A stretch of 46,117 nucleotides of DNA. It comes from an uncultured Treponema sp. Lineage in GTDB: Bacteria; Spirochaetota; Spirochaetia; Treponematales; Treponemataceae. Position numbers and translations under genes: made by a program. The stretch lies in contig CAMNBC010000004.1 in assembly GCA_946532115.1 (NCBI GenBank), forward strand, positions 1 through 46,117, given 5' to 3'. Shown here piece by piece: positions 1 through 46,117 of the stretch. Numbering within the stretch: position 1 is the first letter of the stretch; every line of letters begins with the position of its first letter. The notes under the pieces are model-generated. The model had not been told where the DNA came from. It saw only the letters and a list, made by a program, of their open reading frames with translations, and did not search any database.

Positions 1-219
1 TGGGTAGCGGTAAATGAAAACTTCATGTTTTTCTTCTGCGAGATATTCTTCAAGTCTTTGTTTCGCTACACCCCTTTTTCGGGAAGCATGATAAAGCATT
101 CCGTCAAAGAAGATTCCAACGTGACTGTATTTTTCTGTTGTTTCGATAATCGCTTTGGATAAGGCTGATTCGTCGCTCATAAAAAGCAGATCGCCATTTT
201 GTAAAATACTTTTGTTCAT
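1..219 (-). CDS. YiiX/YebB-like NlpC/P60-type cysteine hydrolase, N-terminal part
   Basis: The 73 visible codons start at 219 and run off the left edge. The protein opens MNKSILQNGDLLFMSD and continues to SHVGIFFDG. This is the start of the permuted papain-like YiiX/NlpC-P60 fold: a 'GDLLF' strand followed by 'HVGI' with the catalytic His. Family members are thought to cleave peptide or amide bonds. The catalytic Cys normally lies further on and is outside the window. A purine-rich AGGATAGAGG sits directly before the start. The family call rests on motif resemblance only. Confidence 0.6.
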   Translation of the reverse strand, partial: MNKSILQNGDLLFMSDESALSKAIIETTEKYSHVGIFFDGMLYHASRKRGVAKQRLEEYLAEEKHEVFIYRYP

Positions 220-227
220 CCTCTATC

Positions 228-503
228 CTACTTTGCCAACTGCATAGCCATGTACATTCTCATCTTAACATCTTTGTTGCGGGTGTTGAAGATGTGTTCA
301 TAGTAATCTGTCCAGGTGCAGTTTTGCCAGTAGGTGTCTTTTCTTTTATGAGAGGAAGGGTGTCTTCTTCCAGTATGATGTTGTCATCAATCTCGTCTGC
401 TGTATAAATCTGCTTCTTTGTTCTGAGCCTTTTCCATAGTGTATTTATAAACATCCTTATAAACTGCTACCTGAGACTTGGAATCAAACTTGAACACCTG
501 CTC
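228..503 (-). pseudogene. decayed gene fragment, two frame changes
   Basis: Between the GH5 stop and the YiiX-like gene the minus strand reads as protein in pieces. One frame gives EQVFKFDSKSQVAVYKDVYK and onward to KEADLYSRRD, then stops. A second frame covers TADEIDDNIILEEDTLPLIK. The first frame then resumes with DTYWQNCTWTDYYEH and ends MYMAMQLAK before a TAG at 228-230. The first and last pieces are in the same frame, as expected if one indel shifted the frame and a second restored it. The family is not recognised. The piece lacks its own start and begins just after the GH5 stop, so it is read as the 3' remnant of a lost gene. Confidence 0.45.
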
Positions 504-505
504 CC

Positions 506-1651
506 TTATAAAACTTGTATTATTTTCCCATCTTTAAGGTGGGAATAATCAAAATATACATTTCCAATTTCATTTTCAGTAAATAACTTTAGTAGAAATT
601 TGGCCTGTTCTTTCTGTGCTTCGCTGGCATTTGGATAACAGCCCCATTCACCGATAATCGTTGGAATTCCCATTTTTTTAGCAGTTTCAAGAATGCTTCC
701 GAAAATAACCCCTACTCGTTCAAGTCCACCTTCATCATAAGCTTCGGTATCAACAAGAATATCATAACCATGAGGAACGAAAACCTGATTTTCAATAATG
801 CTTCCATCTTCATAAAATGCAGGACGCAACACAGATGGAATCCCCGCATTTGCAAAATAATTTGCTTCAAACATGAAAAGAATATCTTTATCAATGCTTC
901 GAATTGCTCTCGCAGCTTCCTCATAAAAGGGATTGAGAATCTCGCTCTCGAACTTTGAAGTTATTGGAAGAATCTCACTGATTATTGCTGTTACGCTTTC
1001 TGGATTATTAAAGGCAGAAACATCTCCCCCCTGCAAAAAGCGACTCATTATTTCACCGACAGCCGCTCCCGGAGTTCCAGGGAAAGGTTCGTTCATTATA
1101 TCAATGCCTACGACATATGGATTTTCTGCATATCTTTTAGTTATGAATTTTAGAAGTTCTATATAGTGTGTACGGATTCCGATTCCGTCAGAAGCCGGCT
1201 GATTTTTCCAGAAGTTATCAAAAGCATGCTGGACTGCAGGGCTAATCAGATAAGATTCACTCCACAACTCAGTGCGAATATGTTGTTCGTTATCGGTAAA
1301 AGTTGCCCAGGAAGGAGCTCCATCTTCAAAAACAACTCCAAACAAATCCTGATGCAAATCAAGAAAAACTGGAATGTCTGCTTTGGTTGCAAGTTCAATC
1401 AGTTTATCAATCTTTTCAAAATACTTTTCGTCATATTTTCCTGCTTCAGGCTCTGCACCATCCCAAATCAAACCTAAACGAATCAGATTAAAACCGTGCT
1501 CTTTTAAGAAAAGAAAATCTTCTGCTTTATAATCTCCAATGTAATTACGTGATTTATCTTTGCAAACCATGTTGATTCCTTTTGCAATGAATTCTCGGTT
1601 ATCAATTGTGTACAGTTTATTTTCTTTACTGCTGATTATTTTTTTACTCAT
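506..1651 (-). CDS. GH5 family glycoside hydrolase, endoglycosylceramidase-like
   Basis: The 381-residue protein has the GH5 (beta/alpha)8 landmarks. These are GINMVCKD near residue 25, FNLIRLGLIWDG at 54-65, the acid/base Glu188 in IMNEPFPG, and the nucleophile Glu335 in IIGEWGCYPN. The long DLHQDLFG loop and the overall spacing resemble endoglycosylceramidases, which cut the linkage between glycan and ceramide. It is shorter than typical eukaryotic or actinobacterial enzymes (about 450-490 aa) and seems to lack most of the C-terminal beta-sandwich. No signal peptide is visible, so it probably acts in the cytoplasm on an imported substrate. Its start overlaps the end of the symporter gene by 8 bp, which suggests translational coupling. 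The substrate is inferred; another GH5 specificity is possible. Confidence 0.8.
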   Translation of the reverse strand: MSKKIISSKENKLYTIDNREFIAKGINMVCKDKSRNYIGDYKAEDFLFLKEHGFNLIRLGLIWDGAEPEAGKYDEKYFEKIDKLIELATKADIPVFLDLHQDLFGVVFEDGAPSWATFTDNEQHIRTELWSESYLISPAVQHAFDNFWKNQPASDGIGIRTHYIELLKFITKRYAENPYVVGIDIMNEPFPGTPGAAVGEIMSRFLQGGDVSAFNNPESVTAIISEILPITSKFESEILNPFYEEAARAIRSIDKDILFMFEANYFANAGIPSVLRPAFYEDGSIIENQVFVPHGYDILVDTEAYDEGGLERVGVIFGSILETAKKMGIPTIIGEWGCYPNASEAQKEQAKFLLKLFTENEIGNVYFDYSHLKDGKIIQVL

Positions 1652-3071
1652 TTGAGCAATCTCCTTTAGTGCTATTTGTACCGTCTTCGTTTTTTATGCA
1701 GCCTTCTCTTGCAGCAACATTGAAATCAGAAATTTCTCGTTCAAGCTTTCTTCCAATTGGGAAGAAAATCATAGGGATATAACCGACTACGCACATGATT
1801 ACAGGAATCAATCCGGCACCAACTCTTATACCCATAATTGCCCGTGCAGACTGCTCTGCTAAAGTTCCATCGTAACCAAAGTGGCTTATTATTGAAGAAA
1901 AGATAGTTGCCTGTAGACTAGTGAGAGAAGTAGTAAGCAGGGCAAAAAGTCCACCGTACAAACCAGTTTTTCTGGTTCCAGTTTGCATTTCATCGTAATC
2001 GATAAGTTCGCCATTTAATACAACGCCTGCAGTTTGAATAACATTAAGAGCAAATACAATCAAAGTGTAACTGATGACTGCCTGCCACCCTTGTGTAATA
2101 AAAAGCAGACTTGAAAAGCCAAGAATAGCAGGAATAAAGGCAAGCAGTGTTATTGTCTTACTTCCAAAATACTTAATCATTTTACCCGCCCATGGGAGCA
2201 GCGCTAACATGATAAGACCAGGCACAACATCTGCAATTGTTGCAACAGTATTGGTAGATTGTACAACTGAATCCATAAAGTATAAAAAAGGAGTGAAGTA
2301 AAAACCTATGGCGCCGCGTGCTATAATATAAAAAAACAGATACGTAAGAAACGGACGAGAAAAGATAATCCGTTTAACATCTATCCAGACTTCTTTCACA
2401 GAATGATGTTCTGGTGGAGTTGCAGTTTCATAAAGCTCAGCTTTGTCTTTAAGGGTGCTGAGTGCAACAAAATACATTGCGGCATTTACTAAAATTACAA
2501 CAGAAAAAACTGGAATGACAAGTTTACGATTACCACCACCAACAAGAAGTAATGTAGGAATAATAGTAGTGATTGCTCCGAGTACATTTCCTATGTAGGT
2601 TCGAATAATATCGACATCTACACGTTCTTCTTTATCTGGCGCGGCTAACAGAAAGTAAGAATTATAGGCTACAGAATAAACTGTATAGGCGGTATCAAAA
2701 ATAAAAAGCTCTGCAAGCAATATCCAGAAAACCAGCCAGTCATTCCATGAAGGGGAAGCAAGAAGCATAAAGAAAATGGAAATAAGCATGGTAGGTGCTG
2801 TAACCCGCATAAGGTAAACATACTTGCCACGTTTTTTGCTAAAAGGCAGTTTATCTATATAAGCTCCTAAAAGAGGATCATTTATTGCATTCCATATGCT
2901 GTAAAGCAGGTAAATCCAACCGTAGAATTTTGCATCGAGGCCAATAATGTCAGTGTAAAATTTCATCAAAGTATTATGAATGATGATTGGACCAATAACC
3001 GATGCAGGCCCAGGAAGCGCAAGAGTTATTTTTTCTCGGAAAGTGAGTTTTCCACCTGATACTTTTTCCAT
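1644..3071 (-). CDS. GPH-family sugar:cation symporter
   Basis: The 475-residue polytopic membrane protein carries the glycoside-pentoside-hexuronide signature NDPLLGAYIDKLPFSKKRGK in the first cytoplasmic loop, about residues 63-82. There are roughly 12 hydrophobic segments. The family moves glycosides or uronides with Na+ or H+. It is the first gene of a two-gene operon with the GH5 hydrolase, so together they would import and cleave one glycoside. A strong ribosome site, AGGAGGAATT, precedes the ATG at 3071. The promoter upstream has MerR-type architecture (3121-3151), so the operon is probably controlled by the divergent regulator. Confidence 0.88.
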   Translation of the reverse strand: MEKVSGGKLTFREKITLALPGPASVIGPIIIHNTLMKFYTDIIGLDAKFYGWIYLLYSIWNAINDPLLGAYIDKLPFSKKRGKYVYLMRVTAPTMLISIFFMLLASPSWNDWLVFWILLAELFIFDTAYTVYSVAYNSYFLLAAPDKEERVDVDIIRTYIGNVLGAITTIIPTLLLVGGGNRKLVIPVFSVVILVNAAMYFVALSTLKDKAELYETATPPEHHSVKEVWIDVKRIIFSRPFLTYLFFYIIARGAIGFYFTPFLYFMDSVVQSTNTVATIADVVPGLIMLALLPWAGKMIKYFGSKTITLLAFIPAILGFSSLLFITQGWQAVISYTLIVFALNVIQTAGVVLNGELIDYDEMQTGTRKTGLYGGLFALLTTSLTSLQATIFSSIISHFGYDGTLAEQSARAIMGIRVGAGLIPVIMCVVGYIPMIFFPIGRKLEREISDFNVAAREGCIKNEDGTNSTKGDCSNE

Positions 3072-3120
3072 AATTCCTCCTGTGTAAAGCTTGCGTTAGC
3101 GAACCTTACCATATACTTAA

Positions 3121-3151
3121 ATTGTAAACCTTAAAGTAACTTTAATGTCAA
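3121..3151 (-). promoter_or_regulatory. MerR-type promoter with dyad operator for the symporter-GH5 operon
   Basis: On the minus strand there is TTGACA (3151-3146), a 19-bp spacer, and TACAAT (3126-3121). The spacer contains a perfect dyad TTAAAGT-A-ACTTTAA at 3131-3145. MerR-family activators are known to bind such dyads in over-long 19-20 bp spacers and twist the DNA to activate transcription. The MerR gene itself is divergent, with a TATAAT at 3165-3170. Confidence 0.75.
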
Positions 3152-3205
3152 ACTTTTTTTGTGATATAATGATTAAAGAAAATAAAGATGTGGCGGGGGC
3201 TTACA

Positions 3206-4018
3206 ATGAAAGAATTTTATACCATTGGAGAAATCAGTAAGATTTTTAATATTCCTTCTGCAACTCTAAGATATTACGACAGTATTGGATTATTATGTCC
3301 CTGGGAAATTGGTGAGAACAATTATAGATATTATTCAAAGGCACAGTTTGAAATTATTTCTATGATTATGTTTATGCGTTCAATTAATACACCAATTAAA
3401 AAACTTAAGGTTATATTAAATGAGAAAACTGCGGACGGAATTCTGGATGAACTAAAAAACTGCGAAGCTTCTATTGACGAAAAAATAAATGAGCTTGAAT
3501 TACTTAAACAAAAAATTGGAATCTTTAATAAAAATATTGAACAGACTTGTTATAATCCGAAAATCACATTAGAAAAATTACCAGAAATGTATATGATGAG
3601 TAAATCATTTGGTGATGAGGATGAGCTTGATATTGATGAAATAATTAAGACCACAATTGGAGCGGGGAAATGGGCTGATACAGCAGGAATTATTTCAACT
3701 ATTACAAAAGAGAATCTACAGAAGGGAAGATTTCATGATTATGATAAATATGGATATTTAAGTGAGATTCCATTTTACAGAAAAAATAAATATACTGCTA
3801 TTTTACCCTCTGGATCTTATGTTTGCTATGGGATGAAAGTTAGTTCTATTGAGCATTTTGAAGCTGATGATGCATATGCAAAAATGCTTAGTTTTATCGA
3901 AAGAAACAGGCTAAAAATCAGAGGGGATGCAATCGAAAGAAATGTTCTGGATCTTTATTGTGGAAATAAAAATAATCCAACAATGTATTTCAGAATTTAT
4001 ATTCCAGTTGAGGAATGA
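3206..4018 (+). CDS. MerR-family transcriptional regulator with GyrI-like effector domain
   Basis: The 270-residue protein has the MerR winged helix at the N-terminus (YTIGEISKIFNIPSATLRYYDSIGLL), a dimerisation coiled coil around residues 75-115, and a C-terminal domain of about 150 residues. The last domain resembles the GyrI-like small-molecule-binding fold of BmrR-type regulators (LPSGSYVCYGMKV, ending MYFRIYIPVEE). The ATG at 3206 was chosen over 3188 because the protein then begins as MerR proteins usually do and GCGGGGGC lies at ribosome-site distance. It faces the symporter-GH5 operon across a 19-bp-spacer promoter, so it is the likely activator, perhaps responding to the imported glycoside or a product. 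The ligand is unknown. Confidence 0.85.
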   Translation: MKEFYTIGEISKIFNIPSATLRYYDSIGLLCPWEIGENNYRYYSKAQFEIISMIMFMRSINTPIKKLKVILNEKTADGILDELKNCEASIDEKINELELLKQKIGIFNKNIEQTCYNPKITLEKLPEMYMMSKSFGDEDELDIDEIIKTTIGAGKWADTAGIISTITKENLQKGRFHDYDKYGYLSEIPFYRKNKYTAILPSGSYVCYGMKVSSIEHFEADDAYAKMLSFIERNRLKIRGDAIERNVLDLYCGNKNNPTMYFRIYIPVEE

Positions 4019-4073
4019 TGCTATTTATAAATAGCTGCGAAAAGCTGACGGATGGAGTAAGGGCGAGTGTGTT

Positions 4074-4105
4074 ATAAAAAAGAGCGGGATGTATAAGTCC
4101 CGCTC
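4074..4105 (-). terminator. intrinsic terminator of the addBA operon
   Basis: An 8-bp perfect stem, GAGCGGGA (4082-4089) and TCCCGCTC (4098-4105), is followed on the minus strand by a run of six T. It lies 7 bp past the addA stop. It may also slow transcription from the convergent MerR gene. Confidence 0.85.
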
Positions 4106-4111
4106 CTTATT

Positions 4112-7100
4112 CTACTTAAGCTCAACTACCAATCCACCAACAGGATAATAAACAAGCTTAGCAATTACAGTTTCGCCGTTTGCTTCCAGAGCTTTTTGAT
4201 AGCACTGGAACTGGCCGCTGTAATTGGCTGCACAATGATTTCCTTCGTTGATAATATCGCTTTCCTTTCCTGGGAAGGTTTTGAAATCAATTAAGACAGT
4301 ACCTTTTGAAGTTCTATATATATAGTCGATAGAGCCATTTACGATATGGCCGTCAAAACCTTGGGTAAAGTTTAACTCATGTGCAACAGAGACTGCGTCA
4401 CCATATTCTTTTTTCAGGAAATCAGCAAGATTATCCCAAGCTTTGATTATAGCTGCAGAATCATTAAGGATGTCTTTTAATTCATAGCCCTCAATTATTC
4501 TTTCACAGGCTTCTGGAGTTTTAGACTTTTCAAGCACGCAGAAGATGTCATGAATGCATGAACCTATAATATTTGATTCCGACTCCCCTTTTCCAAATGG
4601 AATCCTATCGCCAGATTTATAAACAGTCTTTGGAGTAAACTTCTTCTCTGCTGTATAACCACTTGGCTGAATGTTTCTTTTTGAATGGGATTTTGATTCC
4701 TGAACATTCAGAGAAAGAACTGGAGGAGTTGTGAGCACATATTTTTCTCCATCTTTGAGATTATCATCATCCTCGATAAAACCTGCTTCCCAGCCACTTG
4801 GAGCTCCAATAAGATTTAATGCTGCATATGGTGTGCGTCCCTCTTTTATAAGAGTAAGAATATCTCGTGCTCTTGTTATGGCAACATACCACAAACGTCG
4901 AACTTCAGAAGTAAGATCAGCTAACTGCTGATTATATCTGGAAGAGCGCAACTGTACAGAATCTTGTATATATTGAGGGATTCCATAAGAACCAGTTATT
5001 ATTGTTGGGAATAAATTCACAATCATTGGAGGATACAAATTTTCACTTGAAGGAGCATCTTTATGATAGAAAGAAACTCCAAAAACCTCATGTTTTATAA
5101 ATTGTCCTATCTCGGATTCATCTGTTTTCAAGCTTAATAGAATAACATGATCCCATTCCAAGCCCTTTGATTTATGAATCGTCATAAAGACAATTCCATT
5201 TTTAGAGCCACCAGATTTAAGATTTTCTTTATCACTAATATAAGCTATGTATCCACTAATTGTTGGCGGTATTGCAGAGGCAGCACAAAGCTCTTCATAT
5301 TTTCCAGCAGCATCAATTAGGGCTTGTAAAATTACATCAGATATTTCTGCAGAGTCCCAGTTTCGACAAAGATTAAACAAATCAAGCTCAATAATTAAAG
5401 ATTCCACAAGACTATGAATTGTTTGAGAACTGAAAACAGACTTCTTTTCCATGAACTTAGAAATAATAGTTTTTTTACTAAGATATTCTGGAAGATTTTC
5501 CTGACCCTTTTCTTTTGCCTTTTTGTAGTTCTCGCTAAAATCAAGTTTTGAATCAATAACCTTTCCTGCATCAAAATCCTTTTCTGTAAGGAAAGTTACA
5601 AGAGCTCTAGAATAAGCATCATAAGGATTAATAACAAGCCGCAACAAAGCAATTATTAACTGCACCTCATCACAAGAAGGTTCGATTTCTGTTTCAATAG
5701 AAACTGGAATGTTTCTTTTTCTTAATTCATCAATAATCTTGTCATAATGAGCTTTTTTCCTTGCCAAGACAGCAATTTTTGAAGGATCCCTTGTTTTTAA
5801 TACGAGCTTTTCAAGTCGGTCACATAAATCTACTAATCTTTCGCTTTCATTATTTCCATTAGGAGTCCAAGTTCTAAGACTATCAAAATTTGCTGGCTGT
5901 GCTCGATTATGATTAAGATGTACATTCTCTGGCGAAAGGATACCACTAAAGGAATATTCAAAGATTTCATTCGTTTTATCAACAATTTGCTGATATGAAC
6001 GATAGCTTGTATCAAGAGAGTGCATACTAAACTGTTTAGGCTTAGTTTTCATGTTAGCTTCAATGATATCTGCAACGGCTTTGGTTAATGCTGTATCGGC
6101 GCCTCTAAAGCCATAAATAGCCTGTTTAAAATCGCCAACCCAAACACTATTGTGCAAGCTGAAGGTGTTATTTCCAATTTTAATTTTGTAATCATCATCT
6201 TCATCTCTTCCCACAATAGCAGAAAGTTTTTCGAACATTTTTACTTGAGCTGGAGAACTATCCTGAAATTCATCTACAAATATATATTTGAAATTTTCTC
6301 TTATATCAGCCTTTACTTCTTCATTATCAAGCAAAGTTAAAAAATGATTTTCAATATCAACATAATCAACAGCATGCTGTTCTTTTTTGTAATCTTCATA
6401 TTTCTTTGTAAGCCGATTAACTAAATCAAAAATCAATTCGATATACCTAACAATCTCTACTTTCACTTCTTTGCTATCATAAATATGAGAAAGAGTGGAT
6501 AGAACAGCCTGAAAGTGCTGACAGTTACGATAACCGGCAAGTGGCGGTCTTCCTTGCAAAGCTTTTGCAAAGCTTTGGTAAGCCAGATAACTAGCCCCAT
6601 TTGAAAAATCATGTCGCCAATCTTTAATTGCTTTATCTCTTTTATTCCTTTGCTCTCCTTCAGCAGAATTTGCATTCACTTCAGCAAACTCATCAAGCAG
6701 AGTCATTATATCTTGTGTATTATTCTTATCATATGAAAGCGGCCAATCTCCTAGAAGACTATTTGCATAATCGAGCGAAGCTTTTAGATTCTCAGACATA
6801 TCGGTATAAAAGCTTTTGCTTTTCTCCATAATGTCTTTTACATCTTCTTTCCAAAAGTCATAGTTCTTACCAAATTTTCCAGATCCAAAGGAATATCCAA
6901 TTTCAAAATCATCTACAAAGGCTCTTAAAAAATCATTCTCTTCTGCTGTTAAAATATTTTGCAGATTTTGATTAATAAAGAATTTTGTTGTTTCATCATC
7001 CAAAAGCTTAAGGTTTGGACTGATACCCAAGAGATACCAGTATTTCATTACAAATCTGTAAGAGACACTGTCGACTGTACCAATCATTGCCTGGTTCAAG

Positions 7101-7324
7101 CGTTCAGCTGCCTGAGCATACTGGTCATAATCAGTACATTCAAATATTTTAGCACGAGCTTTTTCTTTGAATTCTGCGGCAGCAGCTTCTGTAAAGGTAG
7201 TAAGAATAAATTCTTCTGGTTTTACGCCCTTCTTAGTAATAAGCTCGCTCAGGAAGGTTGTAAGTGTATAGGTCTTTCCACTTCCAGCACCAGCGCTTAT
7301 ATATGTTACGTGATTCATTTCCAT
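4112..7324 (-). CDS. addA: AddA/RecB-like UvrD-type helicase with C-terminal PD-(D/E)XK nuclease
   Basis: The 1070-residue SF1A helicase has Walker A GAGSGKT at 12-18, motif II DEFQDSS at 351-357, motif III GDFKQAIYGFRG at 397-408, TIHKSKGLEWDHVIL near 715 and YVAITRARD near 815. The C-terminus carries a RecB-type nuclease: GSCIHDIF, then IDYIYR, IDFKTFPG near 1013, and a Gln-Tyr helix FQCYQKAL. The AddAB complex resects double-strand breaks to start homologous recombination and degrades linear foreign DNA. The ATG overlaps the addB stop by one base (TAATG), giving translational coupling. The helicase part is complete and no key residue is missing. Confidence 0.88.
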   Translation of the reverse strand: MEMNHVTYISAGAGSGKTYTLTTFLSELITKKGVKPEEFILTTFTEAAAAEFKEKARAKIFECTDYDQYAQAAERLNQAMIGTVDSVSYRFVMKYWYLLGISPNLKLLDDETTKFFINQNLQNILTAEENDFLRAFVDDFEIGYSFGSGKFGKNYDFWKEDVKDIMEKSKSFYTDMSENLKASLDYANSLLGDWPLSYDKNNTQDIMTLLDEFAEVNANSAEGEQRNKRDKAIKDWRHDFSNGASYLAYQSFAKALQGRPPLAGYRNCQHFQAVLSTLSHIYDSKEVKVEIVRYIELIFDLVNRLTKKYEDYKKEQHAVDYVDIENHFLTLLDNEEVKADIRENFKYIFVDEFQDSSPAQVKMFEKLSAIVGRDEDDDYKIKIGNNTFSLHNSVWVGDFKQAIYGFRGADTALTKAVADIIEANMKTKPKQFSMHSLDTSYRSYQQIVDKTNEIFEYSFSGILSPENVHLNHNRAQPANFDSLRTWTPNGNNESERLVDLCDRLEKLVLKTRDPSKIAVLARKKAHYDKIIDELRKRNIPVSIETEIEPSCDEVQLIIALLRLVINPYDAYSRALVTFLTEKDFDAGKVIDSKLDFSENYKKAKEKGQENLPEYLSKKTIISKFMEKKSVFSSQTIHSLVESLIIELDLFNLCRNWDSAEISDVILQALIDAAGKYEELCAASAIPPTISGYIAYISDKENLKSGGSKNGIVFMTIHKSKGLEWDHVILLSLKTDESEIGQFIKHEVFGVSFYHKDAPSSENLYPPMIVNLFPTIITGSYGIPQYIQDSVQLRSSRYNQQLADLTSEVRRLWYVAITRARDILTLIKEGRTPYAALNLIGAPSGWEAGFIEDDDNLKDGEKYVLTTPPVLSLNVQESKSHSKRNIQPSGYTAEKKFTPKTVYKSGDRIPFGKGESESNIIGSCIHDIFCVLEKSKTPEACERIIEGYELKDILNDSAAIIKAWDNLADFLKKEYGDAVSVAHELNFTQGFDGHIVNGSIDYIYRTSKGTVLIDFKTFPGKESDIINEGNHCAANYSGQFQCYQKALEANGETVIAKLVYYPVGGLVVELK

Positions 7325-10026
7325 TATTTTCCTGCCTTGAAGCTTGCATACTTCGAATACTTATTAGCTGCTTTAAATGGTTCTTTCTCATCTTTCCCAA
7401 GCGGAACTAAAGGATTGTTTTCATCATTAATTTGAGAGTAGTAATCAAGCTTCTCAATTTCGATGCATTCACCATCCTCAATTTCTCCTTTAAGAATCTG
7501 ATTTCTTCTATATAAATATGAGTTCTTCATCTCGTTAATAAGAGAAGCATGAGGCCTTTCACATCGGATATAATAATGAGCTCCTTCAAAGGTATTAGGT
7601 GTGATAACCTTTACTTCTGGAAGCAAAACATAAGCTCTTCTACAATCCGATTGATTTAGCCCAAGAGAATGCTTTACTAAGGCATTATAAAGTTCAAGCT
7701 GCATTGAACGGTTTTCCTTTAGCATTTCTTGATATTTCTTAAAGCCACCAGAATACTTAAAATCAAAAATTACTGGTTCACCAGAAGCATCTTCCAAAAC
7801 CATATCAATACTACCGGTGAAGTTAATACCACAAGCACTAAATTCAGCAAGCTCTTCTTTTTCATGATTCTGTTCACATGCTTTCACTTTCAAATTATTG
7901 ATTTCAATAAAATGCTGAAGCCTGTTTACACATTCCTTCATTAAAGCTCTAAAAATATCTGTATCTGATTTATTCTCTTTCTGTAAGAGGATACCACCCT
8001 TTTCAAGAAGCTTCTGATCGCAAACTTTCTCAAAGCGTGTATCAATTTGTTCTCTTATATCTACAGCAGTTCCACCATGCTTTTGATTGAATAATTCTTC
8101 GATAATTGCATGAGCAACAGTTCCCTTTGTAGTGTAAACTTCGCCCATTGCAGCTTCACCACTCATAGAAAATCCACAGTGTTTTTCCATTACATAATCA
8201 AATGGATTTTCAATTAAATTTGTAATTGAAGAATAACTTTCTGTTTCTCGGAAGTTTATAAGGTCAGTTCGAGTAAAATGAACAAGGCCATGTTCATCCT
8301 GCTTATGATTATTGATTTCACTCGACGGAAGAGTATTTACTCCTTTAAGCTTGGTGATATCTGGCTTTTCCAGATAATCATAAAATTCCTTTTCTTCCAT
8401 CTTCATGTTTTTCATAAGTCTTATGATTACTGGATTCTTTGTAACATCGGCAGTACCCTGCTTCTTTACAATTACTAGAATAAGTTTCTTATCTGTGTAT
8501 AAGAATGGAAGAAGCTCATTATAGCGGTTATAAGTTTTCTCAATTTCATCCTTCCATAAAGTCTTTTCCAGATACTTCTTCTCTGAAGGATACATAAAGC
8601 TTGTAGAAAGCACTTCTTCATCTGGATTGTAAAAATCACACCAGATTGTTGATTCGCTAACTTCCGCAAAATTTGCAGAGGAGTTTATAAGATTTTTACA
8701 GTCTTTCTCTCCTGGATAGATTTCTGTTTTAATATCAGCAGTAAGATTTTCGAACAGGAGCATAAGCTCTTGATAGGTAAAGCTTGTTTTATTACTTATG
8801 TCCAATAATGCAAGCATATAGCTACAGATTTTCTTTGAAGCTTCCAGCTGAACTCTGTTTCCCGGAATAATCTGTTCTTTCTTAAGATATGAGGTAAGCC
8901 AATCTGAAATATTACCAATATATGTCGCAAGATAGTCTTTTGTATATGCAAAGTCTTCGTTTAATGCGTTTTCTATATCTTCAATATCAGGTAAGAATTT
9001 CTTTACAGCTTCGGCATCTTCTTTTTCTGCGTTTGCAATAAGCTCCTTACAATCATCGTTATAATATCCACCTGAACTAGTAATCTTTTCTTGAAGCTCC
9101 TTTCTAAACTCCTTGGAGAAAGGAGAAACAAAAAGTCCCAGATAGGTTACAAGAGAAGTAAGATTCAAAGGTTTTTCAAGAAGCCTTAAGGTCAAAAATG
9201 GAATAGAGCCCAAAACTGTAACACCTTTGTCTTCGGAACCACAGGTTGGCTTTCCGACAAAAGAGAGATAATTATCAAAAGCCTTATTATCTCTATTTAT
9301 CCATACCTTAAAGCTGTCATCCTCTAACTGGCTCAGATATCTTAGTGCATCATTCTTTTCTTCAAAAAGCCACACTGCAACGGAACCATCAGACTTGCGA
9401 AGATCTAATGCATCTTTTTTGCAGTTAATGAGAATATCAGCCATTTGTCTTAAATAGGAATTTCCTTCTGGAAGAACCTGTGCAGAAATCTTTACTGTTT
9501 TATCCTTTCGATCTGCTAAAGTTTCCAAAAGCTCTTTTACATAAGGACTAAAATATTTGTAATCAAATGGTGTGATAATTTCTAAGTTATCCGGTAGATT
9601 ACACCCCTCTTTAATTGCTTTTATGAGCACTTTGATTCTTTCAGCACTAGAAGGCAGCTTAAAGTATTTTTCGATTCCGCTTAATTCATCAAGTCGTTTG
9701 CTTCCTGTATTTGCTTCGCCATTCCAGCCAGACATTATAAAAGCATCTCGCCATTCAAGACACTGCTTTGCGGTATTATATGCGTCAATATTATAAGAAG
9801 CAGCAAATATTGAATTTGGATTTTCTTCTATATATAAGGCCATTGCCTTACAGTATTCCAGGCTTCTTTCTATCTCATCTTTTACCTGAGTATGAAGACC
9901 AGCATGCAATTCCAGAAGGTCAATCAAAGCCTCTGTATTACATACTTTCTGGTCAAACTGTAATGGATTTTTCTCAAGATTCTGATAAACAAAGCTTGTA
10001 TAAGCTGGATTAAAAAATACTTTCAT
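7324..10026 (-). CDS. addB: AddB-like PD-(D/E)XK nuclease subunit
   Basis: The 900-residue partner of AddA has a C-terminal nuclease: GTVAHAIIEELF near 635, GSIDMVLED near 740, VIFDFKYSGG near 754 and MQLELYNAL near 777. These are the Asp, D-x-K and Gln-Tyr elements of the AddB/RecB nuclease class. No Walker A motif is visible in the N-terminal half, so that region probably serves as a non-ATPase scaffold, as in the compact AddB proteins of other phyla. It is immediately upstream of, and overlaps, addA. AAAGG lies before the start. The pairing and the nuclease motifs make the role secure; the exact subfamily is less so. Confidence 0.8.
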   Translation of the reverse strand: MKVFFNPAYTSFVYQNLEKNPLQFDQKVCNTEALIDLLELHAGLHTQVKDEIERSLEYCKAMALYIEENPNSIFAASYNIDAYNTAKQCLEWRDAFIMSGWNGEANTGSKRLDELSGIEKYFKLPSSAERIKVLIKAIKEGCNLPDNLEIITPFDYKYFSPYVKELLETLADRKDKTVKISAQVLPEGNSYLRQMADILINCKKDALDLRKSDGSVAVWLFEEKNDALRYLSQLEDDSFKVWINRDNKAFDNYLSFVGKPTCGSEDKGVTVLGSIPFLTLRLLEKPLNLTSLVTYLGLFVSPFSKEFRKELQEKITSSGGYYNDDCKELIANAEKEDAEAVKKFLPDIEDIENALNEDFAYTKDYLATYIGNISDWLTSYLKKEQIIPGNRVQLEASKKICSYMLALLDISNKTSFTYQELMLLFENLTADIKTEIYPGEKDCKNLINSSANFAEVSESTIWCDFYNPDEEVLSTSFMYPSEKKYLEKTLWKDEIEKTYNRYNELLPFLYTDKKLILVIVKKQGTADVTKNPVIIRLMKNMKMEEKEFYDYLEKPDITKLKGVNTLPSSEINNHKQDEHGLVHFTRTDLINFRETESYSSITNLIENPFDYVMEKHCGFSMSGEAAMGEVYTTKGTVAHAIIEELFNQKHGGTAVDIREQIDTRFEKVCDQKLLEKGGILLQKENKSDTDIFRALMKECVNRLQHFIEINNLKVKACEQNHEKEELAEFSACGINFTGSIDMVLEDASGEPVIFDFKYSGGFKKYQEMLKENRSMQLELYNALVKHSLGLNQSDCRRAYVLLPEVKVITPNTFEGAHYYIRCERPHASLINEMKNSYLYRRNQILKGEIEDGECIEIEKLDYYSQINDENNPLVPLGKDEKEPFKAANKYSKYASFKAGK

Positions 10027-10141
10027 AGTCCTTTTATTATAATCCTAAAGAGATATTTTTTGTGGAAAATATATAACTTTTTTCTATAAATTAGTCCAAA
10101 TCTAATAACTTTCTGAGTCCATCAGCCCTGTGGCTTACTCT

Positions 10142-10654
10142 TCAATGAATTACTCTTCCCTTATCATCAATTTTGATTTCAGGAGCTTCTTTCACCTTTT
10201 TCTTGAAAGCCTTTTCTTCTTCTCCGCTGCATACCCTTTCTACGAGCTCTTCCTGGGTAAAGCAATGAGTGGCTTTGTTAGAAGCAAAGAAATGGTATGT
10301 ACATTTTTGTCCTTTGTAAGCTCCCTCTTCAAGGATACAAGAGGAATAAACTCCGGCAATACGGATATCCTCAGTCATTCTAAAAATTGACTCAATGTCT
10401 TCCTTTGTTGAAGGACAATAAATTATCTGGATTGGGCCATCAACTGCTATATGGTCGATGCGGCGGGCCAAATCATCCTCTTCGATTTTGTGATTTATGT
10501 AAGCTTTATCTGTTATGATATAGAAAGCCTGGCCCCAGTTAAATTCCGGTGCATCATAAGGGGTGTCAAAGGCCTGGTATTTGCCATACTCTAATAAATC
10601 CTGGCTTTGAAGGATTTTGTAAAATCTGAAATTAAGTATATTTGAATTTATCAT
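10142..10654 (-). CDS. uncharacterised 170-aa protein
   Basis: The gene has a good ribosome site (GGGAGAAATA before ATG at 10654). It is not firmly recognised. A stretch NWGQAFYIITDKAYI near residue 40 recalls the GxGFYxTxD motif of DUF3990-type proteins, which are relatives of ADP-ribosyltransferases, but the usual following Trp-Ala motif is absent. It is soluble, with a basic C-terminal end. It lies 27 bp after the 209-aa gene and 115 bp before addB on the same strand, so the three small genes may form one transcript with addBA. Confidence 0.6.
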   Translation of the reverse strand: MINSNILNFRFYKILQSQDLLEYGKYQAFDTPYDAPEFNWGQAFYIITDKAYINHKIEEDDLARRIDHIAVDGPIQIIYCPSTKEDIESIFRMTEDIRIAGVYSSCILEEGAYKGQKCTYHFFASNKATHCFTQEELVERVCSGEEEKAFKKKVKEAPEIKIDDKGRVIH

Positions 10655-10681
10655 ATTATTTCTCCCTCTAGTCCTATTTTG

Positions 10682-11305
10682 TTAACATGCACACTGATTT
10701 GCTAAATTGAAGCAGTCATTTATATCTTCCTGAAGATCAAAAAACTGGCTCATGTAAAGTTTTAATTCTTCTTTTGTTTCTACCTTCTTAAAGGCCTGTT
10801 CTGCTTGTTTTTTAAGCTGCTCAAATTTGTCTGCCCTATCAGAATTGATGAGTGACATATCAACTTCACCTACCCGAACAGATATCTCACGGTCTTTAAG
10901 AATTGAAAAATCAAAATCGAAGTTAAACTCTTCTGCACAGAAGGGACCTTCAAGAGCATCCTTAAACTTTGAAACTTTATAAAGGTCTGCAGCTAGACTC
11001 AGAAGCATTCGCTTTTTGTTATAAGGCAGAAGTGTATAAAGATGATTGCGAAGACCGGCAAAAGGATTGTCTGTTACAACGAGCACTCCAGTTCTACGAA
11101 GTTTGCAGGCAAGCTTTCTTGAAACACTGCGCATTAAGCGATAAAGCTTTGATAGAGAAAGCTTGTTTAGTTTTGTAAAGCGCTTGTATTCAGGAAGCAA
11201 CACATCATTAAGAGTAACAAATTTTTCGGCAATGCTATAAAGCATAAGTTTAACGTAAGCATCAGTTTTCTTTGTTGTTTTGTTCTTGTTCATTACAAAT
11301 CTCAT
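10682..11305 (-). CDS. uncharacterised 207-aa protein
   Basis: AAGGAG sits 9 bp before ATG at 11305. A GTG two codons earlier is too close to that site, so the ATG is preferred. The protein is rich in Lys and Leu and has no membrane segment. The N-terminal half is basic (SLSKLYRLMRSVSRKLACKL) and could bind nucleic acid or a partner. The C-terminal half is acidic and ends in NQCAC. No family is recognised. It starts 13 bp after the 162-aa gene stops, so the two are probably co-transcribed. Confidence 0.6.
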   Translation of the reverse strand: MRFVMNKNKTTKKTDAYVKLMLYSIAEKFVTLNDVLLPEYKRFTKLNKLSLSKLYRLMRSVSRKLACKLRRTGVLVVTDNPFAGLRNHLYTLLPYNKKRMLLSLAADLYKVSKFKDALEGPFCAEEFNFDFDFSILKDREISVRVGEVDMSLINSDRADKFEQLKKQAEQAFKKVETKEELKLYMSQFFDLQEDINDCFNLANQCAC

Positions 11306-11318
11306 ATTCACACACTCC

Positions 11319-11807
11319 TTAATTGTTTTTATTTTTCTGGTTTTCCTTAGTTTCCAGATATTCTAACATTTCATCCCAAATTGGGAGTTTTGACAGTTGG
11401 ATTGTGGCAAAGTCTTCCATCAAATCTCCATCTACTCCCTGAAAGAATGCTTTCCAATCAAACTCTTTTTCAGACTCTTTTGAATCTACTATATTCATTA
11501 TTTCATCTATCAGTTCATCTCCCTGAAGTTTTTCGAGTGCATAACCGCTTTCCTTAGAACAGTAGTCTTGCCAAATAAAACGCTTTCCTGTATAAAGCGC
11601 GACAGTGCTTTCCGGAATCTTATATTCCTCTGCAATTCGCTTAAGTTCAGTTCTAATAAAGCTTCGCTCTTCTGCTCCTTTGAAAATCTCTTCCAAAAGC
11701 GTAAAATCATACTTTATATTTTCAGTTGTGTTGTCAGGTTTTGATTTTGTTGTGATTTTTGAGTCCTTTGTTCTCTTAATAATTGTTCTAATTTTTTCTT
11801 TCTTCAT
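11319..11807 (-). CDS. uncharacterised 162-aa protein with possible helix-turn-helix
   Basis: TAGGAGGTAGCTT precedes the ATG at 11807. A basic N-terminal tail is followed by FIRTELKRIAEEYKIPESTV at about residues 50-69. This reads like a helix-turn-helix with the turn at 'YKIPES' and could be DNA-binding. The C-terminal half is acidic (FDWKAFFQGVDGDLMEDF) and may mediate a protein contact. The family is not recognised. It is the first of three small minus-strand genes leading towards addBA. Confidence 0.55.
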   Translation of the reverse strand: MKKEKIRTIIKRTKDSKITTKSKPDNTTENIKYDFTLLEEIFKGAEERSFIRTELKRIAEEYKIPESTVALYTGKRFIWQDYCSKESGYALEKLQGDELIDEIMNIVDSKESEKEFDWKAFFQGVDGDLMEDFATIQLSKLPIWDEMLEYLETKENQKNKNN

Positions 11808-11973
11808 AAGCTACCTCCTATTAAAATTGTTTTATAAAAGGCCACCTGCGACCTTACTCACCTTCCCTAAATTTTCAAAAACCCTTTACTTCTTTCTCAC
11901 AAAAAGCAAAAGAGTAATATAGTGCGAAATGTCTTGGTGTAAAACTTTTGAGGAAAATAAATTGTGTAGCTTT

Positions 11974-13512
11974 TTAATGTTTTAAAACATCCCCCAGCGT
12001 ATAATAATCCCCTTCATCCTTTTTAGGCGGATAAATCATATCGCTGAGTCTGACTGCAGCCTGGTGAAGCTCTTGGGGAGTTATGCTGAAAATTTCATTT
12101 GTAAAATAAAACTTTGGGTCCTCTTGAGAAAGCAGAAAAGAAAAAATGATGTATCTTATTGAAAGAAGATCTTTTTCAGTAAAATTATAATCGACTATTT
12201 CCTTGAAGCATTTTTTTATGGCTTCTATTGTTTTTTCTGGCTTATCGGTTGAAACAGAAGCTATGACAAAATCCGCTGGATATTTATAAAAAAATCTACC
12301 ACCATAAATTCTGCCAAGTTTTCTAAGCTTTCGAGGAATATAATATTGCAAAAAGAACATCAGGGCATATTCAGAATAATATTCCCGACTTAACAATTGA
12401 GAAGCTCGCAAGATGATACTGCAGGATTTTTTATCTATCTCTGTATAAACATCAGGATGCTTTCTATCTCTGGCAACTATTTCCCATTTGTGACCTTCAA
12501 AATCCTTCCACAGACTTTCTTCTAAATTATCATTATTTAAATCATAATCAAGAATATTATGAGGAGCCATTATTTTATACGCAGTCTCGCGCAAGTCCCG
12601 TGCCTGCCATTCATGCAGTTTTTCTAACTTACTCTGATATTCCTGGGGTGTAAAATTTGAAAGATATTCCGAAATGATTTTTGGTATAGATTTTTTGGGA
12701 GGAAGAGGTTCTGGAGTGAAGGTTTCATTATTTACCGACCAGTAATCCGCAAAACTTTCAGAAACCTTACGGTCAGCTACTTTTTGCAAAAATTCTTTAA
12801 TTGTAAGAGCCTTTTGTTTTTCCGACTTTCGAGCTTTAAACTTTTTTTCCAGTTCTGGAATAAACTTATCTACCTGCAAAAGTACATCATCTAAGGCTGC
12901 CGTGCCCTCATAATTAAAAAGACAATTGTCGGGTCTGTAATACTTTTTATGATATTCTCTGATTTTATCATTTGTAAGTTCATGAAGTTTATAATAGATT
13001 CCCCCAACACAATAGGTTTCTGGTGGTCTACTTCTCATCTCATTATAAACAACACCCATAATGTCTTTTTTCCGACCATCTCCCTCTGGATCAAAATCTA
13101 CATGAAAGCATTCCTGCAAAAAGGCTTCTTCTGTAAGTCTTGGGAAAAAAACATAATCTGCTAATATGGAAATTAATTTAAAGACTTCAGCTTCATCATT
13201 TGAATTAAAAAAATAAGTAGTACTATATTCATCAGTAAAAGCATTACTTGAAGAAAATAAAGCAAAGCGCTGCAATTCCCATATATCAACATCATACTTC
13301 TGAGACCCTTTCAAGACACAATGTTCTAGCACATGGCTGGTTCCCAGATACTGCTCCTCTATAGGAGTCCTGAAAGTAAATGAGAATCCAGATTCCCAAG
13401 TTTCATACTGATGATATGCAATTTCGAGTCCAGTTTTTTTGTGTCTGAGATAAGACCAGGTTTCTTTGTCTTTTTGAAAAGTCTCCAGTAATTCGTAATC
13501 GTTGTTACACAT
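11974..13512 (-). CDS. M16C-type zinc peptidase, half-length
   Basis: The 512-residue protein has the inverted zinc motif H60-V-L-E63-H64 in GTSHVLEHCVLKGS and a third ligand Glu158 in VVYNEMRS. The spacing matches the presequence-protease (M16C) branch. The motif FSSSNAFTDEYSTTYFFNS is also typical. M16C enzymes are usually about 1000 residues, with a catalytic and a non-catalytic half joined by a hinge. This one stops after roughly the first half (GDYYTLGDVLKH) and no second half is adjacent. It may dimerise like M16B enzymes, or it may be a reduced form. No good ribosome site is seen before ATG 13512, so the start is uncertain. Confidence 0.75.
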   Translation of the reverse strand: MCNNDYELLETFQKDKETWSYLRHKKTGLEIAYHQYETWESGFSFTFRTPIEEQYLGTSHVLEHCVLKGSQKYDVDIWELQRFALFSSSNAFTDEYSTTYFFNSNDEAEVFKLISILADYVFFPRLTEEAFLQECFHVDFDPEGDGRKKDIMGVVYNEMRSRPPETYCVGGIYYKLHELTNDKIREYHKKYYRPDNCLFNYEGTAALDDVLLQVDKFIPELEKKFKARKSEKQKALTIKEFLQKVADRKVSESFADYWSVNNETFTPEPLPPKKSIPKIISEYLSNFTPQEYQSKLEKLHEWQARDLRETAYKIMAPHNILDYDLNNDNLEESLWKDFEGHKWEIVARDRKHPDVYTEIDKKSCSIILRASQLLSREYYSEYALMFFLQYYIPRKLRKLGRIYGGRFFYKYPADFVIASVSTDKPEKTIEAIKKCFKEIVDYNFTEKDLLSIRYIIFSFLLSQEDPKFYFTNEIFSITPQELHQAAVRLSDMIYPPKKDEGDYYTLGDVLKH

Positions 13513-13585
13513 AATGAAATAATGTTAAATGCTCTAGTTCCTTTTAGAATTAGTCTTAATTGAATCATCCACCAGATTTTGTTCA

Positions 13586-15022
13586 TTAGTCATATAATCC
13601 CTCTTTTCCCTCAATGAAAGATTTAATACGCCTAATGAACTCATTTTCTTGCTCTTTAATTGAGCCATCATTCCCCGGATCACAAACCGCAAAAACACCA
13701 AATTTTGCTGGTGCATCATCAATAGAGTACATCTGATCCACATTATTAGTATGTTTGTCGTATGAAACTTTTGTTGGATAAATTAATCCTGCACCACAAA
13801 AATTATCTTTATTCTTCAATGAATAATAATAAGAATATGCATGAAGTTGCCTAATATCGTTATTATCTACATCATCATATGCTTTATCAAATCTCATGGA
13901 CTTAAATTTAGCATCAAAAACAAAAATCCTTCCATTTTTTTTGTTAATTAAAACCAAATCCGGCCTATTATTCTTGTGATAAAAAGTCCCATCATAAAAT
14001 GATATAACCGTTTGAGCATTAACGTTCCAATCCGGAAGATTTAATCTCAGCAAATTATACAGATACATTTCCCAAAGGAATGAAGCATCAATGAGATAAC
14101 CGCTAACCCCATTAATTTTAGTATTTTTACCAGAATTTAAATCATCGTTATTTAGTAATACTTGAGCATATTGAAGTGGACGCTTAAAATCGGAATATAA
14201 ACTATTCAATAATACTTTCTCTTTGAGAATATTTTTTATTATTCCTTTAGAACATTTTTTGTGAGAATAATTGTCCTTTAAATATATTTTCAAGCGAGAA
14301 ACCTCTGGTAATTCTGAACTTTTACTTATTTCACACTTTTTAGTTGCTTCATAAAGGACATCAATTATGTTTTGAATATCTTTCATTGTTTGATATTTAT
14401 AAGTAATTTTTTTATCAAACATTAAAATATCATTATTAACATAGTCTTCGATATCAATCTCGCCCTTAATATCATATCCACGATCTTTCTCAGTAATATA
14501 CCTTTTAGGAAATGACTTGCTAGCAACCTTCCTTAAAGACATTAAAAACAAGTACTGTATTAACAATGAATATATACTTTCGTTTTCTGAAGTAGATCCT
14601 TTTACACTAGTGTCTGCGTATATACCACAACAGTAATTGAGTATTCTTTTAAAGAATAGTTCACTCACACCTGTAGTAATTTCAATACTCGGTATCTTTT
14701 CCCCAAAATATACCATTCCACAATATAACCCGGTTGAAATAGTATATTTGTCATTTTTTTGTTCTATTCTAAATATCAATTTTTCACGATCAGAACTAGA
14801 ATCATTTTTGAAAGCACCATAATTATCTAACTTAATAAGTTCAAATTGATTACTAGTATCTAAAGAAGCAAAATACATCTTTTTATCTAAAAGCTTTTTG
14901 CAAGCTTCATCAATTTTACTGTCATTTTTTACGCTGTTTTCTATAAGTATTTTTCGAGAATAGTCAAAATCGTAGAATTGAGTATAAATTGTAGTTTTTA
15001 AGCTTAATGTTTCCGTTGCCAT
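13586..15022 (-). CDS. mcrC: McrC-family restriction endonuclease subunit
   Basis: The 478-residue protein has a C-terminal PD-(D/E)XK nuclease: FLWEMYLYNLLR at 315-326, RPDLVLIN with Asp355, and FVFDAKFKS with Asp370 and Lys372, then a QLHAYSYYY helix. This is the McrC/LlaJI nuclease pattern. McrC is the cutting subunit that docks on the McrB GTPase ring in type IV restriction. It starts 11 bp after mcrB on the same strand. All nuclease residues appear intact. Confidence 0.85.
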   Translation of the reverse strand: MATETLSLKTTIYTQFYDFDYSRKILIENSVKNDSKIDEACKKLLDKKMYFASLDTSNQFELIKLDNYGAFKNDSSSDREKLIFRIEQKNDKYTISTGLYCGMVYFGEKIPSIEITTGVSELFFKRILNYCCGIYADTSVKGSTSENESIYSLLIQYLFLMSLRKVASKSFPKRYITEKDRGYDIKGEIDIEDYVNNDILMFDKKITYKYQTMKDIQNIIDVLYEATKKCEISKSSELPEVSRLKIYLKDNYSHKKCSKGIIKNILKEKVLLNSLYSDFKRPLQYAQVLLNNDDLNSGKNTKINGVSGYLIDASFLWEMYLYNLLRLNLPDWNVNAQTVISFYDGTFYHKNNRPDLVLINKKNGRIFVFDAKFKSMRFDKAYDDVDNNDIRQLHAYSYYYSLKNKDNFCGAGLIYPTKVSYDKHTNNVDQMYSIDDAPAKFGVFAVCDPGNDGSIKEQENEFIRRIKSFIEGKEGLYD

Positions 15023-15033
15023 CAGTTTCTCTT

Positions 15034-16833
15034 TTAAATTCCGAAAGCTTCTCTTGCTTTCTTTAATGTGTTTTCCACTTCTGTTTCATCTACAATTTGT
15101 CTAATATATTCTTTGATTGTTCCAGCTATATAGTTTTCAAATACTGATTTTTTCTTATCCGCCGTTATTTTTTTACTTCTCGAGTAAATTTGTTCGCTGA
15201 CTTTTAAGAAGAATGAATGGCCTATTTCATAATTTTTACCTAGCTTTAATCCATCTTCACAAATAAAATCATTAAGTGATTTGCATGATCCAACATATTC
15301 ATCGACATTACATTGATCTTCAACTTGATGAATTAATACATCGTTGATTACATCGTAATTACAGTATTTTGTAATCCATTTAAATCTTCTTCTTAATGCC
15401 AAATCAAATGCATCAATACTTCTGTCAACATCGTTCATGATTCCAATGAAATGGATATTAAAAGGTATTCCGAAAACAACTTCACCATTTACCCTTTTAT
15501 AAATTAAATTATTCTCATTTCTGGCTTTTACTACAGATGATAAAGCTGTAGTAATTAAATTGTTATTTATGTTTTTATAACCATCTTTAGGTTTTGAAAA
15601 GTCATAATCTCTATAATCTTTTTCTAATAAAGTAAAAGTCTCTCCGAAGATATTAGAAAGATTTCCTCTGTTTATTTCATCAACAACAAAATAATAATGT
15701 GGCCAATCTTTAATATTTGTTGGTCTTCCTTTGTCGTCATTTTCACAGTTGTGTTTATCAAAGAAATCTTCATTTTCTTTTCTAACTTTTATACAAAAAT
15801 CTTTTAAAGAGCCATTAACAACATCTAATTTCAAATTGCCATTATTATCAATGCCTAAAGGCTTGATCCCTTCAATGAAGTCCTGGTATGAGAAAGATGG
15901 ATGAAATTGTATATATTTCTTCTCTTTATATTTATTAGAGTCGATCTTTTGAAGTTTTTCTATTCCTTTTGAAACTCCGAACGTTTTACCTGTCCCTGGA
16001 GCGCCGTTAAATATTACATTTATATTATTAAAATCTGACAATTCTTTCGTATTGTAGCTAGAATCACTTAAGAATAGTAAGAAACAATAAAGCTTAATAT
16101 AATTTTCTTTTGGATCTGATTCATTAATTTCTGCATAGTCCTTTGCAGCTAAATATACTTTTGTATTCTTTTCAAGGAAAGTTTCACAATCACTTGTATC
16201 AACTTCCAAAATAGAAGCAAGAACCGAAGTTGCATCAGTATCTTTATCACCAAAAAACCACATAAATGCATGCTTATAAGGAGAATCATCCATGACAGAA
16301 CATAAAATAGAAATTTTTCTAAGAATGGCCTTGCAACTAAAATTTTTATAAGTTTCTTCTTTTTCAATTTTATATATATCACCCAATTCCTTTGCAGAAG
16401 CAATTTCTTTTAGTAAACATTTTATATTTGTATCATAATCGTTTTCTAGTTCAGATTTGTTCTCAATCATTTTGTTATTCTGTGCATAAACATTGGTATA
16501 TTTGTTTTTTCTTGAGGCATCTTTAATACCGGTGTACTGATAAATCATCACCTGATCATAGTTGCCAATTCTGGAATGCCCAAATTTTTGTTCTTTGGTA
16601 TCCAAAAAATCAGGCAAATATCCATTATCATTTTTCAACCATCTATCTAATTGCAATCCATCTGGTGAAACTATTTCATCATAATAAGTTTTCCAATTTT
16701 TAACGGAAGCATCCCATGCCCCTTCGTCAAAATATCCAGCCTCACTATTTGCATTAAATTTATCAAACATTGATTTAAATTCATCTTTATTCATATTTGC
16801 CTCGTAATCGTTGTTTAAGTTTCTGATTTCCAA
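15034..16833 (-). CDS. mcrB: McrB-family AAA+ GTPase
   Basis: The 599-residue motor subunit has Walker A GAPGTGKT at 277-284, Walker B YFVVDEINRGN at 381-391, and the McrB signature MNDVDRSIDAFDLALRRRF at 466-484, a variant of MNTADRS with the arginine finger. McrB uses GTP to translocate and to activate McrC. The N-terminal 270 residues have no obvious DNA-recognition domain. That role may belong to the separate upstream protein. The gene lies 8 bp downstream of the specificity candidate and 11 bp upstream of mcrC. Confidence 0.87.
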   Translation of the reverse strand: MEIRNLNNDYEANMNKDEFKSMFDKFNANSEAGYFDEGAWDASVKNWKTYYDEIVSPDGLQLDRWLKNDNGYLPDFLDTKEQKFGHSRIGNYDQVMIYQYTGIKDASRKNKYTNVYAQNNKMIENKSELENDYDTNIKCLLKEIASAKELGDIYKIEKEETYKNFSCKAILRKISILCSVMDDSPYKHAFMWFFGDKDTDATSVLASILEVDTSDCETFLEKNTKVYLAAKDYAEINESDPKENYIKLYCFLLFLSDSSYNTKELSDFNNINVIFNGAPGTGKTFGVSKGIEKLQKIDSNKYKEKKYIQFHPSFSYQDFIEGIKPLGIDNNGNLKLDVVNGSLKDFCIKVRKENEDFFDKHNCENDDKGRPTNIKDWPHYYFVVDEINRGNLSNIFGETFTLLEKDYRDYDFSKPKDGYKNINNNLITTALSSVVKARNENNLIYKRVNGEVVFGIPFNIHFIGIMNDVDRSIDAFDLALRRRFKWITKYCNYDVINDVLIHQVEDQCNVDEYVGSCKSLNDFICEDGLKLGKNYEIGHSFFLKVSEQIYSRSKKITADKKKSVFENYIAGTIKEYIRQIVDETEVENTLKKAREAFGI

Positions 16834-16841
16834 GATTATAA

Positions 16842-17480
16842 TTATCTAACGTTGTTAATTATTCCATCAATAATAATCTTTGCACATTCCTGATTAAAAT
16901 AGAATAGATATCCTTCGTTTCCTTTTCCATTTTTATTAAATGGAGCAACCTTTTCAGGCTGTGCAGATAATAATTGTTCTTTAAGCTCGACAGGCTGAAC
17001 TGAATTCGCTAAATGTGCATACAAGGTGTGCAACAATCTTCCATGCTCAGGTTTATCTAAATCGTACGGCTTATCCGCATCACGAGCTTCACTCTGAGCT
17101 TCGCTTATTGCTGCCACTTGTTGATTAGTTTCATGAAAAATAATATCGCCCGTTTTTACATCTCCGATACTTTCCCAAAAACGAATAGTACGATTATCTG
17201 GAGAATGAGGGCAAAAAAGACAATTATTTTGCACTTCATTATTAAAAGATTTCGATTGAAAAACATAGAAAAAATTTGGTCTCTCTGTACAGGCAGTTTT
17301 ATAGGTATTGTCTGTTGTCTTTATTATCAATTTTTCTGAAACTAATTCAGAAATTGCATTCTGAATTTCCTCTTTATTATTTGTATTTCTGTTTGAAAAT
17401 AATTTAGTAATCTGATCTAAAGTAAGTTCTTCTCCGTAAGCCTTAAGAAGAATTCTAATTTTGTCTGTCATATTTGTCAT
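16842..17480 (-). CDS. winged-helix plus EVE/PUA-like protein, candidate specificity subunit of the McrBC system
   Basis: The 212-residue protein starts MTNMTDKIRILL behind TAGGAGT. The 17516 alternative start lacks a ribosome site. Residues about 1-70 look like a winged helix (LTLDQITKLFSNRNT). The rest reads FYVFQSKSF, then RFWESIGDVKTGDIIFHETN, with conserved Trp and 'GDIIF', as in EVE/YTH-like PUA folds that bind modified bases. Such domains are usually fused to McrB; here the module stands alone as the first gene of the operon. TATAAT at 17510-17505 is a plausible -10. The EVE assignment is inferred from pattern, not an alignment. Confidence 0.6.
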   Translation of the reverse strand: MTNMTDKIRILLKAYGEELTLDQITKLFSNRNTNNKEEIQNAISELVSEKLIIKTTDNTYKTACTERPNFFYVFQSKSFNNEVQNNCLFCPHSPDNRTIRFWESIGDVKTGDIIFHETNQQVAAISEAQSEARDADKPYDLDKPEHGRLLHTLYAHLANSVQPVELKEQLLSAQPEKVAPFNKNGKGNEGYLFYFNQECAKIIIDGIINNVR

Positions 17481-17701
17481 TTTTTTTACTCCTAATAATA
17501 TAAAATTATAACACACTTTATTAATTTAATCGTCATTTTTATGCCTATCAACGGCGCCTTCCCTAAAAATGTCAAAAAGCTTATAAGAACAAATTCCTTA
17601 TATATAGAATATACTTTTTTTAGACCAAATCTTCAAAAATTCGGGAAAAAACTTTGAAAAAAAGCTGAAAATCGTGTTTTCGCCAAAAAACATCCTACTT
17701 T

Positions 17702-17756
17702 TTTACGTTTAGTCTCATCCCCCTTATATTATTGGACTGAATATTATAAGGGGGAT
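17702..17756 (+). promoter_or_regulatory. promoter with 12-bp inverted repeat overlapping -10 and ribosome site of the FliM-like gene
   Basis: TTTACG (17702-17707), 17 bp, TATATT (17725-17730) form a promoter. A perfect inverted repeat, ATCCCCCTTATA (17717-17728) and TATAAGGGGGAT (17745-17756) with a 16-nt loop, covers the -10 on the left and the ribosome site AAGGGGG on the right. If transcription starts near 17737 the left arm is not in the RNA, so a DNA operator is likelier than an RNA hairpin; an upstream start would make it an RBS-blocking hairpin. The roughly 180 bp before it is AT-rich and shows no gene. Confidence 0.6.
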
Positions 17757-17761
17757 AAATT

Positions 17762-18928
17762 ATGAGTGAATCACCACTTAGTCAGGATGAAATAGAACAG
17801 CTTCTTGACGCAATTGCTGCTGGAGATGAAGAAGCAGAAGCGCTTAAACCAAAAACACCGTTATCATCATCATACACTAGAAAAATAAGACCTTTTGACT
17901 TTAAGCATCCTGATAAGTTCTTACATTCTCGCTTAAGAGAGCTTTCAAATGCTTTTGAAGACTTTATTAGGAAATTTCAACAGTTCTTAAAATCTGAATA
18001 TGATATTACAGCACAGATTCACCTTGCTGGATGTGACCAATTTCCTTTTGAAGAATTTTTCAGGGCCTTACCACCGCCTTCTCCGCTCTGTACCTTTGAC
18101 TGGATGGAAGGTTCCGGAGCTTTTCAAATAGCAGCAGATGTTTTTTTTCAAGGTATACTAGGTAAAGCACCAGACAAACCACAAAAGCTTAATGGACTTG
18201 AAGCGAGACTTTTTATGGGATACCTTTTCAAACCATTTGGGAAAATCCTTCAAACTTATTTTTCAAAGAAAGCAGGAAAAGGTCTTCCAGATTTTTCAAA
18301 TCAGAAATTCATTAGTGATTTTTTTATTCGTGATATTCCAATCTCGGATGATATGGGTGTAGTTGCCACTTTTTATATTAAGATAGGCCAGACTGAAGGC
18401 AACATAAATCTGTTCTTAAATCCAGATTGCATAAATTCTCTGAATGAAACTTCGTTCTTTAATATAACAAATGATGCTTCCTTTATTTCTCTCGCAACCC
18501 CTACTCCGAACACCATTGTAGAAATGGGCCGCTTTCATCTTGATGATGGAGAGAGCCTAAAAGAAAACTTGATTTACGAAACAAATAAGTTTAGTGGTGA
18601 GCCTCTCGACATCTACAAAGACGGAAAATATGCAGGCGAAGCAGAAGCTACAGTTATTAACGGTGATAACAAGGCTGCACGAGTTTTATCAAATATGTCC
18701 GACCTCGAAGAAAAAAAATTTAATGATTTCTTGAATACCAGGGTTATTTTTGGATGCTGTAAAACTGGTGATAACTTCGAGTTTGGAAAAGGTTGTATTT
18801 TTGAATTAAATGAAAATATCTTAGAGCCTGTAACAATTATCAAAAACAACAAAATTATTGGTTATGGCGAAATTGTAATTCCCGATGAGAATTTCTGTGT
18901 CAAAGTAACAAAAGTTGTAGATAAATAA
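17762..18928 (+). CDS. FliM-like flagellar motor switch protein with two SpoA domains (FliM-FliN-like fusion)
   Basis: The 388-residue protein opens LSQDEIEQLLDAI, the FliM CheY-P-binding peptide. A CheC-like middle follows (about residues 40-230), then a SpoA domain (NTIVEMGRFHLDDGESLKE, about 253-310). A second SpoA domain (FLNTRVIFGCCKTGDNFEFG to the end) resembles FliN. Classical FliM has one SpoA domain and FliN is separate. The switch complex forms the C-ring that sets rotation direction and takes part in export. The gene stands alone, away from any flagellar operon, and its N-terminal EIEQLL motif is kept. It may be a second, specialised switch protein. An unusual inverted repeat overlaps its promoter and ribosome site. 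Confidence 0.75.
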   Translation: MSESPLSQDEIEQLLDAIAAGDEEAEALKPKTPLSSSYTRKIRPFDFKHPDKFLHSRLRELSNAFEDFIRKFQQFLKSEYDITAQIHLAGCDQFPFEEFFRALPPPSPLCTFDWMEGSGAFQIAADVFFQGILGKAPDKPQKLNGLEARLFMGYLFKPFGKILQTYFSKKAGKGLPDFSNQKFISDFFIRDIPISDDMGVVATFYIKIGQTEGNINLFLNPDCINSLNETSFFNITNDASFISLATPTPNTIVEMGRFHLDDGESLKENLIYETNKFSGEPLDIYKDGKYAGEAEATVINGDNKAARVLSNMSDLEEKKFNDFLNTRVIFGCCKTGDNFEFGKGCIFELNENILEPVTIIKNNKIIGYGEIVIPDENFCVKVTKVVDK

Positions 18929-18979
18929 CGCTTTAATTCTCAACCCATTCCCTTACCTTGGGAATGAAAAAGCACAATA

Positions 18980-19225
18980 TTATATCTCGTAGTAATACCG
19001 GTTTTGCATGTCCTTGGTTAGAGGAACGTGGAGTTCGTTCTTCATAGCTGTGATGACCTTGTACAAAACCTTTTCACTAACACCACAGGAAAAGGCGTTA
19101 GCTGGGTCGTGAAGATTTTTCAGCTTCAAATGGATTGAAAGCTCTCTTACTGTAAATTTGTAGCCTAACTTGAAAACATCATCTATTGCTTTGATTCTTT
19201 TGTATTCATCGACTCCGCAGGACAT
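18980..19225 (-). CDS. small winged-helix DNA-binding protein
   Basis: The 81-residue protein is read from ATG 19225, where TGAGGA gives a ribosome site; an upstream ATG at 19276 has none. The pattern RIKAIDDVFKLGYKFTVREL, then SEKVLYKVITAMKNELHVPL and NRYYYE, closely follows the N-terminal winged helix of YafY/WYL-type regulators. The WYL sensor domain is missing, so it is a DNA-binding module alone. It is divergent from a sigma-factor gene. Its own -35 (TTGAGA, 19284-19279) and -10 (TATAAT, 19261-19256) are 17 bp apart, and the -35 lies in a 19-bp palindrome, so autoregulation is likely. Confidence 0.65.
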   Translation of the reverse strand: MSCGVDEYKRIKAIDDVFKLGYKFTVRELSIHLKLKNLHDPANAFSCGVSEKVLYKVITAMKNELHVPLTKDMQNRYYYEI

Positions 19226-19255
19226 TTTTTCCTCATTAACAAAAAAGTTATAAAA

Positions 19256-19295
19256 ATTATAAATTAATTTGGGCATTTTCTCAAGCTGTGAGAAA
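19256..19295. promoter_or_regulatory. divergent control region with palindrome TTTCTCA-N5-TGAGAAA
   Basis: The palindrome TTTCTCAAGCTGTGAGAAA is at 19277-19295. On the minus strand TTGAGA and TATAAT (spacer 17) serve the small winged-helix gene; on the plus strand CTATATACT near 19301-19309 may be the -10 of the sigma gene. A nearly identical palindrome occurs at 37318-37336 (17 of 19 bases equal). Confidence 0.65.
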
Positions 19296-19338
19296 GTACG
19301 CTATATACTGATATTCGGAGAGATAAAGAAGGAGGAAT

Positions 19339-20160
19339 ATGGTAAGAGATTTTTTTAAGAGTGAGGGAGTATCACTTTATGGCGCTTCACTTGCACCACT
19401 TTCTAAAACAGAAGAGATGGAGCTGGCAAAGCTCGCTGCAAACGGTGACATGCAGGCCCGCGAAACCTTAATCCGCGCAAATATTCGTTATGCGCTTAGT
19501 TACGCAAAAACCTTTTATGGTCACGGCCTTTCAAATGAGGAGGTTGATGAAGAGGCTGTTATTGGGCTGATAAAAGCTATAGACCATTTTGATTATACAA
19601 AGGGTAATAAGGTTATCACACTTGCTAAAATGTACATCATGAATGAGATTGTCTCGTCCTGTAACAAAAGCGGCTATATCCAGCGCCAAAGTGATGAACG
19701 CCTTAGAATGATTTTGAAAATCAACAAGGCCTTGAAAAAAATCAATACAGACTGCAGCCAGGACCAGCTTATCTATAAGCTGTCTGTGAAAACTGGTTTT
19801 AATCAAAAGCTTATTTCTGAGCTTCTCGAAGAGACCCTTCCTTGCGTAAGCTTGGATGAAGCTGCTAATGGCGAAATGGGAGAATCGAAGCTTTCTATTC
19901 TCCCAGATACAGTTTCTTATACTCCAGAAGAAACTGCTATTTATCATGTACAAAAACAGTATCTTTATGAAAACCTAGGAAAGCTTGATATACTTGAAAA
20001 ACAAATCATCTGTATGCTTTATGGACTTAAACCATACAAGCGCCCTTACTCTCTTGCCGAAATTGGCAAAACCCTGGGCGAATCAAAACAGTACATCCAT
20101 TACATTAAACAAAGAGCTCTTGAAAAGCTTAAAGATAATATGAGTGGATTGGCAGCATAA
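19339..20160 (+). CDS. sigma-70 family RNA polymerase sigma factor
   Basis: The 273-residue protein has sigma regions 2 to 4. Region 2 runs from LSKTEEMELAKLAANGDMQA to NKVITLAKMYIMNEIVSSCN. Region 3 lies around residues 125-165. Linker 3.2 is CVSLDEAANGEMGE. Region 4 is LGKLDILEKQIICMLYGL with helix-turn-helix SLAEIGKTLGESKQYIHYIK. Region 1.1 is absent, so it is an accessory sigma. In region 2.4 the residues matching E. coli Q437 and T440 are Asn and Val, so its -10 preference should differ from TATAAT. GAAGGAGGAAT precedes the ATG. It is divergent from a small winged-helix gene, with a palindrome between them. Confidence 0.85.
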   Translation: MVRDFFKSEGVSLYGASLAPLSKTEEMELAKLAANGDMQARETLIRANIRYALSYAKTFYGHGLSNEEVDEEAVIGLIKAIDHFDYTKGNKVITLAKMYIMNEIVSSCNKSGYIQRQSDERLRMILKINKALKKINTDCSQDQLIYKLSVKTGFNQKLISELLEETLPCVSLDEAANGEMGESKLSILPDTVSYTPEETAIYHVQKQYLYENLGKLDILEKQIICMLYGLKPYKRPYSLAEIGKTLGESKQYIHYIKQRALEKLKDNMSGLAA

Positions 20161-20240
20161 GCCGGCTAACCGGCAGATTCGCATTATCACAATAATTCTT
20201 CAATTTTATCTAATATCAATTGGTCTGCCGGAAGCCAATT
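20161..20240. repeat. nested inverted repeats between convergent genes
   Basis: GCCGG-CTAA-CCGGC (20161-20174) begins right at the sigma stop. CCGGCAGA (20170-20177) pairs with TCTGCCGG (20224-20231), and AATTGG (20218-20223) pairs with CCAATT (20235-20240). These can form a large hairpin between the two convergent genes. There is no T-run on either side, so it is at best a weak terminator. It was checked as an attC candidate and lacks GTTRRRY. Confidence 0.5.
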
Positions 20241-20268
20241 AACAGAACGTATTACTTGCTTCATCTCT

Positions 20269-22074
20269 TTAGTTCTTCCCTAAACACTTTTTTAAGAAGT
20301 CATAAGTCTCGCTCATTTTTTGCTCATTTGGCACAAAGATAAACATACCTTCGCGTCCTCGGGAAAGCAGGACTCGGTATGAGTTTTTTCGAATCTTATA
20401 TGGATCTTTTTGAGTTTTACTTCCAACCTTCAACTCCCACTTTCCATTCTCTCGAATAAAGTCATCACCCCAACACATGATTGGAAAATCCAATTCAAGT
20501 CCCTGTGCAGCAAACTCTGTTATACAACTTCGTAGTGAACAGCAAGAAAATAGACTGGATTTTTTATCCGCATACCATTGACCAGTAGATACCTTTCTCG
20601 TAGCAAAGTAAGAATTATCTATTCCATACTTTTCTAGATTTTTTGCTTTGGCAGAAGCAATCAATCCATATTTCTTTTCTGGTTCATTTTCATAACGCTG
20701 AGAAAAATACTCATTTGCTTTAGAAATATCTTGAATTAAATAGATTGGAAATTCCTTTAGGAGATTATTATCCTTTATAATCTGTTTTGCTGTATCTGCA
20801 TCACCATCAAGAACCGCATTAATCCATTTTGGTAATTGTAAAGCAGATTTAGAACGTAAAGAAGCACTAAGATTCAATTCATCAGCAATTGTAGGCTTCT
20901 CAAAGAACGAACTAATATGACTTGGACAACAGACTTCCCACGCTAATCCAGAAGCTTGAACTGCAGTATTCCATTGCCCGATTCCAGCCTCTTCTCCTGT
21001 ATTTATTTCCTGCCCTTCACCAATAAGGCCTACAAGAACAACACCATTCTTCTTTTTGGCAACATTCATAAAATCTCTTGGCTCAGAACAAGTACCACGT
21101 TTTGCCTTTGCAGTTTCATCATCCCAAGCTCTCTGTGCCTCGTCATAAATGATAATTGATTCTTTTGGAACAGCAGTTTTATTTCCACCATACGAAGTTA
21201 AAAATCCATTTACACTTGAAACAAAGTTCTTAGATTTAAGAACATACTGAAGAACTTCAACAAGAGGGCCATTTCCAGAAAGCATTACAGCATCTTGCTT
21301 AGTTTCAGAAGAATTATTAAAGGTAAACTGCAATCCAACCAATGTCTTACCAGCCCCTGGAACACCCGTTACAAACATCAAAAGATTTTTATGATTCTTT
21401 ATTGCTTCATCTGCCTTCTTCTGCATAAAGTCCAAAGTTTCATTTATCTTCAAACTCTTTGCAGTTCTAATTTGAGGCAACGGCTCATTATTAAAGAACT
21501 TTATAGCAGCAGAAAGAATTGTTGGAAGTGGTTGATATTCTCCTTCCAAAAATCCAATTGCATCAATTTCACAAGTATCCTCTTTGTATTTCAATAAGGA
21601 AGCAGCAAGTATTTCAGGACTTAAAATTTGAACATCATCATAAGTATCATTCTTATTCTGAGTTTTTGTAAGAACTAAGAATGGAACAACGGTTTTATCA
21701 AAACAATAGGAATGATATTCTCTTAAGTCACGAGTATAGCCTACTACCTGATCTATTTGAGAATGATGCTCTTCCGCATACTGCTTAAACTCAAGAACTA
21801 GAACCTTAGTTCCAGTCAAAAGAATTACATCTGGACGACGTCCCTCTTCACGTGGAAGGATATATTCAAGAATTACAATCCAATCTTCAGGAAGAGCTTT
21901 GAAGGAATCCTTCAAAACAGAGATTTCATTATTCCAAGCTCGTATTTGAGAATCTTCTGCCGGTTTATTATAAAGCTTTACGGCACCCTCTTTTAGACTC
22001 GTAAGAATATCCGCTTCTGAAGTTTTTAAAAATTCAGCAATAGTAGAATAAAAATAACAGTTTTGATTTGTCAT
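20269..22074 (-). CDS. DUF2075 DNA/RNA helicase-like protein with N-terminal PD-(D/E)XK nuclease
   Basis: In this 601-residue protein the N-terminal part has a nuclease-like pattern RRPDVILL (Asp82), then LVLEFKQY (Glu95, Lys97) and an IDQVVGYTRDL helix. Residues 232-244 carry Walker A FVTGVPGAGKT, and IIIYDEAQRAWDD at 308-320 is motif II. The C-terminus has LLSRGREGMFI, the motif VI-like end of DUF2075 (schlafen group-3-like) helicases. Such proteins occur in bacterial accessory regions and often with defence genes; the activity is not established. TATAAT at 22086-22081 lies six bases before the ATG, so the mRNA is probably leaderless. It is convergent with the sigma gene. Confidence 0.75.
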   Translation of the reverse strand: MTNQNCYFYSTIAEFLKTSEADILTSLKEGAVKLYNKPAEDSQIRAWNNEISVLKDSFKALPEDWIVILEYILPREEGRRPDVILLTGTKVLVLEFKQYAEEHHSQIDQVVGYTRDLREYHSYCFDKTVVPFLVLTKTQNKNDTYDDVQILSPEILAASLLKYKEDTCEIDAIGFLEGEYQPLPTILSAAIKFFNNEPLPQIRTAKSLKINETLDFMQKKADEAIKNHKNLLMFVTGVPGAGKTLVGLQFTFNNSSETKQDAVMLSGNGPLVEVLQYVLKSKNFVSSVNGFLTSYGGNKTAVPKESIIIYDEAQRAWDDETAKAKRGTCSEPRDFMNVAKKKNGVVLVGLIGEGQEINTGEEAGIGQWNTAVQASGLAWEVCCPSHISSFFEKPTIADELNLSASLRSKSALQLPKWINAVLDGDADTAKQIIKDNNLLKEFPIYLIQDISKANEYFSQRYENEPEKKYGLIASAKAKNLEKYGIDNSYFATRKVSTGQWYADKKSSLFSCCSLRSCITEFAAQGLELDFPIMCWGDDFIRENGKWELKVGSKTQKDPYKIRKNSYRVLLSRGREGMFIFVPNEQKMSETYDFLKKCLGKN

Positions 22075-22135
22075 AAAATGATTATAACATGATAAAAATA
22101 TAAATCAAAAATTTCTAGATTTTGATTTTACTTTT

Positions 22136-22164
22136 TTGCAAATCTCCCTATATTCTCACATACA
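22136..22164 (+). promoter_or_regulatory. TTGCCA-N17-CATANW class promoter A (clpP)
   Basis: TTGCAA at 22136-22141, 17 bp, CATACA at 22159-22164, preceded by CTCA. This is the same form as five other promoters in the window. The predicted start near 22171 gives a 123-nt clpP leader, which holds a terminator-like hairpin. Confidence 0.6.
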
Positions 22165-22212
22165 TGTAATAGTAAATGATTTTGAGTTTTGTTCTCATTA
22201 AACACCTCATAT

Positions 22213-22262
22213 CCCACAAGATAAATATAAAGTACCTCGTTTTTTATCTTGTGGGACTTTTT
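22213..22262 (+). terminator. terminator-like hairpin inside the clpP leader (possible attenuator)
   Basis: CCCACAAGATAAA (22213-22225) and TTTATCTTGTGGG (22243-22255) form a perfect 13-bp stem with a 17-nt loop, followed by ACTTTTTC. It lies between promoter A and the clpP start. A 30-codon open frame from ATG 22174 crosses it but has no ribosome site. It could stop most transcripts until an unknown signal allows readthrough. Confidence 0.65.
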
Positions 22263-22293
22263 CACTAGTAACTTATAACAGGAGAAAATATAT

Positions 22294-22854
22294 ATGTACA
22301 TTGAACCACGTTTACCAGACCACACAGACATTTGGACTGCTAACCTCAATAGCAGAATTGTGCATTGTTTCGGCGACATCGAAGAAAACATGGCCGAAAG
22401 TATTGTCGCCCAGCTTTTGTATCTCGATGCCCAGAATCACGAAGACATTCAGTTTTACATTAACAGTTATGGGGGAGATGTTACTGCAGGTCTTGCCATT
22501 TACGATACCCTGCAGCATATACAAAGCGACGTTCGTACCATTTGCGTTGGTAAAGCCATGAGCATGGGAGCCGTTTTGCTAAGTGGCGGAACAAAAGGAA
22601 AAAGAAGTGTACTTCCAAATGCAACTGTAATGATTCACCAGGCACTTGGCGGTGCTAAAGGCCAGTCGTCAGACGTAGAAATTGAGGCAGCTGAATTGAA
22701 ATTCACAAAAGAAAGCTTGAATTCAATACTTGCCAAAAACTGTAACAAAAGCCTGGAAGAAATAACACACGATACTGACCGTAATTTTTATATTCATGGT
22801 GCAGAAGCAGTGGAATACGGAATTGTGGATTCTGTTTTAAATAAAAGACAATAA
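22294..22854 (+). CDS. clpP: ClpP-family protease subunit, catalytic Asp replaced by Asn
   Basis: The 186-residue protein has no propeptide. The ClpP fold is clear: INSYGGDVTAGLAIYDT at 57-73, nucleophile Ser90 in GKAMSMGAVLL, His115 in TVMIHQALGG, and EAVEYGIVDSVL at the end. The residue aligning with E. coli catalytic Asp185 (precursor numbering) is Asn164 (DTDRNFY). Ser-His-Asn is known from Listeria ClpP1, which needs a partner ClpP for full activity, so this copy may work in a mixed tetradecamer. It is followed 16 bp later by a two-domain AAA+ ATPase rather than clpX. CAGGAGAAAA gives the ribosome site. It is an accessory paralogue; a housekeeping clpP probably lies elsewhere. Confidence 0.88.
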   Translation: MYIEPRLPDHTDIWTANLNSRIVHCFGDIEENMAESIVAQLLYLDAQNHEDIQFYINSYGGDVTAGLAIYDTLQHIQSDVRTICVGKAMSMGAVLLSGGTKGKRSVLPNATVMIHQALGGAKGQSSDVEIEAAELKFTKESLNSILAKNCNKSLEEITHDTDRNFYIHGAEAVEYGIVDSVLNKRQ

Positions 22855-22870
22855 GCAAGGGAGAAATGAT

Positions 22871-25204
22871 ATGTTAAGACGAAGAATGATTCAGACTAAA
22901 GCAAATTTAATTCCAGCATCCTCTTTAAGTGATAACGACCTGTTTATTTGTATCTATTATTTTTATTGTTTCTGTGTCGTTGGAAAAGAAGACTTAAACT
23001 CACGAGAATGTACAGGTTTCTTTTGGTATCTAGTTCGAAGGTATAAAAAAGAAAAACAGATAGGAGATATTTTAGCTCAGCTTGTTGCAGAGTATGAAAG
23101 AAATGGTGAACTGCGTTTGCGTACCAAACATAGCGAAGATGAAAAGACTCCATTTTTTCGCAATACACAAATTCCAGCAAAATACACCTGTGATTTTTCA
23201 ATTAATCAAGATTTACCATGGGATGTAGATATTACCCAAGCTGATATTGATTTTGAGCGTTGTTTCTGCAAAGACGGTATTTCACTATTAATCGAGTTAA
23301 TTCCTATCTTGTTTTTTGATAAAGCTTTCTCCAAAGAAAACGAAATTAAGGATGAGTATGTTTTTTGGGATAGCACAGACAAGTCTATAAAAGCTTCTGA
23401 TTTCAAAACTAAATATGCAAAGCTGCTCAAAGATACAGGTAAGGTTCAGTTTTTAATGGATACAGTTGGCATTTCAGAAATTGAAGCAAGAGTTCTTCTT
23501 GTTTTATACAGATGCGAAACAATTCGACCTCTAGCACTTGCTTTTGAAAGTCTTCGTCCCATTTCTAATCTTGCTATAGAAGAAATCCTTGAATTATCTT
23601 CCAAAGATTTTAATTCTATCACTCACAAGAACAGTAAACTCAGAGCCTATGGTTTTCTCGATAAAGAAAAGAACCTCGACCCAGACATAAAAGAATGCAT
23701 AACAAATGGCTCCATAGATTCTTTCTTTGCAGATTTTGTACAAGAGCTTGATTGTTCTACTGCTTACAAAACAACTTCGTTCTCTGTACCTGCAGAGACA
23801 ACACAGATTATGAAACGTTTCCTTAATGGAGATATGAAATCATCTGTTCTTTTATATGGAAAACCAGGTTCTGGAAAAACTGAATATGCAAAAGCTCTGG
23901 TAAAAGAGAGCAAGCAAAGGGCTATGATATTCAAAAATGAAACAGAGCTTTACGGAGAAAACAAGGCCCTCTTCCGTCTCAATTGTTACCTTTCTATGAA
24001 AGGCAAGGATACAATTCTCATTATTGATGAAGCAGATAAGCTTTTGCAGACAAGAGATATAAACTCTTTTATGGGCACAATTCCAAATGTTATGAAAGGA
24101 ACTGTTAACAAGATGCTTGAGAACTCAAATTTCAAGACCATCTGGATTGTAAACTACTCTAATCAAATAGATGTTTCAACTAAACGAAGATTCAACTATT
24201 CTTATTGTTTCCAGGCAATGACAGAAAAGCAGCTTCGCAAAATTGCCTCAGATAAACTGAAGACCTTAAATTTGGAAAAAGAAACTTCGACTTCCATTCT
24301 CAATATGCTCGGAAAATATAAGGTTACAGGCGCTAGTGTTGATAACGTTGTTAGAGTTACAAAAGAAATGCACGAGCTGGAAAAGGACAAACTCCTTTTT
24401 ACAGTAGAAAATATCCTGCAGGAAAATGCACAACTGATAAACGGAAAAAGGTCTATGCGTCAGATTGTCGGTGAAGAATATGACCTGTCGATTTTAAATA
24501 CTTCTATTGAGGCTAAACAGATTCTTGAAATGACTCAGAATGCATTGGATTATGCAGAACGTCATGAAAATGCAAATAACGGTATCCGTATGCTTTTTTA
24601 CGGACTTTCTGGCACCGGAAAGACAGAACTTGCAAGATATATGTCTCAAAAACTTGGAAAAGACATTCTCTTAAAGCGTGCCTCAGATATTCTTGGAATG
24701 TATGTTGGTGAAAGTGAAAAAAATATCAAACAGGCCTTTGAAGAAGCTGAACAAACAAATTCAATTCTTCTCTTTGATGAAGCAGATTCATTCTTTGCAG
24801 ACAGAAATAATGCCCAGCACAGCTGGGAACGCACAATGGTAAATGAATTCCTTACTCAGATGGAAGAGTTCAAAGGAATCCTTATCTGTACAACAAACCT
24901 AAAACATATTATGGACAGTGCAATGCAGCGTCGTTTCAATTTTTGTGTAGAGTTCAAACCTCTTGAAAAAAGTGGTATCCAGACAATGCTTGAAAAATAC
25001 TTTCCTGAATACGGTTTTACTAAAGACGAAATAAAAACTCTGGAAGCAAGTGGCTCAATCACTCCGGGAGACTTTGGTTCTCTTTCTTCAAGAATCCGCT
25101 TTATGAATCAGGATAAGGTTAATTCTTCTGTTATCACAAAAGAATTAATTGACCTGCAGAAAGAAAAAAAGAATGGAAGTTTTTGCCAAAAGATGGGCTT
25201 TTAA
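22871..25204 (+). CDS. tandem AAA+ ATPase, candidate unfoldase partner of the adjacent ClpP
   Basis: The 777-residue protein has an N-terminal domain of about 310 residues with no recognised family. AAA module 1 has GKPGSGKT at 330-337 and ILIIDEAD at 382-389. AAA module 2 is of the Cdc48/FtsH-like classical type, with GLSGTGKT at 578-585, pore-loop YVGESE at 611-616, LLFDEADS at 633-640 and RR finger at 687-688. The pore loop suggests substrate threading. The protein ends KMGF; Met-Gly-Phe resembles the Ile/Leu-Gly-Phe tripeptide by which ClpX and ClpA dock on ClpP, though it is terminal here instead of in a loop. The gene follows clpP by 16 bp with GGGAG, and its last codons hold the -35 of the next gene's promoter. 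A role with ClpP is inferred from position. Confidence 0.75.
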   Translation: MLRRRMIQTKANLIPASSLSDNDLFICIYYFYCFCVVGKEDLNSRECTGFFWYLVRRYKKEKQIGDILAQLVAEYERNGELRLRTKHSEDEKTPFFRNTQIPAKYTCDFSINQDLPWDVDITQADIDFERCFCKDGISLLIELIPILFFDKAFSKENEIKDEYVFWDSTDKSIKASDFKTKYAKLLKDTGKVQFLMDTVGISEIEARVLLVLYRCETIRPLALAFESLRPISNLAIEEILELSSKDFNSITHKNSKLRAYGFLDKEKNLDPDIKECITNGSIDSFFADFVQELDCSTAYKTTSFSVPAETTQIMKRFLNGDMKSSVLLYGKPGSGKTEYAKALVKESKQRAMIFKNETELYGENKALFRLNCYLSMKGKDTILIIDEADKLLQTRDINSFMGTIPNVMKGTVNKMLENSNFKTIWIVNYSNQIDVSTKRRFNYSYCFQAMTEKQLRKIASDKLKTLNLEKETSTSILNMLGKYKVTGASVDNVVRVTKEMHELEKDKLLFTVENILQENAQLINGKRSMRQIVGEEYDLSILNTSIEAKQILEMTQNALDYAERHENANNGIRMLFYGLSGTGKTELARYMSQKLGKDILLKRASDILGMYVGESEKNIKQAFEEAEQTNSILLFDEADSFFADRNNAQHSWERTMVNEFLTQMEEFKGILICTTNLKHIMDSAMQRRFNFCVEFKPLEKSGIQTMLEKYFPEYGFTKDEIKTLEASGSITPGDFGSLSSRIRFMNQDKVNSSVITKELIDLQKEKKNGSFCQKMGF

Positions 25205-25212
25205 CACATAGA
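25183..25212 (+). promoter_or_regulatory. TTGCCA-class promoter F (sigma factor gene)
   Basis: TTGCCA at 25183-25188, an 18-bp spacer, CATAGA at 25207-25212. It overlaps the final codons of the AAA gene. The predicted start near 25219 leaves a 31-nt leader before ATG 25250. The spacer is one base longer than in the other five. Confidence 0.5.
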
Positions 25213-25249
25213 TATATTATAGAACACTATATTATTCACTGGAGGCAAT

Positions 25250-26110
25250 ATGACAGAATACTTTAATGATATTGGGAATATCTCTTTACTCACTCAGGAA
25301 GAAGAAATTGAACTTGCCAAGAAGGTTGAAATTGGCGGTATTCAGGGAAAACTTGCATTCGATAAACTTGTCTCTGCAAATTTACGTCTTGTTGTTTCCA
25401 TTGCTAAAGATTACGCAAAAAAAGGAATTCCTCTTGAAGACCTGATACAGGAAGGAAATATTGGTTTGATGCACGCTGCTCAGAAATTTGAATGGGACAA
25501 AGGCTTTAAATTTTCTACCTACGCTTCCTGGTGGATTCGCCAGGCTATCACAAGATTTCTGGATGATAAAAAAGATTCCATTAGAATTCCAATTCATAGA
25601 CAGCAGCAGATTAATAAATACAAAAACGAAGTCAGTTATCTCAAACAGAAATTAGGCAGAAATCCAACTGATGCAGAGCTTGCTCAAAGCCTGGGATGGA
25701 CTCAAGAACAACTAAATAAAATTCGAAATGCAAGCTTAAAAACAATTTCTTTGGATAAGTCCTATGGAAATGGAGATAGTGACCAAGATTACACCCTTGC
25801 AGACTTTGTGGAAGAAGATAAATACGATAATCCTGAAAAGGCAACCTACAACAAACTCATTAATTACCAGTTGCAAAAAGACATGGACACTTTCCTTACA
25901 AAAAAGGAAAACCTGGTAATAAGAATGCGTTTTGGTTTTGATAATAATGGGACAACACAAACTCTAGAAGAGGTTGGAAATTATTTAGGAGTTACCAGAG
26001 AAAGAATTCGTCAAATTGAAGGAAATGCTATTATAAAACTTCGCCACCTCTATAGAAACAGAGGCATTGAGTTTTCTGATTGTATTGGGGCAGTAAAAGA
26101 GGATGCATAA
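25250..26110 (+). CDS. RpoD-like (group 2) sigma factor without region 1.1
   Basis: In this 286-residue protein region 2 is nearly canonical (LEDLIQEGNIGLMHAAQKFE, then FSTYASWWIRQAITRFL), keeping Gln and Thr at the positions that read -12. Region 3 follows (KQKLGRNPTDAELAQSLGWT), then linker TISLDKSYGNGDSDQDYTLA and region 4.2 (TLEEVGNYLGVTRERIRQIE). It should read promoters close to the TTGACA/TATAAT consensus. CTGGAGGCAAT gives the ribosome site. It follows the AAA gene by 45 bp and has its own TTGCCA-class promoter, so another sigma may switch it on, making a cascade. Confidence 0.9.
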   Translation: MTEYFNDIGNISLLTQEEEIELAKKVEIGGIQGKLAFDKLVSANLRLVVSIAKDYAKKGIPLEDLIQEGNIGLMHAAQKFEWDKGFKFSTYASWWIRQAITRFLDDKKDSIRIPIHRQQQINKYKNEVSYLKQKLGRNPTDAELAQSLGWTQEQLNKIRNASLKTISLDKSYGNGDSDQDYTLADFVEEDKYDNPEKATYNKLINYQLQKDMDTFLTKKENLVIRMRFGFDNNGTTQTLEEVGNYLGVTRERIRQIEGNAIIKLRHLYRNRGIEFSDCIGAVKEDA

Positions 26111-26167
26111 AACTTTCTTTGGGAGGATTCATTCTCGCAATTTTCAATTGTTTAAGGAGACAAATAT

Positions 26168-26491
26168 TTGAGAGTAGATTTTTACAAGAACCGTGACAAA
26201 CTTCTAAAGGATGGAAAATATCTTTTGTATGAAGATGATAAAATAATTCTCTTTCAAGACGGCAAGGGATATAAACCACAATATTTTCTTTTTGTAACTA
26301 TAAAAGAAACAAATACTACTGAAAAAATAAGCCCTATTCATTTTTCAGCCAAATTTTTTGACTATTGGGATAAATACCTGGCAGATGGTATACGAAAGGA
26401 AGATATTAAGCTGGAACTGGGGAAAGATTTTGTTACGCAAAAGTTCAGTGAAAAATGCAAAAATGAAAATATTTGGCCTGTTTTGGTATAA
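26168..26491 (+). CDS. uncharacterised 107-aa protein (TTG start)
   Basis: TAAGGAGACAAATA lies before TTG 26168, and the frame opens MRVDFYKNRDKLLKDGKYLL. The protein is soluble with alternating Lys and aromatic residues and ends IWPVLV. No family is recognised. It sits between the RpoD-like sigma gene (57 bp upstream) and the rhomboid gene (88 bp downstream) and is probably co-transcribed with the sigma gene. There is no ATG start in frame with an equally good ribosome site. Confidence 0.6.
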   Translation: MRVDFYKNRDKLLKDGKYLLYEDDKIILFQDGKGYKPQYFLFVTIKETNTTEKISPIHFSAKFFDYWDKYLADGIRKEDIKLELGKDFVTQKFSEKCKNENIWPVLV

Positions 26492-26533
26492 CAACTCTCC
26501 AAAATGGATAACCGTTATCCTTAAAACATTTTC

Positions 26534-26562
26534 TCGCCAAACTAACAAAAAACTCACATATT
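26534..26562 (+). promoter_or_regulatory. TTGCCA-class promoter B (rhomboid)
   Basis: TCGCCA at 26534-26539, 17 bp, CATATT at 26557-26562, preceded by CTCA. A start near 26569 leaves an 11-nt leader that contains the GAGG ribosome site before ATG 26580. Confidence 0.55.
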
Positions 26563-26579
26563 TTTAATATGAGGTGCTT

Positions 26580-27095
26580 ATGGCAACATTATTATTTTAC
26601 CCAGTTCTACTTTCATTTTTATTTCTTTCATTCATTGCAACAGTTTTTGTTTATCTTGTTCCAGATTTTATTTCTGACAATTTGATAATTAGCGGGAATC
26701 TTAATGCAGGAACTTTCTGCGGCACCTTCGTTCATATGAATTGGGGCCATTGGTTTAGTAATATGATATTCCTTATCCCTGTTTGGATTTATGCAGACAA
26801 GCTTGCAGGAAAGCCCTTTATAACAATTATAGTGTTTGCAAACCTACTTCTAACAGGAATCTACGGCTTATTATCAGACCAGAGGCTTTGCGGCCTTAGC
26901 GGTGTTGTTTTTATGCTAATTGGATTAACTGCCATCCTTGGAAACTGGCTGATGTTTGGATTCGCGGCTGCATTATTTCTTTCAGAATTCATGCTTTTAA
27001 GAGAAGAAGACGGCATGTCCCATGAAGCACATATCATCTTCTTTGTTATTGGGCTGGGGATTGGAATAGCAAAGTGTGCTCTTACAGTATTTTAA
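26580..27095 (+). CDS. rhomboid-family intramembrane serine protease
   Basis: The 171-residue protein has about six membrane segments. It carries the rhomboid signature H52-x4-H57-x3-N61 (VHMNWGHWFSN), catalytic Ser107 in CGLSGVVFMLIG and catalytic His151 in SHEAHIIFFVIGLGIG. Rhomboids cleave membrane proteins within or near the bilayer. It is compact, with no extra domain. The ATG at 26580 with GAGG is preferred over a GTG at 26574 that overlaps that site. It shares its promoter class with clpP and a sigma gene, which suggests a joint proteolysis response. Possible substrates, such as a membrane-tethered regulator, are not evident. Confidence 0.85.
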   Translation: MATLLFYPVLLSFLFLSFIATVFVYLVPDFISDNLIISGNLNAGTFCGTFVHMNWGHWFSNMIFLIPVWIYADKLAGKPFITIIVFANLLLTGIYGLLSDQRLCGLSGVVFMLIGLTAILGNWLMFGFAAALFLSEFMLLREEDGMSHEAHIIFFVIGLGIGIAKCALTVF

Positions 27096-27101
27096 CTTTT
27101 T

Positions 27102-27130
27102 TTGCCAAAACCCTATATTTATCACATAGA
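27102..27130 (+). promoter_or_regulatory. TTGCCA-class promoter C (141-aa gene)
   Basis: TTGCCA at 27102-27107, 17 bp, CATAGA at 27125-27130, preceded by ATCA. The start near 27137 leaves 26 nt before TTG 27163. It begins 7 bp after the rhomboid stop. Confidence 0.6.
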
Positions 27131-27162
27131 ATAAGTAAATGAATTTATAAGGAGAACAAGGA

Positions 27163-27588
27163 TTGAAGATTTCTAAAACGACAACTTCTATTAGAATCCC
27201 ATACGAACAGTTTAAACCTCTAAAACTCGAAAAATTACCTTCAACACAAGATACCAAGGCAAAACTCAATTCATCTTCTGGTAACTTTTTGGATGGCTTT
27301 GCAGATTTCTGTGTGACTCCAGAAATAGGAAGAACAGGAAAAGGAAAGTCCTACGAAAAGGCAATGCAATACTTATGTGAATTCCTTAATATTGATTTGA
27401 ACTCATTTACAAAAAAAGACCTAGCCCTTATAAAGAGTAAAGAAAACGATATTAAAACTAAGTACTCTGACTTCTATAACGCCGTATATATTGATTTTCA
27501 AAATAAGGGTCGACTTTCATATTTGAAAAGTGGTTATGTACAGGCAGCTCTGCCTTATTTCTATGAGTTTTGCAATCAGAAATTCTAA
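27163..27588 (+). CDS. uncharacterised 141-aa protein
   Basis: The start is TTG at 27163, 8 bp after AAGGAG. The protein is soluble. The first 35 residues are basic and Pro/Thr-rich; the rest looks helical (GKSYEKAMQYLCEFLNIDLN) and ends SGYVQAALPYFYEFCNQKF. No family is recognised. Its C-terminal coding part (27475-27572) is repeated exactly at 37034-37131, where only a fragment remains. It has its own TTGCCA-class promoter and lies just after the rhomboid gene. Confidence 0.65.
   Translation: MKISKTTTSIRIPYEQFKPLKLEKLPSTQDTKAKLNSSSGNFLDGFADFCVTPEIGRTGKGKSYEKAMQYLCEFLNIDLNSFTKKDLALIKSKENDIKTKYSDFYNAVYIDFQNKGRLSYLKSGYVQAALPYFYEFCNQKF
27475..27572 (+). repeat. 98-bp exact repeat, copy 1
   Basis: Identical to 37034-37131 over 98 bases. 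It codes for residues 105-137 of the 141-aa protein. Copy 2 is outside any gene. Confidence 0.9.
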
Positions 27589-27616
27589 TAAATTATGGAC
27601 ATAAAAAACACAATAA

Positions 27617-27715
27617 AATGTCACAGGAAATACTTACTATTCATATCAAGTAACAGCATATGAAGGAAATTATTATTACAATGCATTTCCTTCAATAGCC
27701 TATGTTCCAAATTAA
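27617..27715 (+). pseudogene. fragment of a tyrosine-rich, fibronectin-like protein end
   Basis: An open stretch without a start reads NVTGNTYYSYQVTAYEGNYY and ends AFPSIAYVPN before TAA. 'GNTYYSYQVTAYEG' resembles the last strands of a fibronectin type III domain. It also contains a 10-bp inverted repeat, TGAAGGAAAT (27661-27670) with ATTTCCTTCA (27685-27694). It is probably the 3' relic of a surface protein gene. Confidence 0.35.
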
Positions 27716-27743
27716 TTGAAGAGCTTATACTATAGGATTTGTG

Positions 27744-28024
27744 ATGAATAAAAAGAAAAAAAGGCAAAAAAACATATATATGCTCTTAATTTTTTTGTTA
27801 TTATTCTCACTATTATTCATTACAAATCCATATTTTATTCCAAAGACTATTCAAAAAATAAACTTGCAAGAGAAGTTTCTGTAGAATATGTTCTTCTATT
27901 AGATAAATTAAATAAACTGGAACTAAAATATTCAAAAAATAATTCTGAAAAAATACAGGAAAAAATTACAGAAATTAATACAGAACTTGAGAAAAAATAT
28001 CCAGAACAGATAAGTCCAAATTAG
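27744..28024 (+). pseudogene. small membrane/coiled-coil gene broken by one frameshift at a T7 tract
   Basis: ATG 27744 follows AGGA. The first frame gives MNKKKKRQKNIYMLLIFLLL, then ends at a TAG near 27880. Shifting frame at the seven-T run (27790-27796) gives VIILTIIHYKSIFYSKDYSK, then a charged coiled-coil-like tail ending KKYPEQISPN at 28024. A basic N-terminus, one membrane helix and a coiled coil make a sensible bitopic protein of about 92 residues. It is either decayed or switched on and off by slippage at the T tract. Confidence 0.45.
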
Positions 28025-28053
28025 TTTTTTCTCATAAACAAGTAAGACTGAAA

Positions 28054-28115
28054 GTTCTCCGAATAAAGTAGAAAATACTTATAATAATCAATATACTACA
28101 AAAAAAGCGGAGAAC
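28054..28115. repeat. inverted repeat GTTCTCCG / CGGAGAAC
   Basis: GTTCTCCG at 28054-28061 and CGGAGAAC at 28108-28115 flank an AT-rich 46 bp. The right arm is followed by ATG TCA GAT AAT, an abortive 10-codon frame (MSDNSNVSAN) that resembles the start of the LRR gene at 30297. This is probably relic sequence. Confidence 0.4.
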
Positions 28116-28162
28116 ATATGTCAGATAATTCAAACGTATCCGCAAATTGAATTTACGTTTAC

Positions 28163-28235
28163 TTTTTTTCTTCAATCGTTAGAATATCATCTGACATTTT
28201 TTTAAGCTCCGTGTCTAGTCATTATAACATAATAA
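28163..28235 (-). pseudogene. inverted copy of the promoter and first 12 codons of the LRR gene at 30297
   Basis: Read on the minus strand this contains TTATTATGTTATAATGACTA, then ACACGGAGCTT, then a start reading MSDDILTIEEKK followed by a stop. It matches 30261-30333 (MSNDILTIEEKN) with only a few differences. The two copies lie 2 kb apart in opposite orientation. The copied -10 (TATAAT) is intact, so it could still be transcribed. Confidence 0.7.
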
Positions 28236-28254
28236 CTGTACTATAGTTTTTTAT

Positions 28255-28290
28255 AAATATAAAATACTTTAAATATAAAATACTTTAAAT
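28255..28290. repeat. tandem repeat, 16-bp unit, 2.25 copies
   Basis: The unit AAATATAAAATACTTT occurs at 28255-28270 and 28271-28286 and begins again. It lies just upstream of a TTGACA element at 28298. Confidence 0.85.
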
Positions 28291-28297
28291 CTATCAC

Positions 28298-28569
28298 TTG
28301 ACAGTTGCTTTATTAAGCTATAATATCTATTTATAGTTTTGGTTTCGAAAATATATGCGATAATCAAAACAAACTGATATATCAATATGATAATCCAAGT
28401 AGCAAGCCATGGTAACTACTGAATTATCACACATCATAGTAAGCCGGATTGGACAGGATAAGAGCCAATCATCTAACGGTAAATAATAATCATATACATA
28501 TTTATATTATAGGTACTCAGGCGTTGCCTGAAAATTGAATTCTCAAACGGGCAGTCTCAATGTCTGCCC
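28298..28569 (+). promoter_or_regulatory. promoter and structured leader of the 453-aa LRR gene
   Basis: TTGACA (28298-28303), 15 bp, TATAAT (28319-28324) form a likely promoter. The leader of about 250 nt has no gene. It holds GATTGG/CCAATC near 28450-28475, TCAGGC-GTT-GCCTGA at 28517-28531 and GGGCAG-N9-CTGCCC at 28549-28569; the last ends directly before the AAGGAG ribosome site. This suggests translational control by RNA structure. No known riboswitch class was recognised. Confidence 0.5.
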
Positions 28570-28581
28570 TAAGGAGTAACT

Positions 28582-29943
28582 ATGACTTTAAACGATGCTG
28601 TAACAATCAGTAATGAGAATATTTTAACAAATGTATCTGAAGAGCTGGTAACAGCGCATGTTCCAGAAGAAACCGACAAAATTGGCGACTATGCTTTTGA
28701 AGAAGTAAGTGAAAATCTGAAGGCTACCTACATTTCTGAAAATGTGAGAGAAATTTCACCAACTGCCTGGCACGGCTGTTACAAAATGGAAGCCGTAGTC
28801 TGCAACTTTACAAAGAATCAGTGGGAAGAAATGACTTTGAACACACCAAACATTTATCTGCCGCTGAATTGCAAATTATATTTTACAGACTGTGTTATGA
28901 CTAACTCTGAAAAAACTGTTCTTTTAAATCCGCAGAGGCCTGATATTCTTCAAGCAGTAAACCACTATGCAGAAAAAATTGTTGAGCCTTACGTTTCCGA
29001 ACTGGCTCCTTATGCCTGTGAAGACTGCTGGGATTTGAAAGATGTTTCCTTAGGGTCAGAGCTTAATAAGGTCAGAAAACTTAGTGAAGGTGCATTCAAG
29101 AACTGCTGCTCTTTGAGAGCACTTACACTTCATACAAGTGCAACTGTAATTCCTAAAAGCTTTATGGAAGGCTGTGACTCTATTCAGAAGTTGGATATTC
29201 CTGAATCGGTTTTTGTTGTAGAAAGAGATGCCTTTCGAGAATGTGGAATGGAAGAAGTTAACCTGAGCAATGCAGTCTGTATAAATGAAGAGGCATTCTT
29301 TGGCTGCCGAAACCTACGTCAGATCGTATTACCTAAAACTATGAAGCATGTGGCTTTGAATTCTTTCGCCTATTGCCCAAGTCTGATTTCAATTACAATT
29401 AATAAGGAGATTCAGTTTCTCAGCGACAGCTTCAGAGGTTCTCCAATTTCTGAAATTATCTTTACCGGTACAAGAGCCCAGTTTACCAAAAAGTTCGCTT
29501 CTGGTTTTATGACAATCTCCCCAGATGCCCTGATTGTATGTAATGATGGCATCCTTCAGAATGGTGAGCTTCTAATCAAGAATAAAGAGCTGGTTGCGAT
29601 TAATGAGCTTACTGATGAGCTTGAAGTACCAGAAGGTGTTGAAGTAATAAATCCTTGCTTCTATCATCTTAATGTAAAAAGAGTCGTGTTGCCATCTACA
29701 GTTAAAGAACTCGGTGATGAGCTCTGGCTTGGAAATACTGGCATCGAGGTCTATTACAACGGTTCGATTGCAGAGTGGCAGAGGATTAAAAAGGACTTCA
29801 CCTTCTTTGATTCCTACAATATTACAAAGCCAGGTGAGTATACTCAAATCACTTGTTTGGATGGAGTTATCAATGAGGTCTATCGTAAGCCTTACGATAA
29901 ACTTGAATGTGAAGCTGATTGTGAACAAGTAAGCGTTCTGTAA
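28582..29943 (+). CDS. BspA-like leucine-rich repeat protein, 453 aa
   Basis: The protein has LRR_5 (Treponema pallidum LRR/BspA type) units of about 23 residues with the pattern IxxxAFxxCxxLxxIxLPxxV. Examples are KIGDYAFEEV, LSEGAFKNCCSLRALTLHTS, INEEAFFGCRNLRQIVLPKT and VALNSFAYCPSLISITI. BspA-like proteins often bind host matrix or other bacteria when surface-exposed. Here no signal peptide or membrane anchor is visible, so it may be cytoplasmic or exported by another route. It is followed by a strong terminator at 29958-29997. Its long leader has several hairpins, the last next to the ribosome site TAAGGAG. Confidence 0.85.
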   Translation: MTLNDAVTISNENILTNVSEELVTAHVPEETDKIGDYAFEEVSENLKATYISENVREISPTAWHGCYKMEAVVCNFTKNQWEEMTLNTPNIYLPLNCKLYFTDCVMTNSEKTVLLNPQRPDILQAVNHYAEKIVEPYVSELAPYACEDCWDLKDVSLGSELNKVRKLSEGAFKNCCSLRALTLHTSATVIPKSFMEGCDSIQKLDIPESVFVVERDAFRECGMEEVNLSNAVCINEEAFFGCRNLRQIVLPKTMKHVALNSFAYCPSLISITINKEIQFLSDSFRGSPISEIIFTGTRAQFTKKFASGFMTISPDALIVCNDGILQNGELLIKNKELVAINELTDELEVPEGVEVINPCFYHLNVKRVVLPSTVKELGDELWLGNTGIEVYYNGSIAEWQRIKKDFTFFDSYNITKPGEYTQITCLDGVINEVYRKPYDKLECEADCEQVSVL

Positions 29944-29957
29944 AATATGTAAATTAT

Positions 29958-29997
29958 GCCTGTCGACTGGGTGGGAGCGGCAGGCTTTCTTATTTTT
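29958..29997 (+). terminator. intrinsic terminator
   Basis: GCCTGTCG (29958-29965) pairs with CGGCAGGC (29978-29985), with one G-T wobble, followed by TTTCTTATTTTT. It ends the 453-aa LRR gene. Confidence 0.85.
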
Positions 29998-30013
29998 AAA
30001 AAGGATAGGTAAA

Positions 30014-30244
30014 ATGAAAACCGATTCAGAAATATTTACTCAATTTAACAACGCTTTACTGGCCAGAAATATACCAGAATATAAACGACTTCTTACAGAA
30101 TACTCAGACTTCTTAACCCATGGCAATAACTGCTGGATTCTGAGATATAGTCTGATTGCTTCTCCCGATAGAGAATTTACGAAACTGATTTTTGAAACAT
30201 GCGTAAGATACAACGTGCCACAAATATATAGCTGGATGATATAA
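30014..30244 (+). CDS. uncharacterised 76-aa protein
   Basis: AAAGGATAGGTAAA precedes ATG 30014. The protein reads like one or two helical hairpins (FNNALLARNIPEYKRLLTEY, then FTKLIFETCVRYNVPQIYSW), similar in style to ankyrin or TPR repeats but too short to assign. It lies between the terminator of one LRR gene and the promoter of the next. It may be a fragment of a longer repeat protein. Confidence 0.45.
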   Translation: MKTDSEIFTQFNNALLARNIPEYKRLLTEYSDFLTHGNNCWILRYSLIASPDREFTKLIFETCVRYNVPQIYSWMI

Positions 30245-30260
30245 AAAAGCCATAATACAA

Positions 30261-30333
30261 TTATTATGTTATAATGACTAAACACGGGGCTTAAAAATGT
30301 CAAATGATATTCTAACGATTGAAGAAAAAAATG
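30261..30333 (+). repeat. promoter and 5' end of LRR gene, also present inverted at 28163-28235
   Basis: It includes TTATTATGTTATAATGACTA, with TATAAT as a likely -10, and the first codons of the 322-aa LRR gene. See the inverted partial copy 2 kb upstream. Confidence 0.7.
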
Positions 30334-31265
30334 GTGAAATTATAGTAACAGATTGCAAAAAAGACGCAATTAAAGTGGTAATTCCAGACAATGTTACACA
30401 AATAGGAGAAGCTGCATTTGAAGACTGTAAAAGACTTAATTCAATTGTGATTCCAAGTAGTATCACTAAAATAAGAAAAAGTGCATTTTGTAGTTGTAAA
30501 GCTCTTAAGTCAATTGTAATTCCAGACAGCGTTACTCAAATTGAAACACAAGCCTTCATACATTGTATAAAGCTTAAATCTATTGTACTTCCAACTAATA
30601 TTACTAGAATAAGGGAATATACATTTTGTAATTGTAAAGCTCTTGAATCAATTGTACTTCCAGACAGTGTTACTAAAATAGAAAAATACGCATTTTGGAA
30701 TTGTAAAGCTCTTAAATCAATTATAATTCCAAGTGGATTGACTAAAATTAGTGAATGTACGTTTTGCGGCAGTGAATCACTCGAATCCATTGAAATTCCT
30801 GTCAGAGTTACAAAAATTGAAGATAGTGCATTCTTAGGTTGTTTTTCACTTAAATCAATAGATATACCTGACAGAGTTACAAAAATCGAAGATAGTGCAT
30901 TCAGTTATTGTACTGCACTTAGATCAATTAAACTTCCTAATAGTATTACTCATATAGGAAACCATGTTTTCAATCATTGTACATCGCTTGAATCGATAGA
31001 AATTCCAAATAATATTATTAGTATTGGCTCTAGAGCATTTGCGAAATGTACAGCACTTAGACCTAATTCTGTGGTGTATAGAGGAACGGCAGCGCAATGG
31101 AAAAAAATAAAAATAGTGCCTCCTTTTTATGCTATGAATCAAGGTATGAATGATATTCTTTCTGGAAGTTCTGAACAAAAAGTATGTTGTATGGGAAGTG
31201 ATGGAAATGGTGTTACACCAATATGGCTAAATGAAGAAGAAAAGGATGTTTCAAAAGACTGGTAA
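30297..31265 (+). CDS. BspA-like leucine-rich repeat protein, 322 aa
   Basis: About ten regular 23-residue LRR_5 repeats span residues 28-262, each of the type SAFxxCxALKSIVIPDSVTKI, with matching 69-bp repetition at DNA level. A short N-terminal cap (MSNDILTIEEKNGEIIVTDC) and a C-terminal cap (VVYRGTAAQWKKIKIV), the latter also found in the 453-aa LRR protein, frame the array. No signal peptide is seen. High DNA similarity between repeats allows repeat gain or loss. The ribosome site is weak (GGGGC, 8 bp away). It is convergent with another LRR gene across a shared terminator. Confidence 0.88.
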   Translation: MSNDILTIEEKNGEIIVTDCKKDAIKVVIPDNVTQIGEAAFEDCKRLNSIVIPSSITKIRKSAFCSCKALKSIVIPDSVTQIETQAFIHCIKLKSIVLPTNITRIREYTFCNCKALESIVLPDSVTKIEKYAFWNCKALKSIIIPSGLTKISECTFCGSESLESIEIPVRVTKIEDSAFLGCFSLKSIDIPDRVTKIEDSAFSYCTALRSIKLPNSITHIGNHVFNHCTSLESIEIPNNIISIGSRAFAKCTALRPNSVVYRGTAAQWKKIKIVPPFYAMNQGMNDILSGSSEQKVCCMGSDGNGVTPIWLNEEEKDVSKDW

Positions 31266-31276
31266 ATATCAATAGC

Positions 31277-31314
31277 ATAAAAAGAGGCTGTTTATTTTTA
31301 GACAACCCCTTTTT
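31277..31314. terminator. bidirectional terminator between convergent LRR genes
   Basis: AAAAAGAGGCTGT and ACAACCCCTTTTT form an imperfect stem with A and T tails on both sides. It serves the plus-strand gene ending at 31265 and the minus-strand gene ending at 31318. Confidence 0.7.
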
Positions 31315-31317
31315 AAG

Positions 31318-31962
31318 TTACCAATTATAAATATATTTTTTTACATGCGTGTGCGATTCAAATGCCTTTGCTGGTATTTGTTTAAAATTTATACCAGAAG
31401 GAATGTAAACCTCTGTTAATGATGGACAATCTACTGCTGCAAAGTTATCAATCGCCAAAATGCTTTCTGGCAATGTAAGTGACTGTAGCTGCGGTAAATC
31501 TTCAAAGGAATACTCAAGAAGTATTTCTGGCCCTTCTGGAACAGTTATGCTGGTAGCGGTTTTGTTGAGGCAGGCCATAATAATCTTGTTTTCTACGAGG
31601 ATATCCGGGATGTCCCATACACCATCCAGACAGGATACTACGCTGTTCATTGGAATACATTTCAGGAGGTTCACTTTGCCTGTAATGGATTCGAATTCCT
31701 TCTTTGTGCCCATATAATGAATTTGAATTGGTTCAAACTGCACTGAAAATGTATTTGGATAGATCTCTTTTAGGCTCCTGGGAATTTCAAGGGATGTAAT
31801 TGTACATTCCTGAAACGCCGTATATACATTATTTTCATCAGCTTTGATTCTTTCTACTATCGGATAAATAACTATATTACCATTCGCGTAGCAGTGAAGC
31901 AGTTCTCCATCAATTACTATGCAATCATTGAAAACACATTCATCACCATAGATGTTATTCAT
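31318..31962 (-). CDS. BspA-like leucine-rich repeat protein, 214 aa
   Basis: This is a shorter, less regular LRR_5 protein. Residues about 55-85 (ITSLEIPRSLKEIYPNTF) and 140-200 (ITVPEGPEILLEYSFEDLPQ, then LTLPESILAIDNFAAVDCPS) fit the family, with an atypical cap between. AAGGAGTAG precedes the ATG. It ends KKYIYNW; the two genes upstream on the same strand also end in Asn-Trp. It is the last of three minus-strand genes 32700 to 31318. Confidence 0.75.
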   Translation of the reverse strand: MNNIYGDECVFNDCIVIDGELLHCYANGNIVIYPIVERIKADENNVYTAFQECTITSLEIPRSLKEIYPNTFSVQFEPIQIHYMGTKKEFESITGKVNLLKCIPMNSVVSCLDGVWDIPDILVENKIIMACLNKTATSITVPEGPEILLEYSFEDLPQLQSLTLPESILAIDNFAAVDCPSLTEVYIPSGINFKQIPAKAFESHTHVKKYIYNW

Positions 31963-31989
31963 ATTTTTTCTACTCCTTATACAATTTTC

Positions 31990-32364
31990 CTACCAATTAA
32001 GTTCAACAATTTGTTTATCTCCAATATGAAAGAGATGGTGTAAGAAATTGTAGTTTGACCAAATAGTTCTTGAGGCTGTACGGAAGAGAGCCCTCCCAAA
32101 AACAATGTGTTTGTCTCCCAATTCAGGAATCAAACTATTATTATGTTTCTCCTTATAACCAATAATTTTTTTTACAGAGTCCATCGAAATTGATTTATGA
32201 GTGAGCTGTTCAAACCCAAATATCTGGTTGGCCAGCCACTGGAACTTGGTTGGCTCAACGTTTTTAATCACGAAATTAACTACCGATTGGTCATACCCAG
32301 ACAGAGATTTACCATATGCCTTAAATGCTTTGTCCAGTTGATTTATGCTAGTGTTATTCTTCAT
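31990..32364 (-). CDS. uncharacterised 124-aa protein
   Basis: AGGAGATTGAAAA precedes ATG 32364. The protein is helical and basic, with Phe/Trp-rich segments (VEPTKFQWLANQIFGFEQLT, then RTIWSNYNFLHHLFHIGDKQ). No family is recognised. It ends IVELNW. It lies 27 bp upstream of the 214-aa LRR gene and 15 bp downstream of the 106-aa gene, so the three form an operon. Confidence 0.6.
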   Translation of the reverse strand: MKNNTSINQLDKAFKAYGKSLSGYDQSVVNFVIKNVEPTKFQWLANQIFGFEQLTHKSISMDSVKKIIGYKEKHNNSLIPELGDKHIVFGRALFRTASRTIWSNYNFLHHLFHIGDKQIVELNW

Positions 32365-32379
32365 TTTTCAATCTCCTTC

Positions 32380-32700
32380 CTACCAGTTGCTTATTGAGTT
32401 TAATTGTATAGTTTCAACCTCAATGGGAATCCCGAAAATGTACTCAGTTTTTACTCGCTTTAACGGGACATCTATATACTGAGATGTGCGTTCTAACATA
32501 TTACGGTTATCCGATTTAATAGTTGTAACTAGACTTCTCTTTCTGTTTATGAGGGAAAATTTTCGATTTAGAGATAACAGAAAGACATCCTTTGGCAGGG
32601 TGATTTCGTTCTCAGAAATAAAGTCTTTTGTGTTTTGTAGATTTCCTTCATTTTTGAGGATTTTCAAAGTTGCCAATTTTAAGCTTTCTAATTCTTTCAT
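32380..32700 (-). CDS. uncharacterised 106-aa protein
   Basis: TAGGAGTTTACAAGT precedes ATG 32700. It is a small basic protein (LSLNRKFSLINRKRSLVTTI) that ends IQLNSISNW. No family is recognised. It is the first gene of a three-gene operon and follows the terminator of the NYN gene. No clear promoter is seen in the 30 bp between, so readthrough of that terminator may supply transcription. Confidence 0.55.
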   Translation of the reverse strand: MKELESLKLATLKILKNEGNLQNTKDFISENEITLPKDVFLLSLNRKFSLINRKRSLVTTIKSDNRNMLERTSQYIDVPLKRVKTEYIFGIPIEVETIQLNSISNW

Positions 32701-32732
32701 ACTTGTAAACTCCTAAGAATTGAAATAAAAAA

Positions 32733-32782
32733 GCCCGCTCCCACCTGTGAAGTGCTGAAGTACACTTCACACCCCAGCGGGC
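32733..32782 (-). terminator. long two-part intrinsic terminator after the NYN gene
   Basis: The outer stem is GCCCGCT (32733-32739) with AGCGGGC (32776-32782). The inner stem is TGTGAAGTG (32746-32754) with CACTTCACA (32763-32771). On the minus strand a T-run follows. The size and near-perfect pairing are unusual. Confidence 0.85.
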
Positions 32783-32806
32783 ATATAATTTAGATATTAA
32801 CTACAA

Positions 32807-33766
32807 TCAGACACTCACTGTGCGCGCCTGAGTATATGGGTGAGTCCCAACCCGAAAGACAGAAGGGCGAGCTGCGAGATAGCTTCCTAGTGATTCAGGA
32901 AGCGTTATGCCTCTCCTCCTCAGCTCTTTTCCCACCTCCGATTGAAGGGCAAAAACTAAGTGTCGGCCTTGCTTCTGACTTTGAGCCTGAATGACATCGG
33001 CAATTGTACCCTTGACCTTGTTCTGTAGAATCTGCGCTGGTGTCAAAGAAGGATTTCTAGGATTTCTTTTTACGATAGGTGTCTGTACTGCTGAAACAGG
33101 CTTTTTATGAACAACAGGTCTAGTTGATGCAGAAACGATAGGAGTAGGAACTGGAGCTGGCTTAGCAATATGAACAGGCGTTTTGCCAACAACTGCTCTT
33201 GGGGAGTGATTTATATAAGCAGGAATTGAAGTATAAGTCTTAGGATTTTCAAGAAGTTCGAAGAAATCATAAAATTCCTCACAAGCATCTTTCAAATCTG
33301 CAGAATAATAAGAATCGCTTGCTTTTGATATTCCTGAGACAAGAAAAGTTGGAATATTTCTGAGTTTTAGATTCTGAATAGGGGTGATATGATCAAAATC
33401 TCCTGCCAGCAAAATTAGGGCATCGATTATCCCAAGAATAGCCTTCTCTGCTATATGCCATACAATTTCGCCATCGAGACCTTTTTCTTTCCCATTGGGT
33501 CTGATCTGACGGCCATGAATTGCAAAACCGGCATTGCGTAACTCGGTGAGAAATTGGGTCTCAATTGGAGATGGATGCGGATTCAATCCAATATAACATT
33601 CCATCGAGACAATTATGTTATTACCGTACTTTTGCTGTAAAAGCTGTGTAATATAAGTAATGAGTCCTGTAAAGTTCACCTTTTTACCAAGACCTATTGC
33701 TTTACGATATAATTCCAAAATAAAATATCCATCAATTACGATTAAAAGTTTCATTATATTTTCCAT
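32807..33766 (-). CDS. NYN-domain (LabA/DUF88-type) protein with C-terminal OST-HTH-like domain
   Basis: In this 319-residue protein residues 5-165 form a NYN/PIN-like ribonuclease domain. The acidic residues are in LLIVIDGYF, GLDGEIVWHI and LILLAGDFDHITPI. A Pro/Val/Ala-rich linker of about 70 residues follows. Residues 245-310 (NKVKGTIADVIQAQSQKQGR, ELRRRGITLPESLGSYLA) match the OST-HTH/LOTUS pattern, a proposed RNA-binding fold. Such proteins are expected to bind and cut RNA. AGAGGTCATT gives the ribosome site. Two palindromic elements lie upstream. Family assignment is by motif; the RNA target is unknown. Confidence 0.78.
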   Translation of the reverse strand: MENIMKLLIVIDGYFILELYRKAIGLGKKVNFTGLITYITQLLQQKYGNNIIVSMECYIGLNPHPSPIETQFLTELRNAGFAIHGRQIRPNGKEKGLDGEIVWHIAEKAILGIIDALILLAGDFDHITPIQNLKLRNIPTFLVSGISKASDSYYSADLKDACEEFYDFFELLENPKTYTSIPAYINHSPRAVVGKTPVHIAKPAPVPTPIVSASTRPVVHKKPVSAVQTPIVKRNPRNPSLTPAQILQNKVKGTIADVIQAQSQKQGRHLVFALQSEVGKELRRRGITLPESLGSYLAARPSVFRVGTHPYTQARTVSV

Positions 33767-33816
33767 AATGACCTCTGTTGTTTTTGCTACGATTCTGGAC
33801 TTAGCTAGTAATCAAA

Positions 33817-33833
33817 CTACAGTGACACTGTAG
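33817..33833. promoter_or_regulatory. palindrome CTACAGT-GAC-ACTGTAG upstream of the NYN gene
   Basis: A perfect 7+3+7 dyad lies 51 bp before the NYN start. An imperfect partner, GGTGACATGATGTAACC, is near 33861-33877. This is typical operator size; the protein that binds is unknown. Confidence 0.5.
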
Positions 33834-33891
33834 GTCGTTAATATGTTAATTCTGATTTCACGGTGACATGATGTAACCTCCTTGTTACTGA

Positions 33892-34263
33892 CTAGTCTGT
33901 TACTCTAAGATAGAAGTCCTTTCCTTTGCCGGTGAGATTGCTCTCAGCAAAGCTTTTTGCTTCTAACCAGAGTTTGTTGTAGAGCTGTGACTTTTCACAA
34001 CTGCCCTTGTTCTTATGGAACCAAAACCAGCATTTTAAGTTAAGAACTGCAACAAATTCGGTAAGAGCTACATAGCAGCCTTTGCTTTCTTTTAGTTCGG
34101 AAAAGCAACGGTCAAATAGCTCTTTGATATCTTTTGGAGTACCTAACTGACCGATTAAGGCTCCAAAGAATCCACCGATTTTTTCACTATCATAACTTCC
34201 ATCAATAAAACTAAAATCGTCCCAGAAAGATGTTGTCAATTCATAGCCATTGAGTAGTTTCAT
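33892..34263 (-). CDS. uncharacterised 123-aa protein
   Basis: GAGGAGAAATATCT precedes ATG 34263. It is a helical soluble protein rich in Phe, Trp and Lys (FFGALIGQLGTPKDIKELFD, then LNLKCWFWFHKNKG). No family is recognised. It has a strong ribosome site and its own spacing from neighbours: 125 bp before the NYN gene, with palindromes between. It may be co-transcribed with that gene. Confidence 0.6.
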   Translation of the reverse strand: MKLLNGYELTTSFWDDFSFIDGSYDSEKIGGFFGALIGQLGTPKDIKELFDRCFSELKESKGCYVALTEFVAVLNLKCWFWFHKNKGSCEKSQLYNKLWLEAKSFAESNLTGKGKDFYLRVTD

Positions 34264-34340
34264 AGATATTTCTCCTCTTTACTTCTTAATGTTTATAAAA
34301 ATCCTTATTTTTGAGAAAAAAAATAAAAAAAAATTGAAAA

Positions 34341-34368
34341 AACATCTGCTGTACATGCAGCAGATGTT
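34341..34368 (-). terminator. intrinsic terminator of the 49-aa gene
   Basis: A perfect 11-bp stem, AACATCTGCTG and CAGCAGATGTT, with loop TACATG is followed on the minus strand by TTTTCAATTTTTTTTTA. It lies 12 bp after the stop at 34380. Confidence 0.9.
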
Positions 34369-34379
34369 TTCTTCGTTAT

Positions 34380-34529
34380 CTAATCCTCATCGTCCTCCTC
34401 TTCGTCATCTTCATCATTGTCGTCATAGTTTCCTTCCGGATCGTACATCCAGCAAATGCCTTCATCATCAATGCTATCTTCATATTCACAACCAGAACAT
34501 GAACCATAAATACAATCGCGTTTTCCCAT
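34380..34529 (-). CDS. small Cys-rich acidic protein, 49 aa
   Basis: TAAGGAGCCCATA precedes ATG 34529, and a strong terminator follows, so the gene is credible despite its size. It starts MGKRDCIYGSCSGCEYED, with Cys at 6, 11, 14 and 24, a spacing that could hold one metal ion. The tail is almost wholly Asp and Glu. A longer upstream start lacks a ribosome site. The function is unknown; the acidic tail could mimic nucleic acid. Confidence 0.65.
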   Translation of the reverse strand: MGKRDCIYGSCSGCEYEDSIDDEGICWMYDPEGNYDDNDEDDEEEDDED

Positions 34530-34670
34530 AATGGGCTCCTTAGTACAGGTAAAGAACCTGCACATTAATTAAGATTAGTTCAGGCATACCGCCCTACACT
34601 TATTACTGTGTATAAAAATGCTGAGTTTTGAGAAAAAATCGAAATTTTTTTGAATTTTTTTTATTTGTAA

Positions 34671-34681
34671 TGTGTTATAAT
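34671..34681 (+). promoter_or_regulatory. extended -10 promoter for a leaderless transcript
   Basis: TGTGTTATAAT, with TATAAT at 34676-34681. Six bases separate it from ATG 34688, so the transcript should begin at or beside the start codon. TTGAAT at 34650-34655 is a poor -35 (20-bp spacer). The sequence upstream is a T-rich tract. Confidence 0.65.
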
Positions 34682-34687
34682 GGAAAT

Positions 34688-36559
34688 ATGACAAATAATA
34701 GTACCGAACCAATTAACAACATAGAGTTAGTAAAAGTAATATCTGATAATTTCTATATAAGTTTTTTATCTTCAGCAAAAAAGAATCATAGATTGGCTGA
34801 AAATGAAATTGAAATATTTGAAAAATACACAAATAAAAAACTTGTTTTTAATGAAAAAAAATTTTTAAGTGATGCAAGAAAAACGAAGGCTGTCTCTAAG
34901 TTTTTCAAGAAGCTTCTTCCGAAAGAACTGCTAACAATGAATCTAATAGAATTAAGAAAATCATTAAGAATTATAAATAGTTATTACAGGAATATTCGTA
35001 AGAAAAAATTACAGGGGGGATATATAAGAGCAGTTCTTGAAGGATTATATGACCGAAGATTCAAGGATGAATTTAATAAATTGAAAATCCAAGATGTAAA
35101 TGATAATAATCGTATTATTACAAATTGTTTAAATGAGATATGGCCATATAAAGAAAGTTGTTTTGTTCTGGATTATCTAAATATCGCCTTTTATGAAAGT
35201 CATGAACAAAAAGTCTGGAATTTTTCTGCTTTTACCAAAAGGAAAGCTATAGGTTGTAAGCGAAATTCTACCTATGAGAAACTGAACCAATATTCTGCAT
35301 ATAAACTTTATGCGCAAGGGGAATACTCTAAACTTCGTATTGGATTAGAAAAGCAAGGAATAGAAGGTCTAAAAATACGAAACGATGTTATTAAAAATAC
35401 GAATTTGAATTCTAAAGAATATGAGGATAATCAGGAAAAACGAGAAGCTTATCTAAAACTTAGAACACTTGAAAAAAATGGGTTTGAAGAAATATTTGAA
35501 ATAATAAACCCTCCAAGTTACCAAAATATTAAAGAGCTTCTAAAAGAATTCCCGGATAATAACAAAGAAAGGAAAAATGCATCATTTAAATTACAATTTT
35601 TAACAAAAGAACTTGAAAATGTTCTTCAAAATTTTAAGGGTTTATACCAAGCTTTTTCGTTAGATGATGTCTTGAAAACTTTTTATGGATATGATGAAAA
35701 AGAAACTGCTGCAATTGAAAAAGAGTTTTCAACTTTTTTTAAAGCAAAAGCAAATTTTAATATTATAGACAAAATAGAATATATCAAAAAGCAGGAAGTC
35801 GAAAATGCTGAGTTTGTCGTTTCTATGAATAAAAATACCTGGAAAGAAATTAAAGAGAAAAGAGAGCCTAAGATAGATTATCGCAAACTTGCAAAATTAA
35901 GAAAAATACCAGATAGTTATATTTTTAGTACCTATGAATTACGAATCATAAGTAAAGCATACGACGATGTTAGAATTTCACAACCTGAAGAAAAGAAAAA
36001 AATATCTATAAGTGAACGAATAGATAAAATAGATGATTATTTATCAAAAAATCCGGAATATTTAGTCTTAAATTACAAAGAGCCATTAAAAAAATCAAGA
36101 GCTTGGAAAGGAATAAAAAGCAAGAAGCAATTGTCTATGGCAATTAGTCTTGATGCACCTGTTGGGGATGGTGGTAAAAATTCATTATATAGCACAATTG
36201 AAGACAAAAAAAGTTCTTCATTTGAAAAGGATATAATTAACGAAAATACTATGTCACCGCTAAAGACTTTATTCAAAAAGGAGTTTCCTGATGATGAAGT
36301 TTTCTTACATGAAGTTTATAAAGAATTAAATAATAATTATTCTTCTAATTCTTTTGATAAAGAAAACAACACAATGTTAAGTTTATTAGACGAAACATTT
36401 GATCATAAGCACTCCTGGAGTAAGCTATGGACTATATATAAAAATGCTATGAATATTTCTGAAAATGAAGATGATGAAATAAGAAATGATTTTAGACAAA
36501 AGATGTCAAAGATTCGTAATAATATAAAGAATTCTTCTCAAGAACAGCTTGTAAAATAA
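34688..36559 (+). CDS. uncharacterised 623-aa protein with a sigma-like linker motif
   Basis: The large, Lys/Glu/Asn-rich protein is read from ATG 34688, probably without a leader. No enzyme or membrane motif is seen. Around residues 480-505 it reads AISLDAPVGDGGKNSLYSTI followed by EDKK. This is very like the region 3.2 'finger' of sigma70 factors (SLDxPxG(D/E), then a (I/V)ED). The segment after it, ending DDEIRNDFRQKMSKIRNN, could be a degenerate region 4 helix-turn-helix. No region 2 is apparent. Codon use is more AT-rich than in the left-hand housekeeping genes. It may be a sigma-derived regulator; this is a weak inference. Confidence 0.6.
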   Translation: MTNNSTEPINNIELVKVISDNFYISFLSSAKKNHRLAENEIEIFEKYTNKKLVFNEKKFLSDARKTKAVSKFFKKLLPKELLTMNLIELRKSLRIINSYYRNIRKKKLQGGYIRAVLEGLYDRRFKDEFNKLKIQDVNDNNRIITNCLNEIWPYKESCFVLDYLNIAFYESHEQKVWNFSAFTKRKAIGCKRNSTYEKLNQYSAYKLYAQGEYSKLRIGLEKQGIEGLKIRNDVIKNTNLNSKEYEDNQEKREAYLKLRTLEKNGFEEIFEIINPPSYQNIKELLKEFPDNNKERKNASFKLQFLTKELENVLQNFKGLYQAFSLDDVLKTFYGYDEKETAAIEKEFSTFFKAKANFNIIDKIEYIKKQEVENAEFVVSMNKNTWKEIKEKREPKIDYRKLAKLRKIPDSYIFSTYELRIISKAYDDVRISQPEEKKKISISERIDKIDDYLSKNPEYLVLNYKEPLKKSRAWKGIKSKKQLSMAISLDAPVGDGGKNSLYSTIEDKKSSSFEKDIINENTMSPLKTLFKKEFPDDEVFLHEVYKELNNNYSSNSFDKENNTMLSLLDETFDHKHSWSKLWTIYKNAMNISENEDDEIRNDFRQKMSKIRNNIKNSSQEQLVK

Positions 36560-36603
36560 ATAATATTAAGTAGAACGAATAAACTTTATTGAGAGGTTAA
36601 ACC

Positions 36604-36999
36604 ATGACAAGACAAGAAGCAAATGAAATTTTTGAGAAAATCAGAAACAAGAATAACTTTTCGCAGGAAGAAATAGATGCCTGCTTAGATACACAGGCAG
36701 AGAAAGTTGCCCAGATGGAGAAGGTTTTCGACCTGAAAGAAGAGAGTGATTATACCTGTTTATTTGCTGTTGCAGAGCTAATGGCAAGTGAGGGTGATAT
36801 TCAAAAAGTAAAAAACAACCTGCTGGAAGAAAATCCTTTTGAAAAAGGAAACGAACATATAGAACCTCGCCAGCCTGACAGAAATGATAAATTACTGATT
36901 CTCACAGCAATCGAGAATAATCCATTATTTTTCTCTATGGCCTGGAACTGGATACAGATTTGCAAAGTCCGAATCCCAAAAACTGACATTCAATTCTAA
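36604..36999 (+). CDS. uncharacterised 131-aa protein
   Basis: TGAGAGGTTAAACC precedes ATG 36604. It is an acidic helical protein (TRQEANEIFEKIRNKNNFSQ) ending VRIPKTDIQF. No family is recognised. It follows the 623-aa gene by 44 bp and is probably co-transcribed. A 98-bp copied gene fragment lies 34 bp after its stop. Confidence 0.6.
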   Translation: MTRQEANEIFEKIRNKNNFSQEEIDACLDTQAEKVAQMEKVFDLKEESDYTCLFAVAELMASEGDIQKVKNNLLEENPFEKGNEHIEPRQPDRNDKLLILTAIENNPLFFSMAWNWIQICKVRIPKTDIQF

Positions 37000-37033
37000 T
37001 TACAAACACTCTGTGCGTATTTTAAGCTTTCTT

Positions 37034-37131
37034 TATAACGCCGTATATATTGATTTTCAAAATAAGGGTCGACTTTCATATTTGAAAAGTGGTTATGTAC
37101 AGGCAGCTCTGCCTTATTTCTATGAGTTTTG
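37034..37131 (+). repeat. 98-bp exact repeat, copy 2 (3' fragment of the 141-aa gene)
   Basis: Identical to 27475-27572. Here it is not part of a complete gene and no start or stop frames it. The sequence diverges abruptly at both ends. Confidence 0.9.
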
Positions 37132-37317
37132 TGAAATTCGAAAATTTCACACATGTGTGTAGTGGTTTAAGTTTTTTTTCTATCATTTTTTTGCCACTTT
37201 TTGGGATTTTGCAACCCATTTGTGCTATATTATAAATATAGAAAATGAAACAAGTTTTGTTTTATATTCTATGTTTAAGCCAAATATTTTTGAAAAAAAA
37301 ATCAAAATGTTTGGTAG

Positions 37318-37336
37318 TTTCTCAAGATTTGAGAAA
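37318..37336. promoter_or_regulatory. palindrome TTTCTCA-N5-TGAGAAA, second copy
   Basis: TTTCTCAAGATTTGAGAAA matches the copy at 19277-19295 in 17 of 19 bases; the symmetric arms are identical. It sits just upstream of TGTGTTATAAT (-10 at 37346-37351). A related but diverged promoter block with CTATATTATAAATATA lies about 120 bp before it (near 37223), as if duplicated. The region 37132-37662 (530 bp) has no credible gene. Confidence 0.65.
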
Positions 37337-37351
37337 CCCATGTGTTATAAT

Positions 37352-37437
37352 ATAAATATATATTGTAATTCATTACAAACCACCGATTTAACACTCTACT
37401 TGTCTGGTGGTGTAAACAGTCTCAAAAACTGTTTACA
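37352..37437 (+). ncRNA. candidate structured small RNA
   Basis: Downstream of TATAAT at 37346-37351 three successive hairpins can form: GTAAT-TC-ATTAC; ACCACC (from 37379) with GGTGGT (to 37412); and TGTAAACAGT (37411-37420) with ACTGTTTACA (37428-37437). No convincing protein frame or T-run is present. This could be a small RNA or the 5' leader of the sigma-like gene at 37663. No known RNA family was recognised. Confidence 0.4.
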
Positions 37438-37508
37438 AAAATACGACTAAAAGAGATATAACATGTTTTTATTCCAACACACACAAATCTTTTCTCAGGG
37501 TAGAGTCT

Positions 37509-37524
37509 ACTGATATCTATCAGT
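37509..37524. promoter_or_regulatory. palindrome ACTGATA-TC-TATCAGT
   Basis: A perfect 16-bp dyad lies 139 bp before the sigma-like gene at 37663. It is a possible operator. It lacks a T-run, so it is not a terminator. Confidence 0.45.
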
Positions 37525-37662
37525 TTGTACTAACCCCAAATCCTTTGATCCATTTTATTTTCGTTGTATAACAATTGCCTTTTTAACAGTTGTTATTCCC
37601 TCGTCTGAATTATATTTCAGGCATTCCTTTACACGGCTGAGGAGACAGTCAAGGAGTAATGT

Positions 37663-38505
37663 ATGAGAAAATTTGTTTGTGAACCAATTACTAGAAAAGA
37701 GGAAAAAGAATTGTGTTTTGTTATGCACAATGGCAAAACAGAAGAAGAAAGAAACAATGCAAAAACTAGACTGGTATACAGTTATGAAGAAAAAGTTTTT
37801 GGTATCTGTTGCAAAAAACTCAAAAAAATTTTTGGTAATAAAATTAACTTGGAGAGTAAAGATATAGACCACCTTATGGATATCTGTTTTGAGGTTCTTA
37901 TTCAATATGCAGATAAGTTCTCCCCTGACCATTCAAGTGATGCAAACCTTTTGACTTATGCAAGACAAGAAATTGACCATGCACTCCTTATGGAAACAAA
38001 CAAAGGAATGACAGAAACCCAAATTAGAAACTATAACAAAATTTATAATGCACAGAAAGAATATAAGAGTATTCATAATACAGAATGGTACGAAACTGAA
38101 GCCTCGTTAAACGAACTTTCATATCTCTGTGGCCTCTCTGTAAAGGTTATTAAAAACACCCTTTTAGCTAAAAGAGAAAACATTTACAACACTCTTTCTC
38201 TTAACGACACTTTAGGTGAAGATAGTCAAACAACCTTGGAAGATACCATAGAGGACAAAAGATATTCACTCGAAACAGAAGACGAAAACCGAAAATACCG
38301 TAATATACTCAATTCCTTTACAGAATTCGAAAATGCCATATTTTATACTTGGGTAGATAAGGATACTTATGCCCTCCTTTCCGAAAGAGAAGGAATTCGT
38401 CGTCTTGCAAAAATGGGCTACTCAGTTGGAAGAGGAACTCTCAATAACCGTCGTAACGCACTTAAAGTAAAAATTCAGACTGCAATGTATGGCACTGCCG
38501 CATAA
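37663..38505 (+). CDS. divergent sigma-70-like factor with His at the -12-reading position
   Basis: The 280-residue protein follows the sigma order: a region 2-like part (LVYSYEEKVFGICCKKLKKI, then DANLLTYARQEIDHALLMET), region 3 (TEASLNELSYLCGLSVKVIK), linker YNTLSLNDTLGEDSQTTLED with IEDKR, and a region 4-like end (LSEREGIRRLAKMGYSVGRG, then TLNNRRNALKVKI). Aligning TYARQEIDHALL with sigma70 TYATWWIRQAIT places His on E. coli Gln437 and Leu on Thr440. In E. coli Q437H and T440I are known to accept C at -12. That fits the CATANW promoters nearby, two of which lie directly downstream. GGAGTAATGT gives the ribosome site. It is strongly diverged from the other two sigmas here. Confidence 0.68.
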   Translation: MRKFVCEPITRKEEKELCFVMHNGKTEEERNNAKTRLVYSYEEKVFGICCKKLKKIFGNKINLESKDIDHLMDICFEVLIQYADKFSPDHSSDANLLTYARQEIDHALLMETNKGMTETQIRNYNKIYNAQKEYKSIHNTEWYETEASLNELSYLCGLSVKVIKNTLLAKRENIYNTLSLNDTLGEDSQTTLEDTIEDKRYSLETEDENRKYRNILNSFTEFENAIFYTWVDKDTYALLSEREGIRRLAKMGYSVGRGTLNNRRNALKVKIQTAMYGTAA

Positions 38506-38513
38506 GGAATATT

Positions 38514-38542
38514 TTGCCAAATTAATATTTTTCTCACATATT
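38514..38542 (+). promoter_or_regulatory. TTGCCA-class promoter D (187-aa gene)
   Basis: TTGCCA at 38514-38519, 17 bp, CATATT at 38537-38542, preceded by CTCA. It begins 9 bp after the sigma-like gene stops and leaves a leader of about 56 nt. Confidence 0.6.
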
Positions 38543-38604
38543 TAAATACAACACGAATTTTTTTTTCTTAGTTTATCACCCTTATCAACATCAAGGAGTC
38601 TATA

Positions 38605-39168
38605 ATGCTTAAAAGAAATCGAGAACCATTTTATAAAAAAGACAAAACTACTTATTTTTATTGGGAAATCAAAAAAGGCAAAAGAACCGGAAAACTGCTT
38701 ACCACCAATGATATTAATAAAATCTCTGAAATTTTAGTTTATCCTCAGAAAAATCCGGATATATTAAATATTGAAAATATTCTTTTTTATCGTGTTGAAT
38801 ATGACTGGTATTATAGAGAAATCTTTATTTTCTTCTATTATCCTAAATTCAACGGGGAGCAAAAGCAAACTCCATTCCTGGCAAATACAAATGACATTTC
38901 AATTGAATTTAGAGGACTGTTACAATGTGTTATGGAAGGAGAGCTTTATAATTTAGCAACACCCAGCCCTTATGGAGATGAGACAAATCTTGAACTTTTA
39001 ATTCCCCCACCGGTGATAAAATATATCATCAAGGAACTTTTTAGAATGCAGTATGGAGCTATGTCATATAAAACAAGCAAGCTTTTTTTGTACAATCCAA
39101 AGACAATATATAATTCTGATTTACTTTATGACTGCCTGATAGCTCCATTTAAGGATTATCAAGAATAG
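38605..39168 (+). CDS. uncharacterised 187-aa protein of the 'TTYFYW' pair
   Basis: CAAGGAGTCTATA precedes ATG 38605. The N-terminus KTTYFYWEIKKGKRTGKLL matches ETTYFYWDSFIRKPTGKLK in the gene at 39372, and both proteins share a later pattern (PPPVIKYIIKELFR versus IIPDKVLKFCFKEIQR). It is soluble and rich in Tyr and Phe. No known family is recognised; the pair looks like a duplicated, lineage-restricted gene. It lies directly after the divergent sigma gene under a TTGCCA-class promoter, so it is a likely target of that sigma. Confidence 0.7.
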   Translation: MLKRNREPFYKKDKTTYFYWEIKKGKRTGKLLTTNDINKISEILVYPQKNPDILNIENILFYRVEYDWYYREIFIFFYYPKFNGEQKQTPFLANTNDISIEFRGLLQCVMEGELYNLATPSPYGDETNLELLIPPPVIKYIIKELFRMQYGAMSYKTSKLFLYNPKTIYNSDLLYDCLIAPFKDYQE

Positions 39169-39186
39169 TATTTAAGGAAGTGAAAA

Positions 39187-39255
39187 ATGCCAAGCTGTAG
39201 GTCTGGACACAGAAATCATTGGTTCTCTTATCCGGCATTCTGTTTAGATTTTTGA
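39187..39255 (+). CDS. possible 22-aa micro-protein
   Basis: TAAGGAAGTGAAAA sits before ATG 39187, 18 bp after the 187-aa gene stops. The frame encodes a 22-residue peptide beginning MPSCRSGHRNHWFSY and ending LDF. Two Cys and two His could hold a metal. Only position and ribosome site support it. Confidence 0.25.
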   Translation: MPSCRSGHRNHWFSYPAFCLDF

Positions 39256-39316
39256 AAACCTTGCTGCCTAGAGGAAACAGTTTCAACCATACCTCCTCGT
39301 AAATTTAAAAAAGTTT

Positions 39317-39345
39317 TTGCCAAAAAGAGTTTTTAATCACATATA
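39317..39345 (+). promoter_or_regulatory. TTGCCA-class promoter E (151-aa gene)
   Basis: TTGCCA at 39317-39322, 17 bp, CATATA at 39340-39345, preceded by ATCA. A start near 39352 leaves a 20-nt leader before ATG 39372. Confidence 0.6.
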
Positions 39346-39371
39346 AATATTGATATTTAATGGAGGCAAAT

Positions 39372-39827
39372 ATGAATAGAAATGACAAATGTGAAACAAC
39401 ATATTTTTATTGGGACTCTTTTATCAGAAAACCTACAGGAAAACTCAAGTCGAAAAAATGTGACTACTATGAACAAATAGGAGAACAAGTTCTAATTGTC
39501 CCATTCCATGAAAATGACTTCTTAAAAAGTTATAATTGTCCTTTGTTTGCAGTAAGAACAAATGAGACAGAAAATAAAGTTTATTTATCATATTTTTTCA
39601 GACTCCCATACCAAAAAGAATTACCATTAAATTCATACGAGACTATTCTGGACGAAACCGAACCTCTTTTTTGGAGAACCATGTTTTTCTCTGTTGCAGA
39701 CGGAACCTTCGGTATAGTTGAACCTGAGGATACATTACCAATGCCGGCAGAGTTTAATATTATACCGGACAAAGTACTTAAATTCTGCTTCAAAGAAATT
39801 CAAAGACTGCTTAAGAAAACTATTTAA
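39372..39827 (+). CDS. uncharacterised 151-aa protein of the 'TTYFYW' pair
   Basis: GGAGG lies 5 bp before ATG 39372; the ATG at 39360 overlaps that site and is rejected. It is a paralogue of the 187-aa protein, sharing TTYFYW and the TGKL element. It ends early (KEIQRLLKKTI). In the +1 frame the sequence goes on reading sensibly as KNLEKFAKQLYLEFIRRHRV and on to WKDE, stopping at 39912, where the paralogue still has its C-terminal part. A single-base indel or a +1 ribosomal frameshift at the ATT-TAA-G stop could explain this. It has its own TTGCCA-class promoter. Confidence 0.68.
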   Translation: MNRNDKCETTYFYWDSFIRKPTGKLKSKKCDYYEQIGEQVLIVPFHENDFLKSYNCPLFAVRTNETENKVYLSYFFRLPYQKELPLNSYETILDETEPLFWRTMFFSVADGTFGIVEPEDTLPMPAEFNIIPDKVLKFCFKEIQRLLKKTI

Positions 39828-39945
39828 GAACCTTGAGAAATTTGCAAAACAGTTATATCTAGAATTTATTCGTAGACATAGAGTCGAAGGAATTACTTGG
39901 AAAGACGAATAAAGTATTAAATTTCAATATGCCACGGAGGTATAA

Positions 39946-40701
39946 ATGAATACAAAAGAAAACCGCTTATTTATAAGTATCCTGGTAATTATGTTGTTTA
40001 TTGGTGCTCCTAAGCTTTTTGCCTTTGACAGGCATGCAAAACCAACCTTTATTGCAACCTGGACTCCAGATAAAACAGCTCCCGAATATAATGCACTCCC
40101 AAAAGATAACCCAACTTTAAGATATCGCCCACACAGGTTGAATGATATCTCTGAACTAAGGTTTTATGAAAACACCTGTGAGGTTGCCTTATACAGTCCA
40201 GGAACAAGGCAATTTTTTGTCATCAAAGCAGCAAATGTACAAAAGGCCTATGAGCTCTGGCAGGATATCGCAATTCGTTACACCTACTATATTGCAGAAG
40301 ACCGCACCTTTGACCTTTTTCCAAATAGTAAGAATGGAAAAACTGTCTACGAAGACCGAAAGTATGCAAACGTCGAAGAAATACGCTCTGGAGAATTATT
40401 TATATATTATCTATACCGGGCAGACGGGGACCTCGCGAATGGAGGCTATGGAACCTCTGAAATAAATAATAAATACAACCTTGACCCACTTACCGTAGTA
40501 TTCAACTATGACGTATTTAAGCGATATGTACAAAACTACAATGCGAATGATGTAGATAGTTTAATGGGTGTTGGAAACCCTTATCGTCACAAATACCTAG
40601 ATAACATGGACCTTAAAGGTATGAAAAAAAGAATTGGAGAAGTCTACTCTCCGCAGACTATCTGGAATAACTGGTTCTTTAGTATTGGAGGTGCAGAATG
40701 A
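39946..40701 (+). CDS. secreted protein of unknown function, 251 aa
   Basis: A cleavable signal peptide is clear: MNTKENRLFISILVIMLFIG followed by a LFA-FD cleavage site near residue 27. The mature part is mixed, with many Tyr and Asn (VALYSPGTRQFFVIKAANVQ, DLFPNSKNGKTVYEDRKYAN). No lipobox, membrane anchor or family is recognised. It is probably periplasmic or surface-released. CGGAGGTATAA precedes the ATG. Its last four bases overlap the start of the 112-aa gene (ATGA), so the two are translated together. Confidence 0.7.
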   Translation: MNTKENRLFISILVIMLFIGAPKLFAFDRHAKPTFIATWTPDKTAPEYNALPKDNPTLRYRPHRLNDISELRFYENTCEVALYSPGTRQFFVIKAANVQKAYELWQDIAIRYTYYIAEDRTFDLFPNSKNGKTVYEDRKYANVEEIRSGELFIYYLYRADGDLANGGYGTSEINNKYNLDPLTVVFNYDVFKRYVQNYNANDVDSLMGVGNPYRHKYLDNMDLKGMKKRIGEVYSPQTIWNNWFFSIGGAE

Positions 40702-41036
40702 AAAAACTTGTTAGATATTACAGTGGCCCATTTACATATACAGGACCAGATAAAAGTAAAAAATATACTCATATAACTGACAGTATGTACGAGGACTTTA
40801 ATAGGAATCATGCACCAGTAAAAAGAATTGGAGTTCGTAGAAAACAAAACGGCTTATGTTGGCTTTACTATAAGGAATTTTTTGAAGGTGAAGAAAAACC
40901 CGAGCCTGCACCAGAGTTCTTTGATATCTTAAGAAATCTCGGCTGTAGATATCCCGAAAAGATAAGTTTTTGGCATGTAGAAGAAGTGGATGACAATGGA
41001 ACTGTTGTTCGGTCTGTAGAATCAAGTGTATCCTAG
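40698..41036 (+). CDS. uncharacterised 112-aa protein
   Basis: ATG 40698 overlaps the stop of the secreted-protein gene in ATGA, and GGAGGTGCAGA lies before it. It is a small basic-then-acidic soluble protein (KKLVRYYSGPFTYTGPDKSK, then EEVDDNGTVVRSVESSVS) without a signal peptide. No family is recognised. The tight overlap suggests a functional link with the exported protein. It is convergent with the helicase gene, with only 16 bp between them. Confidence 0.6.
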   Translation: MKKLVRYYSGPFTYTGPDKSKKYTHITDSMYEDFNRNHAPVKRIGVRRKQNGLCWLYYKEFFEGEEKPEPAPEFFDILRNLGCRYPEKISFWHVEEVDDNGTVVRSVESSVS

Positions 41037-41052
41037 AATGGGAGGATAGCAC

Positions 41053-43188
41053 TTAGTTCAAAATCTTCCGCAAATCATCTATTGGGACAGAGGTGCTATC
41101 CTTAAGCATAAATATACGTAAGAGTTCACTTCCTCTTGTGATGGCCGTATAAATCATGTTGCGGTTCATTTTGTCTGCAGTTTCTTCATCATATACATTC
41201 AAGAAGTGAGCACGATGATCCAGATAATAAAGAACAACAGGGAAATCTAGGCCCTTACAGCTTTGAGGTGTTGCTAAGCGGACTACTCCCTGCTTGGCAA
41301 AAGAAAACTCATCTGAATTTACTAAATCTGATTCCAAATCCAGCTTTTCCTTCAATAATCCTTGTAAGGTTAAAAGGTAATCTCGTTTTCCTGCAATCAA
41401 ACAGATATTTTCCGGCTCATAGCCAAGAGACTGAATACACATGTTTACAGAATCGAGCATGTTCTCAAAGGCTTCCGCCTGATTCTGTTCTTCATGAAGT
41501 TCTACAGGTGCCCCAATTCTAAAGGTTTCAGGACAATTCTTTTTATCAAAGCCCTTCATTAGCTGACGGTATTTTTCAGAGACCTCTTGAATCTGTATTG
41601 TACTTCTGAAGTTCATATTAAGAGTTCTTGAATTTCCAACAACATCAATATTAGCTCGACTCCAAGCAAAACCTGTCTGGAAAACCGATTGATCGTTATC
41701 ACCTGCTAAAATCAGCTTTCCATTAACGGAGTATTTTAAGAGACGTAAGGTTGATACTGTTAAATCCTGAACCTCATCTACAAACAAATAATCTGTTTTC
41801 AACTCTGCTGGAACAGTGTACTCACCCTGCTCTATTCTAGAAACTAACTTATAGGTTGCGTATGGAACAGAAAGCTCCTCTTGGTTATCCCATTCAGCAA
41901 AGATTGCTTCCACAGCAGCCCAGATTTTATTTCTGTCTGTTCCGCTTTGGAGTCTTTTCATTCCAGTACGATTTATTTTCTCATCACAATATTCTTTTTT
42001 CGAAACGCCCTTTGGAAGAATGAATTTATCAATTTCATTCCAGATTTCTTTTCCTATTGGATTTCCCGCTACAACAGGATCTCTTTCCAAACATTTTGAT
42101 GAATTATATGAAAAGCCTTTCCCAGGAAAAGCATCCGCGAAAAGTTTGTTAGTATAATCTTCAGAAGTTGTGATTATTTCTTTTTCAACAGGATTTTCAA
42201 TGTTCATCAGCTGAGCCACATATTTATTGTATTTCTCCAGACTGCGAGAAAAGGTAATCAACTTAAAAGAAGTGCTTTTGTTGTTCTGTATCAGCTTTTC
42301 AAGAGTCTTAAGAAGAACCAGAGACTTTCCAGTTCCTGCAGAACCCTTCACTAAGAAATCATGCTCAAACTTTACCTGATTTACAATTGATTCCTGTTCT
42401 CTTGTTAATCGCAGAAGACTCTGTTCGTAATCATAGCGAGTTCTGGTATAACTGGTCATTCTTGCAAGGTTATCGATATAGGTCTGAGCATCCGAAAGCT
42501 TTGCGATTTGTTCCTGAATAATCTGCTGAGCTTTTCTGTTTTTCATTTCTTCTTCATTTTTAGAACGTCGAAGCTCATCAATTTTATCTTTATTCTTTTG
42601 GTTGTTTGCTATCTGCTGATCATAGTCCTGCTGTAAGGACTTTAATTTTGTGTTAAGGGTAGAAAGCTGGTTCTGTTTTTCTTCGAACTCACTAACCTTC
42701 TTTGCCATATCGGTATTTTCTTTAGAAAGCTTCTGTAATTCTTTATTTGCCCTCTCGAGCTCTTGTGCTGTTTCTAAAGGAGATTTTCGATTATTCCAAG
42801 TAACAAGATTTGTTGCCAACTCGTTAATCAGGTCTTCATGTGGAAGTTTGAAGATTTTAGCAAACTCTGAAAGTAAATAAATTGCCGCCTTAGCCTCTTC
42901 TGCAGAAAGATTTTCGAATCTATGACGAACAAAGTTTGTATTTCGCTCATTTGCCTCAATATTTTTAAAGAGCATATATTCCTTTGGATTTCCAACAGAA
43001 TAATGAGTTCTATATGTCTTCAGAACATCGGGAAACGGAGTCTTATTATTTACTTCGTTTTTAAGCTGATATCGCATATGACCTTCAAGAGTAGAAAAAA
43101 CAGCGAGTGTAAAAACTCCGCTATCAACTCCCTGTAAGGCCTTTAATCTCTTTATCTGTTCAGAGCTTGGTGGTACTTCTTTTTCCAT
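41053..43188 (-). CDS. SF1 UvrD-like helicase with N-terminal coiled coil
   Basis: The 711-residue protein starts at ATG 43188. Residues 1-140 are unassigned, and about 145-245 is a long coiled coil (ERANKELQKLSKENTDMAKK onward). Helicase motifs follow: VKGSAGTGKSLVLLKTLE near 281, LFVDEVQDLT near 468, ILAGDNDQSVFQTGFAW, MNFRSTIQI, ATPQSCKGLDFPVVLYY and YTAITRGSELLR near 683. No nuclease domain is seen. Such helicases are common in accessory islands, often with defence roles; here the role is unproved. TATAAT (43201-43196) lies seven bases before the ATG, so the mRNA is probably leaderless, as for the other helicase gene at 20269-22074. Confidence 0.8.
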   Translation of the reverse strand: MEKEVPPSSEQIKRLKALQGVDSGVFTLAVFSTLEGHMRYQLKNEVNNKTPFPDVLKTYRTHYSVGNPKEYMLFKNIEANERNTNFVRHRFENLSAEEAKAAIYLLSEFAKIFKLPHEDLINELATNLVTWNNRKSPLETAQELERANKELQKLSKENTDMAKKVSEFEEKQNQLSTLNTKLKSLQQDYDQQIANNQKNKDKIDELRRSKNEEEMKNRKAQQIIQEQIAKLSDAQTYIDNLARMTSYTRTRYDYEQSLLRLTREQESIVNQVKFEHDFLVKGSAGTGKSLVLLKTLEKLIQNNKSTSFKLITFSRSLEKYNKYVAQLMNIENPVEKEIITTSEDYTNKLFADAFPGKGFSYNSSKCLERDPVVAGNPIGKEIWNEIDKFILPKGVSKKEYCDEKINRTGMKRLQSGTDRNKIWAAVEAIFAEWDNQEELSVPYATYKLVSRIEQGEYTVPAELKTDYLFVDEVQDLTVSTLRLLKYSVNGKLILAGDNDQSVFQTGFAWSRANIDVVGNSRTLNMNFRSTIQIQEVSEKYRQLMKGFDKKNCPETFRIGAPVELHEEQNQAEAFENMLDSVNMCIQSLGYEPENICLIAGKRDYLLTLQGLLKEKLDLESDLVNSDEFSFAKQGVVRLATPQSCKGLDFPVVLYYLDHRAHFLNVYDEETADKMNRNMIYTAITRGSELLRIFMLKDSTSVPIDDLRKILN

Positions 43189-43196
43189 ATAAACAA

Positions 43197-43310
43197 TTAT
43201 ACCACAGAGCACAGAATTCTACGATGAAAAACAATTTTCTCCTCTGTAAGTTTAGAATCTGCATACATTCTTGCTATTGATTTTTCGGAAAGAGGTTTTG
43301 GATATGCCAT
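43197..43310 (-). pseudogene. truncated gene: 37-codon N-terminal fragment
   Basis: AAGGAGTTCACA and ATG 43310 start a frame reading MAYPKPLSEKSIARMYADSK, then EEKIVFHRRILCSVV and a stop inside the helicase promoter. The N-terminus looks like a real conserved protein, and the ribosome site overlaps the stop of the fragment upstream (43321). It is cut short at about 43215, which marks a recombination edge. Confidence 0.55.
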
Positions 43311-43320
43311 TGTGAACTCC

Positions 43321-43623
43321 TTATTTCAGAAGATAAATTCTATTCTTGTATTCTCCCTCAGACTTAAAAAGACCAAGATTAACCGCCTTTACAAGCAGCC
43401 TGTTTGCAGTTTTAATTTCTTTTCCAATTAATTCTGCCGCCTTACTACTTGTAATAGATGTATTTTCTTTAAGATAGTTTAAGATTATTTCTATTCTTTG
43501 CCTTTCTTTATCGGACATTTTATCGGACATTCTGTCCGATAAAACTTGCTCCTGTCCTGTACTCTCATCATAAAATCCTTCACGAACAAAGAAACGGCTA
43601 ATGAAGTACGAATGCTCCTCGGA
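43321..43623 (-). pseudogene. C-terminal fragment with winged helix (AlbA/Fic-type DNA-binding regulator end)
   Basis: The minus strand reads YFISRFFVREGFYDES, a repeat-like RMSDKMSDKERQR, then a winged helix ENTSITSSKAAELIGKEIKT to KNRIYLLK. Such tails end schlafen/AlbA_2 and Fic-type proteins. The open frame continues to 43803 but there it is antisense to another fragment and is not convincing. The 5' part is therefore missing. Confidence 0.5.
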
Positions 43624-43933
43624 CATCATTTCCACAAACGGAGCACTTGTTGATAAAGATTCAAAACTCAAAATCGGGGATACCATCAAAGACATGGCCT
43701 TCAACGTCCCAAAAGCTTTCGGCATTGGCACAGACCGCATCTTCGAAGACCTGACCGTTATTTCCGCCAGCAAAGACGGCAACAACATCATCCTCATGGA
43801 CAAAAACCGTTCCTTCTACGGACTCCTCCGCGACAAAGTCCTGGAAGGCTACAACAAGCAGCAGGAAAAACAGCACAAAGCCGAAATGAAACAGAAAAGA
43901 AGCAACCGCATTGATGTGGGCTGGGAGAGGTAG
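43604..43933 (+). pseudogene. fragment of an unknown gene with much higher G+C
   Basis: The plus strand reads GALVDKDSKLKIGDTIKDMA, then AFGIGTDRIFEDLTVISASK, NNIILMDKNRSFYGLLRDKV, and ends in a basic tail KQKRSNRIDVGWER. Codon use (AAC, GAC, CTC, ATC) and visibly higher G+C set it apart from all neighbours. No start or ribosome site is convincing. It is not recognised. The join to the minus-strand fragment is near 43600-43625. Confidence 0.4.
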
Positions 43934-43960
43934 GATATGACACGTTAGCTCACCACTATA

Positions 43961-44074
43961 ATGAATCAGGGCCAGTCGGAAGAAGAAGCGCAGAAATGGC
44001 TAGATTATAATATCATGGGCGGAATTAATATGAACCTTCCAGGATTTCCGATTATTATGTATTCGGTGGGGTGA
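43961..44074 (+). pseudogene. 37-codon gene fragment
   Basis: It reads MNQGQSEEEAQKWLDYNIMG, then GINMNLPGFPIIMYSVG and stop. The composition looks like protein, but there is no ribosome site. It is probably the 3' part of a lost gene. Confidence 0.3.
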
Positions 44075-44143
44075 TAGCAATCTACTGATAGATTTTATAC
44101 ACAGGGTATGGTATTTTGTCAGTATAAGACTATGTTAGGTTGA

Positions 44144-44171
44144 TGGCGCACTGCGCCACTTATGTTTTTTT
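44144..44171 (+). terminator. hairpin with T-run near the cassette start
   Basis: The perfect dyad TGGCGCA-C-TGCGCCA (44144-44158) is followed by CTTATG and seven T. It could stop transcription entering the cassette. Confidence 0.5.
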
Positions 44172-44172
44172 A

Positions 44173-44289
44173 GAAAAAGTAGATGCCAAATGGAGCAGCC
44201 CGGCAGAAATTCAGCAGATGATAGATAATGGGGAATTCGTCTATTCAGTTAGTCTCCGATTTGAATTGTATAAAGATATAGTCTGTTAG
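44173..44289 (+). pseudogene. gene remnant, perhaps NUDIX hydrolase C-terminus
   Basis: It reads EKVDAKWSSPAEIQQMIDNG, then EFVYSVSLRFELYKDIVC and stop. 'AKWSSPAEIQQMIDNGEF' resembles the end of NUDIX hydrolases. There is no start. It is a remnant inside the cassette. Confidence 0.35.
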
Positions 44290-44366
44290 TTTTATCTGTA
44301 CGGAAAGTTACTTTTTTCTTGTTAAATCAGTCTTAATATAGTATCATATAAAGACTGGAGGTTTTT

Positions 44367-44651
44367 ATGATTACAAATGTTCAGGAATGCATTAAACCGA
44401 TTTCCTATATAAAAACAAATGCCGCTGACATGATGAATTTTGTAAATGACAAAAAAGAACCATTAATCATTACACAAAATGGTGAATCACGGGCAGTATT
44501 AATTGATGTTGAATCTTATCAGGAAATGAAAGATGCATTCAATTTGTTAAAAATCATTCAATTCTCTGAAATGGATGTACAGGCTGGAAGAACAAAACCT
44601 GCAAAAGAAGTTTTTTCAAATTTAAGAAGGAAGTACAATCTTGGAAGATGA
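44367..44651 (+). CDS. Phd/YefM-family antitoxin
   Basis: The 94-residue protein has a Phd-type N-terminal fold: VQECIKPISYIKTNAADMMN, then PLIITQNGESRAVLIDVESY, the standard 'ITQNGxxxAVLxxxxxY' signature. The C-terminal half is disordered and binds the toxin. Phd proteins repress their own operon and neutralise the toxin. TTGTTA-N17-TATCAT upstream is a plausible promoter, and CTGGAGG the ribosome site. It overlaps the toxin gene by 11 bp and lies in a probable integron cassette, a common setting for such pairs. Confidence 0.88.
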   Translation: MITNVQECIKPISYIKTNAADMMNFVNDKKEPLIITQNGESRAVLIDVESYQEMKDAFNLLKIIQFSEMDVQAGRTKPAKEVFSNLRRKYNLGR

Positions 44652-44991
44652 AAAAATTGAAGAAATTATAATTTCAGAATTTGCCGAAGCAGATTTGGAT
44701 GAAATTGCTGCTTATCATTATTCTCGAAGTCCAAATTACGTTGAAAGAATAATTTCAGAATTTGAAGAAAATGTAGCGTCTCTCCAGACCCATCCTAAAA
44801 GCGGAAGAATCGTTCCCGAATTGGAACGGCAGGGTATAACAAAATACAGAGAATTGATTCAAGAATATTATAGAATCGTTTATGAAATCTCAGGTAATAC
44901 AATAATTGTTCACACAATAATCGATGGCCGAAGAAACTTTGAAGAAACAATAATTTCAAAATTATCTCGATATTATGGTAACAAAACCTAA
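44641..44991 (+). CDS. RelE/ParE-family toxin
   Basis: The 116-residue protein starts at TTG 44641, behind AAGGAAG, within the antitoxin gene. It has the ParE pattern FAEADLDEIAAYHYSRSPNY, then LQTHPKSGRIVPELE, KYRELIQEYYRIVYEI and VHTIIDGRRNFEE. ParE/RelE toxins inhibit gyrase or cut mRNA on the ribosome; the longer C-terminal part and 'YRELIQEYYRIVYEI' fit ParE-type better. The stop TAA lies in the attC R'' box. The pair probably stabilises the cassette. Confidence 0.85.
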   Translation: MEDEKIEEIIISEFAEADLDEIAAYHYSRSPNYVERIISEFEENVASLQTHPKSGRIVPELERQGITKYRELIQEYYRIVYEISGNTIIVHTIIDGRRNFEETIISKLSRYYGNKT

Positions 44992-45050
44992 CAAAACTTC
45001 AAAGCCGACAAACCGGTCAAGCCGGTTTGCGTTTTAACCAGTTGTTATGT
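44986..45050 (+). other. integron attC recombination site
   Basis: R'' is ACCTAAC at 44986-44992 (fits RYYYAAC) and R' is GTTATGT at 45044-45050 (fits GTT, less so RRRY). Between them the site folds as an imperfect palindrome: TAACAA pairs with TTGTTA, and CAAACCGG (45009-45016) pairs with CCGGTTTG (45022-45029). The opening TAACAAAAC, then TTCAAAGCCGA, resembles classical attC sites. Its 65-bp length is in the normal range. Confidence 0.7.
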
Positions 45051-45087
45051 GAACACCCGCACTAGTGTGCTTGTTTTAGGGAAAATT

Positions 45088-45831
45088 ATGGAAAAAGGTC
45101 TAACAGGAAATAAATTAAAAATCATTGCAATTCTTTCAATGACACTCGATCATGTAATCAGCGTGCTCTATCCAAATTATCCGACAGATTGGTGGATAAT
45201 TTTACTTCATATACTCGGAAGGCTTGCTGCTCCAATTTTCTGGTATATGGTGGCTGAAGGATATCATTATACACATGATGTAAAAAAATATCTTTTAAGG
45301 CTTTTTATCTTTTCTGTAATCGGACACTTTGCATATAATTTTGCATTTGGGATTCCTTTCATTCCTTTTAAAACAAGCTGCTTCAATCAAACAAGTGTAA
45401 TATGGCCGCTTTTTCTTGGAGTCTTGGGTTTGACAATTTCTGATTCTGAACAATTAAAGCAGTGGCAAAAAACATTATTAATATTTGTGCTTTCTGCACT
45501 AGCTTTTCCAGCAGACTGGTCAAGTCCAGCTTTTCTTATAATCATATATTTTGGGGCAAATCGCGGTAATTTTAAAAAGCAAATGTTTATGATGCTTTTG
45601 TGGGTTGCAGTTTATGCCACAGTTTATGCAATTTTTATAAATCCAATATATGGAATTCTTCAAATGGGCGTCGCTCTAACAATTCCTTTACTCAAAAATT
45701 ATAATGGTCAAAGAGGCTCTTTTAAGGGAATGAAATATTTCTTTTACTGGTATTATCCTATTCATCTTGTTATCTGTGGAATTATCAGGATACTCGTAAA
45801 TGGAAATATTGGAGTTATGATTGGTGGGTAA
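45088..45831 (+). CDS. TraX-family membrane protein
   Basis: The 247-residue polytopic protein starts at ATG 45088 behind TTAGGGAAAA; a GTG 13 codons earlier lacks a ribosome site. The TraX signature is clear: LKIIAILSMTLDHVISVLYP, then LHILGRLAAPIFWYMVAEGY, and near the end KYFFYWYYPIHLVI. F-plasmid TraX acetylates pilin, but chromosomal relatives have other, mostly unknown acyl-transfer roles. About eight membrane segments are present. It starts 37 bp after the attC site, though no second attC is seen after it. Confidence 0.85.
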   Translation: MEKGLTGNKLKIIAILSMTLDHVISVLYPNYPTDWWIILLHILGRLAAPIFWYMVAEGYHYTHDVKKYLLRLFIFSVIGHFAYNFAFGIPFIPFKTSCFNQTSVIWPLFLGVLGLTISDSEQLKQWQKTLLIFVLSALAFPADWSSPAFLIIIYFGANRGNFKKQMFMMLLWVAVYATVYAIFINPIYGILQMGVALTIPLLKNYNGQRGSFKGMKYFFYWYYPIHLVICGIIRILVNGNIGVMIGG

Positions 45832-45852
45832 ACTCATGGAACATTGTTTCAA

Positions 45853-45990
45853 CTGACAGTTTCCTTCATTTCCGCTATAATACCCTTATCTGCCACCGGG
45901 TAGGAATGTGCCGGGAACTTTCATCCCTATAACATTCAGCCACATCGTAAGGTCTTTGAAGATGGGCAATCTTTCTCTAAGGAGTCGTCC
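45853..45990 (+). promoter_or_regulatory. promoter and 100-nt leader of the EamA-like gene
   Basis: CTGACA (45853-45858), 17 bp, TATAAT (45876-45881) is a strong promoter. The leader of about 100 nt is more G+C-rich than its surroundings, with GAATGT/ACATTC and other possible pairs, before AAGGAG and ATG 45991. Transporters of this class often have riboswitch leaders; none was recognised with confidence. Confidence 0.55.
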
Positions 45991-46117
45991 ATGTTCAATT
46001 ACATCTGGCCGCTTTTAATCATTATTTTTTCAAACACACTTTATCAGATTTGCGCAAAGGGAATCCCTGAGCAGATGAACACTTATGCCAGCATGACAAT
46101 CACTTATGCTGTGGCAA
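45991..46117 (+). CDS. EamA/DMT-like small-molecule transporter, N-terminal part
   Basis: TAAGGAGTCGTCC precedes ATG 45991. The visible 42 residues (MFNYIWPLLIIIFSNTLYQI, then CAKGIPEQMNTYASMTITYA) match the first membrane helix and loop of EamA/DMT exporters. The gene runs off the right edge. Confidence 0.6.
   Translation, partial: MFNYIWPLLIIIFSNTLYQICAKGIPEQMNTYASMTITYAVA

Follow-up and report, generated by a model that had tools for sequence, protein, structure and literature searches.

Much work on antibiotics has been directed at ClpP, whose known partners in bacteria are, to our knowledge, Clp/Hsp100 ATPases that carry internal IGF loops. In the bacterial HslUV system, the peptidase is instead engaged by the C-terminal tails of HslU, an AAA+ unfoldase. 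The IGF loops of ClpP partners are flexible and bind hydrophobic sites between ClpP subunits, which permits rings of six-fold symmetry to work on rings of seven-fold symmetry (PMC9035409). ClpP subunits themselves can also be specialized. ClpP1 of Listeria monocytogenes, an accessory ClpP whose catalytic Asp is replaced by Asn, forms inactive heptamers when alone and is active together with ClpP2 in a mixed barrel (PMC5361862). Here we describe a ClpP subunit encoded beside an AAA+ ATPase that resembles Cdc48 and the proteasomal ATPases and that ends in a tripeptide of the IGF type.

A clpP-AAA gene pair in a Treponema-type genome

The window analysed here (46,117 nucleotides) is one entire contig (G000:C4) of a Treponema-type metagenome genome, which comprises 2.45 Mb in 284 contigs and is 73% complete. 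A sequence-only reading of this DNA had described clpP followed after 16 bp by a gene for a tandem AAA protein, and the open reading frames are exactly so arranged. An accessory ClpP peptidase subunit of 186 aa (22294..22854, + strand; PF00574, E=1.2e-66) is followed on the same strand, 16 bp downstream by ORF positions, by a tandem AAA+ ATPase of 777 aa (22871..25204, +). Domain searches, alignments and a predicted structure place the latter in a group of homologues that we term family A. A likely ribosome-binding site for the AAA gene (AAGGGAG; 22857..22863, +) lies between the two genes. Domain search further identifies an RpoD-like sigma factor of 286 aa (25250..26110, +), whose gene begins 45 bp downstream of the AAA gene.

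The genes for ClpP, the AAA protein and the sigma factor are also present, at 97% identity, in locus L119 of genome G479, where the sigma factor gene occupies L119:5611-6483. Where the window encodes a 601-aa helicase (20269-22074), that locus has an unrelated 134-aa ORF, and thus the ClpP-AAA-sigma unit sits in a variable region.

Domains and predicted structure of the AAA protein

The 777-aa protein carries two AAA domains of PF00004 (E=1.6e-41), which is its best-matching family; a match to AAA_2 (E=3.9e-05) falls under the cut-off. A helical N-domain (residues ~1-290) precedes the first (~300-520) and second (~530-768) AAA modules, and the protein ends in a flexible tail (769-777). Walker A and Walker B motifs are intact in both modules. 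Walker A reads GKPGSGKT in the first module (residues 330-337; 23858..23881, +), where it is invariant or nearly so in our two alignments (A1/A2), and GLSGTGKT in the second (residues 578-585; 24602..24625, +). The two modules and the YVG pore loop recognized in the sequence-only reading are both borne out, the loop being Y611-V612-G613 of the second module (24701..24709, +), in which V612 is nearly invariant and G613 invariant across the alignments. This loop is of the canonical aromatic-hydrophobic-Gly kind.

An AlphaFold2 model of the monomer, computed with 48 homologues as input, has a pTM of 0.67 and a mean pLDDT of 85.6, with values below 50 for residues 770-777, which follow the C-terminal helix (752-768). 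When compared with solved structures by Foldseek and VIA-align, the ATPase part of the model superposes on p97, Rix7, NVL and Cdc48 with Z scores of ~20 over ~450 residues. The second AAA module matches PAN and Rpt subunits with Z scores of ~19, and several of the Rpt alignments extend to model residues 776-777. Since the superposition on Rpt and PAN reaches the tails, the model predicts that the tail exits the ring where proteasomal docking tails do, in agreement with the likeness to those tails that had been proposed from the sequence.

Among curated profiles, that of IetA from the anti-phage system IetAS (NF042959, PADLOC PDLC02196) comes closest to the second module, with E values of about 1e-35 to 1e-42. 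An earlier description of this module as "Cdc48/FtsH-like" holds in its first half, the nearest structures being Cdc48/p97 and PAN/Rpt. The second half is loose, because neither the nearest profile nor the nearest structures are those of FtsH, and we rejected it; the FtsH proteins met in our searches also have no tail.

A conserved C-terminal tripeptide

The AAA protein terminates in CQKMGF followed directly by the stop codon, as the sequence-only reading had it. Column statistics and pLDDT values divide its C-terminal tail (25169..25201, +) into a hypervariable linker (residues 767-774) and the tripeptide Met-Gly-Phe (775-777; 25193-25201). The homologues came from 146 genus-level genomes (45 carriers), GTDB contigs (80 loci), 296 phylum-level genomes (46 carriers), plasmids and phages. 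Tails were counted in non-redundant full-length copies, and a strict tail was defined as [IVLM]G[FL] no more than 8 residues from the C-terminus.

All 92 full-length readable tails from Treponema and its near kin finish with (I/V/M)-G-(F/Y) plus 0-8 residues, 87 of them conforming to [IVLM]G[FL] and five having GY; the single exception is a frameshifted fragment. Elsewhere in Spirochaetota the strict tail is present in 17 of 22 copies, the others comprising three with TGF, one with the motif further in and one that is frameshifted. Copies on plasmids and phages carry the strict tail in 13 of 16 cases, and two more have the motif further in. The plasmid and phage carriers are Desulfosarcina, Fuscovulum, Novosphingobium, Diaphorobacter, Azospirillum, Croceicoccus, Rhodoferax, Pseudomonas, Paracoccus, Pantoea, Methylomonas, Leisingera and a gut phage. 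Proteobacterial plasmid carriers span the alpha-, beta- and gammaproteobacteria. A scan of viral contigs yielded three weak relatives and nothing more. Some other genomes have broken copies of the family-A gene (L052, L187 and L198). Two further sets of matches were rejected as members and used as outsiders: haloarchaeal plasmid proteins, which are true Cdc48 (PF02359) and have no tail, and a protein of Serratia pE53, which is a tailless single-module AAA with a winged-helix domain.

The pattern of conservation at the C-terminus is abrupt. Among 48 aligned Spirochaete proteins, K766 in the last structured column is invariant, the eight linker columns after it approach randomness (about 2.4-3.5 bits) and contain indels, and the tripeptide columns are then occupied by I37/V9/M2, G48/48 and F45/Y3, with 0-6 residues remaining before the stop. 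With such columns beside a near-random linker, the resemblance to a ClpP-docking tripeptide is more than chance. Distant tail-bearing relatives from other Spirochaetota, plasmids and a phage share 25-32% identity, and a motif that is kept at this distance after a drifting linker is subject to selection as a short linear motif. Because the motif is inherited within each family, its conservation reflects selection and does not tell which partner is bound.

A second family of AAA proteins has the same ending. In G031, the same gene row holds a 552-aa AAA protein that ends in RKIGF and represents what we term family B. Its members have one AAA module and an N-terminus unlike that of family A, and they occur in 50 of the 146 genus genomes as well as on plasmids of Bacteroidota and Campylobacterota. 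The tail is kept in 31 of 33 copies. For the two tailless ones (L140/L070 and L176), the very next gene downstream is a tailed member of family A, such that the tail is absent just where the other protein of the same gene row supplies one. In the window's own genome, the contig stops within the family-B gene, shortly ahead of the tail. Conservation of the terminal MGF, which had been proposed as a check on the sequence-only reading, is thus near-universal within family A, crosses phyla and extends to this second AAA family.

The same searches supplied 31 controls, namely 12 IetA-grade proteins together with FtsH, Cdc48 and further AAA proteins, and none of them carries the tail. In the genome of the window it is likewise absent from all the other AAA proteins that were read. 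The housekeeping ClpX loop reads (I/L/M)-G-F-G across the genus, and a ClpC-type protein of the window's genome carries VGFG. The first tail residue, which is I, V, M or rarely L, is drawn from the set permitted in these ClpX and ClpC loops of the same genus.

An accessory ClpP with an altered triad

The ClpP of the window is not the housekeeping enzyme but an accessory paralogue. It scores below the TIGR00493 equivalog cut-off. Its N-terminal axial segment is ~7 residues shorter than that of mature E. coli ClpP, and its alignment to solved ClpPs begins at query residue 11-12, corresponding to chain residue 17-19. On alignment with the E. coli enzyme, Ser90 (22561..22563, +) and His115 (22636..22638, +) coincide with S97 and H122, and the position of the catalytic Asp is taken by Asn164 (22783..22785, +; D171N), so that a Ser-His-Asn rather than a Ser-His-Asp triad is found. 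The Asn is common to the ClpPs of L160 and L046/L182, and subfamily members in L076, L077 and L195 have Ser-His-Asp.

This third, accessory type was found in 6 of 274 genomes in a sample at the level of Treponemataceae. ClpP as such is present in 63 of 63 good-quality genus genomes sampled, most of which list two, and the near-identical genome G479 encodes two ordinary ClpPs besides the accessory one. The Ser-His-Asn triad matches that of Listeria ClpP1, and by this analogy the window-type ClpP, with its short N-terminus, probably joins housekeeping ClpP in a mixed barrel.

Of the positions that form the docking pocket, L48, Y49, Y62, I90, L114 and L189 are kept or conservatively replaced, and the changes relative to E. 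coli ClpP are L23N, Y60Q, F82H and F112S. Relative to the Treponema housekeeping ClpP, the accessory pocket has N for L at position 23, H for Y at position 82 and, in two of three accessory ClpPs, S/C for F/Y at position 112, which makes direct docking on an accessory ring uncertain. A polar residue at position 60 is shared with the housekeeping ClpP of Treponema, and the closest solved ClpP (8qyf) has His at position 82. For these reasons we dropped the idea that the pocket has been destroyed.

Genomic context of family A

Co-occurrence with clpP, which the sequence-only reading had put forward as a check, is seldom found: clpP adjoins the AAA gene in just 4 of 80 Spirochaete loci, in the order clpP-AAA in the window and AAA-clpP in L160, L182 and L195, and adjacency to clpP was rejected as a defining trait of the family. 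Mapping adjacency on a quick tree of the AAA proteins requires four changes of state, each one forced by well-supported branches. On this tree adjacency was gained four times independently, and it is rare yet non-random.

Viewed from the peptidase, the association is much tighter, since each of the six accessory ClpPs has as its neighbour an AAA protein from family A or the family-B lineage. The gene just upstream of accessory clpP in G060 and G113 specifies a 411-aa family-B relative that has no Walker motifs and ends in SGGFLAK. ClpPs that are 75-82% identical adjoin AAA proteins that are just 43% identical, indicating that the pairing has been made repeatedly. Given that the tail is near-universal but a clpP neighbour is rare, it is the tail and not the neighbourhood that carries the case for a ClpP partner.

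Other neighbours recur more often. A WYL-domain regulator is encoded at 17 of 80 Spirochaete loci, many of which are on short contigs, and at most plasmid loci read; in both settings it keeps company with PD-(D/E)XK nucleases, ADP-ribosylglycohydrolases, toxin-antitoxin genes and transposases. Sigma-70 factors are likewise present at 17 of 80 Spirochaete family-A loci. The regulators, the mobile-element and toxin-antitoxin neighbours, and the fact that IetA is the nearest PADLOC profile together suggest a mobile, regulated and perhaps defensive module.

A proposed model of tail-mediated docking

We consider it probable, from the sequences compared here, that family A represents a Cdc48-type unfoldase that docks ClpP by C-terminal IGF tails and is carried in mobile, often WYL-regulated islands. 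The 777-aa protein would serve as the unfoldase of an ATP-dependent Clp-type protease, on a chassis that is Cdc48-like and not of the Clp/Hsp100 kind. It presumably assembles as a hexamer with two stacked AAA rings, the second of which would pull and unfold the substrate with its Tyr-Val-Gly pore loops. Six flexible C-terminal tails might then extend from the exit face, each placing its terminal (I/V/M)-G-F in a hydrophobic pocket of ClpP of the kind occupied by the internal IGF loops of ClpX and ClpC. Flexibility allows those loops to bridge the six-fold to seven-fold mismatch, and a flexible tail would serve equally. The usual partner, for most family members, would be the housekeeping ClpP of the host, with a clpP gene apparently captured beside the AAA gene in the window and in three other loci. 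The module would travel in variable islands and probably degrades specific proteins when induced, perhaps those of incoming elements.

The proposal of a new type of ClpP unfoldase is, in our assessment, well supported by tail conservation and by the superposition on proteasomal ATPases, although the clpP neighbour on which it was partly founded is lacking for most homologues. More tentatively, and with the balance somewhat against so broad a scheme, families A and B might be phylum-crossing, C-terminally tethered ClpP unfoldases on WYL-controlled mobile islands, plasmids and a phage, which make an inducible protease, and possibly a defence effector, out of the ClpP of the host or out of a mixed barrel that includes a captured accessory ClpP. 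The A and B rings may co-assemble where their genes are consecutive and A alone keeps the tail.

Alternative explanations

The tail might dock solely on the housekeeping ClpP of the host, with the adjoining accessory ClpP being an independent passenger of the island that has its own role. Such an arrangement would account for the many AAA homologues that have a tail and no ClpP neighbour, for the divergent pocket and Ser-His-Asn triad of the accessory subunit, and for the two ordinary ClpPs of the sister genome G479. We nonetheless regard it as unlikely, as a passenger would hardly stand beside a family-A or family-B-lineage gene in six of six cases and in both gene orders, or have arrived there four times. 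It is also conceivable that the terminal (I/V/M)-G-F packs on the AAA ring between subunits, or binds some other partner, and that the enzyme is a non-proteolytic remodeller. Conserved C-terminal elements stabilize the rings of several AAA proteins, and IetA, the closest curated relative, is a defence ATPase without the tail. However, a linker that is hypervariable in sequence and length and a tail that is disordered fit a tethered docking motif better than a packed element. We judge packing unlikely on the disorder of residues 770-777 in the model, which as a monomer leaves room for inter-subunit contacts. Moreover, ClpX loops carry the same motif and tolerate the same substitutions, IetA, FtsH and Cdc48 lack it, and ClpP adjacency has recurred; we therefore give this explanation little credence.

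A third possibility is a degenerate or silent island, with an accessory ClpP inactivated by Asn in its triad and a pair devoid of proteolytic function. The replacement of the catalytic Asp, the AAA neighbour without Walker motifs in G060 and G113, and the broken family-A copies in L052, L187 and L198 could all be read in this way. Yet both AAA modules retain their ATPase motifs and ClpP its Ser and His, and the whole pair is preserved at 97% identity in a sister genome whose flanks differ. Moreover, the Asp-to-Asn change is also present in Listeria ClpP1, which is active in a mixed ClpP1/ClpP2 barrel (PMC5361862). We consider a silent island very improbable. A Cdc48-type unfoldase with ClpP-docking tails is the reading that we retain.

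Our searches of the open-access journal literature found no description of C-terminal IGF docking in non-Clp AAA proteins. The sequences point to a class of ClpP-feeding machines, undescribed in that literature, that is present in several bacterial phyla and has spread on mobile DNA. If this is true, the ClpP pocket would be a general socket into which mobile DNA can plug, the Clp system and proteasome-style tail docking would be brought together, and a testable function would become available for many unannotated "AAA family ATPase" genes.

Comparison with known systems

By the defining features tested, the AAA protein of the window is not a member of Clp/Hsp100, Cdc48 or IetA. With ClpX, ClpA and ClpC it shares an AAA+ unfoldase architecture, a pore loop and an (I/L/V/M)-G-(F/L) tripeptide. 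In those proteins the motif is part of an internal loop of the ClpP-proximal AAA module, whereas in family A it stands at the extreme C-terminus behind a flexible linker, and family A has classical Cdc48/PAN-type PF00004 modules and a helical N-domain of its own. The AAA gene of the window also differs from clpX in that it is not beside tig-clpP-clpX.

IetA is similar in being an AAA ATPase that is paired with a separate protease. However, the window protein scores 122.6 bits against a curated NCBIfam cut-off of 510, IetA has a single AAA module, and 12 of 12 IetA-grade proteins lack the tail. The protease of that system is the subtilisin-like IetS, while the AAA protein of the window is encoded beside ClpP; no subtilase was present among the window neighbours scanned.

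Cdc48, p97 and VAT share the tandem arrangement of two classical AAA modules, but no CDC48_N domain (PF02359 or PF02933) was found for the window protein among the 25 matches listed; a haloarchaeal control (L265) has both. PAN and Rpt, VAT and Cdc48, and actinobacterial Mpa and Cpa have modules of the Cdc48/PAN type, and the same geometry of a tail inserted into a barrel peptidase would apply to family A. Their tail is Hb-Y-X and their peptidase the 20S proteasome, whereas the tail of family A is (I/V/M)-G-F-x0-8 and its peptidase would be ClpP. HslU differs in tail, in peptidase (HslV) and in AAA family. Finally, the ClpP of the window resembles Listeria monocytogenes ClpP1, which is active only when mixed with ClpP2 (PMC5361862), in being an accessory subunit with Asn for the catalytic Asp and an altered N-terminus, but it belongs to a small Treponema subfamily that is tied by gene order to a non-Clp AAA gene.

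Family-B AAA Proteins and a Relative Without Walker Motifs

Family B, whose members carry one AAA module, mostly shares the IGF-type tail of family A, the tandem AAA+ ATPases like that of the window. This tail is absent only from the family-B copies at two loci (L140:1400-3115; L176:4987-6666), in both of which a tailed family-A gene lies directly downstream. This arrangement suggests that A and B proteins work together as one machine, for which a single tail is enough.

Two genomes encode a family-B relative of 411 aa whose gene precedes, by 31 bp, that of the accessory ClpP, a rare type distinct from the housekeeping protein (L076:232-1464; L077:232-1464; also L104:5223-6458 and L105:7460-8695). 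This relative is missing the Walker A/B motifs and ends in SGGFLAK. A putative pseudo-ATPase is here paired with a protease subunit.

Genomic Neighborhood of the clpP-AAA Pair

A likely restriction or defence block occupies 4112-17516 (−) of the window, where a PD-(D/E)XK nuclease protein, an M16-type peptidase, a McrBC component and several unknown proteins are encoded in one direction. The Schlafen-group-3 helicase with a NERD-like N-terminus (20269-22074, −) strongly matches the PADLOC candidate PDC-S41 (7e-132), and is missing from sister locus L119, which matches the window in other respects. No flagellar genes were recognised among the scanned neighbours of a FliM-like gene (17762-18928, +; PF02154, PF01052); other FliM-like ORFs appear to be present at a few of the related loci (L120, L129). 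BspA-type leucine-rich-repeat proteins lie at 30297-31962, and 10 of 80 loci have similar repeat ORFs in the vicinity of their family-A genes.

A 98-aa ORF (18980-19276, −) is similar to the helix-turn-helix region at the N-terminus of WYL regulators adjoining other family-A genes; it looks like a truncated WYL gene. The clpP-AAA pair itself is flanked by two different sigma-70 factors, one on each side (19339-20160 and 25250-26110, both +); sigma factors are also present in 17 of the 80 related loci.
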